From assembly GCF_016765655.2 (NCBI RefSeq), contig NZ_CP086106.1:2228501-2292500 (forward strand): a stretch of 64,000 nt of DNA. Reading direction: 5' to 3'. The notes under the pieces are model-generated. The model was given only the letters and a program-made list of their open reading frames with translations, was not told the origin of the DNA and ran no database searches. A program made the translations under genes and the position numbers. Position 1 is the stretch's first letter, and the number at the start of each line of letters is the position of its first letter. Source of the stretch: Skermanella mucosa (lineage in GTDB: Bacteria > Pseudomonadota > Alphaproteobacteria > Azospirillales > Azospirillaceae). Of the stretch, positions 1-64,000 are shown in pieces.

Positions 1-312
1 ATCACGCAACATCCGGACATTTGCGCCATCCCGACATAGGCGGACAATGCCGGCTCGCGCTTCAATATGGATGCCAATTGGTCAGCCAGGGCCTTCGAGT
101 ATCTTGATCATGCCGACGGGACCGGATTCCTCGACCCCCTCGACGTTCAAGGAAGTCGTTTCGGCCAGCTCCTTCAAGTCACCTATAGGATCGGGACTCT
201 TCCGCGCGCGGCGCGCGGCGATGAACCTGTAACTTCCTTCAGGAAGAGGTTGGCGGCGGCATGGTCGATGCCGCCGCCCCTCATGCCACCCGTCACGGCG
301 GTGATGGGCCGG
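1..312. other. No gene recognised at left edge
   Basis: No convincing coding region is seen. This is the sequence downstream of the large minus-strand gene that ends at 313. An open plus-strand frame starts here and continues to about 6519, but it is antisense to a well-supported gene and is treated as a shadow. No strong hairpin terminator was identified. Confidence 0.4.
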
Positions 313-6342
<6,030 letters not shown>

Positions 6343-6718
6343 CAAGTAAGCCCTCCCTACGCCTGTATAATAAGTGCGGCAACCTGCGTGATGACACGGA
6401 GCCGCGATTGGCTGGGCGGACATTTTCAGAAAGCGATTTCAGTAATATTACAAGTCGATGATAATCGGCTTGGCTCGATTATTGGATTAATCCAAACGGC
6501 CTTAAAAATTTACATATAATAATATTAAAATAATAGGTTAATGTTCTTGTGTCGGCTCTCGGATCGTGGACTGGAGCACCATCGATTCCACTGTCCGCAC
6601 CAGGCGTTGGCCAAGGTTCATGGGTCCGGATACCGCAGCCACCTCGTGGAAGGCGGCACCTTCGACGAGGTAGTGCGGGTCCGGTCGAATGTCGAACTGC
6701 CGAGCCGGCTCGTTATCC
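6343..6718. other. Intergenic region with AT-rich promoter stretch
   Basis: This gap separates the giant phosphatase gene from the end of the upstream block. Positions 6425-6545 are strikingly AT-rich for this window and probably hold the promoter of the minus-strand phosphatase gene. No clear Pho box was recognised. Nothing coding is supported. Confidence 0.4.
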
Positions 6719-8023
6719 TCAGCCGGCCCTCTCCAGGCCGCACCAGCCCGCCATGAACAGGGCGAGGACCCGCGTCACGTCCCGCAGGCTGTCGAGCGAC
6801 ACGGACTCATCGATGCCGTGGATGCCGGCGGCCTCGGGGCCGTAGCAGGTGGCCGGCGTGTTTCCGTAGAGATTGAAGAAGCGGGCATCGGTGGTGCAGG
6901 TCGCGGCCAGGTCGGCCGGTTCGCCGCCGAGCACCGTCCGGTGGCTGTCGGCCAGCATGCGCATCATCGGGTGCTGTCGGTCGATCACGCAGCCCTCGGC
7001 CTGGAAGCCCCGCCACTCCACCTCGACCCGCAGCCCGCCCAGCTCCCTTTCCGCCTCGCGCACGGTTCCCAGGACGGCGTCGCGCACCTCGGCCGTGGTC
7101 ATGCCGGGATAGAAGCCGATCCGGACGTCGATCGTGCAGCGCGACGGAACCGAGGACGTCCATTCGCCGCCCTCGATCCTGCCCAGGTTGAAGTTCACGG
7201 GATGGCGGTGGTCGGCGTATGCGGGATGGCGATGTCCCGGCTCGTTCCAGCGCTCCTCCAGCCGGCGCAGACGGTCCATCAGGGCGAAGGCGCTCTCGAT
7301 GGCGTTGCTCCCGGCCGAGGTGTCCAGCACATGCGCCGGCTTGCCGGTGACGGTCAGGCGCACCCACATCACGCCCAGCTGCGCCGTCATGAGGGTGTGG
7401 TCGAAGGGCTCGGGGATGACCGCGGCGTCGGCGCGGTAGCCGCGGTGGAGGCAGGCCAGCGCGCCGTTGCCGGTGCATTCCTCCTCCACCACGGACTGGA
7501 GATAGACCGGCGCCGCCGGGGCGAACCCCAGCTCGCGGAGCGCCCGGAAGGCGGTGGTGTAGGCGGCGATCCCGGCCTTCATGTCGCCGGAGCCACGGCC
7601 GAACAGCCGCCCGTCGCGCACCACGGGCTCATAGGGCGGGTTGCTCCAGAGCTCTCCCGGTCCTTCGGGAACCACGTCGATATGGCCGTTCAGGATGAGC
7701 GAGCGCCCCGTCGCCCCGCGCGGCCGGTGGATGCCCACCACATTCTCCCGCCCGTCATAGGACATGACCGAGGGGGAGTAGCCGGGCAGGGCGCGGATCG
7801 CGTCCTCGTCGATGGCGAAGCGGTCCACCTCCAGTCCCAGATCGGCGAACGCCGATTCCATCACGGCCTGGGCGCCCTGTTCGTTGCCGAGCGTGGAGGG
7901 TTCCCCCACCAGGGCGGACAGCAGCGCCACGTTGGCGTCCTGGAGCGCGTCAACCGCGTCGATGACGGCCTGCCGCAATCCCCCGTCCGGAAGCCCGCCG
8001 TCGGAAGCAATACCCTTGTCCAT
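6719..8023 (-). CDS. M20 family ArgE/DapE-type deacylase
   Basis: This is a 434-residue zinc amidohydrolase of the acetylornithine deacetylase/succinyl-diaminopimelate desuccinylase family. The first metal motif GHIDVV lies at residues 113-118, GRGSGDMKAG follows about 30 residues later with the bridging Asp, and EEECTGNGA holds the catalytic Glu pair. The family hydrolyses N-acyl bonds of amino-acid-like substrates in the cytoplasm. AAGGAG precedes the ATG. It is the last gene of block A, 15 bp after the exporter gene, so it probably removes an acyl group from an imported catabolite rather than serving arginine or lysine synthesis. The exact substrate is not readable. Confidence 0.9.
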   Translation of the reverse strand: MDKGIASDGGLPDGGLRQAVIDAVDALQDANVALLSALVGEPSTLGNEQGAQAVMESAFADLGLEVDRFAIDEDAIRALPGYSPSVMSYDGRENVVGIHRPRGATGRSLILNGHIDVVPEGPGELWSNPPYEPVVRDGRLFGRGSGDMKAGIAAYTTAFRALRELGFAPAAPVYLQSVVEEECTGNGALACLHRGYRADAAVIPEPFDHTLMTAQLGVMWVRLTVTGKPAHVLDTSAGSNAIESAFALMDRLRRLEERWNEPGHRHPAYADHRHPVNFNLGRIEGGEWTSSVPSRCTIDVRIGFYPGMTTAEVRDAVLGTVREAERELGGLRVEVEWRGFQAEGCVIDRQHPMMRMLADSHRTVLGGEPADLAATCTTDARFFNLYGNTPATCYGPEAAGIHGIDESVSLDSLRDVTRVLALFMAGWCGLERAG

Positions 8024-8038
8024 TGTTTTTCTCCTTTT

Positions 8039-8974
8039 TCATCCGTTCCGGCGCCGCCGCACCATGACGCAGGCGACGGCGGAAACCACCAGGGCGAGCG
8101 AGACCAGCACGCGCGCCGTCAGCGGGTCGCCGAGGACCAGGACGGAGCCGGCGACGCCCACCACCGGTATCACCAGGGTGGCGATGGTCGATTGCGCGAC
8201 GGTGAGCCGCTTGACGATGACGAACCACAGGATCTGCGCGACGCAGATGGAGAAGACGAGGTGATAGCCCAGGGCCAGCCAGGTCGACAGGTGCCAGGAG
8301 GCCGGCCCCGGCGCGGACTCCAGCACGGCCGCCAGGACGATCACCGGCAGGGCCGACAGGGCGTATTGCCAGCCGGTCACCACGACGGCGTGGCTCTCCC
8401 AAATGCCGCGCCGTTTCATCAGCACGGTCCCCAGGGCCCAGGACACGGCCGCAGTGATGACCAGGAGCGGTCCCGCAAGGTTCCCGGCTCCACCCCGCAG
8501 GGCTTCCGGACCGAGCAAGACCAGCAGCCCGCCCAGCCCGAGCGTCAGGCCGACGACCTGCCGCCCGCCCGGCCGCTCGCCCAGGAAGGGGATCGCCAGC
8601 AGGGCGGCCCAGACCGGCATGGTGAAGGCGATGATGGCGGCGCGCGAGGTCGGCATCATCAGCTGCGCGAAGGCCGTGCAGAGATTGAAGGCGAGGATGT
8701 TGAGCAGACCCGTCGCCGCCAGCCACGGCATTTCCGCAGCAGGCACCTTCAGCGGGAGTCCCCTGGCCCGTGCCCAGGCCAGCAGCGCCAGCGCTCCCGT
8801 GGAGAAGCCGATGGCGCGGAGCGTGATGGGCGGCAACTCGAACAGCACCGTTTTCACCGCCGGCCAGTTGCCGCCCCAGAACAGCCCGATCGCCAGGATC
8901 AGCACGACCTTCGCGACGGTCTGCCGGGCATCGGGAATGGTGCCGGCGGACGGTGCTTCGGCGTGCGAGCCCAT
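8039..8974 (-). CDS. EamA family (DMT superfamily) transporter
   Basis: This is a 311-residue integral membrane protein with about ten hydrophobic segments arranged as two EamA repeats. The first includes FWGGNWPAVK near the N-terminus, and the second ends in a basic RRRRNG tail. The family exports or exchanges amino acids, metabolites or drugs across the inner membrane. The frame is open further upstream to 9226, but that part is compositionally a shadow of the cupin gene. The ATG at 8974 gives a normal family length and lies 5 bp after the cupin stop. In block A it may export a pathway by-product. Confidence 0.85.
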   Translation of the reverse strand: MGSHAEAPSAGTIPDARQTVAKVVLILAIGLFWGGNWPAVKTVLFELPPITLRAIGFSTGALALLAWARARGLPLKVPAAEMPWLAATGLLNILAFNLCTAFAQLMMPTSRAAIIAFTMPVWAALLAIPFLGERPGGRQVVGLTLGLGGLLVLLGPEALRGGAGNLAGPLLVITAAVSWALGTVLMKRRGIWESHAVVVTGWQYALSALPVIVLAAVLESAPGPASWHLSTWLALGYHLVFSICVAQILWFVIVKRLTVAQSTIATLVIPVVGVAGSVLVLGDPLTARVLVSLALVVSAVACVMVRRRRNG

Positions 8975-8979
8975 CGCGG

Positions 8980-9300
8980 CTATGACCGGGCCGAAGCGGG
9001 CTCCAGGAACTCGACCTCCACGAAGACGAGATCGCCGTCGCCGTCGTTGATCACGTTGTGCGACACGCCGGCGGAGCGGAAATAGCTCCGGCCGGGCTCC
9101 AACTCGGCATGGTTCACCGTGCCGTCCGGCATTTCCAGCCGCATGCGGCTGCGGGTGACCGGGACGATCACGTAGTCGTACTCGTGGGTATGGGCGCCCG
9201 TCTCGGCACCCGGCGCGAAGCGCCACTCGGTGACGCGGGTGCGGCCGTTCTCGAGGTGCTGGTGCGGCGTCGCCTTGGGGCGGGAGGCAGTGTCGGTCAT
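8980..9300 (-). CDS. Small cupin-domain protein
   Basis: This is a 106-residue single-domain cupin. The first metal-binding motif appears as HTHEYDYVIVPV, and the second half has YFRSAGVSHNVINDGDGD. Proteins of this size in catabolic operons act as small isomerases, lyases or ligand sensors, so a function cannot be assigned. It is tightly packed between the deacetylase-like gene (17 bp away) and the exporter gene (5 bp), which supports co-transcription with block A. Confidence 0.85.
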   Translation of the reverse strand: MTDTASRPKATPHQHLENGRTRVTEWRFAPGAETGAHTHEYDYVIVPVTRSRMRLEMPDGTVNHAELEPGRSYFRSAGVSHNVINDGDGDLVFVEVEFLEPASARS

Positions 9301-9317
9301 GGCTTGGGTTTCCGGGG

Positions 9318-10382
9318 TCAGGAGGCGGAAGGGAGGCGGTGGGCGGCTTCGAACCCGTCCAGGAAGCTCGCGAGGTTCGCGGCGAGGTGGTCGACCGCGT
9401 AGCCGCCTTCCTGGATCAGCACCGTCGGCAGGGCCGCCTCGGCGATGATGCGGCCCAGCCGGCCGAAGCCGGGCGTGGTGACGCCGAAGGCCGCCAGGGG
9501 ATCGTTCTTGAAGGTGTCGAAGCCCAAGGACAGGACGAGCAGCGACGGGGCGAACCGCCCGATGGCGGCAAGGCCGTCCCCGACCGAGGCCAGGAAGGCT
9601 TCCTCGGAGGTGCCGAGCGGCAGGGGCAGGTTGAGGGTGTAACCTTCCCCGCGGCCAGTGCCGCGCTCGTGCGCATGGCCGGCCATGAAGGGATAGAACT
9701 CCATCGGGTCGGCGTGGACCGACACGAAGAACACGTCGTCGCGCTCCCGGAAGATCGCCTGGGTGCCGTTGCCGTGGTGGACGTCCACGTCGAACACCGC
9801 CACGCGCGGCGGCAGGCCGCGCGCCGCCAGCAGGCGAAGCGCCTCCTGCGCCGCGATCGCGGCATGGTTCAGGTAGCAGAAGCCACCCGCCATGTCCCGG
9901 CCGGCATGGTGCCCCGGCGGCCGGCAGAGCGCGTAGGCCGCCGCCTCTCCGCCCGTGGCGACGGCCCGCGCCGCGGCCACGGCGCAGTCGGAGGCCGCCT
10001 TGGTGGCCGCCCAGGTTCCCTCGGCGATCGGGCAGGCCGTGTCGCTCATGTGGAAGCCCGCCTGGCCGACCACGCCGGAGGGGTACGAGAGCATGTCCGG
10101 CCCGCGATGGACGTTGGGGATCACCGCCGGCGAGGCGTCGGGCAGGGCCGTCCAGCGGGCGTGGGCGGTTTCCAGGAAGGCCAGGTATTCCGGCGAATGC
10201 ACGGCGGCCCGGGGTGCCGCCCCCGCGTCCGGGGCCTGTTCCAGGCGGTCGCCGCGCCGGACGAGGGCGTCGAGCACGGCCTGCACGCGCTCGGGCTTCT
10301 CTGGCACCGGCTTGGGCTGGCCGCGCACCAGGAACTGCGGCGGCCGGTGCAGCACGGTATCGGGATGGTGGAAGCAGCGCAT
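9318..10382 (-). CDS. Histone deacetylase-fold amidohydrolase (acetylpolyamine amidohydrolase-like)
   Basis: This is a 354-residue zinc hydrolase of the HDAC/AcuC/acetylpolyamine amidohydrolase superfamily. Diagnostic segments are RPPGHHAGRDMAGGFCYLNH (catalytic His pair), FDVDVHHGNGTQ (zinc Asp and His), LSLGFDTFKNDP (third zinc ligand) and IQEGGY near the C-terminus. Bacterial members usually deacetylate small molecules such as acetylpolyamines. GGAG lies 6 bp upstream of the ATG. With an M20 deacylase in the same operon, block A contains two distinct N-deacylating enzymes, suggesting an N-acylated amine or amino-acid substrate. The open frame continues upstream, but that stretch is antisense to nothing recognisable and overlaps the PanE-like gene. 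Confidence 0.9.
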   Translation of the reverse strand: MRCFHHPDTVLHRPPQFLVRGQPKPVPEKPERVQAVLDALVRRGDRLEQAPDAGAAPRAAVHSPEYLAFLETAHARWTALPDASPAVIPNVHRGPDMLSYPSGVVGQAGFHMSDTACPIAEGTWAATKAASDCAVAAARAVATGGEAAAYALCRPPGHHAGRDMAGGFCYLNHAAIAAQEALRLLAARGLPPRVAVFDVDVHHGNGTQAIFRERDDVFFVSVHADPMEFYPFMAGHAHERGTGRGEGYTLNLPLPLGTSEEAFLASVGDGLAAIGRFAPSLLVLSLGFDTFKNDPLAAFGVTTPGFGRLGRIIAEAALPTVLIQEGGYAVDHLAANLASFLDGFEAAHRLPSAS

Positions 10383-10444
10383 CGGGGTCTCCGTCAGTTT
10401 GGTGGCGCTGTCGCGCGGGTGGGGAAGGTTTCCGTCATGCCCGT

Positions 10445-11443
10445 TCAGGCCGCCATGCCGGCCGGGCCGCTGCCGCGCTGGCGGGCCCTCATCTCCACCA
10501 GGGCGGCGACCGTCTCCACGGTCGGCGTCGGCACCCCGGCCAGCGCTCCCAGCTCGGCTACGGCGCGGACGATCGCCTCGATCTCCAGCCGCCGGCCGGC
10601 TTCCATGTCCTGAAGCATGCTGGTCCTGAAGTCGCCGACCGCGGCGGCCGCCGCGATGCGCGCATCGATGTCGGCGGCGGACCGGACGCCCAGGCGCTCG
10701 GCCACGGCGCGGGCCTCCTGCATCAGCGTCCTGGCCACCGTGCGGGTCCCGGGATCGACGCACAGCGCCCCCATGGTGGCTCCGGTCAGGGCGCTCAGCG
10801 GGTTGAAGGCGAGGTTGCCCCACAGCTTGGTCCAGATGTCGGAGCGGATGTCGAGGCTGCCGCGCGCCTGGAACCCGGCGAGGCTGAACAGCTCGACGAT
10901 GCCTTCCACCGCCTGCGTCCTGCGGCCGAGCGGGTCGCCGAAGACGAAGCGCTGGTCGTCCACATGGCGGATGCGGCCCGGCGCCTCCCCCTCGACCGAC
11001 ACCCAGGCGACGGCCCCGACCAGCCGGTCCGCCGGGATCGACCGCCACAGCGTGCCGTCCGGGTCCACGGACTTCAGCCGGTACGACCCCAGCGGCTCCG
11101 GCTGGCCCAGCGGGTACCACCAGGGGATGCCGTTGACCATGGGCACCACGGCGGTCTCCGGCCCGGCGAGGCTGGCCAGCGTGTCGAGCGCGCCGCCCAG
11201 CGCGTGCGCCTTCACGCACAGGAAGACCGCGTCCTGCGTCCCGGCCGACAGGGCATCGTCGGTCACCCGGACCGGCACGCGGGAGACGCGCCCCAGCGGC
11301 GTCGCCAGGGTGATCCCGTCCCGGCCGATCGCCTCGGCGGCCCGGGGGCGGGCGACCAGCGTCACCTCGGCCGGCGTCGTGGTCAGGCGGGCGGCCAGCA
11401 GGCAGCCGATGGATCCCGCCCCCACGACGGCGATCTTCCTCAT
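10445..11443 (-). CDS. Ketopantoate reductase family (PanE/ApbA-like) oxidoreductase
   Basis: This is a 332-residue NADP-dependent 2-dehydropantoate 2-reductase family protein. The Rossmann motif GAGSIGCLLAARL is at residues about 8-20. The C-terminal helical domain contains KLWGNLAFNPLSALTGA, with the conserved Lys and Asn of the family. The ATG overlaps the stop of the ABC ATPase gene as ATGA (11440-11443), indicating translational coupling. Its place in a catabolic operon argues that it reduces a pathway 2-oxo acid rather than serving pantothenate synthesis. Many bacteria carry several paralogues of unknown substrate. Confidence 0.88.
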   Translation of the reverse strand: MRKIAVVGAGSIGCLLAARLTTTPAEVTLVARPRAAEAIGRDGITLATPLGRVSRVPVRVTDDALSAGTQDAVFLCVKAHALGGALDTLASLAGPETAVVPMVNGIPWWYPLGQPEPLGSYRLKSVDPDGTLWRSIPADRLVGAVAWVSVEGEAPGRIRHVDDQRFVFGDPLGRRTQAVEGIVELFSLAGFQARGSLDIRSDIWTKLWGNLAFNPLSALTGATMGALCVDPGTRTVARTLMQEARAVAERLGVRSAADIDARIAAAAAVGDFRTSMLQDMEAGRRLEIEAIVRAVAELGALAGVPTPTVETVAALVEMRARQRGSGPAGMAA

Positions 11444-13134
11444 GCCACCGCTCCCCGGCCGGCGGTGCCGGAAGCGCCGTGCCGGTGCCGGAGGTTTTCC
11501 GGGATCTCCCACTCCTTGCCCGGGATCGCGTCGAGCAGGGTCCGGGTATAGGCGTGCCGCGGGTTCTGGAAGACCTCGCGCGCGGTGTTCAGCTCGACCA
11601 CGCGGCCCCGCTGCATGACCGCGATGGTGTCGCAGACCTGGGCCGCGATCCGCAGGTCGTGGGTGATGAACAGCATGGCGAGCCCCAGCCGGTGGCGGAT
11701 CTCGTCGAGCAGGTCGAGCACCTGCCGCTGCACCGACACGTCCAGGGCCGACACCGGCTCGTCCGCGATGATCAGCTTCGGCTCCAGCGCCAGCGCGCGG
11801 GCGATGGAGATGCGCTGGCGCTGCCCGCCGGAGAACTCGTGCGGATAGCGGTCCGCGGCGCTCTCCGGCAGTCCCACCAGCCGAAGCAGTTCGCGCGCCC
11901 GAGCCGCCGCCTTTTCCTTCGGCTCCCCGAACGCCACCGGCCCCTGGGCGATGATATCAGCCACCCGGTGCCGCGGGTTGAGCGAGGCATAGGGGTCCTG
12001 GAAGATCATCTGGATGTCCTTGCGGACCGGCCGGAACTGCTTCCGGCTCAGCCCCGCCAGGTCCTGGCCCTGGAACAGGATGCGCCCGCCGTCGGCCTTG
12101 TTCAGGCCGACGATGCAGCGGCCGAGCGTCGATTTGCCGGACCCGCTCTCTCCCACCACGCCCAGCGTCTCGCCGGGATGGATGGTGAGGCTGATGTCGT
12201 CGCCGGCCACCAGTTCCCGGCCCTTGCGGAACAGGCCGCCGCCGATATGGAAGACCTTCCGCACCTTGTCCGCCGTCAGCAGGGCGTCGCCCCGCTTGGT
12301 GAAGTCGGCGCGGTGCTCGATATAGTGCGGCACGGCGGCGATCAGCTCGCAGGTATAGGGATGCCGGGGGCGGTTCAGCACCTGCTCGGCCGGCCCGACC
12401 TCGACGCACTTGCCATGCTGCATGACCGCGACCGTGGTCGCGATCTCGGCCACGACGCCGAAATCGTGGGTGATGAACATGACGCCCATCCGGCGCTCGG
12501 TCTGGATCTTGCGGATCAGGTCGAGGATCTGCCGCTGCGTCGTCACGTCCAGTGCCGTTGTGGGCTCGTCCGCGATCAGCAAGTCGGGTTCCAGCGCCAG
12601 GGCCATGGCGATCATGACCCGCTGCCGCTGGCCGCCGGACAGGCGGAACGGGTAGCTGCGCCGCAGCCGTTCCGGGTCGGGCAGGCCGACATCCTCCAGC
12701 AGTTCCAGGACGCGGGCGCGCCGGGCCGCCCTGTCCATGGCGGAGTGGGCCTTCAGGCTCTCCTCGATCTGGTCGCCGACCTTCATCAGCGGATTGAGCG
12801 CCGTCATCGGCTCCTGGAAGATCATCGCGATGCGGCCGCCGCGCAGGGACCGCTGCTCGGCGTCGCTCATGGCCAGGATGTCGCGGCCGAGATAGTCGGC
12901 CTGGCCACCCGCCACCCTGACATGCGGCTTCGGGAGCAGGCCCATGATGGCGTGGGCGGTCATCGACTTGCCGGAGCCGGACTCGCCGACCACGCACAGG
13001 ATCTCGTTCCTGTGGATCCGGAGGCTGACGGCCTCGACCGCGTGGGGCCGCTCCGCCCCGTGGGGCAGGGCGACGGTCAGGTCGCGGACGTCGAGCAGAA
13101 TGTCGTCGGCGGTTTCACCGGGCGCCATGGTCAT
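11440..13134 (-). CDS. Dipeptide/oligopeptide-type ABC transporter, fused double ATPase
   Basis: These 564 residues contain two complete ABC ATPase modules in one chain, equivalent to DppD+DppF or GsiA. Each module has a Walker A GESGSGKS, a signature LSGGQRQRV or FSGGQRQRI, a Walker [13 protein letters not shown] or [12 protein letters not shown], and a switch His. Each is followed by the oligopeptide-transporter C-terminal extension ([26 protein letters not shown]). It energises import through the two adjacent permeases. The start overlaps the permease stop as ATGA at 13131-13134. Confidence 0.95.
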
Positions 13135-13973
13135 GCCCTTCCCTTGCGAGCCAGTTTCGGATTGAGGGCGTCGTTCAGCCCCTCGCCGACGAGGTTCAGC
13201 GCCAGCACGGTCAGCAGGATCGCGATGCCGGGGAAGAAGCTCATCCACCACGCCTGCCGGATGACGGTGCGGGCGGCGCCGATCATGTATCCCCAGCTCA
13301 TCACGTTGGGGTCGCCCAGGCCCAGGAAGCTCAGCGAGCTTTCCAGCAGGATCGCCGTCGCCACGGTCAGGGAGGCCGCGACGATGATCGGCGACAGGCT
13401 GTTGGGCAGGATCTGGCGCAGGATGATGGTGCCGGTGCCCTGGCCGGTCGTGACGGCCGCCTGCACGAACTCCCGCGAACGCAGCGCCATGAACTCGCCC
13501 CGCGCCAGCCGGGCCAGCGGCGGCCAGCTCACGATGGCGATCGCGATGGTGATGTTGGTGATGTTGGGCGTGAAGATCGCGACCAGGACCACCGCCAGCA
13601 CGAAGTTGGGGATGGTCTGGAACAGCTCCGTGAAGCGCATGATCGCGTCGTCGATGGCACCGCCGTGGTACCCGGCGGTGGCGCCCAGGGTGACGCCGAT
13701 CAGCAGCGCCACCGCGGTGGAGGCGATGCCGATCAGCAGCGACACCCGCGCGCCGTGGACGATGCCGGACGCGATGTCGCGCCCCAGCGTGTCGGAGCCG
13801 AGCAGCGCGTCCTCCGACAGGGGCGGCTGGAACGGGATCGCGACCATGTCCCAGGGGCTGTCCGGATAGAGCAGGTTGGCGAAGATGGCGCACAGCACGA
13901 CCAGCGCCAGGATCGCCAGGCCGACGACGGCGCCCCGGTTCCGCGCGAAGGCCTTCCAGAAGTCACGGCTCAT
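13131..13973 (-). CDS. ABC transporter permease, DppC type
   Basis: This is a 280-residue inner-membrane permease with an N-terminal hydrophobic helix after a short basic segment, the OppC N-terminal signature (FARNRGAVVGLAIL), and the BPD transmembrane domain with an EAA-like loop (EFVQAAVTTGQGTGTIILRQILPN). It pairs with the DppB-type permease whose stop lies 1 bp upstream of this start. Together with the fused ATPase and the binding protein at 15171 it forms a complete dipeptide/nickel-family importer. Confidence 0.95.
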   Translation of the reverse strand: MSRDFWKAFARNRGAVVGLAILALVVLCAIFANLLYPDSPWDMVAIPFQPPLSEDALLGSDTLGRDIASGIVHGARVSLLIGIASTAVALLIGVTLGATAGYHGGAIDDAIMRFTELFQTIPNFVLAVVLVAIFTPNITNITIAIAIVSWPPLARLARGEFMALRSREFVQAAVTTGQGTGTIILRQILPNSLSPIIVAASLTVATAILLESSLSFLGLGDPNVMSWGYMIGAARTVIRQAWWMSFFPGIAILLTVLALNLVGEGLNDALNPKLARKGRA

Positions 13974-13974
13974 G

Positions 13975-14952
13975 TCAGGCCACCTCGATGCGGGGATCGA
14001 CGAGGGAATAGACCAGGTCGGTGATGATGTTGAAGACGATCACCATCACCGAGGTCACGAAGAAGATGCCGAGCAGGACCTGATAGTCCCGCTGCAGGAC
14101 GGCGTCGAAGGCCAGCCGGCCGATGCCGGGCCAGGCGAACACCGTCTCGACCAGGATCGAGCCGCCGACCAGCTGGCCGGCCTGGATCCCGGCGAAGGTG
14201 ATGACCGGCAGGATGGCGTTCCGCAGCACGTGCCTGAAGACGATGCGGGTCTCGGTCAGCCCCTTGGCGCGGGCGGTCTTGACGAAATCCATGTCGCGCA
14301 CCTCCAGGATCGAGGCGCGGGTCAGCCGGGCATAGACCGCCATGTAGAACAGCCCCAGCGTGACGACCGGCAGGATCAGGTGCGTCGCGATGTCGGCGGC
14401 GCGGTCCAGTCCCTCGTATCCGCCGCCGACGGTCTCGTAGCCGAAGGCCGGCAGCCAGCCGAGCTGGACCGAGAACAGCAGGATCAGCATCAGGCCGACC
14501 CAGAAGATCGGCGTGGCGTAGCTGAGCAGCGCCAGCACGGTTATGGCGGTGTCCGACCATCGGCCGACATTCATCGCCGCCAGGGTGCCGAGCAGGATGC
14601 CGGCGGTCAGCGCCAGGATGAAGGCGCAGCCGGTCAGGATCAGCGTCGGCGGCAGGCGGTCGGCGATCAGGTCCCATACCGGCCGCTGCTGCCGGTAGGA
14701 GTAGCCGAGATCGCCGGTCGCCACGTCGGCCAGGTAGATTCCGAGCTGTTCGTACAGCGGCCGGTCCAGGCCGAACTGTTCGCGAAGCTGCTCGACATAT
14801 TGCTGGTCGGCGGCCCCGGCCTCGCCGGCCATGACCATGGCCGGGTCGCCCGGGGCGGCGCGCACCAGCAGGAAATTGATCACCACGATGGCGAACAGGA
14901 TGAAGACGGACTTTATCAGCCGCCTTCCCAGGAACGATGCGATGGCGGCCAT
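13975..14952 (-). CDS. ABC transporter permease, DppB type
   Basis: This is a 325-residue inner-membrane permease. The N-terminal RRLIKSVFILFAIVVINFLL helix followed by RAAPGDPA is typical of OppB/DppB proteins, and the EAA loop reads DFVKTARAKGLTETRIVFRH. It is the first permease of the importer. It is separated from the upstream binding-protein gene by about 220 bp containing a large inverted repeat, whereas downstream genes overlap or nearly abut. The repeat could set different expression levels for the binding protein and the membrane parts. Confidence 0.95.
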   Translation of the reverse strand: MAAIASFLGRRLIKSVFILFAIVVINFLLVRAAPGDPAMVMAGEAGAADQQYVEQLREQFGLDRPLYEQLGIYLADVATGDLGYSYRQQRPVWDLIADRLPPTLILTGCAFILALTAGILLGTLAAMNVGRWSDTAITVLALLSYATPIFWVGLMLILLFSVQLGWLPAFGYETVGGGYEGLDRAADIATHLILPVVTLGLFYMAVYARLTRASILEVRDMDFVKTARAKGLTETRIVFRHVLRNAILPVITFAGIQAGQLVGGSILVETVFAWPGIGRLAFDAVLQRDYQVLLGIFFVTSVMVIVFNIITDLVYSLVDPRIEVA

Positions 14953-15029
14953 TGCCGTTCAGCCCTTTCGCTGGGAGCCTCGGTGGTTCGGCACAGTGGT
15001 TTCGATAAGCCGCGGCTGCGCGGATTGCC

Positions 15030-15124
15030 GTAGGTCGGCCTTCGCCCGCAGGGCGAACGCCGACACCCCGCATCGACGCCCCGGCCGAAGTGTCGGCGTC
15101 GGCCTTCGGCCGAGGCCGACCTAC
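15030..15124. repeat. Compound inverted repeat (REP/BIME-like) between transporter genes
   Basis: Outer arms GTAGGTCGGCC (15030-15040) and GGCCGACCTAC (15114-15124) pair perfectly. A second pair is CGCCGACA (15057-15064) with TGTCGGCG (15091-15098). Each side also holds its own hairpin, including TTCGCCC/GGGCGAA around a GCA loop (15041-15057). The whole can fold as a branched cruciform or RNA stem. It lies between the binding-protein stop and the first permease start, a typical place for a BIME that stabilises upstream mRNA. Confidence 0.75.
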
Positions 15125-15170
15125 GCGAACCGACCAAGATCACTGGTTTCGAAGGAGTCGGTGTTGCCCG

Positions 15171-16799
15171 TCACTTCTTCTTCTCGACCCAGGTGTCGGC
15201 GAAGTTTTCGGACGTGCCGATTGCGGTGGTCACCGCGTTGTGGACTCGCTTGTTGACGAAGGTCGGGAACTCCATCTCCAGCAACCAGATCACCGGCATG
15301 TCGCCGACCAGGATCTTCTGGGCCTCGCTCAACTGCGCGCCGCGCTGCTTGGGGTCGTTCTCCACCGCGGCCTTGGCGAACAGCTCGTCGACCTTGGGGT
15401 TGGAATAGCCCATGGTGTTGGAGAACATCACGCCCTTGCGGATATTGTCGGAGATGTAGGTCCGCGCCACGCCCAGCGACGGGTCGCCGTACTGGTAGAC
15501 GAAGTTGTTGGTCGCCCGGTAATCCCAATTGGACACCTTCTGGACCCAGCCGGCGACGTCGGTGCTCTCCAGGTTCACCTTGACGCCGATCTTGCCCCAG
15601 GATTGCTTGATGTACTCGCCCAGGCGCGCCCAGGTCTCGCCATAGGGCATGGGGGTCAGGGTGATCTCGGCCCGCACGCCGCTACCGTCGGCCTCCAGGC
15701 CCATCTCGTCCAGCAGTTCCTCGGCCTTGTCGGTGTCGTACTCGTACTGGGGGACGTCCGGCTCGTAGAACGGGGTGACCGAATTGACCGGACCGGTCGC
15801 GACGCGGCCCAGCCCGAACCAGATCCGGTCGCGGATGAACTCGCGGTTCAGACCGTGGGCCAGGGCCTGCCGGAAGCGTTTGTCGTCCAGCGGGGCCGTG
15901 CGGGTGTTGATCTCGATCCAGGACAGCGGGGCGACGAATTCGTAGCCCTTGGTGGTCATGGTGAGGTGCGGCAGCTCCTTCAGGCGCGGCACGTCGAACG
16001 GCTCGACGTCGTTGAACTGGCTGATGTCGACCTGTCCGCTCTCCAGGGCCAGCGCGCGGCTGGCGGCGTCGGGGATCACCCTGAAATAGATTCCGTCCAG
16101 GTAAGGCTTGCCGTCGAGGTAATAGTCCGCGTTCCTGACCAGGTGGATGTGGCTGCCCTTGACCCACTGCTCGAACTTGAACGGCCCGGTGCCGATCGGG
16201 GTCGAATTCTTGGGGTTCTGCTTGTAGTCGGTGCCTTCGTAGATGTGCGCCGGCATCATCGGTGCCGAGGAAACCTCGAAAGCCTTCATGAAGGCCGGGA
16301 ACGGCTGCTTCAGCTTGAAGGTGACGGTGTAGTCGTCGGGCGCCTCGATGCTCTCGACATGGCTGAAGTTGGCGCGGGCGCGGGGATGGACCTCGGGCAG
16401 GAACTTGGAAGTGGTGAAAACCACGTCCTTGGCCGTGAACGGCGTTCCGTCGTGCCACTTCGCGTTCCGGCGCAGCTTGAAAGTGTAGGTCAGGCCATCG
16501 GGCGAAACTTCCCAGCTTTCCGCCAGTCCCGGCATGGGGTTCAGGTCGTGGTCGTAGCGCAGCAACCCTTCATAGATCTTGCCGGCGACCGTCTGGGTCG
16601 GGCCCTGCTGGTTGAGGCCGAGGACCAGGATCGGGGGTTCGGGCTGGACGATGACGTTGAGCGTCCCGCCCTTCTGCACCTGCTCCTGGGCCAGGGCCGG
16701 CCCCGCGGCGGTCGCGACGAGTGCCGCGGGAGCGAGAAGGGCCGCCGCGACCGCTCCCGAGGCGGTGAGGCGGCGCAAGTACGCCAGTCGGTTGCTCAT
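15171..16799 (-). CDS. ABC transporter substrate-binding protein, family 5 (DppA-like)
   Basis: This is about 542 residues with a classical signal peptide ending near PALAQEQ, and a family 5 extracellular solute-binding domain (TVAGKIYEGLLRYDHDLNPMPGLAESW, then KLRRNAKWHDGTPFTAKDVVF). It captures the substrate in the periplasm for the importer downstream. The ATG at 16799 is preferred because GTGGAGAAGAAC gives a well-placed ribosome site; an in-frame start eight codons upstream is possible. It is normally the most abundant component, consistent with the stabilising repeat after it. Confidence 0.93.
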   Translation of the reverse strand: MSNRLAYLRRLTASGAVAAALLAPAALVATAAGPALAQEQVQKGGTLNVIVQPEPPILVLGLNQQGPTQTVAGKIYEGLLRYDHDLNPMPGLAESWEVSPDGLTYTFKLRRNAKWHDGTPFTAKDVVFTTSKFLPEVHPRARANFSHVESIEAPDDYTVTFKLKQPFPAFMKAFEVSSAPMMPAHIYEGTDYKQNPKNSTPIGTGPFKFEQWVKGSHIHLVRNADYYLDGKPYLDGIYFRVIPDAASRALALESGQVDISQFNDVEPFDVPRLKELPHLTMTTKGYEFVAPLSWIEINTRTAPLDDKRFRQALAHGLNREFIRDRIWFGLGRVATGPVNSVTPFYEPDVPQYEYDTDKAEELLDEMGLEADGSGVRAEITLTPMPYGETWARLGEYIKQSWGKIGVKVNLESTDVAGWVQKVSNWDYRATNNFVYQYGDPSLGVARTYISDNIRKGVMFSNTMGYSNPKVDELFAKAAVENDPKQRGAQLSEAQKILVGDMPVIWLLEMEFPTFVNKRVHNAVTTAIGTSENFADTWVEKKK

Positions 16800-16892
16800 G
16801 TTCTTCTCCACTTCCCTGTTCATGTTTTTCCGCCGGAGGTTTCACGCACCGGTCTTTCTATTCGTTTTCCGGGCCATTCGTTTCCCGGCGCG

Positions 16893-17645
16893 TCAGGCCC
16901 GGTAGCCGTCGCCGCTCTGGCCATCGACCCAGCGCAGCAGGGGACCCCATTCGAGGACGCCGGCGCGGGGATAGGCTTTCTCGTACTGAAGCGCGGTATG
17001 CTCGCAGACTTCCGGCGAGGGCGTCACCAGGGGCCGGCCGCCGGACAGCGCCGCGATCTGGGTGCGGCAGCTCTGCTCCAGGTAATACATCAACACCGCC
17101 GCCTCCGGCACGTCACGGCCGACTGTCAACAGGCCGTGGTTGCGCAGGATCATGGAATGGTGGTTCCCAAGGTCGCGGGCCAGCCGCTCGCGCTCGGCAT
17201 GATCCAGCGCGATGCCCTCGTAGTCGTGATAGGCGATGCGGCCGTACCAGCGGAGCGAATGCTGGGTGATCGGCAGCAGCCCGTCCGCCTGCGCGCTGAC
17301 CGCCATGCCGGCGTGGGTGTGCAGGTGGATCGCGCACCCGATGTCCGGCCTCGCCATGTGCAGCGCCGAGTGGATGGTGAAACCGGCCGGATTGGCTTCA
17401 CCCTCGCTGTCCTCGGCCAGGTTGCCTTCGCCGTCCACCTTGATCAGGTTGGACGCGGTGACCTCGTGGAACATCAGGCCGTAGGGATTGATCAGGAAAC
17501 GGCCTTCCTGGTCGGGCACGCGCGCCGACATGTGGGTGTAGATCAGGTCGGTCATGCCGAGCAGGTGAAACAGTCGATAGGCCGCCGCCAGATCGACGCG
17601 GGTCTTCCACTCCGCGGGCGACACCTTGTCCTGTTTCGAGGCCAT
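16893..17645 (-). CDS. Class II aldolase/adducin family protein
   Basis: This is a 250-residue zinc-dependent class II aldolase/adducin domain protein. The HLHTHAG segment near residue 110 and the later NHHSMILRNHG supply the metal-binding histidines and the family signature. Family members cleave or epimerise sugar phosphates or act on 2-oxo acids. AGGAG sits 6 bp before the ATG at 17645; the open frame upstream of that is not needed. As the first gene of block A it faces the divergent LysR gene at 17889. Confidence 0.9.
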   Translation of the reverse strand: MASKQDKVSPAEWKTRVDLAAAYRLFHLLGMTDLIYTHMSARVPDQEGRFLINPYGLMFHEVTASNLIKVDGEGNLAEDSEGEANPAGFTIHSALHMARPDIGCAIHLHTHAGMAVSAQADGLLPITQHSLRWYGRIAYHDYEGIALDHAERERLARDLGNHHSMILRNHGLLTVGRDVPEAAVLMYYLEQSCRTQIAALSGGRPLVTPSPEVCEHTALQYEKAYPRAGVLEWGPLLRWVDGQSGDGYRA

Positions 17646-17726
17646 GGAGAACTCCTGTTCGATTGTCGGAAGGGCGGGCGCCGGCTTCGGCGACCCGTTC
17701 ATTACGATGAGGAAAAATGGCGTCCG

Positions 17727-17740
17727 GCAAATTGGCAATT
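17727..17740. promoter_or_regulatory. Candidate LysR-type operator in the divergent promoter region
   Basis: GGCAAATT (17727-17734) runs into the perfect palindrome AATTGGCAATT (17730-17740), between the divergently transcribed aldolase and LysR genes. The same half-sites, AATTGCC and GGCAAATT, recur at 22973-22991 upstream of the ABC/amidase operon. This suggests one regulator acting at both promoters. No footprint exists; this is pattern inference. Confidence 0.45.
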
Positions 17741-17888
17741 CTCATCGCCCCCATAAACCAGGATTATGGACCGGGGCCTTGCAGGTGCCGCCGAACGGCG
17801 GGCAGCGGGCGGATCGGCCGCGATTCCGCCGCCCTGGCCCTACGGCTCCCTTAGCCGGACTTATGGCACGCATACAGGACCGCAACGC

Positions 17889-18848
17889 ATGGCGCAGCAG
17901 CGTGAACTGGACAAGCTCGGCAACCAGCTCGACTGGAACCTCCTGCGCACCTTCATGGTGATCGTGCAGGAGGGCAGCATCACGGCGGCCGCCAACCGGC
18001 TGTTCCTGACCCAGCCGGCGGTGAGCTTGGCGCTGAAACGGCTGGAGGCGCGCCTGGGCCGGGAGATGATCGAGCGCGGGCAGGGCCGTTTCCGCGTCAC
18101 GGAGGCCGGAGAAACGATCTACCGGGAGGTCGTGGACATCTACGGTACGATCAGCCGTTTCGGCATCCTGGTGCGGGAAATCCACGAGGAGATTTCCGGC
18201 CATGTCAGGATCTTCCTGACCAGCCGGATCCAGACGGTGCTGTTCGACCGCGTCCTGAAGGAGTTTCACGCCCGCTACCCGAAGGTGACGTTCCGCATCG
18301 ACGTCATCCCTTCGACCGACATCCACGTCGCCCTGCAGCAGAAGATCGGCACGTTGGGCATCTGCCTGATGCGCGAACCGATCCCGGGACTGCGCAGCGA
18401 GGTGCTGATCCACCAGACCTACCGCCTCTATTGCGGGCGCGGTCACAGGTTCTACGGCCGCGAGGGCCTCGACGTCGCCGACCTGCGGAAGGAGGATTTC
18501 GTGTCCTTCACCACCGACCAGATCGACGGCACCCTGTCGCCGCTGGCGGTGTTCCGCGCGCGGGAAGGGTTCGGCGGCCGGATCGTCGGCGCCTCCGCCA
18601 ACCTGGAGGAGGTGCGGCGCATGATCGTCTGCGGTCTCGGCCTCGGCCCGCTTCCGGATCACACCGCCGCCCGCGACGTGGCCGACGGGGAGTTGTGGGA
18701 ATTGCCCCCCTATGAAGGGGTGGCCCCGGTGGACGTGCATCTGATCTGGAACCCGCAGTCCAGGTTCAACCGGGCCGAGATCGCGTTCCGGGAGATGCTG
18801 CTCGCCCAGATCCGCGATCTGCCCATCGACCGGCGACTGCCGACCTGA
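17889..18848 (+). CDS. LysR family transcriptional regulator (block A)
   Basis: This is 319 residues. An N-terminal winged helix-turn-helix (WNLLRTFMVIVQEGSITAAANRLFLTQPAVSLALKRLE) is followed by a LysR substrate-binding domain that starts with SGHVRIFLTSRIQTVLFDRVL. The ATG at 17889 places the HTH about 20 residues in, the normal position; the open frame extends upstream without typical sequence. It is divergent from block A and convergent with the amidase gene, whose stop is 26 bp away. It probably controls the aldolase-ABC operon in response to the pathway substrate, and perhaps the ABC/amidase operon as well. Confidence 0.93.
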   Translation: MAQQRELDKLGNQLDWNLLRTFMVIVQEGSITAAANRLFLTQPAVSLALKRLEARLGREMIERGQGRFRVTEAGETIYREVVDIYGTISRFGILVREIHEEISGHVRIFLTSRIQTVLFDRVLKEFHARYPKVTFRIDVIPSTDIHVALQQKIGTLGICLMREPIPGLRSEVLIHQTYRLYCGRGHRFYGREGLDVADLRKEDFVSFTTDQIDGTLSPLAVFRAREGFGGRIVGASANLEEVRRMIVCGLGLGPLPDHTAARDVADGELWELPPYEGVAPVDVHLIWNPQSRFNRAEIAFREMLLAQIRDLPIDRRLPT

Positions 18849-18874
18849 AACGGTCGAAAAAGCCCTGCCGGACC

Positions 18875-20143
18875 TCAGGATGCCAGTGCCTGCTCGGCGA
18901 AGGCGGCGACAGCCAGAAGACGGGCATCCCGCCGCCAGGGCGCCACCAGCTGGATGCCGAGCGGCATGCCGTTCGGTCCTTTTCCGCACGGCAGGGTGAT
19001 CGCCGGGGCGCCGATGAAGGTCCAGGGCGCGCAGAGCGCCGGGTCGCCGGTGTCGTCCAATCCCTTCGGGGCTTCTCCCGTGGCGGGAACGGTCAGGACG
19101 GCGTCGAACCCGTCGAAGTGGGAAGCCATGCCGTGCCGCAGGCTCTTCTGCCGCCCCAGCGCCCCGACATAGGTCTCCGCGTCGATGCCCCGCCCGTCGG
19201 TGACCAGGGCCTGGAGATGACGGCTGGTCCGGTTGGGAAACCGCTCGACGCGGTCCCGGAAGATGTGCCGGGCCTCCACCCTCAGCACCGTCATGATGTC
19301 CTCCAGGGTCCTGCCGTACGCACCGTCCAGCTTGACCGTCTCGACGACGGCGCCGGCCGCCGCCAGGGCTTCGGCCGCCCGGTCGCGGGCGGCCCGCTGG
19401 TCGGGACCGACACGATCCCATGCCGGCGGATCGATCACCGCGATGCGCGGCGTCGGCAGGGCGGAAGCGTCGCCGTCCAGGCCGTCCGGGACCATGCCGT
19501 GGGGGTCGGACGGGTCCGCCGCCGCGAAATGCCCGAGGGCGTAGGCCGCGTCCGCCACCGACGGGGTGAACAGCCCGACATGGTCGAGCGACCAGGCCAG
19601 CGGATGGACGCCGGTCCGCGGGATCGCGCCGAAGCTCGGCTTGAACCCCACCACGCCGCAGAAGGCGGCCGGCCGGATCACCGAGCCGATGGTCTGGGTG
19701 CCGATCGCCAGCGGGACTATGCCCGCCCCGACCGCCGCCGCCGACCCGCTGGACGAGCCGCCGGGCGTGCGGGACTCGTCGTGCGGATTGACCGTCGGGC
19801 CGGGGTTGCGCCAGGCGAACTCCGTCGTGACCGTCTTCCCGATCACGGTGCCACCGAGACGCCGGATCCGCTCAACGATCCAGGCGTCCGCCGCCGGCCG
19901 GAAACCGGGATCGATCCGCGAGCCGTAGCCGGTCGGCATGTCCGCGGTATCGATGATGTCCTTGACCGCGACCGGCACCCCGGCGAGCGGGCCGCCGTCG
20001 GCCTGCGCCGCAGCCTCACCTGGCAGGTGGGCGAAGGCGTGGAGCCGGCCGTCGAGGCGGGCCGCTTCCGCCAGCGCCGCGGGCACCGCGTCGCCGGCAC
20101 CGCCGCCCGCGATCCGCCGAAGGGTGGATGGGAATGCCGTCAC
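18875..20143 (-). CDS. Amidase signature family protein
   Basis: This is a 422-residue Ser-Ser-Lys amidase (GatA/AtzE/ureidomalonase superfamily). Lys61 in VAVKDIIDT, the cis-Ser130 in GGSSSGSAAA and the nucleophile Ser154 in TIGSVIRPAA form the triad with normal spacing. It hydrolyses a carboxamide or ureido bond in the cytoplasm. The start is GTG, well supported by GGGAG 7 bp upstream. It is the last gene of a four-gene operon with an ABC importer. The signature includes SVIRPA instead of the common GSIRIPA, within family variation. The substrate is unknown. Confidence 0.92.
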   Translation of the reverse strand: MTAFPSTLRRIAGGGAGDAVPAALAEAARLDGRLHAFAHLPGEAAAQADGGPLAGVPVAVKDIIDTADMPTGYGSRIDPGFRPAADAWIVERIRRLGGTVIGKTVTTEFAWRNPGPTVNPHDESRTPGGSSSGSAAAVGAGIVPLAIGTQTIGSVIRPAAFCGVVGFKPSFGAIPRTGVHPLAWSLDHVGLFTPSVADAAYALGHFAAADPSDPHGMVPDGLDGDASALPTPRIAVIDPPAWDRVGPDQRAARDRAAEALAAAGAVVETVKLDGAYGRTLEDIMTVLRVEARHIFRDRVERFPNRTSRHLQALVTDGRGIDAETYVGALGRQKSLRHGMASHFDGFDAVLTVPATGEAPKGLDDTGDPALCAPWTFIGAPAITLPCGKGPNGMPLGIQLVAPWRRDARLLAVAAFAEQALAS

Positions 20144-20177
20144 TGTGCTGCTCCCAGGCGAATAGCTTCATGAAGGC

Positions 20178-21143
20178 TCATCGGGAAAGCGCCTTGGTGA
20201 TGAACTGCTTGTCCACGAACTGCTCGAACTCCGGCTGCGATCCCAGGTTCCCCAGCGCGATCTGCACGCCGAGGCTGGTGCTCATCCCGTCCTCGGTGAT
20301 GTCCACGCTGGGGGCGTAGACGCCTTCCTTGACCATCCGCTCGACCGCCGCGGCGACGACCTTCTGATCGAGGTTGGGGAACTGGCCCTGGGCGATCCGT
20401 GCTGCCTCCTGCGGGTCCTGCTGGATCATGGCCAGCGCCTTCTGGAGGCCGTTGACGAAGGCCTGGGCCTTGCCGGCATCGACGTTGCTGCGCGCCATGA
20501 TGGTGGAGAAGGCATAGGCGCCGTATTCCTTCGGGAAGGAATAGACCACCTTCTTGCCCTGGGCCACCGCTTGGTCGACGCCCGGCTCGTACATCACGGC
20601 CAGCGGCGCCTGGCCGCCGATGAAGGGTGCCGGCTCGGCGCCGATCTGGACCTGGGTCATGCGGACGGAATCCTGGGAAACGCCGCTTTCCTTCAGGAGC
20701 TTGAGGAACAGGGAGGTGCTGGTGGTCGGCATCATCCCGGCGACCACGGTCTGGTCGGCGAAGCTCTCGGGACCCTTGTAGTCGAAATCCGCGTCGGCCA
20801 AGATCCAGACGGCGGCGCCATTGACGACGTTGGCGATGGTCTTGACCGGGGCGCCCTTCTCGAAGGCGATGGCGGTCCATTCCGGCCCGTGCAGCGAGAA
20901 ATCAGCGCTGCCGGCGATCACCGAATTGAGCGCGGTCGGCCCCGAGCCTGCCGTCTCCTTGGTAACGTTCAAGCCTTCCTCGGCGAAGAAGCCCTTCTCC
21001 ATGCCGACATAGAGGGGAAGGTAGAGGAGCGACTGGAACGCCTGCGAGATGGTGACGTCCGTCTTCGCCCCGCCCTGCGCCAGCGCCGGCGCGGTCAGGG
21101 AGAGCAGGGCGGCGGATGCCAGGGCTGCGACGAGTTTCTTCAT
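20178..21143 (-). CDS. ABC transporter substrate-binding protein, NMT1/SsuA-like
   Basis: This is a 321-residue periplasmic binding protein of the NMT1/ThiY/TauA superfamily. Its signal peptide ends near PALAQGG, and the mature N-terminus has the family pattern FQSLLYLPLYVGMEKGFFAEEGLNV. The ATG at 21143 has GGAG 7 bp upstream; an in-frame TTG two codons earlier is less likely. It delivers substrate to the permease and ATPase encoded upstream. The amidase gene next to it suggests an amide or sulfonate/pyrimidine-like ligand. Confidence 0.92.
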   Translation of the reverse strand: MKKLVAALASAALLSLTAPALAQGGAKTDVTISQAFQSLLYLPLYVGMEKGFFAEEGLNVTKETAGSGPTALNSVIAGSADFSLHGPEWTAIAFEKGAPVKTIANVVNGAAVWILADADFDYKGPESFADQTVVAGMMPTTSTSLFLKLLKESGVSQDSVRMTQVQIGAEPAPFIGGQAPLAVMYEPGVDQAVAQGKKVVYSFPKEYGAYAFSTIMARSNVDAGKAQAFVNGLQKALAMIQQDPQEAARIAQGQFPNLDQKVVAAAVERMVKEGVYAPSVDITEDGMSTSLGVQIALGNLGSQPEFEQFVDKQFITKALSR

Positions 21144-21192
21144 GTCCAACTCCGGATGCGTGAAAGGTCGGATAGGGGACGGGGGCCGGAGG

Positions 21193-22056
21193 TCAGGCCG
21201 CGACCTGCCGGGAGCTCTGCTCCTGCTTCCAGGGCAGGACGCGCCGTTCGACGAAGTTGACGAGGTGGTAGAGGGCGAAGCCCAGGATCATCAGCGAGAA
21301 GAGCCCGACCCAGACCGTGTTTAGGTCGTAGAGGTTGGACGCGGTGAAGACGAGGTGCCCCAGCCCGTGCTGGGAGGAGATGAACTCGCCCACCACCGCG
21401 CCGACCAGCGCGAAGCCGATATTGATCCGGAAGGTGGCGATGACGGCCGGAAGCGACGACGGGATCACCGCCTTGTAGAAGATCCGGTGCTTGTCGGCGC
21501 CCATGGAGGCCAGCAGCCGCTGGAGGTCCTTGTCGGAATCCCGGGCCGCCTGATAGGCGGTGATCAGCGCGACGATCGCGGTCATCGCGATGACCAGGGC
21601 GATCTTCGCGGAGTAGCCGGTGCCGAACCACAGGATGATCAGAGGTGCCAGCGCGATCTTCGGCACGCTGTTGAGCGCGATCACGAAGGGCTCGACGATG
21701 CGCGCGACATTCTCCGAGTACCACAGGGACAGGCCGAGCGTGGTTCCCAGGAGCGTCCCGATGGCGAAGCCGACGATGGCCTCCAGCGCCGTGTAGCCGG
21801 CATCGACGAACAGCGACCCGTCGGCGATGAAGCGGCCGAAATTGGCGAAGATCCCGGACGGCTGCCCGACCAGGAAGCCGGAGATCGCGCCGGTCCTGAC
21901 GCCGATCTCCCAGGCGGCGAAGAAGGCCGCCACCGCCAGCACCTGGATGCCCGCCCGGGCGAACCCGCCGCCGGCCTCTCCCAGGGAAAAGCGCGACCAG
22001 GCCCGGCCCGGCAGGGCTTTGGCGGAAGCCTGGATGCGTGATGCGGTCATTGTCAT
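21193..22056 (-). CDS. ABC transporter permease, SsuC/TauC type
   Basis: This is a 287-residue BPD-type inner-membrane permease with six predicted hydrophobic segments and an EAA-like loop (DLQRLLASMGADKHRIFYKAVIP). It forms the membrane channel of the NMT1-type importer, between the ATPase gene (24 bp upstream) and the binding-protein gene (49 bp downstream). AAGGA precedes the ATG, and a second in-frame ATG two codons later is also usable. Confidence 0.93.
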   Translation of the reverse strand: MTMTASRIQASAKALPGRAWSRFSLGEAGGGFARAGIQVLAVAAFFAAWEIGVRTGAISGFLVGQPSGIFANFGRFIADGSLFVDAGYTALEAIVGFAIGTLLGTTLGLSLWYSENVARIVEPFVIALNSVPKIALAPLIILWFGTGYSAKIALVIAMTAIVALITAYQAARDSDKDLQRLLASMGADKHRIFYKAVIPSSLPAVIATFRINIGFALVGAVVGEFISSQHGLGHLVFTASNLYDLNTVWVGLFSLMILGFALYHLVNFVERRVLPWKQEQSSRQVAA

Positions 22057-22080
22057 GATGCGATCCTTGCGTGTCTGGCC

Positions 22081-22854
22081 TCAGCGTGTCTGGATTTCGA
22101 GTTCGCTGCACAGCAGGTTGAAATACTGGGAGAAGTGCGGGTCGCTCCGCGATTCCACGGGGGAGTGGCAGGATATCTCGATGTCGTGGACCGCCTTCAC
22201 CCGCGACGGCCGACCGCTCAGCACGACGACGCGCTTCGACAGCGCCACGGCCTCGTCCACGTCGTGGGTGATCAGGATGACCGTCTTGCCGGACTTCTCC
22301 ACGGCATCGACCAGCACCCCCTCCAGGTGCAGGCGGGTCTGGTAGTCGAGCGCCGAGAAGGGCTCGTCCAGCAGCAGGATGTCGGGGTCCATGACCAGCG
22401 TCCGGATCAGCGCCACGCGCTGCCGCTGCCCGCCGGACAGGGTGCTCGGATAGGCGTTCTCGAACCCGGCGAGGCCGAAGGCCGCCAGATACTCGCGCGC
22501 CCGCTCCTTCGCGACGCGCGGATCGACGTCGCGCATCTCCAGACCCAGCAAGGCGTTCTGGAGCACGGTGCGCCAGGGGAACAGGAGGTCCTTCTGCATC
22601 ATGTAGCCGATGTGGCCGCGCAGGCCGGTGACCACCTCGCCCCTGAAGCGCATGGTGCCGGCATCCGGCTCCAGCAGGCCGGCGATCATGTTGAAGATCG
22701 TCGTCTTGCCGCAGCCCGACGGCCCGATGATGCTGACGAAGTCCCGCTCGTGGATCTTGAACGTCAGGTCGTTGACGACCGGTACCGTGCCCGTCCGGGT
22801 CCGGAAGGACTTCGCGATGCCGGTCAGTTCCAGTTGCGTTTCTCTGTCCTGCAT
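22081..22854 (-). CDS. ABC transporter ATP-binding protein, SsuB/TauB type
   Basis: This is a 257-residue single ABC ATPase with Walker A GPSGCGKTT near residue 44, Q-loop MMQKDLLFPWRT, signature LSGGQRQRV, Walker B ILLLDEPFSALD and switch His in LITHDVDEA. It powers the adjacent SsuC-type permease. It is the first gene of the operon, after a 320-bp intergenic region that carries an AT-rich promoter-like stretch and an inverted repeat. Confidence 0.94.
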   Translation of the reverse strand: MQDRETQLELTGIAKSFRTRTGTVPVVNDLTFKIHERDFVSIIGPSGCGKTTIFNMIAGLLEPDAGTMRFRGEVVTGLRGHIGYMMQKDLLFPWRTVLQNALLGLEMRDVDPRVAKERAREYLAAFGLAGFENAYPSTLSGGQRQRVALIRTLVMDPDILLLDEPFSALDYQTRLHLEGVLVDAVEKSGKTVILITHDVDEAVALSKRVVVLSGRPSRVKAVHDIEISCHSPVESRSDPHFSQYFNLLCSELEIQTR

Positions 22855-23176
22855 GATCGTCCCTCACGATGAGTCATAGACGATCAGCAGCAAAACGCAT
22901 GCCAGAGTATGTTGATTATAGATGTGATCGAGGCGGAAATCAGCTCCGGTTCCGGGCCGGCACGAAATTATCAATTGCCATAAGGCAAATTAACGAATTT
23001 ATCTTGCAAGGCATTCGCCGCATCTCGCGGATTGCGTTCGAGGATTGGGACGGGGGCCGGCCATTGCGGCGGCTTCTGTCCAACATCGCGGCATATGGTG
23101 CGGAAACTGGGCGCTTGATGTGCAGCGGCCGCCAGCCCGACCCCGCGGCCTTTCCGCCGCGGAGCCGGGCGTCCCG
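22855..23176. promoter_or_regulatory. Intergenic promoter region with inverted repeat
   Basis: This gap serves as the promoter region of the ABC/amidase operon. TTGCC (22975-22979) and GGCAA (22984-22988) form an inverted repeat within AATTGCC...GGCAAATT (22973-22991), the half-sites also seen at 17727-17740 beside the LysR gene. Surrounding positions 22900-23030 are AT-rich for the window. No coding sequence is supported here. Confidence 0.45.
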
Positions 23177-23590
23177 TCACGCCGCCTCGAACCGGATCTT
23201 CCGGGCGCCCTGCCACAGGGCGCGGCGGCCGACCTCGGGCAGGTTCTCCAGTCCCGAGGTCAGGGTGATGAAGTGGTTGCCGGCCAGCTGGCCCATCTTG
23301 CTGGCGAACTGCACGCCGCCATAGGCCAGCAGGATCTCGGTCTCGCTGATCCCGCCGGGATACAGGATGATCTGCCCCGGCGCCGGATAGCTGGTATGGT
23401 TCTCGTATCCCACGCCGAAATCATAGTCGCCGAGCGGGATCCAGACGCCTTCGCCGCTCCAGCGGACATGGACGACCTGCGAGTCGAACGGCAGGCGCTC
23501 GATGAAGGCGGCACAAGTCTTCGGTGCCGCCTGGAACTCCAGCCGCGCGTCGAAGACCATCTCGTCGATGGTGACTTTAAGCTTTTCCAT
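23177..23590 (-). CDS. DUF3830 family protein (cyclophilin-like fold)
   Basis: This is 137 residues matching the DUF3830 family, whose members are predicted to adopt a cyclophilin-like fold and sit beside ABC importers and amidohydrolases. Recognisable parts are the RLPFDSQVVHVRWSGEGVW strand region and YPAPGQIILYPGG. The active role is unknown; no signal peptide is seen. It is the last gene of block B, 18 bp after the acetamidase-like gene. GGAGG with a longish spacer precedes the ATG. Confidence 0.8.
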   Translation of the reverse strand: MEKLKVTIDEMVFDARLEFQAAPKTCAAFIERLPFDSQVVHVRWSGEGVWIPLGDYDFGVGYENHTSYPAPGQIILYPGGISETEILLAYGGVQFASKMGQLAGNHFITLTSGLENLPEVGRRALWQGARKIRFEAA

Positions 23591-23608
23591 GATCTCTCTT
23601 CCTCCCCG

Positions 23609-24568
23609 TCAGGGGGTTGGTTTCGTCCCGAGCGCCCAGCGCCCCAGCATGGCATGGATGCCCTTGCGCCGGTTCACCAATTGCGTGACGCGCAGGTCGG
23701 CGGCAAGGCTGCACAGCCGATAGGCTTCCTCCTCGGACAGGGACGTGCGTTCGGTGATCAGCGCCATCATGTCGATCAGGGCCATGCGCGCGGCCTCGTC
23801 CAGGTCCTCGTCGAAGCCCATGGTGATCAGGTGGCCCGGCGTTTCCGCCCGGGGAAACGCCAGCCCCGCCCGCTTGACCAGGTCGATGCGGAACGTTCCG
23901 GTCAGGCCGGTCTCCACCGCGGTCAGGCAGACCTCGCCGTCGCCCTGGGCGGCGTGGCCGTCCCCGGCGGAGAACAGCGCGCCTTCCGTCCAGACCGGCA
24001 GGTACAGGACCGATCCGGCCGTCAGCTCCTTGTTGTCGATGTTGCCGCCGAAGGCGCCGGGAACGATCGAGGTGAGCCGCCCCAGCTCCGGTGCCGGCGC
24101 GGTGCCCATCACCCCGAAGAAGGGCCGGGCGGGGATCTCCAGCCCCCAGGGCGTCAGCACCGTTCCCGCCGCCCTGTCGATCGGCAGGTGGATCCGCCGG
24201 TGGTCGGGGAACCGGTCGGGCAGGGCTCCGGCGCCCGGCCGGATCAGGTTGAAGCCCCAATCCTCGCGCAGCGCCACGTCCAGGATCTCGACCCGGAGCG
24301 CGTCGCCCGGCTCGGCCCCCCGGACGGCGACCGGGCCGGTCATGATGTGCGGCCCCATGTCCGGCTCGACGGCATCAAGGATGCGCCGGTGCTCGGGCCG
24401 GACCGTCATGGCGGAACCGGCCGGCGGCAGGTCGTCCCGGCCGCCGCTCACGGTATGGATGACGACGGTGTCGCCGCCGGCGATCTCGGCGACCGGGGCC
24501 AGCGCCGCGTCGAAATGGCCCCAATGCACCGTTCCGGGTTCGGGGAGGAGTTCGATCCGGTCCGCCAT
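23609..24568 (-). CDS. Acetamidase/formamidase family protein
   Basis: This is a 319-residue FmdA/AmdA-type amidohydrolase. It begins with the family pattern of an HWGHFD segment followed by GGDTVVIHTVSGG. It then has VRGAEPGDALRVEILDV, FFGVMGTAP and GGNIDNKELTAGSVLYLPV, all typical of formamidase proteins. It hydrolyses a short-chain amide to an acid and ammonia. It follows the ring-opening amidohydrolase gene by 4 bp, so the two are likely co-translated. In this context it may release ammonia from a linear product of ring opening. Confidence 0.9.
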   Translation of the reverse strand: MADRIELLPEPGTVHWGHFDAALAPVAEIAGGDTVVIHTVSGGRDDLPPAGSAMTVRPEHRRILDAVEPDMGPHIMTGPVAVRGAEPGDALRVEILDVALREDWGFNLIRPGAGALPDRFPDHRRIHLPIDRAAGTVLTPWGLEIPARPFFGVMGTAPAPELGRLTSIVPGAFGGNIDNKELTAGSVLYLPVWTEGALFSAGDGHAAQGDGEVCLTAVETGLTGTFRIDLVKRAGLAFPRAETPGHLITMGFDEDLDEAARMALIDMMALITERTSLSEEEAYRLCSLAADLRVTQLVNRRKGIHAMLGRWALGTKPTP

Positions 24569-24572
24569 GGGC

Positions 24573-25682
24573 TCAGGCCCGTTCCGCGATGATCGCGACC
24601 GGCCCGCCGCCGTCCGGTCCCTGGTGCTCGGCCCCGCCGGAGACGAACAGGTCGGTCATGCCCATCGTTCCGGCCAGCACGCCGGCGACGAAGGCGCGGG
24701 CATGCCGGGTCGCGGAGATGTCGCTGTCGTCCAGCATCGTGTGCCGCTGGCCCCGCACGGTGCCGGTGCGCGACGCCTCCGCCTTGGCCAGCACGGCCCT
24801 GACCCGTGTCCTTGCGGGGGCGTCGAGCTGCCCCTCGGCGTCGAGACCCAGACGCGCCAGCGCCGCGCGCACCGGCCCGATGTCGGCGGCATCGCGCATG
24901 ACCGCATGATCGATGGCGAGCGGACCGGTCCAGTCCGGGCTCATGCCGAGCACCAGGATCTCGTGGCCCATCAGCTCGATCCCCGAGGAGGTGCTGGCCC
25001 GGCCGGACCACAACCGCATGTCGGTGCCGATGGCGTCGTCGGGGATCTCCCCGATCGCCAGTTCGCCCAGCGCCACGGCGACGCCCAGCGCGCTGGCGCC
25101 GCGCGACAGCCCCATGGATTTGAGGGTGTCGCGGGTGGCGGTCGCCTGGCCCCGTGCCTCGGCCTCGGCGGCGCGGGCCGCCGTTAGCAGCGGGCACTTG
25201 ATCTGCACGAAATGCACGGCGGCCGGATCGGCGATGCCCGCGCGCTCCATGGCGTCGGCAACTCCCCGCGCCACCATCTCCACCTGGGCGCGGCGGCCCA
25301 GATGCTCGGGCGGCAGGTCGGGGGTGATGGCGCTTCCCATGGCGAGCGCCGGGCCGCGCGCCGGATCATCCGACTCCCGGCGCTCGAACACGATCCAGTG
25401 GGGGGAGAGGGCGCCCTCGGTCCCGCCGGACATCACCAGGCAGACGCGACCGGCCGCTTCCCGTCCCACATGCCCCTGGAGGAACAGCTTGAGGCTTTGG
25501 GTGGCGAAGCCCCGGCTGAAATCGTTGACGCAGCCGTTGCCTTCCGTCTTGCCGAGGATCGCGACGATCCCGGCGGGGTCCAGGTCGCCCGCCCGGACCA
25601 GCCGTTCGAGCCCGGCCACGTCGTCGGGGCCGGTGGTCGCGATGCGGTGGACCGCGACGCCGGGGCGAATGCGTGATGTCAT
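24573..25682 (-). CDS. Ring-opening amidohydrolase (cyanuric acid hydrolase/barbiturase family)
   Basis: This is a 369-residue protein of the AtzD/TrzD/barbiturase family, a rare fold made of three repeated domains. Each domain supplies a Lys-Ser pair: Lys45 (GKTEGNG) with Ser85 (VMSGGTEG), Lys162 (VQIKCPLL) with Ser232 or Ser233 (RASTSSGIE), and Lys300 (AVLAK) with Ser348 (FVSGGAEHQGP). The family opens cyanuric acid to carboxybiuret or barbiturate to ureidomalonate. All three pairs are present, so the enzyme looks active. The substrate cannot be decided by eye, but pyrimidine-type neighbours favour a barbiturate-like ring. Confidence 0.92.
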   Translation of the reverse strand: MTSRIRPGVAVHRIATTGPDDVAGLERLVRAGDLDPAGIVAILGKTEGNGCVNDFSRGFATQSLKLFLQGHVGREAAGRVCLVMSGGTEGALSPHWIVFERRESDDPARGPALAMGSAITPDLPPEHLGRRAQVEMVARGVADAMERAGIADPAAVHFVQIKCPLLTAARAAEAEARGQATATRDTLKSMGLSRGASALGVAVALGELAIGEIPDDAIGTDMRLWSGRASTSSGIELMGHEILVLGMSPDWTGPLAIDHAVMRDAADIGPVRAALARLGLDAEGQLDAPARTRVRAVLAKAEASRTGTVRGQRHTMLDDSDISATRHARAFVAGVLAGTMGMTDLFVSGGAEHQGPDGGGPVAIIAERA

Positions 25683-25715
25683 GCTGTGTCCTGGTCTTCC
25701 GTTCGATAGGCTGCC

Positions 25716-27161
25716 TCAGCAGCAGGGTGCCGCCGCGAAATGCCGGTGCAGCGCGCGGCCCAGTTCCGGCAGCACGGTCCGCAGGGCGTCGTTCCCCTTG
25801 ATCCCGTGGCGCAGCCGGTCCAGCAGCTCCGCCTGGACGGCGTCGTAGTCGATGCCGGTCAGCTTGCCCCGCCGCGCGACCGTCCGCCCCGCCACGATCA
25901 CTTCGGCGATGTGGCCGGCGCCGGCGCGGGCGAACAGCAGGTCGCGCGGCGACAGGTCCGGCACCAGCCGGTCGGAATCCAGCTTGCCCGTGTCGAGCAG
26001 CAACAGGTCCGCGGGCGCTCCGGGCTCGATGGCGCCGCCCTCGTCCCGCCCGGTCACGGCGGCGCGGCCGTTGGCCAGGGCGATCCGCAGCATCTCCGTC
26101 TCGTCGATCGCGGTGTCGAAACCCCAGCCGCGGTGCAGCGCGTTGGCGAGGCGCATCTCGCCCAGCACGTCGTCGTCCTCGTCCAGCGTCAGCCCGTCCA
26201 GGCCCAAGGCTACCTTGCAGCCGCGCGCGACCATTTCCGCCACCGGCGCGATGCCGGACCGGATGCCCAGGTTGGAGCCCGTGTTGACCGCGATCGTGGC
26301 GCCTGATTCGGCGATCAGGTCAAGCTCCTCCGGCCGCGCCCAGGTGCAGTGGGCCAGGGTCAGGCGCGGCGACAGCAACCCGATCCCCTTCAGGAAGGCG
26401 ATCATTCCTTCCGGGAAGTTCCGGTCCGCCCAGTCCCGCTGGTAGCGCGTCTCCAGGCAGTGCATGTGGACCCGCCGGCCGGTCCGGGCGGAGGCGTCGG
26501 CGACGGCGCGCAGCAGCCCGGGCGAGCACCACTGCACGCCGGTCGGCCCGTACTGCACGTCCACCAGGTCCCCGGCCGCGGCGCCGGCCACCTCCTCGAC
26601 CAGCCGGATCTGGTCCTCCACGGGCATCGGGGCATTGCCGGTCCGCCGGGCGATCTCGCGCTGGGCGTCCTCCGGCATCAGGGCCAGCACCTCCTCCGAC
26701 GGGCCGTAGACCAGCGGGTTGCGGTCCTTCAGCGCGACCGCGAAGCCGATCCGCACCCCGATGTCGGCGGCGGCGCGGGCGACCTCGGCGGCTTCCAGGG
26801 GCAGCGGGGTCAATCCCTGCACCCGCGTATGGTGGACCATGACGGCGCCGGCCCCGCCCAGGGCGCTGCGGCCCAGCGAGGCCGCGGCGGCGAGGTAAGG
26901 GTCCACCGCCGGCAGCAGCGCCAGATACTGGAGCCAGAGCTCCAGCGGCTTGCCCGCCGCCCCGAAGGAACTGGACCGCACCGGCCGGGCGTGGTCGTGG
27001 GCGTTGACCGGCACCGGCAGGGCGAACAGCGGGTCGGCCTCCCCGTCGATCCCCGCCACGCCGGCGATCCGGCCGCCGTCGAGCGAGAGCCGGCATGGCC
27101 CCCGCAGGTCGTAGCCCCTGCCGTGCAGCAGGCCGGCGCAGGCGATGGATCTTTCCGTCAT
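25716..27161 (-). CDS. Amidohydrolase family protein (guanine/cytosine deaminase-like)
   Basis: This is a 481-residue metal-dependent amidohydrolase of the TrzN/guanine deaminase/cytosine deaminase group. It has HDH in VNAHDHARPV after the N-terminal beta domain, HMHCLE, LAHCTW and GLDGLTLDEDDD as successive metal and catalytic motifs, and ends with the composite C-terminal sheet (GAPADLLLLD). It would deaminate or dechlorinate a heteroaromatic ring. The ATG at 27161 has GAGG 6-7 bp upstream; a TTG four codons earlier is less likely. The usual HxH reads HDH, preserved. Note the CC ending. Confidence 0.88.
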   Translation of the reverse strand: MTERSIACAGLLHGRGYDLRGPCRLSLDGGRIAGVAGIDGEADPLFALPVPVNAHDHARPVRSSSFGAAGKPLELWLQYLALLPAVDPYLAAAASLGRSALGGAGAVMVHHTRVQGLTPLPLEAAEVARAAADIGVRIGFAVALKDRNPLVYGPSEEVLALMPEDAQREIARRTGNAPMPVEDQIRLVEEVAGAAAGDLVDVQYGPTGVQWCSPGLLRAVADASARTGRRVHMHCLETRYQRDWADRNFPEGMIAFLKGIGLLSPRLTLAHCTWARPEELDLIAESGATIAVNTGSNLGIRSGIAPVAEMVARGCKVALGLDGLTLDEDDDVLGEMRLANALHRGWGFDTAIDETEMLRIALANGRAAVTGRDEGGAIEPGAPADLLLLDTGKLDSDRLVPDLSPRDLLFARAGAGHIAEVIVAGRTVARRGKLTGIDYDAVQAELLDRLRHGIKGNDALRTVLPELGRALHRHFAAAPCC

Positions 27162-27169
27162 GTCGGGCC

Positions 27170-28228
27170 TCAATTCCCCGCGCCGGCGACGAGGCGCCGG
27201 TCCTGCGGCGGCAGGAACGACCGGTCGAATACTTGCGACGGCTCGGGCCTGCGCGGCAGGTCGTAGGCTTCGGCCATCACCGCGATGGACCGCTCCAGCC
27301 GGGCGTCGTCCACGTCGCCCAGCCCGATCTTCCGCGTTTCCGGCGTGATCATCAACCGGTCGAAGGCGAACCGCACCCGGCGCCCCTCGCTGCCGGCATC
27401 GACCAGCGGCTCGACCGCGGTCAGCGCCTTCACGCCCATGTCAGGATCGGCCATCACGTCTTGCACCGCCCGGTTGATCGCCCGGACGAGCCCCCGGACC
27501 GCCTCCGGCTTGTCGCGGGCAAGATCCCGGGACACCATCACGCCGTTGGAATAGAGGTCCAGCCCATGGTCGGCATAGTCCAGCCACCGGAAATCCCCGT
27601 CCGGGTCCTGGCCCTGCTGGATCAGGTTGACGTAGCTGGTCACGTTGAAGACCAGGGAGGCCGCGACCTCGCCGCGGATCAGCATCTGCTCCTGCAGGTT
27701 CGGCTGCATGTTCAGCACCTCGACCGACGGCACGGCGACGCCGTTCCGCGCCAGCAGCGCCGGAAGCAGCCGGGTCGCGGCACTGCCGGCCGGGCCGCCG
27801 ACCTTGCGGCCGGCCAGGTCCTTCATGTCCTCGATGCCGCTGTCCGTCCTGGTCAGCACCGCGAAGGGCGGACGGTTGTAGAGCTGGTAGACCATCACCG
27901 GCGCCTCGCCGGGCTTCTGCGCCGCCTGCTGGATCACGGCGTTGATGTCGCCGAACCCGGCGTCGTAGGCGCCCGACATGATGCGGGTGACGGTGGCGGC
28001 GGAGCCCTCGCCCTGGTCGATGGTGACCTCCAGCCCCTCGTCCCGGAAATAGCCCTTGTCCCGGGCGACGAAGTACCAGGCGTGGATGCCCTGGTACTTC
28101 CAGTCCAGCGTGAAGCGGATCGGCGTCGGCTCCTGGGCCTGTGCGGGGGTGGCTGCGAACGGCTGCGCGGCGGCGAGGGCGAGGCCGAGCCCGGCCGCCA
28201 GGGCGGCCCGGCGGGAAATGTCGATCAT
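27170..28228 (-). CDS. ABC transporter substrate-binding protein, NMT1/THI5-like (first of two)
   Basis: This is a 352-residue periplasmic binding protein with an arginine-containing signal peptide ([20 protein letters not shown]) that could use either Tat or Sec. The mature part, [20 protein letters not shown] then [19 protein letters not shown], matches pyrimidine-precursor-type binding proteins of the THI5/NMT1 group. It is clearly paralogous to the product of 32212-33255 (shared [33 protein letters not shown] blocks). Two binding proteins around one permease/ATPase pair suggest two related ligands. Confidence 0.93.
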
Positions 28229-28255
28229 GGTGTTCTCCGATGCTGTGCGCGGGCC

Positions 28256-29029
28256 TCAGCCCATCGCGAATTCGGTCTTGCGGTTGGCCCAGCCGGTGAC
28301 GCGGCGCTCGATCAGCGAGAAGACGACGTAGAGCGCGATGCCCAGCCCGGCCAGGATGAAGAGCCCGGCGAAGACCAGCGGGACGTTGAAGTTGGAGGAG
28401 GCGATCAGCATCATGTTGCCGATCCCCCGGTTGGACGCGACCGTCTCCGCGATGACCGTGCCGACGAAGGACAGCGTGACCGCGACCTTGAGGGAGGCGA
28501 ACAGGTAGGGCATGGCGCGCGGCAGCCCGACGTTCAGCAGGATGTCGCGCTTGGTCGCCTTCATGGTGCGCAGCACGTCCTCCAGCTCCGGCTCGGTGGT
28601 CGCCAGCCCGGTCGCCATGTTCACCACCACCGGGAAGACCGAGATGATCATCGAGGTGAGCACCGCCGGCACCGTCCCGGCGCCGAACCACAGCACGAAG
28701 ATCGGCACCACCGCGACCTTGGGAATGGACGAGAAGCCCACCAGCAGGGGGAACGCCACGTTGTAGGCCAGCCTGGACGAGCCGATCAGCATCCCGATCA
28801 GCACCCCGGCGGAGACGCCGAGCGCGAACCCGACCAGCGTGGTGTAGAGCGTCTGCGCCGCGTGCGGCATCAGGGCGGGCCAGCGCTCCACCAGCACCAT
28901 GACGATCTGGGACGGGCGCGGCAGCACGTATTCGCTGATGCCGAACAGCAGGCAGGCGACCTCCCACACCACGAAGACCCCGGCGATCAGGCAGGCGGAC
29001 GCGATCTTCTCCTGTTTCAGGCTGGTCAT
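28256..29029 (-). CDS. ABC transporter permease (block B)
   Basis: This is a 257-residue SsuC/ThiX-type permease with six hydrophobic segments and the EAA-like stretch ELEDVLRTMKATKRDILLNVGLP. Its start overlaps the ATPase stop as ATGA (29026-29029), so the two are translationally coupled. It forms the membrane part of the block B importer used by one or both NMT1-like binding proteins. Confidence 0.94.
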   Translation of the reverse strand: MTSLKQEKIASACLIAGVFVVWEVACLLFGISEYVLPRPSQIVMVLVERWPALMPHAAQTLYTTLVGFALGVSAGVLIGMLIGSSRLAYNVAFPLLVGFSSIPKVAVVPIFVLWFGAGTVPAVLTSMIISVFPVVVNMATGLATTEPELEDVLRTMKATKRDILLNVGLPRAMPYLFASLKVAVTLSFVGTVIAETVASNRGIGNMMLIASSNFNVPLVFAGLFILAGLGIALYVVFSLIERRVTGWANRKTEFAMG

Positions 29030-29901
29030 GGGTTACCTCCCGCGGCGCTCCGGGCCTCGACGATCAGGGTGCGCAGCTTGTGGGTCAGGTTGGTGAATCC
29101 CGGCTGGTAGGTCGTGTCCAGCGTGCGGGGGCGGGCGAAGCCGACCGGCTCGTCCACCAGGATCCGCCCGGGGCGGGCGCTCATCACGACGATCCGGTTG
29201 GCCAGGAAGGCGCTCTCGCGCAGGTCGTGGGTGACCAGCAGGACGGTCGGCTTGCCGTCGATCCACAGCGTCTGGAGGATGTCCCAGAGCTCCTCCCGGG
29301 TGAACTGGTCCAGCGCGCCGAACGGCTCGTCCAGCAGCAGCAGGTTGGGCTCGTGGATCAGCGCCCGGCACAGCGAGGCGCGCTGCTGCATGCCGCCGGA
29401 AAGCTGCCAGGGATACTTGCCGCCGAAGCCGCCCAGGCCGACCTTGGCCAGCAGGGCCTCGGCCCGGTCGCGGTACTCGCCGTGCCGCTTGCGCTTCCAG
29501 TCGGCCCGGAAAGGCTGCACGATCTTGAGCGGCAGCATGACGTTGTCGCGGATGCTCAGCCAGGGCAGCAGGGTCGGGTTCTGGAAGGCCATGCCGATCC
29601 GCACGTCCTGGGCCCCGACCTCCCGCCCGGCCACGAAGACGTGGCCGCTCGACGCCTTCAGCAGGTCGCCGACCAGCTTCAGGATCGTGCTCTTGCCGCA
29701 GCCCGACGGCCCGACCAGCGCGATGAAGTCGCCCTCATCGACCTGGAGCGAGATCTCGGCCAGCGCCTGCGTGGCGCCCGGACCCTTCCCGTAGGAGACG
29801 GTGACCCGTTCCAGCTCGATGAACAGCCTGCGCGGGGGCTGGGGGTCCGGTTCCGGCACCGTGGGCACGGGGACCAGCGCGGGTGATTTCGCCGTTTTCA
29901 T
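29026..29901 (-). CDS. ABC transporter ATP-binding protein (block B)
   Basis: This is a 291-residue single ABC ATPase with a proline-rich N-terminal tail of about 25 residues, Walker A GPSGCGKST, Q-loop FQNPTLLPWLS, signature LSGGMQQRA, Walker B LLLLDEPFGALD and switch His in LVTHDLRES. It energises the coupled permease. GAGGA precedes the ATG at 29901. The open frame continues upstream only as a shadow of the allantoinase-like gene. Confidence 0.94.
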   Translation of the reverse strand: MKTAKSPALVPVPTVPEPDPQPPRRLFIELERVTVSYGKGPGATQALAEISLQVDEGDFIALVGPSGCGKSTILKLVGDLLKASSGHVFVAGREVGAQDVRIGMAFQNPTLLPWLSIRDNVMLPLKIVQPFRADWKRKRHGEYRDRAEALLAKVGLGGFGGKYPWQLSGGMQQRASLCRALIHEPNLLLLDEPFGALDQFTREELWDILQTLWIDGKPTVLLVTHDLRESAFLANRIVVMSARPGRILVDEPVGFARPRTLDTTYQPGFTNLTHKLRTLIVEARSAAGGNP

Positions 29902-29921
29902 GGGTGTCCTCGGGTCGGGCT

Positions 29922-31388
29922 TCACTCGGCCGCCCGGACCTGCCGGACGGACCCGCCGTCCTGCCGGTTGCCGGTGATAGCCGCTGTGGTTTCCTCGACG
30001 TGGCAGGGCCGGGGCTCGGGCATGGACTGGATGCGGCCGACCGACTGCCCCCAGCCGGAGGAATCCTCGACCAGCCGGCGGTCGCGCATCACGAAGCGCC
30101 CGCGCACCAGGGTGTGCATCGGCGCCCCCACGGTCTCGAATCCCTCGAACGGCGTGATCCTGCCGCGGGAATGCAGCGCCTCGGCCCGGATCGTCTCGCG
30201 CCGGGCCATGTCCACCAGCGCCAGGTCGGCGTCGGCGCCGGGGACGATCGCCCCCTTGCGGGGATGCAGGCCGAACGCCTTCGCCGGCGCCGTCGAGGAC
30301 AGCCGGACATAGTCGCTCAGCGACAGCCGGCCGGCATTCACCTGGGTCAGCATCAGCGCCATCTGGGTCTCGACCCCGGGGAAGCCGCAATCGGCCGTCC
30401 AGATGTCGTCGCGCACCTTCTCCGCGGGGTCGTGCGGCGCGTGGTCGGTCGCGATCATGTCGATCGTGCCGTCGCGCACCCCTTCCCACAGCGCCTGCTG
30501 GTGGTGCTGTTCGCGGACCGGCGGGTTTACCCGGATGATCGAGCCCAGGTCGGCATAGGCCCGCTCGTCGAACAGCAGGTAGTGCGGGCAGGTCTCGCCG
30601 GTGACGTCGACGCCGCGCGCCTTCGCCTCCCGCAGCGGCCGCAGCTCGTCGCCGGAGGAGATGTGCAGCACGTGGATGCGGGCGCCGGTCCATTCCGCCA
30701 GGATCGCGGCGCGCGAAACCGCCTCGGTCGCGACCACGGCGGGGCGCGACGCCAGGTGGGCCAGCGGGTCGCGCCGGCCGGCGGCCATCAGCTTCCGCTG
30801 GCGCCACGCCATGATGGAGGCGGTCTCGGCATGGAGCGAGATGCGCAGCCCGTGGCGGGCGATGATCTCGAACCCTTCCAGCATGGCGCCGGTGGAGGGC
30901 GAGGGCAGGTTGCCGAAGGTGTTGCCCATGAAGCATTTGAACGCGGCCACGCCGCCCGCGACCAGGCCGTCCAGCTGGTCCAGGTTGTCCTCGGCGAGCA
31001 GCCCGTACAGGCCGTAGTCCACATGAGCCTTCGCCGCCGCCCGCTGCTTGATCCTCAGCGCCTCGACGGTGCCGGTCGGCGGGTCGGTGTTGGGCATCTC
31101 GAACACGGTGGTGACCCCGCCCATGGCCGCCGCCGCCGTTCCGGTCCGCCAATCCTCCTTGTGGGTATAGCCCGGTTCGCGGAAATGGACATGGGCGTCG
31201 ATCGCGCCGGGCAGCAGGTGCAGGCCGGTCGCGTCGAAGGTCTCCCGCGCGGCCGGCATGGATTCGTCCGCGCCCACCGCCAGGATGCGGCCGTCCTCGA
31301 CGGCGACGGCGCCCCTGAAGCTGGCTTGGTCGGTAACGATGGTGCCGCCGGTGATGACGAGGTCGGCGAGGGTCTTTCCGGTTTCCAT
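29922..31388 (-). CDS. Allantoinase/dihydroorotase-family cyclic amidohydrolase
   Basis: This is a 488-residue hydantoinase/dihydroorotase superfamily enzyme. The first metal pair is His66 and His68 in DAHVHFREPG, the carboxylated bridging lysine is about Lys151 in AFKCFMG, and further ligands are SLHAE, HVLHISS and the catalytic Asp in ATDHAPHD. It would hydrolyse a cyclic amide such as allantoin, hydantoin or a dihydropyrimidine. About 30 C-terminal residues beyond the family core (after VGRIQSMPEPRP) are unusual and unassigned. AGGA precedes the ATG. It lies between the ATPase and SDR genes in one operon. Confidence 0.9.
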   Translation of the reverse strand: METGKTLADLVITGGTIVTDQASFRGAVAVEDGRILAVGADESMPAARETFDATGLHLLPGAIDAHVHFREPGYTHKEDWRTGTAAAAMGGVTTVFEMPNTDPPTGTVEALRIKQRAAAKAHVDYGLYGLLAEDNLDQLDGLVAGGVAAFKCFMGNTFGNLPSPSTGAMLEGFEIIARHGLRISLHAETASIMAWRQRKLMAAGRRDPLAHLASRPAVVATEAVSRAAILAEWTGARIHVLHISSGDELRPLREAKARGVDVTGETCPHYLLFDERAYADLGSIIRVNPPVREQHHQQALWEGVRDGTIDMIATDHAPHDPAEKVRDDIWTADCGFPGVETQMALMLTQVNAGRLSLSDYVRLSSTAPAKAFGLHPRKGAIVPGADADLALVDMARRETIRAEALHSRGRITPFEGFETVGAPMHTLVRGRFVMRDRRLVEDSSGWGQSVGRIQSMPEPRPCHVEETTAAITGNRQDGGSVRQVRAAE

Positions 31389-31405
31389 GTTCCTGTCGTC
31401 CTGTG

Positions 31406-32197
31406 TCAGAGGGAGGCCCAGCCGCCGTCTACCGGCAGGTCGACGCCGGTGATCTGGCGGGCCGCGTCGCTGGCGAGGAAGAGGCAAGCCTTGGCCACAT
31501 CCTCGCCGGTGGAGACGCGGCGCAGCGCGTAGTCGGCGGCGTGCCGCTCGGCCGCCTCCTCCTCGGTGATGCCCAGCCGCCGGGCCATTTCCGGCACGAC
31601 CTTGCCGCGGAAGCGCGGCCCCTCGACCATGCCCGGCGCCACGCAGTTGACGTTGACGTTGTAGGGGCCGGCCTCAAGGGCGAAGGATTTGGTGATGCCG
31701 CGCAGGCCCCACTTGGACGCCGAATAGGCCATCCGGCCGGCCCGGCCGCGCATCCCGAAGGTGCCGCCGACATTTACGATTTTGCCGTAGCGCTGGTCGA
31801 TGAAGGTCGGCATGACGGCGCTCATGGTGTTGAAGCAGCCCGCCATGTTCAGCTCCACGATCTCGTCGAATTCCTCGCGGGTGGTCTCCCAGCCGGTCTT
31901 GCCGACCGGGCCGGAGCCGCCCGCCACGTTGACCAGCACGTCGATCCGACCGAAGGCCGCGAGCGTCCGCTCGGCCGCCCCGGCGCAGTGCGCCCCGTCG
32001 GTGATGTCGCAGGGGATCACGATCGCCTCCGCGCCCAGCGCCCGGACCTTGGCGGCGACCGGCTCGATCGCGTCGAGGTCGCGCCCGACCAGGGCCAGCC
32101 GGCAGCCCTCTGCGGCGAAGGCCAGGGTGACGGCCTCTCCCATTCCCTTCGCGGGGCCGGTGATCATCACGACCCGCGATTTCAAACCCAGTTCCAT
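31406..32197 (-). CDS. SDR family NAD(P)-dependent oxidoreductase
   Basis: This is a 263-residue classical short-chain dehydrogenase. The cofactor motif is degenerate (TGPAKGMGEAV instead of TGxxxGIG), followed by NVAGG, and the active site is YSASK with the upstream Ser replaced by GGTFG context, so the Ser of the triad is not obvious. The C-terminal ITGVDLPVDGGWA is typical. It would oxidise or reduce a hydroxyl or oxo intermediate. It lies 17 bp upstream of the allantoinase-like gene. Confidence 0.9.
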   Translation of the reverse strand: MELGLKSRVVMITGPAKGMGEAVTLAFAAEGCRLALVGRDLDAIEPVAAKVRALGAEAIVIPCDITDGAHCAGAAERTLAAFGRIDVLVNVAGGSGPVGKTGWETTREEFDEIVELNMAGCFNTMSAVMPTFIDQRYGKIVNVGGTFGMRGRAGRMAYSASKWGLRGITKSFALEAGPYNVNVNCVAPGMVEGPRFRGKVVPEMARRLGITEEEAAERHAADYALRRVSTGEDVAKACLFLASDAARQITGVDLPVDGGWASL

Positions 32198-32211
32198 GGT
32201 TCTTCTTCTGG

Positions 32212-33255
32212 TTATTGCTTGATGACGGCGGTCGGCCGTTCGGACAGCGGCGGCAGATAGGCGTCGGTGAAGACCGCGGACGGTTCCGGGGCGTTCTCCA
32301 GGCCGTTTGCCTCGACCACCATGTCGATGGCGCGCTTCAGGCGCTCGTCGTCCACGTCCCCCAGGCCGATCGTGGCGATCTCGGGATGGTTCATCTCCAT
32401 CCGCAGGGTGGCGACGGTGCGCTCGATCTCGACCTTCTCGTTCAGCAGAGGCTCGCGCTTCATCACGGCCGCGACCGAGCCGGCGGGGTCGGCGATCATG
32501 TCCTTGGCCGCGCGGTTGATCGCCCGGACCAGGCCCTTCACCGCGTCCCCGTTCCGGTTCAGGAACGGCTTGGACACGACGATCGCGTTGGAATACAGGT
32601 CCATCCCGTAGTCGCCGTAATTGATGAAGCGGAAATCCTTGTCCGGGTCCATGCCGGCGCTCTTCGCGCTGAAGGCGATGGTGTTGACGTAGCCGAAGAT
32701 CCCGTCCACCTGCCCGCGCTGGAGCATCTGCTCGCGCAGGTTCGCCTGCATGTTGGTGACGGAGACCTTGCCGGCGTCGATGCCCGCGACCTGGGCGAAC
32801 GCCGGGAACAGCTTGAGCGCGCCGTCGTTGGCGGGGCCGCCGATGGTCTTGCCTTCCAGGTCCCTGGGCGTCCGGATCGGGCCGTCCGCCTTCACCGCGA
32901 TCGTGAAGGGCGGCGTGTTGTACATCATGAAGACGGCGACCGGCGCCTCGTCGGGCGACTTGGCGGCCAGGGTGATCAGCGCGTTCACGTCGCCGAACCC
33001 GGCGTCGTAGGCTCCCGTCGCCACCTTGGTGATGGAGGCGGCCGAACCCTCGCCCTGGTCGATGGTGACGTCCAGCCCCTCCGCCTTGAAGTATCCCTTG
33101 TCCTCGGCGATGAAGAACAGCGCCTGCGGTCCCTGGTATTTCCAGTTGAGGACCATCTTGACCGGTGTCTGGGCGGATGCCGCGCCGGCCAGGCCGATAG
33201 CCCCGACCAGGGCGCCCGCGAGAACCGCGGGCCATTGGCTGATGACGCTGCGCAT
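32212..33255 (-). CDS. ABC transporter substrate-binding protein, NMT1/THI5-like (second of two)
   Basis: This is a 347-residue periplasmic binding protein with a Sec signal peptide ending near ASAQTP. It is a paralogue of the product of 27170-28228. It is the first gene of block B, with an AGGAGG ribosome site 8 bp before the ATG, the strongest in the operon, so it should be the most highly made component. The core pattern WKYQGPQALFFIAEDKGYF points to a small heterocyclic ligand. Confidence 0.93.
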   Translation of the reverse strand: MRSVISQWPAVLAGALVGAIGLAGAASAQTPVKMVLNWKYQGPQALFFIAEDKGYFKAEGLDVTIDQGEGSAASITKVATGAYDAGFGDVNALITLAAKSPDEAPVAVFMMYNTPPFTIAVKADGPIRTPRDLEGKTIGGPANDGALKLFPAFAQVAGIDAGKVSVTNMQANLREQMLQRGQVDGIFGYVNTIAFSAKSAGMDPDKDFRFINYGDYGMDLYSNAIVVSKPFLNRNGDAVKGLVRAINRAAKDMIADPAGSVAAVMKREPLLNEKVEIERTVATLRMEMNHPEIATIGLGDVDDERLKRAIDMVVEANGLENAPEPSAVFTDAYLPPLSERPTAVIKQ

Positions 33256-33364
33256 GTGGCCTGTTCCTCCTATGGGGTGGGGAAGGGGAGAATGCCCGTC
33301 GTCCGGACGAAGACGACGCTATGCGCGATCCGATGGCGCCTCAAACGCCGTTTTCCTGTTAGGG

Positions 33365-33383
33365 TGTAGACGAAAAGTCTACA
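33365..33383. promoter_or_regulatory. Palindromic LysR-type operator
   Basis: TGTAGAC (33365-33371) and GTCTACA (33377-33383) form a perfect inverted repeat around a 5-bp GAAAA spacer. It begins 36 bp before the LysR start and about 110 bp before the divergent block B operon. Dyads of this size with an internal T-N11-A are typical LysR-type recognition sites and usually mediate autoregulation. Confidence 0.65.
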
Positions 33384-33400
33384 CAGCGGGGTATGCCGGT

Positions 33401-34318
33401 ATGAGGCACATGCGGATCTGGCGCTATGTCGACGAGGCGGCGAAGTACGGCTCGCTGCGCAAGGCGGCCGAACAGCTCAACGTCACGCCGTCGGCGCTCC
33501 AGCGCCGGATCCAGGACGTGGAGGAGGATCTGGGTGCCGCGATCTTCGAGCGTTCCGCCCATGGGATCCGGCTGACCGCGGCGGGGGAGAGCTTCATCCG
33601 CTGGGTGCGTACCCAGTCGGCCGACCTGGAGCGGGTACGCTCGCACATCGAGGACCTGTCCGGCATGAGGCGCGGCCATGTCCGGATCGCGTGCAGCCAG
33701 GCGCTGGTAAACTACTTCCTGCCCCGTCAGATATCGGAGTTCCGGGAGTCTTTCCCGCTGGTCAGCTTCCAGGTCTCGGTGGTGGACCAGGGCTCGGCGA
33801 TCCGGATGCTGCGCGAGTACGAGACGGACCTCGCGATCATCTTCAGCCCGCGCCGGACGCCCGAGTTCCAGCCGCTGATGACGCTGGGCCAGCGGGTCGT
33901 CGCCATCGTCGCCGCCGACCATCCCCTGGCCGGGCACAAGGTCGTGCGCCTGCGCGATTGCGCGCAATATCCGATCGCCCTGCCGGACGGCAGCTTCGGG
34001 ACCCGCGCCATCCTGGAGGATCTGCTGTCCGTCAGCTCGGCCAAGCTGTCGGTGGAGCTGGAATCCAACTCCTTCGAGATGCTGCGCAACCTGGCGCGGT
34101 CGGGCGGCGTGGTGACTTTCCAGATCGAGATCGGCGCGCCGGTCCCGGAAACCGACCCCGGCCTCGTGGCGCTTCCCCTGAGCGACCTGGACATGGCGCA
34201 TGGCCCGCTGGTGCTGGGCCAGCAGCGCGGCCGCACCCTGCCAGTCGCGACCGCCAAGTTCGCCGAACAGCTCGCGCGCCGGCTGGACGACGCCCGGATG
34301 AAGCCGCAGCCCATATAG
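33401..34318 (+). CDS. LysR family transcriptional regulator (block B)
   Basis: This is 305 residues with an N-terminal winged HTH (YVDEAAKYGSLRKAAEQLNVTPSALQRRIQDVEEDLG) and a LysR effector-binding domain beginning RRGHVRIACSQALVNYFLP. It is transcribed away from block B, with a perfect palindrome in the shared promoter region, and so is its probable regulator. The start at 33401 places the HTH normally; an alternative ATG lies three codons later. The ribosome site is weak. The open frame upstream is a shadow of the divergent gene. Confidence 0.92.
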   Translation: MRHMRIWRYVDEAAKYGSLRKAAEQLNVTPSALQRRIQDVEEDLGAAIFERSAHGIRLTAAGESFIRWVRTQSADLERVRSHIEDLSGMRRGHVRIACSQALVNYFLPRQISEFRESFPLVSFQVSVVDQGSAIRMLREYETDLAIIFSPRRTPEFQPLMTLGQRVVAIVAADHPLAGHKVVRLRDCAQYPIALPDGSFGTRAILEDLLSVSSAKLSVELESNSFEMLRNLARSGGVVTFQIEIGAPVPETDPGLVALPLSDLDMAHGPLVLGQQRGRTLPVATAKFAEQLARRLDDARMKPQPI

Positions 34319-34807
34319 TCCGACACCGCGCTCCTGCCGGATACCTTCGACCCGATCGCGACCGCTTCGGGAGGTCCTTCGCGAACCGGAAGTCCGGCGG
34401 ACGCTGATCCGCCTGCCCGGGGAGGCGGATTAATCCGGCGGTGAGAGCGCCGCATGGGTGTCCTTGGCCAACGGGGCGAACGCCGACGTTATCGGAGGAT
34501 GCCCCATCGACATCCTGTCCCATCGATGTCCTGCAGGGTGGCTCGGTGAAAGACATGGGACGCCCCCGGGTGCCCATCCCTCGCGAGGCGCCTGTCTGTG
34601 GTTTTCGAGGGGACGTTCGTCACGCGAGAGGTGGTGCTGGGCAGCATGATTGCCTTCTGCCTGGCAGTCGCCGCCTGGGCTTGAGCCTGCGACAGGATAA
34701 ACTGAGGGCAGTCAGACATGTTTCCGAAGCGGGCCGTTTTCGTCGGCATCAAGGACGGTCGAGCCCGACACTCGCCGCAACGTCCCGGATCGGAGTATGC
34801 GGACATG
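34319..34807. other. Intergenic stretch, no gene supported
   Basis: About 490 bp lie between the LysR gene and the tRNA-associated terminator. Open frames on both strands exist, but none has recognisable domain sequence or a good ribosome site. It is the junction between the metabolic half and the mobile-element half of the window, and may be a scar of earlier insertions. Confidence 0.35.
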
Positions 34808-34843
34808 AAAAAGCCGGTCGAACCTGGGTCCGACCGGCTTTTT
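34808..34843 (-). terminator. Rho-independent terminator after left tRNA-Met 3' half
   Basis: AAAAAGCCGGTCG (34808-34820) pairs with CGACCGGCTTTTT (34831-34843) around a 10-bp loop; read on the minus strand the stem ends in a T run. It directly follows the tRNA 3' end (34847), as expected for a genuine tRNA transcription unit. Confidence 0.8.
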
Positions 34844-34844
34844 T

Positions 34845-35026
34845 ACTGGTAGCGGAGGAGGGATTTGAACCCCCGACACAAGGATTATGATGTCTCCACC
34901 TAATGACTGCGATACGCCCGAACCTCTTGATCTTGCTGATCTTTTCGGTAGCGAAGACCGATCTGATAGGGGTTCTCTGCATTGACAGTCGGATGTGAGT
35001 CGGCACACTGCCACCTCCTCATCCCG
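34845..35026. repeat. Left arm of perfect 182-bp inverted repeat
   Basis: This segment is the exact reverse complement of 39150-39331 over 182 bp by direct comparison. The outer 45 bp are the 3' half of a tRNA-Met gene; the inner part of about 137 bp is element-end sequence. Identity stops abruptly at both edges. It replaces the C-terminal coding part of the integrase remnant next to it. Confidence 0.92.
34847..34891 (-). other. tRNA-Met(CAT) 3' half, attachment-site core (left)
   Basis: This 45-bp segment begins at the anticodon loop (ATCATAA, anticodon CAT). It continues through the 3' anticodon stem, a T-arm with the TTCAAAT loop, the acceptor strand CTCCGCT, the discriminator A and the encoded CCA. 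The 5' half is absent: D-arm and 5' acceptor sequence are not found adjacent. This is the classic footprint of a tyrosine integrase that recombines at a tRNA anticodon loop. It is not a functional tRNA gene as it stands. Confidence 0.8.
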
Positions 35027-35649
35027 ATATCGTTGGCCTCGCCCATGCGGGTCATCGCGGTGCGGCGGAGATCCTGGAGCCGCAAGCCCGTCAGGCCCGC
35101 CTCCACCATGGTGGCCGTCCACCGCTCCTCGAACCGTCGCTGCTTGAAAGGCTCTCCACGGTGGTTCAGGAGGACGTATTCACCCACGCGGGGATGGGCA
35201 TCCAAGGCATCCTGAGCGGGTTCATGACCAGGATGCTGACCGCCTGAGCGGTCTTGCCTTGGGTCAAGCTGATGCGACGACCGTCGTACTGTGAGCATTG
35301 GAGTCGGAGCAGATCCCCATGCCGGTGGGCCGTATAGAGACCCAGCAAGAGGTCCATTTGCATCGTTTGGTCAGCGACAGCCAGCAAGCTCCGTTGGTCA
35401 TCGTATGACCACACCGGCCGGCGGGGCTGGACCGAAAGATGCTCGACAACGAGTACCGGGTTGAGCAGCATCCGTCGCCGCCGGATGTCGAAGCTGCACA
35501 CGAGGCTCAAGACCGCGAGGGTTATGGTTGCAGTGCCGTGGATGCTGCCGGAAGGCTTCCTGGAGGGTGTAGACGTACTCGACGCCGCCCTCTCCGCCCA
35601 ACCGTGCCAATGGTATGTCACCGATAAGCTTGATTAGCTCGCTCATCAA
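35027..35649 (-). pseudogene. Decayed tyrosine recombinase (integrase), C-terminally truncated
   Basis: Fragments of one tyrosine integrase lie in two or more frames. One is a core-binding and catalytic-start part (TMQMDLLLGLYTAHRHGDLL, then SQYDGRRISLTQGKTAQ). After a frameshift near 35225 comes DALDAHPRVGEYVLLNHRG and then GLRLQDLRRTAMTRMGEA. The motif that should read HxLRR has Gln in place of the catalytic His, and the region with the catalytic Tyr has been replaced by the 182-bp repeat starting at 35026. The gene points toward the tRNA half, as integrases do beside their attachment site. It is inactive by these criteria. Confidence 0.8.
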
Positions 35650-35742
35650 AAGTGGTGGCCGAAGACAGAACTAGGTTGAAAAGCTTGCATCTATATGAAA
35701 GATCTATAGGAATGATGACTATCGGATTGAACTGGCTGCAAC

Positions 35743-36873
35743 GTGGATCATAACATATCAAAGGGTAAGTTGCAGGAAAGCCTGGGAGTCTGGCTCAGCA
35801 GACCAATTCCTGCACTCGCCCAAATCGACATAGCATCGGGCTACGCATCTTTGGGGACATCAACGGGTTTGGTGCGGACCGAGAATCAAGACAAGGTTCT
35901 AGCGGCCCGTATCCGCTCATCCTACAATCATGGGAAATCCACATACATTTTCGCGGTATGCGACGGCATGGGAGGGATGCAAGAGGGTGAACTTGCAGCC
36001 CGCATTGCAATGTCAACATTCGTTTCCGCTATGGTGGCAACTGACGACCGTCCACTTCAGGACCGAGTATGCGAGGCGGCTCATTATGCTAATGTAAGCG
36101 TCAACCGTAGACTTCAGGAACGCGGGGGAACAACATTAACTGCAGTAGCAATCGAATCGGAGACGGATGCACAAATATTTGCGGTACACGTAGGCGACAG
36201 TCGCCTCTACCGGTACGCGAAAAGTGCTGGTTTGCACCAGATTACGACGGATGACACATTAGCAGGACTTGTTAAAAATCGGAACGCCGCAGGCAATGAA
36301 GAAGTTCCCGGTCGCAAGGGGCTTCTACAATATGTTGGGATGGGCGAAGGTCTCGACCCGCACGTCATGAATTTGAAGTTCGGTCCAGAAGATGATCTCC
36401 TACTGCTAGTAACAGATGGCGTTTATGCAATTGGAGACGAGCTTTCGTCATCAATTTTGTATAATGCTGAGAGGCCATCGCTCGGCGTTCAGAGGTTGTT
36501 GAGAGTTGCGAACTGGACCGGCGGGCGTGACAATGCCTCTGCTGTTATATGTGATTTGAAGGCACTATTCCCTATCCGTCATGGACGCGACAACAGGCTA
36601 TCTGGTGTAGAGGCTTACGATGCTTACGGCCAGTTTGACTTCTGGTGGCCTCCCGAAAGCGTTCATGAACATCCTGAGCGAGTGGGCCGTGAGCAAGCGG
36701 TAATAACTCCGAGGCAAAACCAGAAAAGGATTCCTAAGAGACGGCACAGCAAAAAGGTGCCTAGAATACAACCGATGCAAGAACCTGTTCATCAGTCAGA
36801 GCGGGTATTTGATGAGCGATCTACATCGGAAAAACCCAAGCCACAGATAAGGATTGACTTCACAGATGAGTAA
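35743..36873 (+). CDS. PP2C-family Ser/Thr protein phosphatase
   Basis: This is 376 residues. A PP2C domain covers about 30-275, with all metal and phosphate motifs present: RTENQDKV, FAVCDGMGGMQEGE, GGTTLTAV, VHVGDSRLYR, LLVTDGV and GRDNASAVI. It would dephosphorylate phospho-Ser/Thr with Mn or Mg. A C-terminal tail of about 100 residues is basic, Pro/Gln-rich and probably disordered. No membrane segment is seen. The start is GTG at 35743 with a weak ribosome site and is uncertain. Its end overlaps the first kinase gene by 8 bp, so phosphatase and kinase are made together. Base composition is visibly more AT-rich than the flanks, indicating transfer. Confidence 0.92.
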   Translation: MDHNISKGKLQESLGVWLSRPIPALAQIDIASGYASLGTSTGLVRTENQDKVLAARIRSSYNHGKSTYIFAVCDGMGGMQEGELAARIAMSTFVSAMVATDDRPLQDRVCEAAHYANVSVNRRLQERGGTTLTAVAIESETDAQIFAVHVGDSRLYRYAKSAGLHQITTDDTLAGLVKNRNAAGNEEVPGRKGLLQYVGMGEGLDPHVMNLKFGPEDDLLLLVTDGVYAIGDELSSSILYNAERPSLGVQRLLRVANWTGGRDNASAVICDLKALFPIRHGRDNRLSGVEAYDAYGQFDFWWPPESVHEHPERVGREQAVITPRQNQKRIPKRRHSKKVPRIQPMQEPVHQSERVFDERSTSEKPKPQIRIDFTDE

Positions 36874-37945
36874 TCCACCACTGGTCCTTCCAGATCGCTA
36901 TGAAATAAAAGGCGATCCTATGTCTGGCGGTATGGGCAGCGTCATTGTATGTCGCGACAACTTCCTTGAACGTCAGGTCGCAATTAAGGTGTTGCAAGAA
37001 GTGACAGAGTATCGCCGCCTCTCTGATGAATTGACTGCTCTGCAAAGTATACGGTCAAAGCACGTAGTGGAGATCTTCGATGTGATCACCGATACTTCAG
37101 GGAGAGCAGTTGGCATTGTTCAGGATTACATACCTGGCTTGGATTTATTCGCTGTTGCCAAAACGGGTCTGTCCAGCAACGCGTATTTGAAAACTATCTT
37201 CCAGATAGCATCTGGCATCTCTGATATCCACTCGCACGGCTTGATACATCGAGACATCAAGCCGAGCAATATGAAACTCGATGGAGAGGGTATAGTAAAG
37301 TTGTATGACTTCGGGCTGTCCCGATTCTCTGGAGTGGATTCCGCAACCAAAGGATTTGTGGGAACGGTCGGCTTCGCTGCTCCCGAATTGTATCAAACTG
37401 GTACAGCGGAGTTTTCAGAAGCGGTTGATACCTATGCCTTTGGAGCAACGGCATGGTACCTCGCGGAACGCACATTACCAGCCGCATTGATGGCAGTGCC
37501 GCCGGAGCCTTTTTCAACAGCCAGCAGCTTTTCTCAGTTGACTATAGGTATACCAACGACATTAACTGATATCCTTGACAGTACTTTGTCGGAGAGTCCT
37601 GAAGATCGACCGACAATGCAGGAAGTTACCGACGCTATTGGACGTCACCTTCTATATGGAAGGCATAGAGCTATACTTATTAATGGTCCGGCTGTGTATG
37701 AATTCACCAAAATAGGACAGGTGGTGACCATAGGCAATACCAAGGTTGGCTCACTTAAAATCCGGTACAATGGCTTTGGATACGTTGCCGAAAGTGTTCT
37801 CGATGAAGTATATGTTAATGCTTCACTTATATATGATGGATTTTTGTTTCCAGGATCTTGCGTAATTTCTATCGGGGCACCATATAGGGGCTTTGATAGA
37901 GCGTTTGTTACATTAGACATCTCTCAGCCGGAGGTTGTTCTGTGA
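36866..37945 (+). CDS. Ser/Thr protein kinase with possible FHA-like C-terminal domain
   Basis: This is 359 residues. An N-terminal eukaryotic-type kinase domain (about 10-265) has a loose glycine loop (SGGMGSVIV), VAIKVL lysine, HRDIKPSN catalytic loop and DFG as YDFGLSR, followed by a GTVGFAAPE activation segment. The C-terminal 95 residues are beta-rich; VTIG and later ESVLDEVYVNASLIYDGF recall the end of an FHA domain, but the phosphothreonine-binding residues are not clear, so this is tentative. There is no transmembrane segment, unlike PknB-type receptors. The ATG at 36866 lies inside the phosphatase gene; a TTG four codons earlier is possible. Confidence 0.9.
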   Translation: MSNPPLVLPDRYEIKGDPMSGGMGSVIVCRDNFLERQVAIKVLQEVTEYRRLSDELTALQSIRSKHVVEIFDVITDTSGRAVGIVQDYIPGLDLFAVAKTGLSSNAYLKTIFQIASGISDIHSHGLIHRDIKPSNMKLDGEGIVKLYDFGLSRFSGVDSATKGFVGTVGFAAPELYQTGTAEFSEAVDTYAFGATAWYLAERTLPAALMAVPPEPFSTASSFSQLTIGIPTTLTDILDSTLSESPEDRPTMQEVTDAIGRHLLYGRHRAILINGPAVYEFTKIGQVVTIGNTKVGSLKIRYNGFGYVAESVLDEVYVNASLIYDGFLFPGSCVISIGAPYRGFDRAFVTLDISQPEVVL

Positions 37946-39024
37946 GCATAGCAATTCACAAAACTGGTGATATTGTTGCTGATCGTTATGAAGTAATCTC
38001 ATATGTTGGTGAAGGAGGCATGCAGCAGGTATTTAGAGCTAAAGACTTATCCCTGAAACGTATTGTTGCGGTAAAGACGCCAAAAAACAATACTGCTCAA
38101 AAGAGGTTCAAAAGAAGTGCCATTGTTAGTGCAAGGATCAACCACCCAAATGTGGCGAAAACGCTCGATTACCTTAGTTTCCAGGATCGAGACTATTTGG
38201 TTGAGGAATTTATTGATGGAAGAGATCTCAAGATTGTCCTCACCAATGAAATTCCCTTGCTTGACCCATATCTCTCAGCCAGAGTTCTACACTATCTCTC
38301 TAAAGGCCTGGCTGCGTCACATCATGTAGATGTAGTTCATCGTGACCTCAAGCCCAGCAACATTATGGTGGTTGGGGGACATGGTTTGTCACAAGTCAAG
38401 ATAACAGACTTTGGAATCGCGAAGTTAGCCGAAGATGAACTTGCAGAAGCGAAGGAAGGAGGCGACGCATCTATCACTGGATCACAGACCATGGTAGGTG
38501 CCCTGCCTTACATGTCTCCTGAAATGATTGAGAGCCCCAGAGACGCTGGCAAACCGGCAGATGTTTGGGCTCTTGGAGCCATGATGTACGAGTTAATGAG
38601 CGGCAAGAAACCTTTCGGATCAAGTTTGAAGGCTATTCATGCAATAATTGAAGCAAAACCTCCTGCCATTCCTCCTGAGATATCGGCCAACTCGCAGATG
38701 TCTCTTCTTGGCAAGGAACTTTTCAGTATCGTTTCGTCTTGCCTTCAGAAGGATGAAGCCAGTCGGCCGACGGCTGATAGTTTAGTCAGCCAATGTGAAC
38801 AATTATGCTACTCGATGGAGAGTCGTGAGATTGGCGTCCTCAGAGTTATGCAACGACCGACCTATGGGTTTATTCAAGATGCGTCAGGTCATGATGTTTT
38901 CTTCCATGTTGCAAGTGTCTACGGCCGCCAACCAGCAGTCGGAGAGAAGGTCAGTTTTGCAAGATTTCCTGGGGGCGAAGCGGATCGGGCTCATCCAGTG
39001 ATTGCCTTGAGGTTACATTCTTAA
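37942..39024 (+). CDS. Ser/Thr protein kinase fused to a cold-shock-like domain
   Basis: This is 360 residues. A kinase domain (about 10-285) has GEGGMQQVF, VAVKTP, HRDLKPSN, ITDFGIAK, a threonine/serine-rich activation segment (ITGSQTMVGALPYMSPE) and ADVWALGAMMYEL. The last 65 residues match a cold-shock OB fold: GVLRVMQRPTYGFIQ, DVFFHVASV and VGEKVSFARFPG correspond to the two RNP-type strands and final strand. This suggests a kinase controlled by, or guided to, single-stranded nucleic acid. The GTG start overlaps the first kinase stop as GTGA, with GGAGG 7 bp upstream, indicating coupling. Confidence 0.9.
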   Translation: MSIAIHKTGDIVADRYEVISYVGEGGMQQVFRAKDLSLKRIVAVKTPKNNTAQKRFKRSAIVSARINHPNVAKTLDYLSFQDRDYLVEEFIDGRDLKIVLTNEIPLLDPYLSARVLHYLSKGLAASHHVDVVHRDLKPSNIMVVGGHGLSQVKITDFGIAKLAEDELAEAKEGGDASITGSQTMVGALPYMSPEMIESPRDAGKPADVWALGAMMYELMSGKKPFGSSLKAIHAIIEAKPPAIPPEISANSQMSLLGKELFSIVSSCLQKDEASRPTADSLVSQCEQLCYSMESREIGVLRVMQRPTYGFIQDASGHDVFFHVASVYGRQPAVGEKVSFARFPGGEADRAHPVIALRLHS

Positions 39025-39149
39025 AGCTTTCGTGCTGTTGTTAGAGCGGCATCTGATAAGGCTTCATATGCGGGTTAGCAGCCCAGTGACTTGAGCGATA
39101 ATGCCGCCACACACACCCGAGTGAGCCTGATCAGGAATGGCTCAAGTTG
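39025..39149. other. Short gap between kinase gene and right repeat arm
   Basis: These 125 bp separate the second kinase stop from the right arm of the 182-bp repeat. No integrase remnant matching the left side is present here, so only the repeat arm, not the neighbouring integrase sequence, was duplicated. No terminator is obvious. Confidence 0.4.
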
Positions 39150-39331
39150 CGGGATGAGGAGGTGGCAGTGTGCCGACTCACATCCGACTGTCAATGCAGA
39201 GAACCCCTATCAGATCGGTCTTCGCTACCGAAAAGATCAGCAAGATCAAGAGGTTCGGGCGTATCGCAGTCATTAGGTGGAGACATCATAATCCTTGTGT
39301 CGGGGGTTCAAATCCCTCCTCCGCTACCAGT
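39150..39331. repeat. Right arm of perfect 182-bp inverted repeat
   Basis: This is the exact reverse complement of 34845-35026. Identity ends at CCAGT just past the tRNA CCA, after which each side carries a different terminator. The two arms enclose 35027-39149, with the decayed integrase and the phosphatase-kinase genes. Confidence 0.92.
39285..39329 (+). other. tRNA-Met(CAT) 3' half, attachment-site core (right)
   Basis: This is the same 45-bp core as 34847-34891 but on the plus strand, from the CAT anticodon loop to the encoded CCA. No 5' tRNA half is present upstream. It is followed by an independent terminator at 39333-39369 and then by a second integrase gene that points toward it, so this site appears to have been used by more than one element. 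Confidence 0.8.
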
Positions 39332-39332
39332 T

Positions 39333-39369
39333 AAAACCCCTGCCAAGTCAAGCACTTGGCAGGGGTTTT
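39333..39369 (+). terminator. Rho-independent terminator after right tRNA-Met 3' half
   Basis: AAAACCCCTGCCAAGT (39333-39348) pairs with ACTTGGCAGGGGTTTT (39354-39369) around a 5-bp loop and ends in a T run. Its sequence differs entirely from the terminator at the left arm, so the two tRNA halves derive from different genomic sites. Confidence 0.85.
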
Positions 39370-39577
39370 TCGTTTGGCGGGCCAGTCGTCCGGCGATCAA
39401 TCCGCGTTCCCTGTGCCGACCTTTGTACCGGGGCGGATCACCGCATGCAGGTCGTCGACTCTGAGGAAGACGTAGGCCCTTTCGGTCATGGCAACCGACT
39501 TGTGCCCCAACCACTTGCTGACCCGGTATAGGTCCATACCGTAGTCCTGTAGGAGGCGGCAGCCACAGGTTCGGCGG

Positions 39578-41020
39578 GATTGCGTCCGTCAAGCTGGTGT
39601 AAATTGGGAGGAGGCCATCAGCACCGTAGGTCAGGTCTTGGTCAGCGCGGCGAGGGCTGCTTCATCACTGGCGACCATGCCGGTCATGGTCTCAAGCGTC
39701 AGGTAACGATGTTGTAGTTGCCACTCGTCGTTTTGCTCGAGAAGTACAGCACCAACAAGCCTGCGAACACTGGCCTCGTTCGGGAAGATCCCGACGACAT
39801 TGGTCCGGCGCTTTACTTCCTTGTTCAGGCGTTCGATCGGATTGGTCGAGTGCAATTTGCTACGATGGGGTTCAGGATAGTCCATGTAGGCGAGCACGTC
39901 GTGTTCGGCATCGTCAAGCAGGGCGGCGACCTTGGGAAAGCGTGGGCGGAGCTGATCGGCGACGTGGCGCCAGGCTTGTCCGGCAGTCTCGCGATCGGGC
40001 TGGACGAAGACCTGCCGGACAGCGGCCGAGACGACCGACTGCTGGCTTTTCGGCACATGGGCCAAGAGCGATCTCATGAAATGAACCCGGCACCTCTGCC
40101 AAGTGGCGCTCAGGACCTGGGTGATAGCCGCCTTGAGACCTTCGTGGGCGTCGGAGATCACCAGCTTCACGCCCTTCAGACCGCGACGGACCAGCCCCCG
40201 CAGAAACTCGATCCAGAAGGTGGCGGCTTCCGACTGGCCCAGGCCGAGCCCGAGGATCTCGCGGCGGCCGTCCTGGTTGACACCGGTGGCGATTATCGCC
40301 GCGATCGACACGATGCGGCCATTCTGGCGGACCTTGATGTAGGTCGCATCGAGCCAGAGGTAGGGCCACTCGCCGTCCAGCGGCCGCTCGAGGAAGGACA
40401 GCACGCGGGTGTCGATGTCCTGGCACAGGGCCGAGACCTGCGACTTGGAGATGCCGGTCATGCCCAGCGCCTGGACCAGGTCATCGACCTTGCGGGTGGA
40501 CACGCCCTGGATCCACGCTTCCTGGATCACGGCCGTCAGCGCCTTCTCGGCGGTCTTGCGAGGCTCCAGGAAGGCCGGAAAGTAGGTGCCCTGGCGCAGC
40601 TTCGGGATCTTCAGGTCGAGCGTGCCGAGCCGGGTTTCCAGCTGACGATCCCGATGTCCGTTGCGGTATGTGGTGCGCTCGTCGGACCGCTCATGGCGCC
40701 CGGCGCCGATCAGGCCGTCGACCTCGAACTCCATCAGTCGCTGGAGCGTGTGAGCGGCGATGGCGCGCAGGAAGTCGCCATCGGTACTGGCCTGGATCTG
40801 GTCGAGCAGAAGTGTCATCGTATCCTTGGTCATCATGCCTCTCTCGGGGTCTGGTCTCGTGTCGCAACTCGACCTTACCTGAAGAGCGTGATGACCACCT
40901 CCACGTCGTTGCGGCCCCAGCGGCGGAGGGTTGAGGCGGCCCGGGCTCCGCTCTGCGAGCTCCACCCGGGCCGCCTCAACCCTTCAAGGGCCAATTTCCA
41001 CCACTCCGTTGGACGTTACC
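39578..41020. mobile_element. IS256-family insertion sequence, complete
   Basis: This 1443-bp element is bounded by the 8-bp target duplication TTCGGCGG (39570-39577 and 41021-41028). The imperfect terminal inverted repeats of about 30 bp share CGTCC, TGGTG and AAATTGG. It encodes one intact transposase. The exact duplication and uninterrupted gene suggest a fairly recent, possibly still mobile insertion. Confidence 0.92.
39631..40836 (-). CDS. IS256 family transposase
   Basis: This is a 401-residue DDE transposase of the IS256 (mutator-like) family. The catalytic residues are Asp in YLWLDATYIKV, Asp in VISDAHEGL and Glu in NPIERLNKEVKRR, with the family CRVHFMRSLLAHVP helix between. It catalyses cut-and-paste or copy-out transposition of the element around it. 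The ATG at 40836 is preceded by GAGAGG; a second ATG is the next codon. The open frame upstream reaches toward the terminal repeat and is not coding. Confidence 0.95.
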   Translation of the reverse strand: MMTKDTMTLLLDQIQASTDGDFLRAIAAHTLQRLMEFEVDGLIGAGRHERSDERTTYRNGHRDRQLETRLGTLDLKIPKLRQGTYFPAFLEPRKTAEKALTAVIQEAWIQGVSTRKVDDLVQALGMTGISKSQVSALCQDIDTRVLSFLERPLDGEWPYLWLDATYIKVRQNGRIVSIAAIIATGVNQDGRREILGLGLGQSEAATFWIEFLRGLVRRGLKGVKLVISDAHEGLKAAITQVLSATWQRCRVHFMRSLLAHVPKSQQSVVSAAVRQVFVQPDRETAGQAWRHVADQLRPRFPKVAALLDDAEHDVLAYMDYPEPHRSKLHSTNPIERLNKEVKRRTNVVGIFPNEASVRRLVGAVLLEQNDEWQLQHRYLTLETMTGMVASDEAALAALTKT

Positions 41021-41870
41021 TTCGGCGGAGATCATGCCATCGAAGATCGCTTATCCCAGCCCGCGATGCGGCCCCATCCAGCCCACGAGTTAGCCTGAGG
41101 TACCGTGATCCATCTGGTTTGCAGAACACGTAGGGCGAGGTCAGATGTCGTGGCTGCTGTGCCAGGATCTGTGCGGCCTGATCGGTGAGGGGGACCACCC
41201 TTGGATTGCTGGTCTTGGTTTTGGTGAGAGTGAGTTCGTGACGCCGCTGGTTGACCTGTGACCACTCCAGAGACAGTTGCTCCTCCAGGCGAAGACCGGT
41301 TTCGATAGCGAACCCGACCATCGGCTTGAGATAAGACCCCGCCGCAACGAGAAGCCGTTCCTGCTCCTCATGGCTCAGGTAGCGTCTTCGAGGGTCTCCT
41401 TCCTTCAAGAGTCGCCGGTCCAGGGTCCGGATCGGATTTGCATCAACCCACTCCCATGAGATAGCGAGTTGCAGCATCGATGAGAGGCAAGCCAGGTCGC
41501 GTCTGATTGTTGATGGCGATATGCCCTGTTTTCTCCGGAAGCTGACATAGGCTAGGATCTTCGTCTTCGTGACCTCATCCAGATAGGCCCCGACGAAGTG
41601 CGGGTTCAACATCTTTAGGCTGAAGAGGTATCGGCGGGCAGCTAGAGGTTTGAGCGATGGAAGGTGCTCGCCGATAAATCGCTCGACAGCCTCATCAAAG
41701 GTGTGACGGGGACGGCCGCCTCGGTCCAGCCGTCGGCGTTCCTCAACCAGTTGAGCAAGATACTGCTGAGCCACAACTTTCGACGAGGTTCGGGCTGACC
41801 TTCGGACCTCCTGTCCGTGCCATGTAAACCGGACCCACCATGTCCGCCCCCGCTTGTAAACCGCTGCCAC

Positions 41871-42222
41871 GTAGATCCTCCTGCACCGGCAAATCCAGTT
41901 GTCCATGCAGGACGGTCCCATAGACCGAGCCGCTGTCAATCTGACCACTGGTTCCGCTTTGGATCGGCCCTAGAACATACCAGTCGGAGTCCGGTTTGGT
42001 GGAGCCGAGGAGGGGCATGTGAGGGCCTTGGCTGCTGAGGACAGTGCTATTGTCTGCCGCCTACTATACTGAGCCAAGCTTTGTGTCGCGGCAGATTTGG
42101 ATTGCCGAAATGGCTGGGCCAACTCGCCATTCTATCAGACCATGTTCCTTGGCTCATTATTCCCGTTTTTGATTTTTCCGGGGGTGTTCCTGCAATTTGG
42201 ACCCGCGGGGTGAGGATTGTTC
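41871..42222. other. Divergent promoter region between integrase and helicase
   Basis: About 350 bp separate the minus-strand integrase start from the plus-strand helicase gene. No gene is supported. It should contain both promoters, and in elements of this kind often an excision or repressor site, but none was recognised. Confidence 0.35.
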
Positions 42223-43298
42223 ATGGTGACCCTCGTCGCGGCAATCGAGCCCCGACTGAATGAGGGTTATGGAATGAGCCTTGTCACCAAGTTCGCTGGA
42301 CAGCCGGATGTTGTCGGTATCCTCGAGGAGATTCGCCTGGGTACAACGGCCCTGGACCGTGCAGCCCCTGCCAACTTCGCCGACACCGTACTGGCCCGGC
42401 TCCCGGTCGAGAACCTGAGCCCCGACGATGTTGATGTCGTCGCGGAGTTCTTGAAGGGTGAGGTCGGCCTGAACGTCAACCTGACCAAGCGAAAGATCGC
42501 CAGGGCCAAGGTCGCCGAGGTTCTGGGATTTTTCCCGACGAGCCTTGCTGAATTCATTCGGGCCTACACCGATCAGTTTGGCTTGGAGCCGACGCTCAAG
42601 GACAGGGTCCGGGTTACCAAGCGGGTGTTGATCCGGGCGGACGGTAGCGAAGTCCGCCTCCAGGAGACCGACGACGAGTACCTCGACCGCTTCAACGAAA
42701 TCTGGAGTCCGCGGGAGATCGACGTGAGGCGGGTCGTCGATCAGATGAAGATCTTCAACGAGGATCACAAGCTCGGCTTCACCGAGGCCGGCATTGAGCG
42801 GGCTTGGAACGAATGGGTGGTGCAGAAGCGGGCGGAGATCCTGTTCTGGCTCGCTGACAAAGTGGGCGGCGGCATTCAGGAAGATGAGCACGCCGAGACA
42901 GACCAGCAGTGGGACCTGTTCCTCCAGGCTGTGCTGGCCGACTACGACCAGGATCATCACCTGGTCAAGGCTGTCCTCCAGCACTTCATCTGGCAGGTCG
43001 GCCGGAAGATCCGGGGTATGACGGTCGGCAATCACATGATGCCGGTGATCATCGGCCAGCAGGGTGGCGGCAAGACCGAGATGGTCAAGCGGTTCCTGTC
43101 GCCGCTCGGCGACGCCTGGGTGGACAGCGACTGGGACTGTCGGGAATTCCGTGCTTGGCGGGGCGGGTTCAGTATCAGGCGGTCATCGCCTTTGCGAACC
43201 GGTCGCCGAAGATGACAGCCATCTGGGCTTTGGCGGCCGTCCATTCCCGGGGCGGCATCTTCCAGTCTTTCTCCGCGCGGTTCAAGACGAGAAACAGG

Positions 43299-44755
43299 GT
43301 AATTGCTCACGGGGTTGGCGGATCGCGAGCCGTCAGGTGACGGCGAAGGTTCCACCGACGAGGTGGCGTACGGCGGTCCAGGCGGATTGACCTTGCCGAC
43401 GCGCCGTTCCTGTCACGGATCGATACCCGGCGTGGATGCCGGGTCCCCAGTCGGATCGGAAGCCGTTGGTGACCTTGCGGAAGACCACGGACGGGCGAAT
43501 TTCCTGCTCGCTGGCGTTGTTGGTCGGCGGCACGCGGCGGTCGGCGAGGAAGACGAAGAACTTGCCGCGCCATGCCTTGACCAGCCGCTGCAACTCGCGT
43601 CCGGCCGGATGGGCGGCGGGGGTACCGACCAGGGCATCGAGGCCGCGCTCGGCCTTTGCGGCGTAGGCGGCAAGCGTGCTGTCCTTCAGGCCCGGTCTTC
43701 GTTTGCCGACGCGGATGGCCCAGAGCAGGTGATCGCGGATCCTGGGTGCGACCATGGTGTCGCCGCAGTCGATGGCGTACTGCACGTCCCTGAGAACGTG
43801 GGCCAGGCAGACCTGGTGGACCCGTCCCAGTTCCTGCTGCCCGGCGTAGCGGTCGGAGATCCAGACCTCGGGCCGATGCCCGCCCAGGATCCCGGCGGCC
43901 ACCGCCCGGGCGCGGCTGGGGGCGATGGTGTGCAGCACGGCTTGCCCGGAATGGAACACCCATTGCCAGTGGATCACGCCGTTGACCCGCGTCGTGGTCT
44001 CGTCCGAGGCGATGACGGAAGCCCCCAGGAGTTTGGCCTTGATCGCCGCGCAGGCCGTGTCGAACGCCGTGCCCATGCGGCGCAACGCATTGGCGATGGC
44101 GCCCTCTGAGATCGTCAGTCCGAACAACTCCTCCAGCATCCGCGACAGCCGCTCGAAGCCGACATGATGGCTGTGGTGCAGATAGGCCAGCAGTGCCCGG
44201 ATGCCCGGTCCGAACGGGGTGCCCGGCGGCATGGCGGCGGGCGGGGCGGCCCGGTAGCGCCGCCCGCAATCGCCGCACCGGCCGCCGAACAGCTCGACCC
44301 GCGTCACCACCGGGCGGATCACCGGAAGGTCGATGTGGTCGTAGCGGTGCCGGCACCGCTGGGCGCTCTCGGGCACCGCCGTCCCGCAATGCGGGCAGCC
44401 CTCGACCAGGCGGCGCTCGGTCCGGTCCGGATCGTCGGCCAGCGGGCGCGATACTCCGGGGCGCGACGGCCGCGGCTTGCGCCGGCGCTTGGCGTCCGCC
44501 GTACGCGACGCACCGCCGGGGCCGTCCTGCGACGGCGGAATGTGCGAATTGGCCGACGTCTTCCGCGGCTTCCCGATCAGCGCTTCCAGTTCGGCAACCC
44601 GCGCCGCCAGACGCTCGATCAGCGCCGCCTGCTCGACCAGCAGGGCGTCCTTCTCAGCCTCACTCAGACGGTAACGCGGCGGTTTCTCCATCCCATCCTT
44701 GACTCATATTCCAAGCCGCAGCGCAACCCTTTTCGCCAACCCCGTGAGCAATCAC
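43299..44755. mobile_element. IS66-family insertion sequence (single-gene type), complete
   Basis: This 1457-bp element is bounded by the 8-bp target duplication GAAACAGG (43291-43298 and 44756-44763). Its 22-bp terminal inverted repeats begin GTAATTGCTCACGGGG on the left and GTGATTGCTCACGGGG on the right and differ at one position. It lacks the tnpA and tnpB genes of canonical IS66 elements, fitting the ISBst12-like subgroup. It is the youngest layer of the nested structure. Confidence 0.92.
43333..44691 (-). CDS. IS66 family transposase (TnpC-like, ISBst12 subgroup)
   Basis: This is a 452-residue transposase. An N-terminal coiled-coil region (ALIERLAARVAELEALIGKP) and the SANSHIPPSQDGPG motif are followed by a zinc-binding CPHCG...CGDCG domain and a DDE core: Asp in IASDETTTRV, Asp in WISDRYAG, and Glu in NNASEQEIRPSV. 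AAGGA precedes the ATG. The frame is intact, so the element may be active. Confidence 0.95.
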   Translation of the reverse strand: MEKPPRYRLSEAEKDALLVEQAALIERLAARVAELEALIGKPRKTSANSHIPPSQDGPGGASRTADAKRRRKPRPSRPGVSRPLADDPDRTERRLVEGCPHCGTAVPESAQRCRHRYDHIDLPVIRPVVTRVELFGGRCGDCGRRYRAAPPAAMPPGTPFGPGIRALLAYLHHSHHVGFERLSRMLEELFGLTISEGAIANALRRMGTAFDTACAAIKAKLLGASVIASDETTTRVNGVIHWQWVFHSGQAVLHTIAPSRARAVAAGILGGHRPEVWISDRYAGQQELGRVHQVCLAHVLRDVQYAIDCGDTMVAPRIRDHLLWAIRVGKRRPGLKDSTLAAYAAKAERGLDALVGTPAAHPAGRELQRLVKAWRGKFFVFLADRRVPPTNNASEQEIRPSVVFRKVTNGFRSDWGPGIHAGYRSVTGTARRQGQSAWTAVRHLVGGTFAVT

Positions 44756-46600
44756 GAAACAGGAGCTTCAGCGCGGCCTCGTCATTGGGGAAATGCCCCC
44801 TGGCCCGGACCGCCCGGCGCAGCTTTGAGTTCAACGCTTCAATGGCATTGGTCGTGTAAAGGATGCGCCGGACCTCGCGCGGGAAGGCAAAGAAGGGGAT
44901 GACCTCCGGCCACGCCCGCCGCCAAGCCTTGCCGATGGCCGCGTATTTTTCGCCCCAAGGCCCGGTCTCAAAGGCGCTCAGAGCCATCTCGGCGGCCTTG
45001 TCGTCGACAGCGTCGTAGACCGTCTTCAGGGCGGCGGCGATGGCCTTGCGGTCCTTCCAGGACGCGAACTCCATGCTGTGGCGCAGCAGATGAACGACGC
45101 AAGTCTGAACAATCGTCTCCGGATAGGCAGCCGCGATCGCCTCGGGAAAGCCTTTCAGCCCATCGACGACGGCCAGCAGGATGTCCTCCACACCCCGGTT
45201 CTTCAACTCGTTCAGGACGCGCAGCCAGAACTTGGCGCCCTCGTTCTGTTCGATCCACAGGCCCAGCACCTCCTTGGCGCCGTCGGCCCGCACGCCGATG
45301 GCGACATGGATGGCCTTGTTGCGGACCAGACCTTCGTCGCGGATCTTGACCCGGATGGCATCCAGGAACACCAGGGGGTAGATCGCCTCCAGCGGCCGGT
45401 TCTGCCAGGCCGTCACCTCCTCGATCACGGCGTCCGTCACCGTGGAGATCAGGTCGGCCGACACCTCGATGCCATAGAGCTCCCGCAGGTGTCCCGTGAT
45501 CTCCCGGGTTGACATGCCGCGTGCGTACATTGAGATGATCTTCTCGTCGAAGCCGGGGAAGCGCCGCTGGTATTTGCCGATCAGCGCCGGATCGAACGTC
45601 CCCGACCGATCGCGGGGAATGGACAGACCCATCGAGCCGCCATCGGTCAGCACCGTCTTGTGGCCGTAACCGTTGCGACGGTTGCCGCTCTCATCTCCAG
45701 CCAGATGATGATCCAGCTCCGCCTTCAGCGCCCGCTCCGTCAGCGCCTTCTTCAGCTGGTCGAGCAGGCCGTTCTGGTCGAATGCCGTCTTCGCATCGGC
45801 TCCAGCCAGCAGCTGGTCAAGGATCGCGTCAGGGATAACAGGATCTTTGCGTCGGGCCATTCAGGGTCTCCTTCTGTTTCAGGATAACCCCGCCAAGCAC
45901 GAAATTCCCGATAGTCCCCAGCGACTTCGCCAAGCTGGCCGACGACCGACACAGTGAGGTCCTGGGCAGCCTTCCCGTGCACTTCCTCGATGAGATGTCG
46001 TATGCGAGCCGAGCGGACATTGAGGTGACCAAGCGGAAGATCACCACGGATCAGATCACCTACCGCCCGCTCCATGGCAATGCCACCAAGACTCTCCGGA
46101 ACATCGCAACCTTTATCGGGTGCTCGAACCAGCCGCTGGGCCACTCGATCCAGGACCCGACCGGAACGCGGCGGTTCTACGCCATCGCGGCCCGTGACCG
46201 TCTCGATTGGAAGGTCATCAACGATATTCGTTGGGATCTCCTCTGGAGGTCGGTGGCCTGCATTGACGCGAGCCCGCTTGATGCGGTCCGCGACGCCGTC
46301 GCGGCCGAGCAGGAGGCTCATCGCGTACTGGGGCCGGTCGAGGAGTGGTTGACTGCGTTCGACCGGCAGGACCACCTCTATGTGCAGGTCGGCAAATGGG
46401 AACCGGCCGAGGAGGTGTTCTACGCCTTCACGGCGTTTGACCAGAGGATCAATCCGGGCCGGCCGACCAACTTCCGCAGCTTCGGCATCGAGATGACCCG
46501 GCTTGCCGCCCTGGCGGATACGCGGGTCGAGAGGAAACGGGACAGCGGAGGCGTCAAGTACCGGGTTCTGCCTCGCCCGCAGGGGTGACCGGCGACGCGG

Positions 46601-46705
46601 GTGTAGGAATGTAGGAAGTGCAGGAGCCGGGCCGAAGTTCGGCCCGGCTGCCGCCTGGGCGAGTCTGAGTCTCAGACTTCTGCTTCCTTCCTACACTTCC
46701 TACAC
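46601..46705. repeat. Nested hairpin array after the helicase gene
   Basis: Outer arms at 46601-46618 and 46687-46705 (GTGTAGGAA-type, one base indel) enclose two perfect hairpins. AGCCGGGCCGAA/TTCGGCCCGGCT is at 46625-46649 with a 1-bp loop, and AGTCTGAG/CTCAGACT is at 46662-46678 with a 1-bp loop. The segment can form a three-way cruciform. Its position 12 bp after a replicative helicase gene makes it a candidate replication origin or helicase-loading site; a complex transcription terminator is the alternative. Confidence 0.6.
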
Positions 46706-47067
46706 TAAAGAGAAAAAGTATAGATAGAACAAGGGTTTAGTGTAGTGCAGGTGCGATATAGCTGTGTAGGAACCTGGCTCAGGTCTGGCCCTGCCGCTCT
46801 CTAGTGCAGCCACGCCGCCCCGGAACGGCGATAGGCGTCACCGCCACTGAGCGACCAAGCACTCACTCGACCTTCACCGCCACCTCCCGAGTGAATGCCC
46901 CTCTGACGTCAATCACGTCAAAGTCATTTACCCACCACATTAGCGAAATCGCAGAAAAGTACTCATCTGACCAAACAGTAATTTTGCTTCTCCCTGATCA
47001 GATGCTTCAAATTACCCTTACCGCAGCGGATGGCTACGGTTCGAAACACATAGAAAGGTTGTTTACC
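46706..47067. other. Non-coding stretch with AT-rich segment
   Basis: The stretch begins with an A-rich run and further TGTAG-type repeats that echo the hairpin arms at 46601-46705. An open frame from 46804 runs through into the next gene, but its first 88 codons look non-coding and lack a good start. A promoter for the gene at 47068 probably lies in 46960-47060. Confidence 0.35.
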
Positions 47068-47400
47068 ATGGACGTTAAGCTTCTCAGACATCTGCTCACT
47101 ATGCACAAGCACAAGGCTGTCGTGGACGCAGAGAACACGGCATTGCGGACGGAGGTCGAAAGCCGATCCCATATCACCAGAATCGATGTCCGGACCTGCT
47201 GGATCGACAAGCTCTCGTCGTCGGCCGGACGCGTTCCTGGTCAATACAGCATTGCTCCGGGTCGGGTATGGTGGTCGGGAGGAAACTGCTATCGCACCTT
47301 CATCGTAGGGTGTGACGACCTGGCGGTGCTTACCCTTGCCAGACTTCGCTGGCACTGCGTGCCCGGTGGGAAGATCGGCTTCGAGTTCCCGCAGGACTGA
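47068..47400 (+). CDS. Hypothetical protein
   Basis: This encodes 110 residues of unknown function, containing a predicted helix at the N-terminus (MDVKLLRHLLTMHKHKAVVDAENTALRTEVE) and a mixed beta region with WWSGGNCYRTFIVG. There is no signal peptide, membrane segment or recognised motif. The ATG at 47068 follows an AAGG ribosome-like site. A strong hairpin lies 5 bp after the stop. It is not recognised as a known family. Confidence 0.5.
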   Translation: MDVKLLRHLLTMHKHKAVVDAENTALRTEVESRSHITRIDVRTCWIDKLSSSAGRVPGQYSIAPGRVWWSGGNCYRTFIVGCDDLAVLTLARLRWHCVPGGKIGFEFPQD

Positions 47401-47405
47401 GGTCA

Positions 47406-47440
47406 TGCTCCAGCCGGCGCCTGCGGCGCCGGCTGGAGCA
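47406..47440. terminator. Strong hairpin after hypothetical gene
   Basis: TGCTCCAGCCGGCGCC (47406-47421) pairs perfectly with GGCGCCGGCTGGAGCA (47425-47440) around a 3-bp loop. No T run follows, so it may act as a barrier between the convergent genes at 47400 and 47478 rather than as a canonical terminator. Confidence 0.55.
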
Positions 47441-47477
47441 ACCAACAGGCATGCTCAGGACAAAACCGATCCCAGCG

Positions 47478-47699
47478 TCAGTTCCAGGCATCCTGCAGCC
47501 GGTCGCAGATCTCAACCGACTGGCAGCCGCACTGGACAGCAATCCGATCTGCATCCGGCTTGGCGTCAAGGATAACGACATCATCACGATCCTGGGCGAA
47601 GGCTCGGAACCGGTTCCAGTCAGTCGGATCAAGGTAGAGGACTGCGACGTGCTCATGACGATGGCTGCGTCGTTTGCTAATGAACTCGTGGGCTCGCAT
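47478..47699 (-). CDS. Small hypothetical protein downstream of the serine recombinase
   Basis: This is 73 residues beginning MRAHEFISKRRSHRHEHVAV, with an acidic middle (DRDDVVILDAKPDAD) and two Cys in VQCGCQSVEICDRL. GGAG lies 8 bp upstream of the ATG, which favours this strand over the overlapping plus-strand frame. It follows the recombinase gene by 78 bp, with a 25-bp-arm hairpin between them. Function is unknown. Confidence 0.45.
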   Translation of the reverse strand: MRAHEFISKRRSHRHEHVAVLYLDPTDWNRFRAFAQDRDDVVILDAKPDADRIAVQCGCQSVEICDRLQDAWN

Positions 47700-47746
47700 G
47701 CTGAACTCCGTGACGGGCGACGCCGAGGTGCGTCCCGGTATTTACC

Positions 47747-47805
47747 CGCCGAGAGCCAGTCCGGCACAGTCTTGGGCTCAGACTGTGCCGGACTGGCTCT
47801 CGGCG
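47747..47805. repeat. 25-bp perfect inverted repeat at the 3' end of the serine recombinase gene
   Basis: The arms at 47747-47771 and 47781-47805 are perfectly complementary, with a 9-bp loop that contains the recombinase stop codon. The right arm encodes the last residues of the recombinase (AESQSGTV). It may terminate transcription from both sides or be a recombination or binding site. Confidence 0.75.
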
Positions 47806-48392
47806 ACCATGGACTGCCTGACCCGCGAGACCGCTGTCGGACTGACGCCGGTCAACCGGGCCACCTGCCGCACGCCGGCACCGCCGGCCAGGGCCTGCCG
47901 GACGCTCTCAAGCTTGCCCGCCGGCATCGGCGGTCGACCGATGCGGCGACCCTGACTACGAGCCCGGTCGAGCCCGGCCATGACCCGCTCCCGGATCATC
48001 GATCGTTCGAACTCGGCGAACACCCCCAGCAGTTGGAACATCATTCGGCCCGACGGTGTCGAGGTGTCGAGGCCCTGCCGGTGCAGGTAGAGATCAATCC
48101 CGCGGGCTTGGATGTCGGCCAGAAAACCCACGAGATCCTGGAGCGACTGGCCGAGTCGGTCCACGCTCCACGCCGCGATCAGGTCGAACTCCCGGCGTGC
48201 CACCCCCTTCAGCAGGGCGTCAAACCCTGGTCTCTGCTCCCGACCCTTCGCACCGCTGATCCCCTCATCGACATGGACGGCCACGACGACCCAACCCAAC
48301 CGCTCGCCCATCGCCTGGAGAGCGACGAGTTGGTTCTCGACTGTCTGGTGCCGATCCGTCGACACCCTGGCGTATATGGCGACCTTCTTCAT
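47778..48392 (-). CDS. Serine recombinase (resolvase/invertase family) with substituted catalytic arginine
   Basis: This is 204 residues. The N-terminal catalytic domain has YARVSTDRHQ with the nucleophilic Ser, QRPGFDALL, SVDRLGQSLQDLVGF and AEFERSMIRERV. The C-terminal helix-turn-helix is GAGVRQVARLTGVSPTAVSRV. In resolvases the DRLGR motif carries two active-site arginines; here the second is Gln (codon CAG), which may abolish or weaken strand exchange. The ATG at 48392 starts the usual KKVAIYARVS; the open frame upstream is unlikely to be translated. Its likely role was resolution or inversion within a mobile element. Confidence 0.9.
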   Translation of the reverse strand: MKKVAIYARVSTDRHQTVENQLVALQAMGERLGWVVVAVHVDEGISGAKGREQRPGFDALLKGVARREFDLIAAWSVDRLGQSLQDLVGFLADIQARGIDLYLHRQGLDTSTPSGRMMFQLLGVFAEFERSMIRERVMAGLDRARSQGRRIGRPPMPAGKLESVRQALAGGAGVRQVARLTGVSPTAVSRVRQSMVAESQSGTV

Positions 48393-48623
48393 GCCGATCA
48401 CCGTCGCACAGGCCCAGCCGCTGTCAACTAACCGGGTGGTTGTGGGACACCGCAGAAGAGGCTCCGGAAGCCAGGAAATATGCGACGCTGGGGACCCGGT
48501 TGGCGGAGGGGGTTTTGGGACATCCGCCACAGGAGGAGTGTCAAGGGAGCAAGCAGGGGAAGTGGCTCTCGCCACCTCCCCACCAGTGCCGAAAACTGTT
48601 TCCAGAAACAGTTCGGAGCTAGG

Positions 48624-49037
48624 TTAAGAGCCGCTGACTGGCTGGAGCCCGAGGTCTTCCACGATCACTACGTCGCCCAAAATTGGGGTATCAAACTGCT
48701 GCTGATAGGTCGCGAGTATCTGATCCCGAAGGGGATGCTGATCGATGCGAAGATTGGACATCTCCATGTGGAGCCGGGCTTGCCAGTAGGCAGTGGCCCG
48801 AGGATTCGACGGCAAGTTTAAGACCCGCCCCTCTTCGTGTACGATCATATAGGTGATCTTGCCCTTGAAAGGAATCATGACTTTTCCATAATGGCCACCT
48901 ACCCAGCTTTGTATTTCTTTGAAGTCAATGTTGGAAAATTTTTTCTGTGGCATTTTTCTAACGGTGATTTCCAAATCTGGATTGGCAGGCACAAAATGCA
49001 GGCATACCAATTTCTCTTTTGATTTGTTTCTCTTCAT
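48624..49037 (-). CDS. DUF3846-like protein
   Basis: This is 137 residues. The core FKEIQSWVGG, MIVHEEGRVLNLPSNPRATAYW and DTPILGDVVIVED fits DUF3846 proteins, common in phages, plasmids and integrative elements and of unknown function. The N-terminus is Lys-rich. The ATG at 49037 is chosen over an in-frame start 17 codons upstream because the protein then begins with a normal basic N-terminus. The upstream DNA is AT-rich, probably a promoter. Confidence 0.75.
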   Translation of the reverse strand: MKRNKSKEKLVCLHFVPANPDLEITVRKMPQKKFSNIDFKEIQSWVGGHYGKVMIPFKGKITYMIVHEEGRVLNLPSNPRATAYWQARLHMEMSNLRIDQHPLRDQILATYQQQFDTPILGDVVIVEDLGLQPVSGS

Positions 49038-49428
49038 GTTCTTCTGTCCTTCTTGTTTGCAAAAATAGTATAATGGCAGACTCAACAATAGAGAAGTACT
49101 TTATGAACGGATTATTACATTACATGAATATTCTAAGGCATTGTAGTTGTGTGGTGAGATGCGGCACTTCACGGGCATTATCCCATGCCGTAACGAGGCC
49201 ATTGTGCCTATATTGGGCTGATCCAAGCGAAACCTTTAGTGTGGTGACACAGATACCGGTTCTCATGCATTCTCCGTTGGCTGATCCCCTCATACGCGAA
49301 AGGCCCTACGGCGGTCATCATGAGAAGCTCCATGGTTATTGTCGGAGGCGTTCAGGGAGAGGCGGGGGCACGTTACCAAACTGACCTCAGTCCGACACCG
49401 CACCCTCCTGGGGATTTGCCGTAAGCTG
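49038..49428. other. AT-rich intergenic region
   Basis: This region lies between the DUF3846-like gene and the next plus-strand gene. Positions 49040-49140 are AT-rich and probably contain the minus-strand promoter. The plus-strand frame of the next gene is open from 49339 but begins with TTG there. Nothing else is supported. Confidence 0.35.
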
Positions 49429-49761
49429 ATGGCTCCGGGCCTGTATCGAAACCAGGAACTGGAGGGTCGCCAGCTTCTCCAGCGGTTGCTCGGACGGGTA
49501 GAATGGCCGTCTGCCCTGGAGGTCATCATTGGCGTACTGCTCGCGGCTCGTATGTGCGACCAGGATATCGACCCCAGAGTCAGGGCCATCATCGCTGTCG
49601 TGGACATCGGCACCAACCCGGAGGACTACTTGGTCGAGGTCCTTGAGGAACCGTTCAACCATGACCTACAGGATGCCGACGGGATTGCAGCGTTCATGGT
49701 GAGTCTCGTTCAGGCACCGGCTGCAGAAATACTCTCGACCGTCAGCAATACGAATGCCTGA
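49429..49761 (+). CDS. Hypothetical protein
   Basis: This is about 110 residues from the ATG at 49429, or 140 from a TTG at 49339. It is helix-rich (LEGRQLLQRLLGRVEWPSALEVIIGVLLAARMCDQ is one such region, described by its position near residues 10-45), with no membrane segment of usual length or known motif. The ribosome site is weak. It is one of a run of small plus-strand genes typical of accessory replicons. Confidence 0.45.
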   Translation: MAPGLYRNQELEGRQLLQRLLGRVEWPSALEVIIGVLLAARMCDQDIDPRVRAIIAVVDIGTNPEDYLVEVLEEPFNHDLQDADGIAAFMVSLVQAPAAEILSTVSNTNA

Positions 49762-49851
49762 TCGACAGACGTGGTGTTCGCCTGCAACTGCCTCTCGGCA
49801 AAGCCCGGGTGGTGAAGTTGACAGCAGTCCCAACTGTGCGACGCTCGAGGT

Positions 49852-50076
49852 ATGCGTCGCCTCATCCTCACCCCTGTACGTCTTATCGAGCTTCCTGACG
49901 GGCAGAGCCACGCGGAGTTCGTTCGACAGGGCGGACCTGATGGACTCCGACTCCGCGACTACGGCGACGTCGTCCAGGTCCACTTAGAGGCGTTGCTGGA
50001 CCATGACGCCGGGGAAGTCGAGGCGGTGGTTCGGGTCGCCCTGGCAAGGCCGGTTGATGTCGGGTGGTACTCGTAG
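49852..50076 (+). CDS. Small hypothetical protein
   Basis: This is 74 residues with a regular beta-alpha look: LILTPVRLIELPDGQSHAEF, then GLRLRDYGDVVQVHLEALL and a VALARPVDVGWYS end. Its stop is 9 bp before the next gene. GAGG is too close to the ATG to be an ideal ribosome site. No family was recognised. Confidence 0.5.
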   Translation: MRRLILTPVRLIELPDGQSHAEFVRQGGPDGLRLRDYGDVVQVHLEALLDHDAGEVEAVVRVALARPVDVGWYS

Positions 50077-50085
50077 AGGACAGGC

Positions 50086-50781
50086 ATGAACGACCTCATC
50101 TGGGCCTACATGAATCCTTACAATACGGGGTTGCCGATGGCGATTTGGATCGGCCAGCACGGCTGCCGACGGCCGCCACGTGGCTTACGCCAGCCTATCC
50201 GGGCAAACCAGCAACACGGCAGTATTCCGAAGTACATTGACATCGAGGAGGCCGAGACAGCCGAGATCGAGGTCGAGAGCGGTGAAGTTACACAGGGCAG
50301 CCTCACGGGCGATGACTTCAACCTCGTCCGGCAGTGGCTCACATCAAACCGCGAGGTTCTCGCCAAGGAATGGCTGGGGAAGATCTTTACACACCTGCTG
50401 CCATATCATCTCATAAAGCTTCACGACAGCGGCTATCCGCCGCTTGATTTCCGGCCGAGGACCTCCATCGAGGCGTTCGTCGCCCACCTGGGCTGGCCCA
50501 TGACCGATTACGTCCGGGAGGTCTGCGACCACCTACGGTCCTACAACCACTTCATCGCGTGCGATAACGATCGGTACTGGCGGCTCCAGGATGGCATCGA
50601 GAGCTTCTGCTACAAGGTCGGCCGACTGGATGTTGATTGGTCGATGGGTCACCTCATCGTTGGTGATGACGAGTTCACCCGCGTGTACTGTGTCTTCGCC
50701 TTCAGGAGCCGCGACGCCCGAGACGCGGTGATGGTCCGCTTTCGCCGAGCCGCCCACATCCTGGTTCCGGGGCCGGGCTGA
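50086..50781 (+). CDS. Hypothetical protein
   Basis: This is 231 residues. The N-terminus (YMNPYNTGLPMAIWIG) and GDDFNLVRQWLTSNREVLAKEW resemble a group of small conserved plasmid proteins, but residues 25-50 look out of frame relative to that pattern, so a double frameshift is possible. The second half (PRTSIEAFVAHLGWPMTDYV onward) is unrelated and unassigned. GAGG precedes the ATG. The next gene starts 4 bp after its stop. Confidence 0.5.
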   Translation: MNDLIWAYMNPYNTGLPMAIWIGQHGCRRPPRGLRQPIRANQQHGSIPKYIDIEEAETAEIEVESGEVTQGSLTGDDFNLVRQWLTSNREVLAKEWLGKIFTHLLPYHLIKLHDSGYPPLDFRPRTSIEAFVAHLGWPMTDYVREVCDHLRSYNHFIACDNDRYWRLQDGIESFCYKVGRLDVDWSMGHLIVGDDEFTRVYCVFAFRSRDARDAVMVRFRRAAHILVPGPG

Positions 50782-50784
50782 GCC

Positions 50785-51339
50785 ATGGCGACCTCCTACT
50801 CCCGCCATCTTCCGGGTCGGCGTCGTGAAGGCTTTGGGCCACCGTTCCACTGCCGATCGTGGATCTACACCGTCCAGCGTGTCCTGCCCCACTGGGATCG
50901 CGATGGGTGGGCCGCCCAAACCATCGGCCGACCGATCTTGATTATGGGTTATCCCGGCAGCAACCAATACCGCAAGCCGGTCCGGCAGCAGCTTTTCGAT
51001 CGCCGGCACGAGACCCTATGGCCCCGCATCCCGGCTTGTAGGGACGACACGATCTTCGCCATCAGCCGCTTCCATCACCGAGTTCTGAAGATCGGGCCTT
51101 GGAACCCGCACCCATGCCAAACCTGGGCCAAGCTCGACCGTGACGCCACCGGGGTTGAGGGTATAATTCGCATCTGGTCCGTCCACCCACAAGTCAGCCC
51201 GCCATACGCCGAGTACTTCGAGGGGTTCGCGACGGATCGCCGCGACCCGGACTTCAGGGTCTTCCTGTTCGACGACCCGTTGCCAGCGGACGTCCGGTCG
51301 CCGGCAGCGGCCAAGCGGCAAGCCGCGGCGGTCGTTTGA
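50785..51339 (+). CDS. Hypothetical protein
   Basis: This is 184 residues, rich in aromatic residues (HCRSWIYTVQRVLPHWDRDGW, around residue 22), with a degenerate DPDFRVFLFDDPLP near the end. There is no known domain, signal peptide or membrane helix. It is likely translated with the preceding gene because of the 3-bp spacing. The strand choice is supported by position in the run of genes rather than by homology. Confidence 0.4.
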   Translation: MATSYSRHLPGRRREGFGPPFHCRSWIYTVQRVLPHWDRDGWAAQTIGRPILIMGYPGSNQYRKPVRQQLFDRRHETLWPRIPACRDDTIFAISRFHHRVLKIGPWNPHPCQTWAKLDRDATGVEGIIRIWSVHPQVSPPYAEYFEGFATDRRDPDFRVFLFDDPLPADVRSPAAAKRQAAAVV

Positions 51340-51599
51340 TGGGTCGGCCTGAACCGTGAGAGGCTGCTGACCCTCGCGAAGAAGGCGGTCTGGTGGAACT
51401 TTGACTATGAGAAACAATTTTTTCGAGGGTTCCGACCGCTCACAGTTGAGGATTGAGATGCCTAATCCCCTTAAGTGCTATTCGCGGCGGGCCTACCTTG
51501 CTTAGGGAGGTAGCAATAGGCCTTGTTAAAAAAGAAGGCCAACGAGTCCTAGTTATTTTTCTCGTCAAATGCTATCGAGAACAACCAAGATGAAGCAAA
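51340..51599. other. Intergenic, nothing recognised
   Basis: This gap of about 260 bp becomes AT-rich toward 51500-51600 and probably carries the promoter for the next three small genes. No RNA gene or repeat was seen. Confidence 0.3.
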
Positions 51600-51809
51600 A
51601 TGATGACTAGAGATTACAGATCCCTCATGGTGTTATTCATCGCCTTGCCGGCCGATGAACAGCGACCTGTCGTTGATGAGATCCTGCATCAGGCAGACAG
51701 CCTCTTGATCGATGGCAAACCAGCGGTGGACTACCGAGTTCGCCCTAGCCCGACAGGATATTCAATCGAATTGAGCACATCAGAGCCTTTCGTGGATGAT
51801 GACGAATGA
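51600..51809 (+). CDS. Small hypothetical protein
   Basis: This is 69 residues, acidic at the end (FVDDDE). The sequence LMVLFIALPADEQRPVVDEIL suggests an N-terminal helix. No ribosome site is clear. It is plausible as the first gene of a small run with 51868 and 52362 but weakly supported. Confidence 0.4.
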   Translation: MMTRDYRSLMVLFIALPADEQRPVVDEILHQADSLLIDGKPAVDYRVRPSPTGYSIELSTSEPFVDDDE

Positions 51810-51867
51810 CTGCCATCATGCATTCCGGCCCGTCGCCGCTTACGGCATCGATGTCAAGGAGAAGGCG

Positions 51868-52365
51868 ATGATCGATGTCGCAGCGATATTCCTGGCGTGG
51901 CTCGACCGCACCCCGCTGCCGGTGAGGATCATGGTCGCGGATATCAGTCTCAGCCGCGTGAAATTCAGCATTGATGGCTGGGCCTGCCTCCAGGGTTCCC
52001 TCAACCATTGCGGGATCAACATCTATGCCATGCGTGGCGGGGAATGCTGGGACATCATTTGGGACAGCGACATTTCACCGAAGGAGTTCGATAGCGGCTG
52101 GGGCTGCGGCCTGTGCATCGATGCTTGGCAACAGGGATCGTACCCGAAACCACCGTCCTATGCGTCGCCCGAGGCTCTGTGGGTCGAGCACACGCTGGAA
52201 CCCTTTCGCGACTGGCTGGAGAAGCTTGTGGCGTCGGCCGGCGTTGCTTTCGTCGACTATGACGGAGCAACTGCTGCTTGGCTGTTGCTGGAGGGCAAGC
52301 CGATTCCGGAACGGGCGGTAGAGGTCGTCGGAAGGTACTTGCCGTTAGAGGAGTTAGACGCATGA
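51868..52365 (+). CDS. Hypothetical protein paired with a DUF4926-like protein
   Basis: This is 165 residues from the ATG at 51868, which has a perfect AAGGAG at 6 bp; an upstream in-frame start at 51796 is not needed. Trp- and Cys-containing motifs include GGECWDIIWDSDISP and GWGCGLCIDAW. The stop overlaps the next start as ATGA. The coupling to a DUF4926-like gene resembles small toxin-immunity or toxin-antitoxin-like pairs, but no toxin motif is seen. Confidence 0.65.
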   Translation: MIDVAAIFLAWLDRTPLPVRIMVADISLSRVKFSIDGWACLQGSLNHCGINIYAMRGGECWDIIWDSDISPKEFDSGWGCGLCIDAWQQGSYPKPPSYASPEALWVEHTLEPFRDWLEKLVASAGVAFVDYDGATAAWLLLEGKPIPERAVEVVGRYLPLEELDA

Positions 52366-52544
52366 CTCTGGCTGAACCCATTCCCGAACTGTCGGTCGTC
52401 AGGGTTTCCGGTCAGCAGGGCACGATAGTCCATGTGCATCGCAACGGCGAAGCCTACGAGGTCGAGTTCAGCAATCCCTCGCGGGTCGATACCGTTCTGG
52501 CCCGTGAAATCCAGGCTGTGGTCTGGGTTCCTCCTGATAACTGA
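52362..52544 (+). CDS. DUF4926-like small protein
   Basis: This is 60 residues forming a small SH3-like beta barrel by pattern: ELSVVRVSGQQGTIVHVHRN, then YEVEFSNPSR and IQAVVWVP. DUF4926 proteins are typically encoded next to a partner of unknown role in mobile regions. GAGGAG precedes the ATG, which overlaps the upstream stop. Confidence 0.65.
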   Translation: MTLAEPIPELSVVRVSGQQGTIVHVHRNGEAYEVEFSNPSRVDTVLAREIQAVVWVPPDN

Positions 52545-52556
52545 TCAGTTCCCGGT

Positions 52557-52858
52557 CTGATCGGACTACTGGCCGAGCGGCACGACACCATCGTGTCGAT
52601 CACGCTGGACTGGCGGATCGCCTAGGGGATCCGTGCCGATTTCCGCTTGCTGATGGGCACCGATACCATCACGCAGCACCGGATTCATCTGCTCCGCTAC
52701 GATGTCGCGACCGACCGCGTCGTCGCCTATATGTCCCGCTGCTGGCCGATTTCGCCCTAGAGACGTTCGATCCCGCAGCGGTCACCTGGAAGATCATCGA
52801 CCGGCACGGCGACCGTCTGCCGATCCAGGTCCGCCTCGACGCTGCCCGGCGGGAGTAG
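52557..52858 (+). pseudogene. Decayed hypothetical gene
   Basis: Coding-like sequence is read as LIGLLAERHDTIVSITLDWR, then an in-frame stop after RIA, then IRADFRLLMGTDTITQHRIH. After a frameshift near 52735 it continues as LLADFALETFDPAAVTWKII and ends at 52858. The stop plus shift indicate a dead gene. No family was recognised. Confidence 0.45.
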
Positions 52859-53171
52859 GAGATGATCGTCGACATGGCGAGCCTCGCTCCAGAGGTCCTG
52901 GCGTTCGAAACCGACCTGTAGGGTTAAGGCTTCTTGAAGAGCAAGGACTTCTATTTTTCCACTGGGATATCCAGACCGGCAGATTTCAGGCCGGCTGTAG
53001 CTCTCGACGCCTATCGGAGCCAGGGCAACGGCCGGCTGGCGGGTAGCGATGAGGATATGGAACCAGCACGCCATTGCGGTGCGGCATTTTCTCCGGGGAC
53101 GCTCCACCCAACGACCAATTTCACCGCGACAGTGCCGACCATGCTGTGATAGCTCGGATCGACACGCTCCC
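52859..53171. other. Intergenic, nothing recognised
   Basis: About 310 bp lie between the decayed gene and the TerB-like gene. Open frames here have no recognisable sequence or ribosome site. Confidence 0.3.
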
Positions 53172-53639
53172 ATGGACAATGTCATGATCACGATCAGCCG
53201 AAACTTCGCCAGGATTCTGACCGATTATGTCGGCAGGCTCCAGAACCATGAATTCTTCGAAGCCGCCATGGCAATGGCGGCAGCGATCATCTGGGCCGAT
53301 GGCCATCTGCATGCGACCGAGCAGGACAAGCTGGAGAGGTTCATCGGGACCTCACCGCTGCTCCAGCCCTTCACGCCCGACCGGCTGCTCAACACCTTCC
53401 ATCACTACAGCGAGATGCACCGCCTGCACGGCCACAAGGGCACAGAGGGGGTCCGGCAGGCCGTGCTGCGGGTCCACGACGAGGACCAGCAGGTGCTGCT
53501 GCTGAAATTCGCCCTCGTGCTTGCCAAGGCTGACGACCCGGTCTTGCACGACGACGAGGAGCGGGTGATCCGTGAGTTCTGCCACCTGCTGAACATCCAC
53601 GAGGACGAGATTTTCGGCGAGATCGAGGACGCCGCCTAG
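53172..53639 (+). CDS. TerB-like (tellurite resistance protein B family) protein
   Basis: This is 155 residues, all helical by pattern. AMAMAAAIIWADGHLHATEQ, LLLKFALVLAKADDPVLHDD and ERVIREFCHLLNIHEDEIF follow the repeated helical arrangement with conserved acidic residues of TerB-like domains (A.ADG....E). Such proteins are linked to membrane-associated stress and phage-response systems. The ATG at 53172 is chosen because the recognisable part starts there; the ribosome site is weak. Confidence 0.75.
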   Translation: MDNVMITISRNFARILTDYVGRLQNHEFFEAAMAMAAAIIWADGHLHATEQDKLERFIGTSPLLQPFTPDRLLNTFHHYSEMHRLHGHKGTEGVRQAVLRVHDEDQQVLLLKFALVLAKADDPVLHDDEERVIREFCHLLNIHEDEIFGEIEDAA

Positions 53640-53885
53640 TGAGGGACAGGGGGGCCTCGGGCTAATCGGGCAGGCGTCCGCAAATGCCCCGACCTCGAAC
53701 AGACCACACCAGTATCGCACAGGTATGCCGGATCGCCGGTATAGAGTAGTAGCTTAGGAGGGCACATCACCCAGAGCCTCGGCTTGGTTGGCAAAGCCAA
53801 AAAGGAACCAGATGAATAAGGTTGATGTGGTCGCCCTGGTCCGTAATGCTCGTAGAGCATGTGTTCGACACGTAGGTGGGCCGTC

Positions 53886-54410
53886 ATGAAGATTGGTCTC
53901 TACGCGGGTTCCTTTGACCCCTTTCAACTTGGCCACCTGGACGTTGCAATCCGGGCCGCCAGACTGCTCGATTCCCTCTACATAGGAGTCGGCGTGAACC
54001 CGGAGAAGCACGGCGGGCTCTTCGCTCCCATGGATCGGGTAGAAATGGTCCGGCAAACGCTGAACTGGCATCTACAGAGTACACCAAACGATGCCCCGGC
54101 CATCGACCGCGTTCAGGTTGTCCAGTACAACACTTTGGTGAACGAAGCCGCCGACCAGTTCGGTGCCCACTATCTGGTGCGAGGCATGCGAGCAAGCGAC
54201 GACTTCAGCGAGGAGTGGGATCTCGCTGGTGTTCTATACAAGACGGCTCCGCACCTGGAGTTTGTCCACCTCATGGCCCGACCCGCCCACATCTTCGAGA
54301 GGAGCAAATACGTCCGCCAACTCGCGATGTTCGGCTCCCCTGACCTGGAGAAGTTTGTCGCTCCACCGGTTGCCCACGCTCTCCAGACCAAGTTCAGCAA
54401 GTCGCCCTGA
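53886..54410 (+). CDS. CoaD-like nucleotidyltransferase
   Basis: This is 174 residues of the HIGH-motif nucleotidyltransferase superfamily, closest in layout to phosphopantetheine adenylyltransferase. It has IGLYAGSFDPFQLGHLDVAI at the N-terminus (the HxGH equivalent reads QLGH), then YLVRGMRASDDFSEEWDLAG where CoaD has GLR..DFE.E. The usual SSS at the end is RSKYVR. It could transfer AMP or another nucleotide to an unknown acceptor. The first His of HxGH is replaced by Gln-Leu, so activity is uncertain. It lies among accessory genes, so it is probably not the housekeeping enzyme. Confidence 0.8.
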   Translation: MKIGLYAGSFDPFQLGHLDVAIRAARLLDSLYIGVGVNPEKHGGLFAPMDRVEMVRQTLNWHLQSTPNDAPAIDRVQVVQYNTLVNEAADQFGAHYLVRGMRASDDFSEEWDLAGVLYKTAPHLEFVHLMARPAHIFERSKYVRQLAMFGSPDLEKFVAPPVAHALQTKFSKSP

Positions 54411-54582
54411 TCATTCTCGGCTCCCCGAAAAACCCGGCTCAAGACAGTGACAGGTAACGCATTACACTGATGGTTGTCACAGCTTTGCCGAAATTTCTCG
54501 TCAATACGAGACGGCAACCCAAACCGCCACCGGCTGTTATTCTCTCACCGGACCACAGGAGAATGGTGCAAGGAGCAATGCC

Positions 54583-54714
54583 ATGCGGATACCTGCTGCG
54601 ATATGCCTGGGTTTGGCCCTGCTGTTGGGCGGCTGCGGTGACAGCGACGATGACGATGATGACCGGCAGGGCGGGATTTCCCAGCAGCAGAATGATGACG
54701 ACGATGATGATTAG
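54583..54714 (+). CDS. Tiny lipoprotein with poly-Asp runs
   Basis: This is 43 residues. It begins MRIPAAICLGLALLLGGCGD, a textbook lipoprotein signal with lipobox LGGC, then carries two Asp runs (SDDDDDD and NDDDDDD) separated by RQGGISQQQ. The mature peptide is only about 26 residues, anchored by lipid to a membrane and strongly acidic. AAGGAG lies 7 bp upstream of the ATG, strong evidence that it is translated. It may bind divalent cations. The role is unknown. Confidence 0.75.
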   Translation: MRIPAAICLGLALLLGGCGDSDDDDDDRQGGISQQQNDDDDDD

Positions 54715-54793
54715 CTCTGGTACTAGAGGACCATAAAGACAGGTCATCGGTCACTCCCGGGGATCGTCGTTGCATTTGAGATCGGATTCCAGG

Positions 54794-55322
54794 GGGGCGA
54801 GCGGCCTAGTCCTACTGGCCGGCTATTACCAGCAGACCATCCGCTACGACGCCGGGCTCGTCCCCCCTCCCAGCGATTCCCGTGGTGGGCGACCTGTTCC
54901 GCTACACCGTGGCCCCACTTGTCGGTGCCGCCTTGATGCCGGCGAACCTCAAGGCGATGTTCTCACCCCTGCCGGTTCCGCATCGGTTCAGCGAGGCATT
55001 CCCCCATGCCTTCCCGGTTCGACCGGGCCAGATCCGGGCCCAGTCACGGGACGCCGTGACGATGATGCCGGGGGTGCACGACTTGGAGGAGCAGGTTCGC
55101 GGCCTCGACATCCCGGTGTTCATTATGGCCGACGATCATGATCGCATTGTAAACCACGAGGATCACGCGATCTGGCTACATGAATGGACTCCACAGAGCA
55201 CCCTTGAGATCGTTCAGAATGCCGGGCACATGATGCACTACGCGGCCCCGCTTCAGGTCACCGCGGCCATCGATACAGTGTCGCAGAAGGCCACACGAAT
55301 GCTGGGAGAGCCGGTGGCCTAA
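54794..55322 (+). pseudogene. Truncated, frameshifted alpha/beta hydrolase
   Basis: The C-terminal two thirds of an alpha/beta hydrolase remain: GASGLVLLAGYYQQTIRYDA, then after a +1 shift near 54865 VVGDLFRYTVAPLVGAALMP and DIPVFIMADDHDRIVNHEDH with the catalytic Asp region, and NAGHMMHYAAP with the catalytic His. The N-terminal part with the nucleophile Ser elbow is missing. Inactive. Confidence 0.75.
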
Positions 55323-55539
55323 GGCTGGATCGCGAGGAGGTTCATGCCCCTCCGACTTGATCATGGGTCTTTCCTGGCCGCCTGGGCATTGGCGTAGATG
55401 GCGTCCTGCCGATCCGACGTGAACTTGGAGGCGTTTTATGAGACTGGTCAGCACCTGTTGAAGGCTGCGACGATCCCCGAGCACAGTTGCCGGAGACTAG
55501 GCATGTCGATCCAACCTGTGCCGGGCATCGCCCACCGAG

Positions 55540-55790
55540 AAATCAGTCCATCCAATCGCCTCATTGAGGATCTCTCGAAGGCGGACTGGTTCCTCGTGAT
55601 GCTTCAGATGCCCTACCTTGATCTTCGCCATGCGAAGCAAGTCGTTGATCGGATCTAGCAGGTTCTTGCCGTTGTAGTGAAGATCTTCAACCTACTCTTG
55701 GTAACGATCAGCCAGCGGGCCGAAAAACTCCTCCATCATAACCTCGCTGAACCCGATAATCGCATTCGAGGGACCGAGACCTACACTCGG
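55540..55790 (-). pseudogene. Remnant of a histidine kinase phosphoacceptor domain
   Basis: The minus strand reads PSNAIIGFSEVMMEEFFGPL, then ADRYQE, an in-frame stop and VEDLHYNGKNLLDPINDLLR, followed by KIKVGHLKHHEEPVRLREIL. This is the HisKA helix pair of a sensor kinase. The H-box His is lost, and a stop interrupts the dimerisation helix. It is probably debris of a kinase related to those downstream. Confidence 0.65.
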
Positions 55791-55920
55791 CAGGAATCCG
55801 GGTCCGGCTCAGTTTATTGGACGCTTGAGGCAATTCCATGGTTAATCAAATGTTAACGGCATTTTAACAAGTCGCCTATATGTGTAATAGAGCGTCCTCA
55901 CACATACAGACTTCAAGGCA
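55791..55920. promoter_or_regulatory. Putative promoter region of histidine kinase gene
   Basis: The segment turns AT-rich from about 55830, with TTAATCAAATGTTAACGG and TTTTAAC, directly before the kinase start at 55921. The near-repeat TTAAC/GTTAAC could be a regulator site. No exact promoter boxes are claimed. Confidence 0.4.
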
Positions 55921-57474
55921 ATGCTGGACTACGTTCTTAGCTCCGCGTCATTCCTGCCGCACGGCTTCTGCCTACTCTGGCGGCCGGACCTCGTGGCCTT
56001 GCATGTTGCGTCCGACATCACGACCGGCTTGGCCTACTTCTCGATCCCGTTTGTGATCCTCAGGTTTCTGAAGCGTCGGCCGGATTTCGAGTATCGCTGG
56101 GTAGCCTACCTGTTCGCCGCCTTCATCGTCCTGTGCGGCACCACGCATTTCGCATCCGTCGCCATGCTCTGGAAGCCCTATTACGGCCTCGACGGTTTGC
56201 TGAAGCTGATGGCCGCCATCGTGTCGGTTACCACTGCGGCCCTCCTCTGGCCCTTACTGCCCAAGATCCTTGCCATCCCGAGTCCCCGACTGCTCGCCGA
56301 AGCCAACAGCCGGCTCGAAGCGGAGATCCTGGAGCGGCGTGCGGCCGAGGCGGAACTCCAGCAAGCTCGCGATGACCTGGAGCGTCTGGTCGCCGAACGG
56401 ACCGTTGAACTCGCCCGCAGCGAGGAGCGGGCTCGCCTCGCCGCCGAGGCGGGTAACATCGGGACTTGGGACTGGGATTTGACCACCGGCATGGTGACGC
56501 GGTCACCAGAGTGTCTGGCGTTGTTCGGCCACGCTTTGGATGGCTCTCCGGCGGTCGATGCCTTTTTCCGCTGCCTGCACCCCGACGACCGGGTGCGGGT
56601 GCGGCGGGAGACCAAGGAGGCCCTTGTCAGTGGAAAATGGCGATCCGAGTTCCGGGTCATCCTGCCGGATGGGAACACCCGTTGGTTCGACTGTCGCGGC
56701 AGTGTGCTGTACGAAAAGATCTTGGGCGAGCTTGAACCGGTCCGCTTCGTCGGTACCATCTCGAACATCACCGAAAAGATCGGGGCTGCCGAGGCCATGC
56801 ACGCGTCGCTGGTCGAGAAGGAGACGCTCCTTCGGGAGATTCACCACCGGGTGAAGAACAATCTCCAGACCCTGCTGGCTCTGCTCCAGATGGAAAAGCG
56901 ACAGGTCAGCGATCCGGCTCTAGCCTCTCGGTTCGACGCCATGCGATCCCGCATTCAGGTCATGGCCAGCATCCACGAGAACCTCTACTCCTCGGATGGC
57001 CTCTCGGCGGTCAACATGGGCAAGCAGATGACCAGCCTCTGTGAGGGCCTGCGGCAACTCGGATCGGGCCTGAACCGGATCGAGATCGTCACCGACGTCG
57101 AGGACCTTTTCTGTTCCATCGACCTGGCGGTTCCGCTGGGCGTCCTGGCGAACGAGATCGTTACCAACGCGGTGAAGCACGCATTCCCGGACAGCCGGAC
57201 AGGGCGAATAGAGGTCTCGCTGCGGCATCGCGGGCAGGACGTGCTGCTCAGGGTTCGGGATAACGGGATTGGCGATGCCTGCAAGGCAAAAGGCGGCATC
57301 GGCAAGCAGTTAATCACCGCCTTGGCCGGACAATTGAGAGCCGACATCAGCGTTGATGTCCAGGCAGGCACCCTGGTCCAGGTCAGGCTCCCAGCGGAAG
57401 ACTTCAAGCGACACTCCACAAAGCCAGCCTTGTTACCTGCCGTACCTTTAGACCAGTATTGTTACAGCGTGTGA
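55921..57474 (+). CDS. Histidine kinase with ethylene-receptor-type membrane domain, PAS and HisKA_2
   Basis: This is 517 residues. Three N-terminal transmembrane helices match the ethylene-binding domain of plant ETR1: Asp32, Tyr39, Cys72 and His76 fall at the same spacing as ETR1 Asp25, Tyr32, Cys65 and His69, the last two being copper ligands. A coiled coil (130-170) and a PAS/PAC module (about 175-290) follow. The HisKA_2 phosphoacceptor EIHHRVKNNLQ has its His near 308, and a HATPase_c domain (NEIVTNAVKHAF, DNGIG, GIGKQLI) ends the protein. It would autophosphorylate and signal to the receiver protein encoded 126 bp downstream. Confidence 0.92.
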   Translation: MLDYVLSSASFLPHGFCLLWRPDLVALHVASDITTGLAYFSIPFVILRFLKRRPDFEYRWVAYLFAAFIVLCGTTHFASVAMLWKPYYGLDGLLKLMAAIVSVTTAALLWPLLPKILAIPSPRLLAEANSRLEAEILERRAAEAELQQARDDLERLVAERTVELARSEERARLAAEAGNIGTWDWDLTTGMVTRSPECLALFGHALDGSPAVDAFFRCLHPDDRVRVRRETKEALVSGKWRSEFRVILPDGNTRWFDCRGSVLYEKILGELEPVRFVGTISNITEKIGAAEAMHASLVEKETLLREIHHRVKNNLQTLLALLQMEKRQVSDPALASRFDAMRSRIQVMASIHENLYSSDGLSAVNMGKQMTSLCEGLRQLGSGLNRIEIVTDVEDLFCSIDLAVPLGVLANEIVTNAVKHAFPDSRTGRIEVSLRHRGQDVLLRVRDNGIGDACKAKGGIGKQLITALAGQLRADISVDVQAGTLVQVRLPAEDFKRHSTKPALLPAVPLDQYCYSV

Positions 57475-57600
57475 TATCCGCGACAGCATTAGGTTGCACA
57501 GCTACCAGCAGGGGACACCAGCGTCAGGAAGTTGTTAGCTCCTCGTCATGTCGGCCGCAGCCAATCCGGACAGGGCCGATGCACCCTCCAGGGAGTGCTG

Positions 57601-58002
57601 ATGAAGATCCTGATTGCCGAAGACAACGCCCTGGTTGCCCTCGACCTGGAGCAGCAGGTGACGGATGCTGGACATACTGTCGTCGGTATTGCGGGCACAG
57701 CAGCCGAAGTGCTTGGCTTGGCTACGGATTATGGTGCCGATCTGGCCCTGATGGACGTTTCCTTGGCGGACGGGTCGAGCGGCATCGACGCGGCCGTGGT
57801 TCTGAAGGACCGTTTCGGCGTCCCCAGCATCTTCGTAACCGCGGCACTGCCTGATCGACCGGAAGTGCGTCGGGTCGCCATCGGGCACCTGAACAAGCCT
57901 TATACCGAGGAGGAGGTCGTCGCGGCGATACAGGCCGTCGAGGCGACGCTGCGAGGTGAGCCTCCACGCTCCCTGCCGCCGAGGATGCGTTTGTTCGCGT
58001 GA
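57601..58002 (+). CDS. Stand-alone response regulator (receiver only)
   Basis: This is 133 residues consisting of one CheY-like receiver domain. Acidic pocket Asp8, phosphoacceptor Asp52 (LALMDVSL) and Lys99 (HLNKPYT) are present. There is no output domain. AGGGAG precedes the ATG at 57601. It likely receives phosphate from the HisKA_2 kinase immediately upstream, a common arrangement for this kinase class. Confidence 0.92.
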   Translation: MKILIAEDNALVALDLEQQVTDAGHTVVGIAGTAAEVLGLATDYGADLALMDVSLADGSSGIDAAVVLKDRFGVPSIFVTAALPDRPEVRRVAIGHLNKPYTEEEVVAAIQAVEATLRGEPPRSLPPRMRLFA

Positions 58003-58029
58003 TACGCTTCTGTCAGGCCAGTCCTTGGC

Positions 58030-60075
58030 TTACACGGTGCGGTAAGCATCCAGAGCATCCCTCAACGTCGATGAACTCACCGGCTTATGAAGCAGGCGAT
58101 AGCCGCTCGCCTCGGCCTCCTGCAATCGCTCCGGGGCGGTGTCGCCGGTGATCAGGAGACTTGGGATCGGCCGGTTGCCGTAACGGGCACGGATGTGCCG
58201 GATCGCCTCAATGCCGGTGCGTCCGGCCCGCAGCCGGTAATCGGAAATGATGATATCGGGGGCACGATCCAGTTCCGACAGCAGGTCCATTGCCTCGGCC
58301 TCGCTGGCCGCGATCACGACCTCATAGCCCCAGCCTTCGACCACGACCTGGAGCCCACGGAGGATGATGGCCTCGTCATCGATGATGACGACCAGACCCT
58401 TGTGCCCCTCATCCTGTGTGCTCCTACCCGCACCGACGAAGCCTATGTTGTGGTGCGTGTTGTAGCCAACCAGCGGCACGTCCACCCGGAAAACCGAGCC
58501 GCGGCCGGGTACCGAGTGGACCTTGACTGGATGGCTGAGCAGGGATGAGAGCCGCTGGACGATGGCAAGGCCGAGGCCGAGACCCTGGCTGCGGTCCCGC
58601 TCGACGTTGCCGACCTGATAGAACTCCTGGAAGATGTCGTCCAGTCGGTCGGGCGGGATCCCTATGCCAGTATCCCAGACCTCGATCCGTAGGGTCTGGC
58701 CGCGAGCCCGGCAGCCAACGAGGATCTTCCCGTGATCGGTATAGCGGATGGCGTTGGACACCAGATTCTGAACGATCCGCTCCAGCAGCGTCGGATCGGA
58801 ACGGATGATCGCGGTCGTCGGTCTGACCCGGAGCGTGAGCCTCCTGTCGCCGGCCAGCGGTCCGTATTCGGCCCGAACGCGGTCGAACAGTGTCGCGAGC
58901 GAGAAATTCGTCAGCCGGGGTTGCACGATGCCGGCGTCGAGCCGTGATATATCGAGCAGACTGTCGAGCAGGATGTTGACGCCGTCCAGTGATGCCCGAA
59001 GATCGTGGAGCAGCGGCTGGACCGCGGTGTTCTGGATCTGCGACGTCAGGGCCGAGGTGAAGAACACCATCGCCTGGACCGGCTGCCGGAGATCGTGGCT
59101 GGCGGCGGCCAGGAACTTCGACTTGGCGATGTTCGCCCGCTCAGCCTCCTCCTTTGCCCGTTTGAGTTCCTCCTCACCCCGCTTGCGGTCCGTGATGTCC
59201 TGGGCGACGCGGACATAGCCCCGCATCCGGCCCTTGTCGTCCCATAATGGCGTGATAATCACGTGAGCCCAGAACCGGCTGCCATCCTTTCGGACCCGCC
59301 ACCCTTCGCCATCGAAGCGACCGTGCTCTCGCACCAGAGACAAGACGTGATCCGCCTCACCCGCCGCTTCGGGCGGGTAAAAGACCTGCGTGGGCTGACC
59401 GACCGCTTCAGCCGCGGACCAGCCATAAAGCCGTTCAGCCCCGGCGTTCCAGGTCGCGATCCGCCCTTCGGTGTCGAGCCAGTTGATGGCATAATCCCGC
59501 ACGTTATCGACCAGCAAGCGAAAGCTTTTCTCGCTGTGGCGAAGCTGTTCCTCGATCTTCTTCTTTTCGGTGATGTCGCGAACGATACCGGCGAACAGCC
59601 GTCTGCCGCCCAACCGGCTCTCACCGACGGACAGATCCATCGGGAAGGTCGAGCCATCCTGGCGTTGCCCTTCGACCTCGCGACCGATGCCGATAATCCT
59701 GGGCTGCCGGGTCGCCGCGTAGTTCGCGAGGTAGCCGTCGTGCTCGCTGTGATAGGGCTCGGGCATCAGAATATGGACATTCCGGCCGATCACCGCCTCG
59801 CTGGCATAACCGAAGATCCTCTCGGCGGCTCGGTTGAAGCTCTGGATGCAGCCGTGTTCGTCGATGGTGATGATACCGTCCACAGCAGCCTCAAGGATCG
59901 CTGCCGATCTGGCTTCCACCTCACTGAGGGCTGACTGCCGCTCCGCCACTGCGGCTTGGGTATCCTGGAGAGTGGCCTGAAGGGATCGCACCGTCCTGGC
60001 CAGCCGCCAAGCGACCGCGATGGTGATCAGGGTACTCACGGCCCCTGCCAGTGCGACGCCAGTCATCCAATACAT
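58030..60075 (-). CDS. Hybrid sensor histidine kinase (TM-PAS-PAS-HisKA-HATPase-REC)
   Basis: This is 681 residues. A single N-terminal membrane helix ([20 protein letters not shown]) is followed by a coiled coil and two PAS domains ([41 protein letters not shown]). HisKA has SHDLRQP, then come N, G1 and G2 boxes ([28 protein letters not shown]), and a C-terminal receiver has phosphoacceptor Asp in IIISDYRL and Lys in LHKPVS. The first PAS resembles FixL-type ([20 protein letters not shown]), although haem binding cannot be claimed. It is convergent with the receiver gene at 57601. AGGGGG precedes the ATG at 60075. Confidence 0.93.
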
Positions 60076-60362
60076 CGGACCCCCTGACAGGTTCACTCGA
60101 CGAACGGAGATGCATGCCTGCTGACATCCCAGATGCTCTGCTGGCACCGTGGTGCTGCAATCTGACCCCCAGTTCCGAATGCCTTCAGCGTGGTTAAGAA
60201 TTGCTTAACGGCTTCTGAATCCCGTCCGGAGAGCGGGGGCGTAGGAAAGGTGCTGCTAACCTGAAACGCCATACTGACCGGCGGCAGGTCAGGTTGTAGG
60301 GCTGTTTCAGCCCTCCGGCTCTCTCCTCGAGACAAGAAAACAACCCTATGGAACGAGGCAGG

Positions 60363-60752
60363 TCAGGCACGGGAGAAAGCGGCCACCACCCTGCGGACCA
60401 GGACGGCAACTGCCAACCCGACCAACGCCCCGAGCGAGTTGACCGCGAAGTCAGCCAAGTCGGCCTGTCGTCCAGGTGAGACGTGCTGAAGCAGTTCGAG
60501 AAGCCCACCGAACCCGATGGCGGCACCGACGATCATGCCGGGAGCAATCCGCCCTGACCAGCCCAGCGAAACCAGCAGGCTCAGGGCCGAATAGGCGGCC
60601 AGGTGATCGAGTTTGTCACCAAGGCCAGTTCCGATGGTGGGCGACCGAGATGACAGCGATGCGGCGGTGATGATGATGGCTGCACCGGCGGCTGCCACTC
60701 GGATCGGGTAGGTCTTTGGGACGCGGAGGAAAGAGCGGTCGGCTGGGGGCAT
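60363..60752 (-). CDS. VanZ-like membrane protein
   Basis: This is about 129 residues with four hydrophobic segments. DKLDHLAAYSALSLLVSLGW, then GFGGLLELLQHVSPGRQADLAD and a final NSLGALVGLAVAVLV follow the VanZ-like pattern (HxxxYxxL, E..Q....R..d..D...N..G). The function of this family outside glycopeptide resistance is unclear. The start at 60752 is tentative; an upstream GTG or ATG in the same frame is possible. Confidence 0.8.
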   Translation of the reverse strand: MPPADRSFLRVPKTYPIRVAAAGAAIIITAASLSSRSPTIGTGLGDKLDHLAAYSALSLLVSLGWSGRIAPGMIVGAAIGFGGLLELLQHVSPGRQADLADFAVNSLGALVGLAVAVLVRRVVAAFSRA

Positions 60753-60907
60753 TCCCCATTCATGCCCGATAACAACAAAGGAATGGTCAAGGCAGGAGGC
60801 CACCATACCGCAAGCCGCATTCGCCGTCACTCAGGCTTGTTCGGTCGAGTCACTGTCCGGCGATCTAGCATCATGGCATCATGGCGGAAAACAGGAGGAG
60901 AACCGCG

Positions 60908-61291
60908 ATGAAGTTCAGCGTGAGCCACGCCGATGAGAGCGATTTCGCCCATGACGGCTTGAGGTCATTTTTCGAATACCGCGATCTGGCGATTAAGGAG
61001 GCGACGGCCGGGCGGTTCAATGCCCACGTCATCCGGGCTCGGCCGGGGGAGAGATCGCCTGGGGAGTGGCACCGGCACGACCTCGACTTCCAGATGGTCT
61101 ATGTCCTGCGGGGCTGGGTGCGGTTCGAGTACGAGGGCGTTGGCGAGGTGCTGCTCCGGCGGGGATCGTGTGTCCATCAGCCAGCAGGCATCCGGCACCG
61201 CGAGGTCGAGCATTCCGATGACCTGGAGATGCTGGAGATCACGTCTCCCGCTGAGTTCGGGACTGAGGTTGTAGAGGCCCTAACCTCGTGA
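60908..61291 (+). CDS. Cupin-domain protein
   Basis: This is 127 residues forming a single cupin barrel. The first motif reads GEWHRHDLDFQMVYVLRGWV, and the second reads GSCVHQPAGIRHREVEHSDD, with His residues at metal-binding positions. AGGAGG lies upstream of the ATG at 60908. Such proteins may be sensors or small enzymes; the substrate is unknown. Confidence 0.85.
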   Translation: MKFSVSHADESDFAHDGLRSFFEYRDLAIKEATAGRFNAHVIRARPGERSPGEWHRHDLDFQMVYVLRGWVRFEYEGVGEVLLRRGSCVHQPAGIRHREVEHSDDLEMLEITSPAEFGTEVVEALTS

Positions 61292-61753
61292 GTGTCTTGG
61301 CTGGGTCGTTGCCCACCGCAGGCTGATCCCGATGGGGGCAGCAAACACAGCAAAGCAACGCCCAGGACCGTGCTCTGGACAAGAACGACGTCATAGGACG
61401 GCCATTCTGGTGATTGCCGGCCGACATCGTCCATCATACCCAAGCGACAGGTTCGCTGCAGCGGCTCCAGCACGAGAGCGTGTTATGGTTGAACAATCTC
61501 CAATGTAATATTGGCAGTGAAGGAAACGCATGCTGACACCGCACCGATGCCCTGCTGAATTATCATTCTCGCATTCGGCAGTTGTGCTTCGATCTAATCT
61601 GAATAGTACTTCAGTATTCACGCTATCAGCGGTTTCTGTATCTGGCCCCTTTGGGCTCTCCACCAAGAAATACGGCATATCTCTTCAAGATGATTGCAAT
61701 CTGGGATGATAATGATAATCATTGCAACTTATCCATTGAGGGGCGGTGACAAG
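61292..61753. other. Intergenic region, no gene supported
   Basis: This gap of about 460 bp precedes the second receiver gene. Positions 61480-61720 are AT-rich. Frames on the minus strand are open but show no family pattern or ribosome site. It likely contains the promoter for 61754. Confidence 0.35.
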
Positions 61754-62212
61754 ATGCGGATCTTGATCGTTGAGGATGACCCTCTGGTCGCCCTGGCCCT
61801 GAGGCTGTACCTGACAGAGCTTGGCCACACCGTGGTCAGCACTGCCGCCGATACCACCAGGGTTCTGCAACTCGCGGACGATGGTATCGAGGCCGATCTG
61901 GCCCTCGTTGACCTTCATCTCGCACGGGGGGCGTGTGGTATCGAGGCCGCTGTGCAGCTACGTTATCTGTCCGGCATTGCCTCGGTATTCCTGACGAGCG
62001 ATGCTGAAGGAGCCCATGCTGCCCGGCACGCGGCCATAGGATGCTTGATCAAGCCGATCTGTCCTTCACGGCTTGCTGCCGCTCTGATGGCCCTTGATGC
62101 CTTTGTACAGGGGCAAATCCCAGACCATGTCCCCGATGGGCTTGAAGTATTCCCGGCGGCTATGTCGGCCGCCTGTTCGACGCCTCTATATCGGGATGGC
62201 CAGCCGAACTGA
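61754..62212 (+). CDS. Stand-alone response regulator (receiver only)
   Basis: This is 152 residues. A CheY-like receiver has Asp8-Asp9, phosphoacceptor Asp53 (ALVDLHL) and Lys in GCLIKPICP, followed by a 30-residue tail without a known domain. The ATG at 61754 starts the canonical RILIVEDD. It is similar to the receiver at 57601 and convergent with the kinase gene at 62290, its likely partner. Confidence 0.9.
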   Translation: MRILIVEDDPLVALALRLYLTELGHTVVSTAADTTRVLQLADDGIEADLALVDLHLARGACGIEAAVQLRYLSGIASVFLTSDAEGAHAARHAAIGCLIKPICPSRLAAALMALDAFVQGQIPDHVPDGLEVFPAAMSAACSTPLYRDGQPN

Positions 62213-62289
62213 TCGGCCCTCCGCTATCAGACTGCCCGGAATACTCCCGGTGGTCAGGTCGCAGTGCGTGAGCTTTCCCTGCTGCGATG

Positions 62290-63762
62290 TTACGGTCCCG
62301 ATCTGGCCGGCCGTCTTGCCGAAGCAACCCTGAGCCGAAACACCGACCCTTTACCCGGAGCGGATGAGACCTCCATCTGATGCCCGAGCAGACCAGTCAG
62401 GCGGTTGACGACGGCCAAGCCGATCCCGAAGCCCTCGCTGGCGTTGCGGGTTCTGTCACCGCATCGGTGGAACTCGCGGAAGATGTCGCCGCACTGATCC
62501 GGCGGTATGCCGATGCCAGTATCCCACACCTCGATGCTGACCGTCGCTCCGCATCGTCGGCATCCAATCAGCACGCGGCCCTGCTCAGTGTACCGGACTG
62601 CATTGGAGATCAGGTTCCGCAGGACTCGCTCCAGGAGCAGCGGATCGCTCAGTACTTCCAGGCCCGTGTTCACGACGATCAAGTCCAGGCCTTTCTCGGC
62701 TGCTTGGGCAGTGAACTCTCCAGCCAGCCTGCCGAGCAGATCGCCCAGCATCACCGGCCCGATATTCGGCTCGACCGCCCCGGCTTCCAGCTTCGACATA
62801 TGTATGATCGCATCCAGCAGGTCCGACAGCGACCTGACCGATTGCTGGATCAACCCGACTAGGTTCAATGCGGAGGGTTCGGTCACCCGGCGGTCCAGCA
62901 GCTTGGCGAACAGGGCGATGGCCTGGATGGGCTGACGGAGGTCATGGCTGGCGGCAGCCAGGAAACTCGTCTTAGCACGGCTCGCCTGCTCGGCGGTCCG
63001 CTTGTCCGTGAGCAGTTTGTCCTCAGCCCGCCTCTGGGCGGTGATGTCGCGGGCGACACAGAGGATACCGATGATTTCACCGCTTTCCGACCGCAGGGGC
63101 ATCTTGAGCTTTTCGATGATCTTGCCACCTGTCGCAAGCTTGAGCGACTGATCAACGGTCACGAGACTTTCACCAGCCTGCATGACCTGCACATCCTCGC
63201 GTCGGACAGCCTCGGCGTCCGATGGGTCCATGATGTCATGGTCGGTGATACCGGGAACGGCACGCGATGAGGCAAGCCCGACGACCTCGGCGAATATCCG
63301 GTTCCCGCCGAGGTACCGGGACTGCCGATCCTTCCAGTAGACAGCGTGAGGGATCTGATCGAGGACCAGCCAGAGCGGATCGCTTCCCCCTGCAACTCCA
63401 CCCGCCTCCGGAGGCCGCGTGATTCTCTCGTTGGCGTGGATCACGGCTCCGGATACCGCTCCCGTCTCCGTGAGCAACGGCATGACCACGACGTTGAACC
63501 AGCGGCCCCGGCTCTGGAGTTCGGTCCTGAGTGATTGCCCGCTGGAGACAACTTGCACTACGGTATCATGCAGCAGAGCACCGTTCGATCCGGCGACCTC
63601 GCTGATGCACCTGCTCCGGATCGCTACGGGCGAGACAGTGACAATCTCGGCGGCCACCTGGCTGGCCGCTTCAATCCTGCCCTCACGGTCAACCAGGATC
63701 AGGGGGTACTGGACCGTGCTCAGAATGGCAGATAGAAGGTCCTGCTCTTTCTGTAGTGCCAT
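62290..63762 (-). CDS. PAS-domain sensor histidine kinase
   Basis: This is 490 residues without an obvious membrane helix. Two PAS-like domains (YPLILVDREGRIEAASQVAA; IPHAVYWKDRQSRYLGGNRI, with a PAC tail to VARDIT) precede HisKA with SHDLRQP and a HATPase_c domain ([28 protein letters not shown]). The kinase core closely resembles the hybrid kinase at 58030 but lacks a receiver. AAGG lies 7 bp before the ATG at 63762; a TTG nine codons upstream is less likely. Confidence 0.92.
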   Translation of the reverse strand: MALQKEQDLLSAILSTVQYPLILVDREGRIEAASQVAAEIVTVSPVAIRSRCISEVAGSNGALLHDTVVQVVSSGQSLRTELQSRGRWFNVVVMPLLTETGAVSGAVIHANERITRPPEAGGVAGGSDPLWLVLDQIPHAVYWKDRQSRYLGGNRIFAEVVGLASSRAVPGITDHDIMDPSDAEAVRREDVQVMQAGESLVTVDQSLKLATGGKIIEKLKMPLRSESGEIIGILCVARDITAQRRAEDKLLTDKRTAEQASRAKTSFLAAASHDLRQPIQAIALFAKLLDRRVTEPSALNLVGLIQQSVRSLSDLLDAIIHMSKLEAGAVEPNIGPVMLGDLLGRLAGEFTAQAAEKGLDLIVVNTGLEVLSDPLLLERVLRNLISNAVRYTEQGRVLIGCRRCGATVSIEVWDTGIGIPPDQCGDIFREFHRCGDRTRNASEGFGIGLAVVNRLTGLLGHQMEVSSAPGKGSVFRLRVASARRPARSGP

Positions 63763-64000
63763 CAACCGCCTTCTTTGTACAAAATCCAACTGTAATATCA
63801 GTTTGTTTCCCGGACTAGTAATGCTGCATCTAAGAGTTCTCCAGCCGGCAACTTTTTAGCCTCACTATGGCGGATGATATTTGCCCAGGATCAGAAGTTC
63901 AATTATCAATAATATGATGCATTCTGGATGACAGAGCATCATGGGCATGAGCATGGCCGAGCCACCGGCCAGTCACGTTACCGGCATCCAGTCCGGCCGT
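63763..64000. other. Right edge, no gene recognised
   Basis: AT-rich sequence upstream of the kinase gene probably contains its promoter (63765-63925). The final 80 bp are GC-rich again and may be the edge of another gene, but nothing can be called. Confidence 0.3.

Follow-up and report, generated by a model that had tools for sequence, protein, structure and literature searches.

The 64-kb window analyzed here, one continuous stretch of Skermanella mucosa DNA, contains three plus-strand genes encoding a PP2C-type Ser/Thr phosphatase and two Ser/Thr kinases (Table 1). All three reading frames are intact and joined by coupled overlaps, and the genes measure 1131 bp (PP2C), 1092 bp (kinase 1) and 1083 bp (kinase 2) including the stop codon. 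For kinase 1, the in-frame ATG at 36866 (protein start MSNPPLVLPD; gene 36866–37945) is a likelier start than 36854. The first-pass annotation had described three overlapping plus-strand genes for a complete PP2C and two kinases, AT-richer than their flanks, and the open reading frames, Pfam matches and base composition bear this out: the GC content is 0.480 for the trio against 0.689 for the left and 0.609 for the right flank, and the minimum elsewhere in the window, taken over non-overlapping stretches of trio length, is 0.566. The annotation could not match this exact order to any named system; the order is that of KKP (kinase-kinase-phosphatase, PfpC-PfkB-PfkA), which Guo et al. 2024 (PMC11341870) described as a toxin-antitoxin module with anti-phage activity, carried mostly by prophages.

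Table 1. Features of the trio and its surroundings, in window coordinates.
Feature	Position	Strand	Remarks
Left arm	34840-35026	-	tRNA-Met 3' end (52-nt att-like core 34840-34891) and 3' tail of tyrosine integrase int-B
Further int-B remnant	35027-35640	-	Without long open frame; part is 83% identical to relatives in sister genome G001
PP2C-type Ser/Thr phosphatase, 376 aa	35743-36873	+	Pfam PP2C_2 3.9e-8; corresponds to PfpC of KKP, antitoxin by homology
Ser/Thr kinase 1, 363 aa as longest ORF	36854-37945	+	Pfam Pkinase 2.7e-35; predicted FHA-like C-terminal fold; corresponds to PfkB of KKP
Ser/Thr kinase 2, 360 aa	37942-39024	+	Pfam Pkinase 1.5e-46; predicted C-terminal cold-shock domain and GFI motif; corresponds to PfkA of KKP
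Right arm	39150-39336	+	int-B tail and tRNA-Met 3' end, inverted relative to left arm
Mutator-family (IS256-type) transposase	39631-40965	-	PF00872 1.1e-129; adjoins cut end of int-A
Integrase int-A, 310 aa, without C-terminal end	41016-41948	-	Stops at Mutator-family transposase

The GGM, HRD and DFG motifs are intact in both kinases, as is the DGMGG motif in the phosphatase. The tail of kinase 2 contains YGFIQ, the window's form of the GFI motif, and its predicted structure is a cold-shock fold: the top Foldseek match is a cold-shock-domain protein (E 4.3e-6), CspE is matched at 1.6e-5, and the Pfam CSD model aligns with kinase 2 at E 7.8e-6 and 26.1 bits, slightly below the cut-off of 27. 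The same model matches 14 of 15 aligned PfkA tails at E ≤ 1, the window's among them. The predicted fold of the kinase 1 tail resembles FHA domains, which are named in seven of the ten top Foldseek titles (best 3po8, probability 1.00, E 0.081), with no match reaching E 0.001. At E ≤ 1, the Pfam FHA model (PF00498) had no match in the 14 PfkB tails searched, among them that of locus L114, whose PfkB has a score identical to that of PfkB in the Escherichia coli P2 prophage trio L012.

The order, strand, overlaps and lengths of the three genes fit the published KKP search rule, a PP2C-kinase-kinase arrangement with each gene longer than 900 and shorter than 1300 bp (PMC11341870). A check proposed with the first-pass annotation, conservation of gene order across genomes, gave the same trio in 22 of the 25 retrieved loci that contain a strong PfkA relative, counting ORFs of at least 150 aa at E ≤ 1e-8 and PfkA relatives above 200 bits. 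The count left out the loci of the source genome itself (L001–L003, L014–L020, L137 and L138), L013, and L004, a copy of the E. coli trio with the PP2C split into two ORFs; L154 and L155 are too short for complete upstream genes, and PfkB is cut in L023. The 22 include one trio with a 165-aa PP2C fragment (L112) and one with a transposase between PP2C and kinase (L009), and the 25 loci contain near-duplicates, e.g., L110/L111 and L012/L115. A GFI or GFA motif is present in 24 of the 25 loci (exception L024), and the window's kinases are 35–56% identical to those of the other fetched trios. In the PfkA tree, the window's protein groups with those of the fetched loci in one clade of 26 rows (support 100/99) apart from six generic kinases, for whose join the tool issued a long-branch warning. 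This kinship runs through the other fetched trios rather than through the five tested KKPs of the paper, from MPAO1, Shewanella, Vibrio, E. coli 15EC039 and Salmonella CT18.

By order, lengths, motifs, predicted tail folds and PfkA kinship, the trio matches a KKP-type module and is a new copy of an already named system. It agrees with published KKP in PP2C-kinase-kinase order, gene lengths, catalytic motifs, a last kinase that ends in a cold-shock domain with GFI, and a link to mobile elements (adjacent integrases and transposase); its middle kinase has a predicted FHA-like tail fold where published PfkB has an FHA domain. The trio differs in lying on a tRNA-Met-anchored chromosomal island with inverted integrase-tail/att arms and no recognized prophage (PMC11341870). 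Among the models listed by PADLOC, none fits the trio: the best match of the phosphatase is PDC-M21C (2.6e-9), and the best 25 of 34 and best 25 of 35 families for the kinases are all kinase models of other systems.

The trio is enclosed by inverted arms of 187 nt with one mismatch, far beyond chance, around the perfect 182-nt repeat (34845–35026 and 39150–39331) reported in the first-pass annotation. The arms are not transposon ends, because each consists of a tRNA-Met 3' end and an integrase tail; a transposon with terminal inverted repeats was rejected on this composition, and the sequences immediately outside the arms differ. The integrase debris noted earlier beside the trio is also there, as the int-B remnant on the left and the truncated int-A on the right. 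The broken integrase 3' region entered from the left arm (34900–35298) matches Phage_integrase at E 2.7e-4 and 21.2 bits, below the cut-off of 27.1. The description 'tRNA-associated' has to be amended: the arms contain only the tRNA-Met 3' end, and ARAGORN found no complete tRNA gene within the 64 kb and only noise with a loosened score; the full tRNA-Met lies outside the window, approximately 59 kb to the right of the right arm (G000:C1:2327018-2327094). The 52-nt att-like core recurs at this tRNA gene (98% over 52 nt), beside which lies an inverted, 366-aa copy of int-A.

The trio is cargo of this tRNA-Met-anchored chromosomal island, and no prophage was recognized around it. Its island mates include a type I methylase (1.2e-152), a specificity subunit (2.5e-70) and a type IV restriction enzyme (4.9e-82). 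No phage structural gene was recognized among nine island proteins scanned, and a weak terminase match (1.5e-5) belongs to a RecD-like helicase with exonuclease V as its best match (2.7e-170). Sister genomes carry different modules at the same tRNA-Met, one with the same inverted-arm layout and one with a predicted defense pair. It is conceivable, though improbable in our estimation, that the inverted arms mark a cargo slot beside tRNA-Met in the genus, exchanging modules that are otherwise borne by P2-type phages (KKP here, an undescribed module of 359 aa and 213 aa in G001), in which case the slot would be a route, other than through prophages, for capturing immunity borne by phages, and the G001 pair would be a new defense system. 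The int-B arms occur in only two of 45 genomes searched (one 33-nt match disregarded), which speaks against such a slot. Titles and abstracts of the literature on this island type yielded nothing judged relevant, and excerpts of a paper on P2/P4 hotspots (PMC9122126) mention kinases only generally and a phosphatase nowhere.

Relatives lie in P2-type prophages, on plasmids, in a Klebsiella phage and in a plasmid record that carries P2-family capsid genes. Both E. coli chromosomes inspected have the trio within a P2-type prophage, flanked by a replication endonuclease gene and a portal gene, the same neighbors as those in the Fig. 3 legend of PMC11341870 (Phage_GPA, Phage_portal). The trio L012 (NZ_CP010235), found in this setting unlike the window's copy, is likewise complete, with PfkB 43% and PfkA 50% identical; near-identical copies are present in 14 of 5426 E. 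coli genomes. At a threshold of E ≤ 1e-55, own genome included, a match was obtained in one of 79 genomes of the search among relatives, with all candidates scored and the trio absent from the 78 relatives of the source genome, and in 1/385 genomes of the class and 3/398 of the phylum, which may be undercounts because at most five candidates per genome were scored. Kinase 1 was covered to at least 80% in 11 of 569 matching plasmid records and in one of 48 matching phage records, the remainder being partial and, among the matches listed, mostly generic kinases; searching viral contigs with the kinase 1 protein alone gave no relative. A genome-contig scan returned at least 580 relatives, swamped by generic kinases, of which 80 were kept and only L023 and L024 exceeded 200 bits. 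A concentration of homologous trios in core loci (type VI secretion or spore clusters, for example), named beforehand as a setting that would count against a defense role, was not seen in the eight annotated neighborhoods opened.

We consider it highly probable that the trio is a KKP module, carried as chromosomal island cargo, that would act as follows: (i) the two kinases, by homology to tested modules, would be active and toxic only together; (ii) the phosphatase would hold them by keeping the kinases and their targets dephosphorylated; (iii) a phage protein would inhibit or remove the phosphatase and unleash the kinases; and (iv) the kinases would phosphorylate many host proteins, leading to growth arrest and a block of phage production. 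Overall, this would be an abortive-type defense resembling a type VII toxin-antitoxin, and the most likely function, by analogy, would be growth arrest triggered by infection through kinase toxicity. We infer the toxicity, defense, trigger and any control of neighboring mobile elements. The kinase-kinase-phosphatase switch with a likely defense role on a tRNA-linked island, as first suggested, agrees with the mobile-element setting of the relatives and with the anti-phage activity measured for homologous KKP modules (PMC11341870). Sensing of nucleic acid, also suggested, is conjectural; for the KKP examined with T4, it is the phosphatase that acts as sensor, being inhibited by a phage replication protein (PMC11341870).

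Less likely, although the most serious competitor, is a KKP-family module that mainly stabilizes the island or controls co-resident mobile elements, by addiction or regulation, and for which phage defense is secondary. The KKP of Pseudomonas aeruginosa controls Pf prophage production via phosphorylation of MvaU and PfiA (PMC11341870; excerpts of PMC13048266), and the window's copy sits amid integrases and transposases; on the other hand, the scanned island proteins include no recognized phage structural gene, and defense genes are present among the relatives and the island mates. Still more doubtful is an inactive remnant, a KKP cassette stranded through rearrangement and insertion sequences. 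The flanking integrases are broken, expression of the trio has possibly been lost because the island is rich in transposases, and in a simple sigma-70 scan the PP2C gene has no upstream site, while the three matches in the region do not exceed those in shuffles (4.3 expected). However, that scan covers a single promoter type, and the intact frames and catalytic motifs and the coupled overlaps argue against decay. The TerY-P triad consists of the vWA protein TerY, a kinase and a PP2C; the trio shares the kinase and PP2C but differs in having no vWA match. A different kinase-phosphatase system (TerY-P, PglW/BREX, MADS or type VI secretion regulation) is very improbable, since the kinase domains match the generic kinase models of MADS, PD-T4-6, PglW and Stk1 but kinase 2 stays far below the NCBIfam cut-offs (MAD6 130 against 460, PglW 79 bits against 990) and the Pfam matches of the trio include none to vWA, tellurite, BREX or secretion domains; a Stk1/PASTA reading was likewise rejected, the scores being those of generic kinases only. 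The likeness to PglW and Stk2 drawn in the first-pass annotation is confined to the generic kinase domain; Stk2 of Staphylococcus, compared here by its description in PMC11341870, resembles KKP in kinase-dependent phage defense and differs in being a single host-encoded kinase.

Approximately 90% of published KKPs are located in prophages, and the discussion of that work leaves open whether KKPs outside prophages serve defense or prophage control (PMC11341870). A chromosomal KKP without a recognized prophage, such as the KKP-type module of S. mucosa, could let the defense role be separated from prophage control, and the tRNA-Met hotspot is a starting point in the search for more modules.

The PP2C phosphatase (PfpC) and the two kinases (PfkB, PfkA) belong to a system that is already known, the kinase-kinase-phosphatase (KKP) module, of which the trio in the window is one more member. 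As described by Guo et al. (Nat Commun 2024; PMC11341870), KKP genes run in the series PP2C, PfkB, PfkA, where PfkB is the kinase bearing an FHA domain and PfkA the one bearing a cold-shock domain plus a GFI/A motif; more than 1200 clusters are reported there, about 90% of them prophage-borne. According to the same source, the kinases are jointly toxic and the phosphatase relieves the toxicity, a P. aeruginosa module and, in E. coli, four other modules defend against lytic phages, and T4 Gp59 binds one KKP phosphatase with modest inhibition. A later paper (PMC13048266), among the few on KKP found in the open-access literature, ties degradation of the KKP phosphatase to a Pf4 protein and describes phosphorylation of an antitoxin.

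The phosphatase gene overlaps kinase 1 by 8 nt if kinase 1 begins at the in-frame ATG at 36866, and the end of kinase 1 and the start of kinase 2 have GTGA in common. GGM, HRD and DFG are present in both kinases, and DGMGG in the phosphatase. The GC content of the trio is 0.480 vs 0.689 and 0.609 in the flanks; the lowest value among other non-overlapping stretches of equal length in the window is 0.566.

Coordinates of the trio, its inverted arms and the gene pairs at the tRNA-Met site of two sister genomes
Feature	Location	Strand	Basis or remark
PP2C phosphatase ORF	35743-36873	+	ORF calling, Pfam
Kinase 1 ORF	36854-37945	+	ORF calling, Pfam
Kinase 2 ORF	37942-39024	+	ORF calling, Pfam
Left arm of inverted repeat	34840-35026		Repeat comparison
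Right arm of inverted repeat	39150-39336		Repeat comparison
G001 gene pair, 359 aa + 213 aa	L148 8475-10208, C1		Adjacent, in slot that KKP fills in window
G002 pair at tRNA-Met site	L150 5969-10719		PADLOC PDC-M16A/B, E 0 and 2.7e-252

The C-terminal tail of kinase 2 matches Pfam CSD with an E value of 7.8e-6 (26.1 bits, cut-off 27), as do 14 of 15 aligned kinase 2 tails, the window's counted, at E≤1. Its predicted structure has a mean pLDDT of 87.6, and the fold matches listed for it are cold-shock domains (best E 4.3e-6). None of the 14 kinase 1-type tails matched Pfam FHA. The kinase 1 tail is also confidently modelled (pLDDT 87.9), and FHA is named in seven of its ten top fold matches (3po8, probability 1.00, E 0.081), none of which falls below E 0.001; no invariant arginine was seen at the expected phosphothreonine pocket when the columns of the 14-tail alignment were read by eye.

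Searching with kinase 1 (tblastn) retrieved trios from plasmids of Rhizobium, Agrobacterium, Xanthobacter and Pantoea, from a Klebsiella phage, and from an E. coli plasmid record that also has capsid genes of the P2 family and in which PP2C is split into two ORFs. Near-identical copies of the E. coli trio occur in 14 of 5426 E. coli genomes; both chromosomes inspected carry it within a P2-type prophage, flanked by the replication endonuclease and portal genes. The order PP2C-PfkB-PfkA is found in 22 of the 25 loci having a PfkA relative above 200 bits. In a PfkA tree of 32 rows (13 of 27 inner branches well supported), the window protein falls with 25 relatives in a single clade (support 100/99) separate from six generic kinases, which carry a long-branch warning. 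Hosts are mixed inside this clade, where the Klebsiella phage groups with plasmids from Agrobacterium and Rhizobium (91/84), a pattern suggestive of horizontal transfer of KKP. The module is rare among the genomes searched: it occurs in 1/79 relatives of the source genome and 1/385 genomes of the class, in both cases the window's own, and in 3/398 genomes of the phylum, the window's own counted.

Several loci differ in content or surroundings. On rhizobial plasmids, the trio adjoins an annotated Shedu-domain protein and an AAA/SbcD-like pair (L006 3178-11980) or an annotated ABC-three-component system (L007 and L008, ~4900-11970). Planktothrix phage PaV-LD (L011 4853-6807) carries PP2C and a PfkB-like kinase that shares 51% identity with kinase 1 and lacks the C-terminal domain, with no second kinase annotated alongside; this pair is possibly a reduced KKP. 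A viral contig (L105 2979-4856) has a phosphatase ORF of 625 aa, far longer than the others, and in a Pseudomonas MAG (L023 5800-8100) PfkA is whole and PfkB cut, with filamentous-phage coat-like genes, as read by eye, upstream of PfkB.

The less ordinary aspect of the trio is its setting: it is a chromosomal copy with no recognised prophage, in a slot that holds other phage-type cargo in a sister genome. The arms differ at 1 of 187 positions and have a perfect stretch of 182 nt; their outermost 52 nt are the 3' end of tRNA-Met, and the remainder is the tail of an integrase (int-B). A third copy of the 52-nt end is the full tRNA-Met (G000:C1:2327018-2327094). The first-pass annotation, which had described a repeat-bounded, tRNA-associated cassette, was accurate on the ORFs, GC content and arms, although no complete tRNA is found in the 64-kb window. 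The second integrase, right of the trio, is cut and adjoins a Mutator-family transposase; a 366-aa copy lies inverted beside the full tRNA-Met. A region with an integrase and a weakly VapE-like gene is doubled and inverted (window ~39271-43300 and L022 12450-15063) at both ends of the ~59-kb island, in pieces 97.8 and 99.7% identical. Restriction genes of types I and IV are also present on the island. A comparison of nine island proteins with PHROGs recognised no structural phage gene; its sole terminase match is weak (1.5e-5) and falls on a RecD-like helicase.

In the four of the genus's five genomes that were compared (G000-G003), the surroundings of tRNA-Met match on the flank facing away from the island; on the integration side, the second integrase is common to the window's genome and G001 (98%). 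The 2-5 kb stretches past the left att copies, or in G003 to the left of the tRNA itself, gave no match between genomes. Relatives of the gene on the trio's left side, by eye a LysR-type regulator, are found at other places in G001 and G002, and the left island border may therefore have been rearranged. G001 has a layout similar to the window's, with inverted arms of 210 bp (95.7%) and 450 bp (100%) enclosing, by eye, an IS21-type pair and another transposase, together with two genes. Their 359-aa and 213-aa products, the latter of membrane-bound appearance by eye, gave no PADLOC and no significant Pfam match. Relatives of the 359-aa protein occur in 13 Klebsiella phage records and two plasmids; in one of these plasmids the relative is flanked by a phage repressor and an integrase and has no obvious partner, and in the other it is followed by a second hypothetical gene, similar in size to the G001 partner. 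We regard the G001 pair as a candidate undescribed module; the G002 pair matches a predicted defence candidate of PADLOC. A general cargo slot is not established, because int-B arms were found in just 2/45 genomes, plus one 33-nt match.

By analogy with the published modules, from which everything beyond gene content is drawn, PfpC would most likely restrain two jointly active kinases until a phage factor blocks it; the released kinases would then phosphorylate many host proteins, leading to growth arrest and failed phage production.
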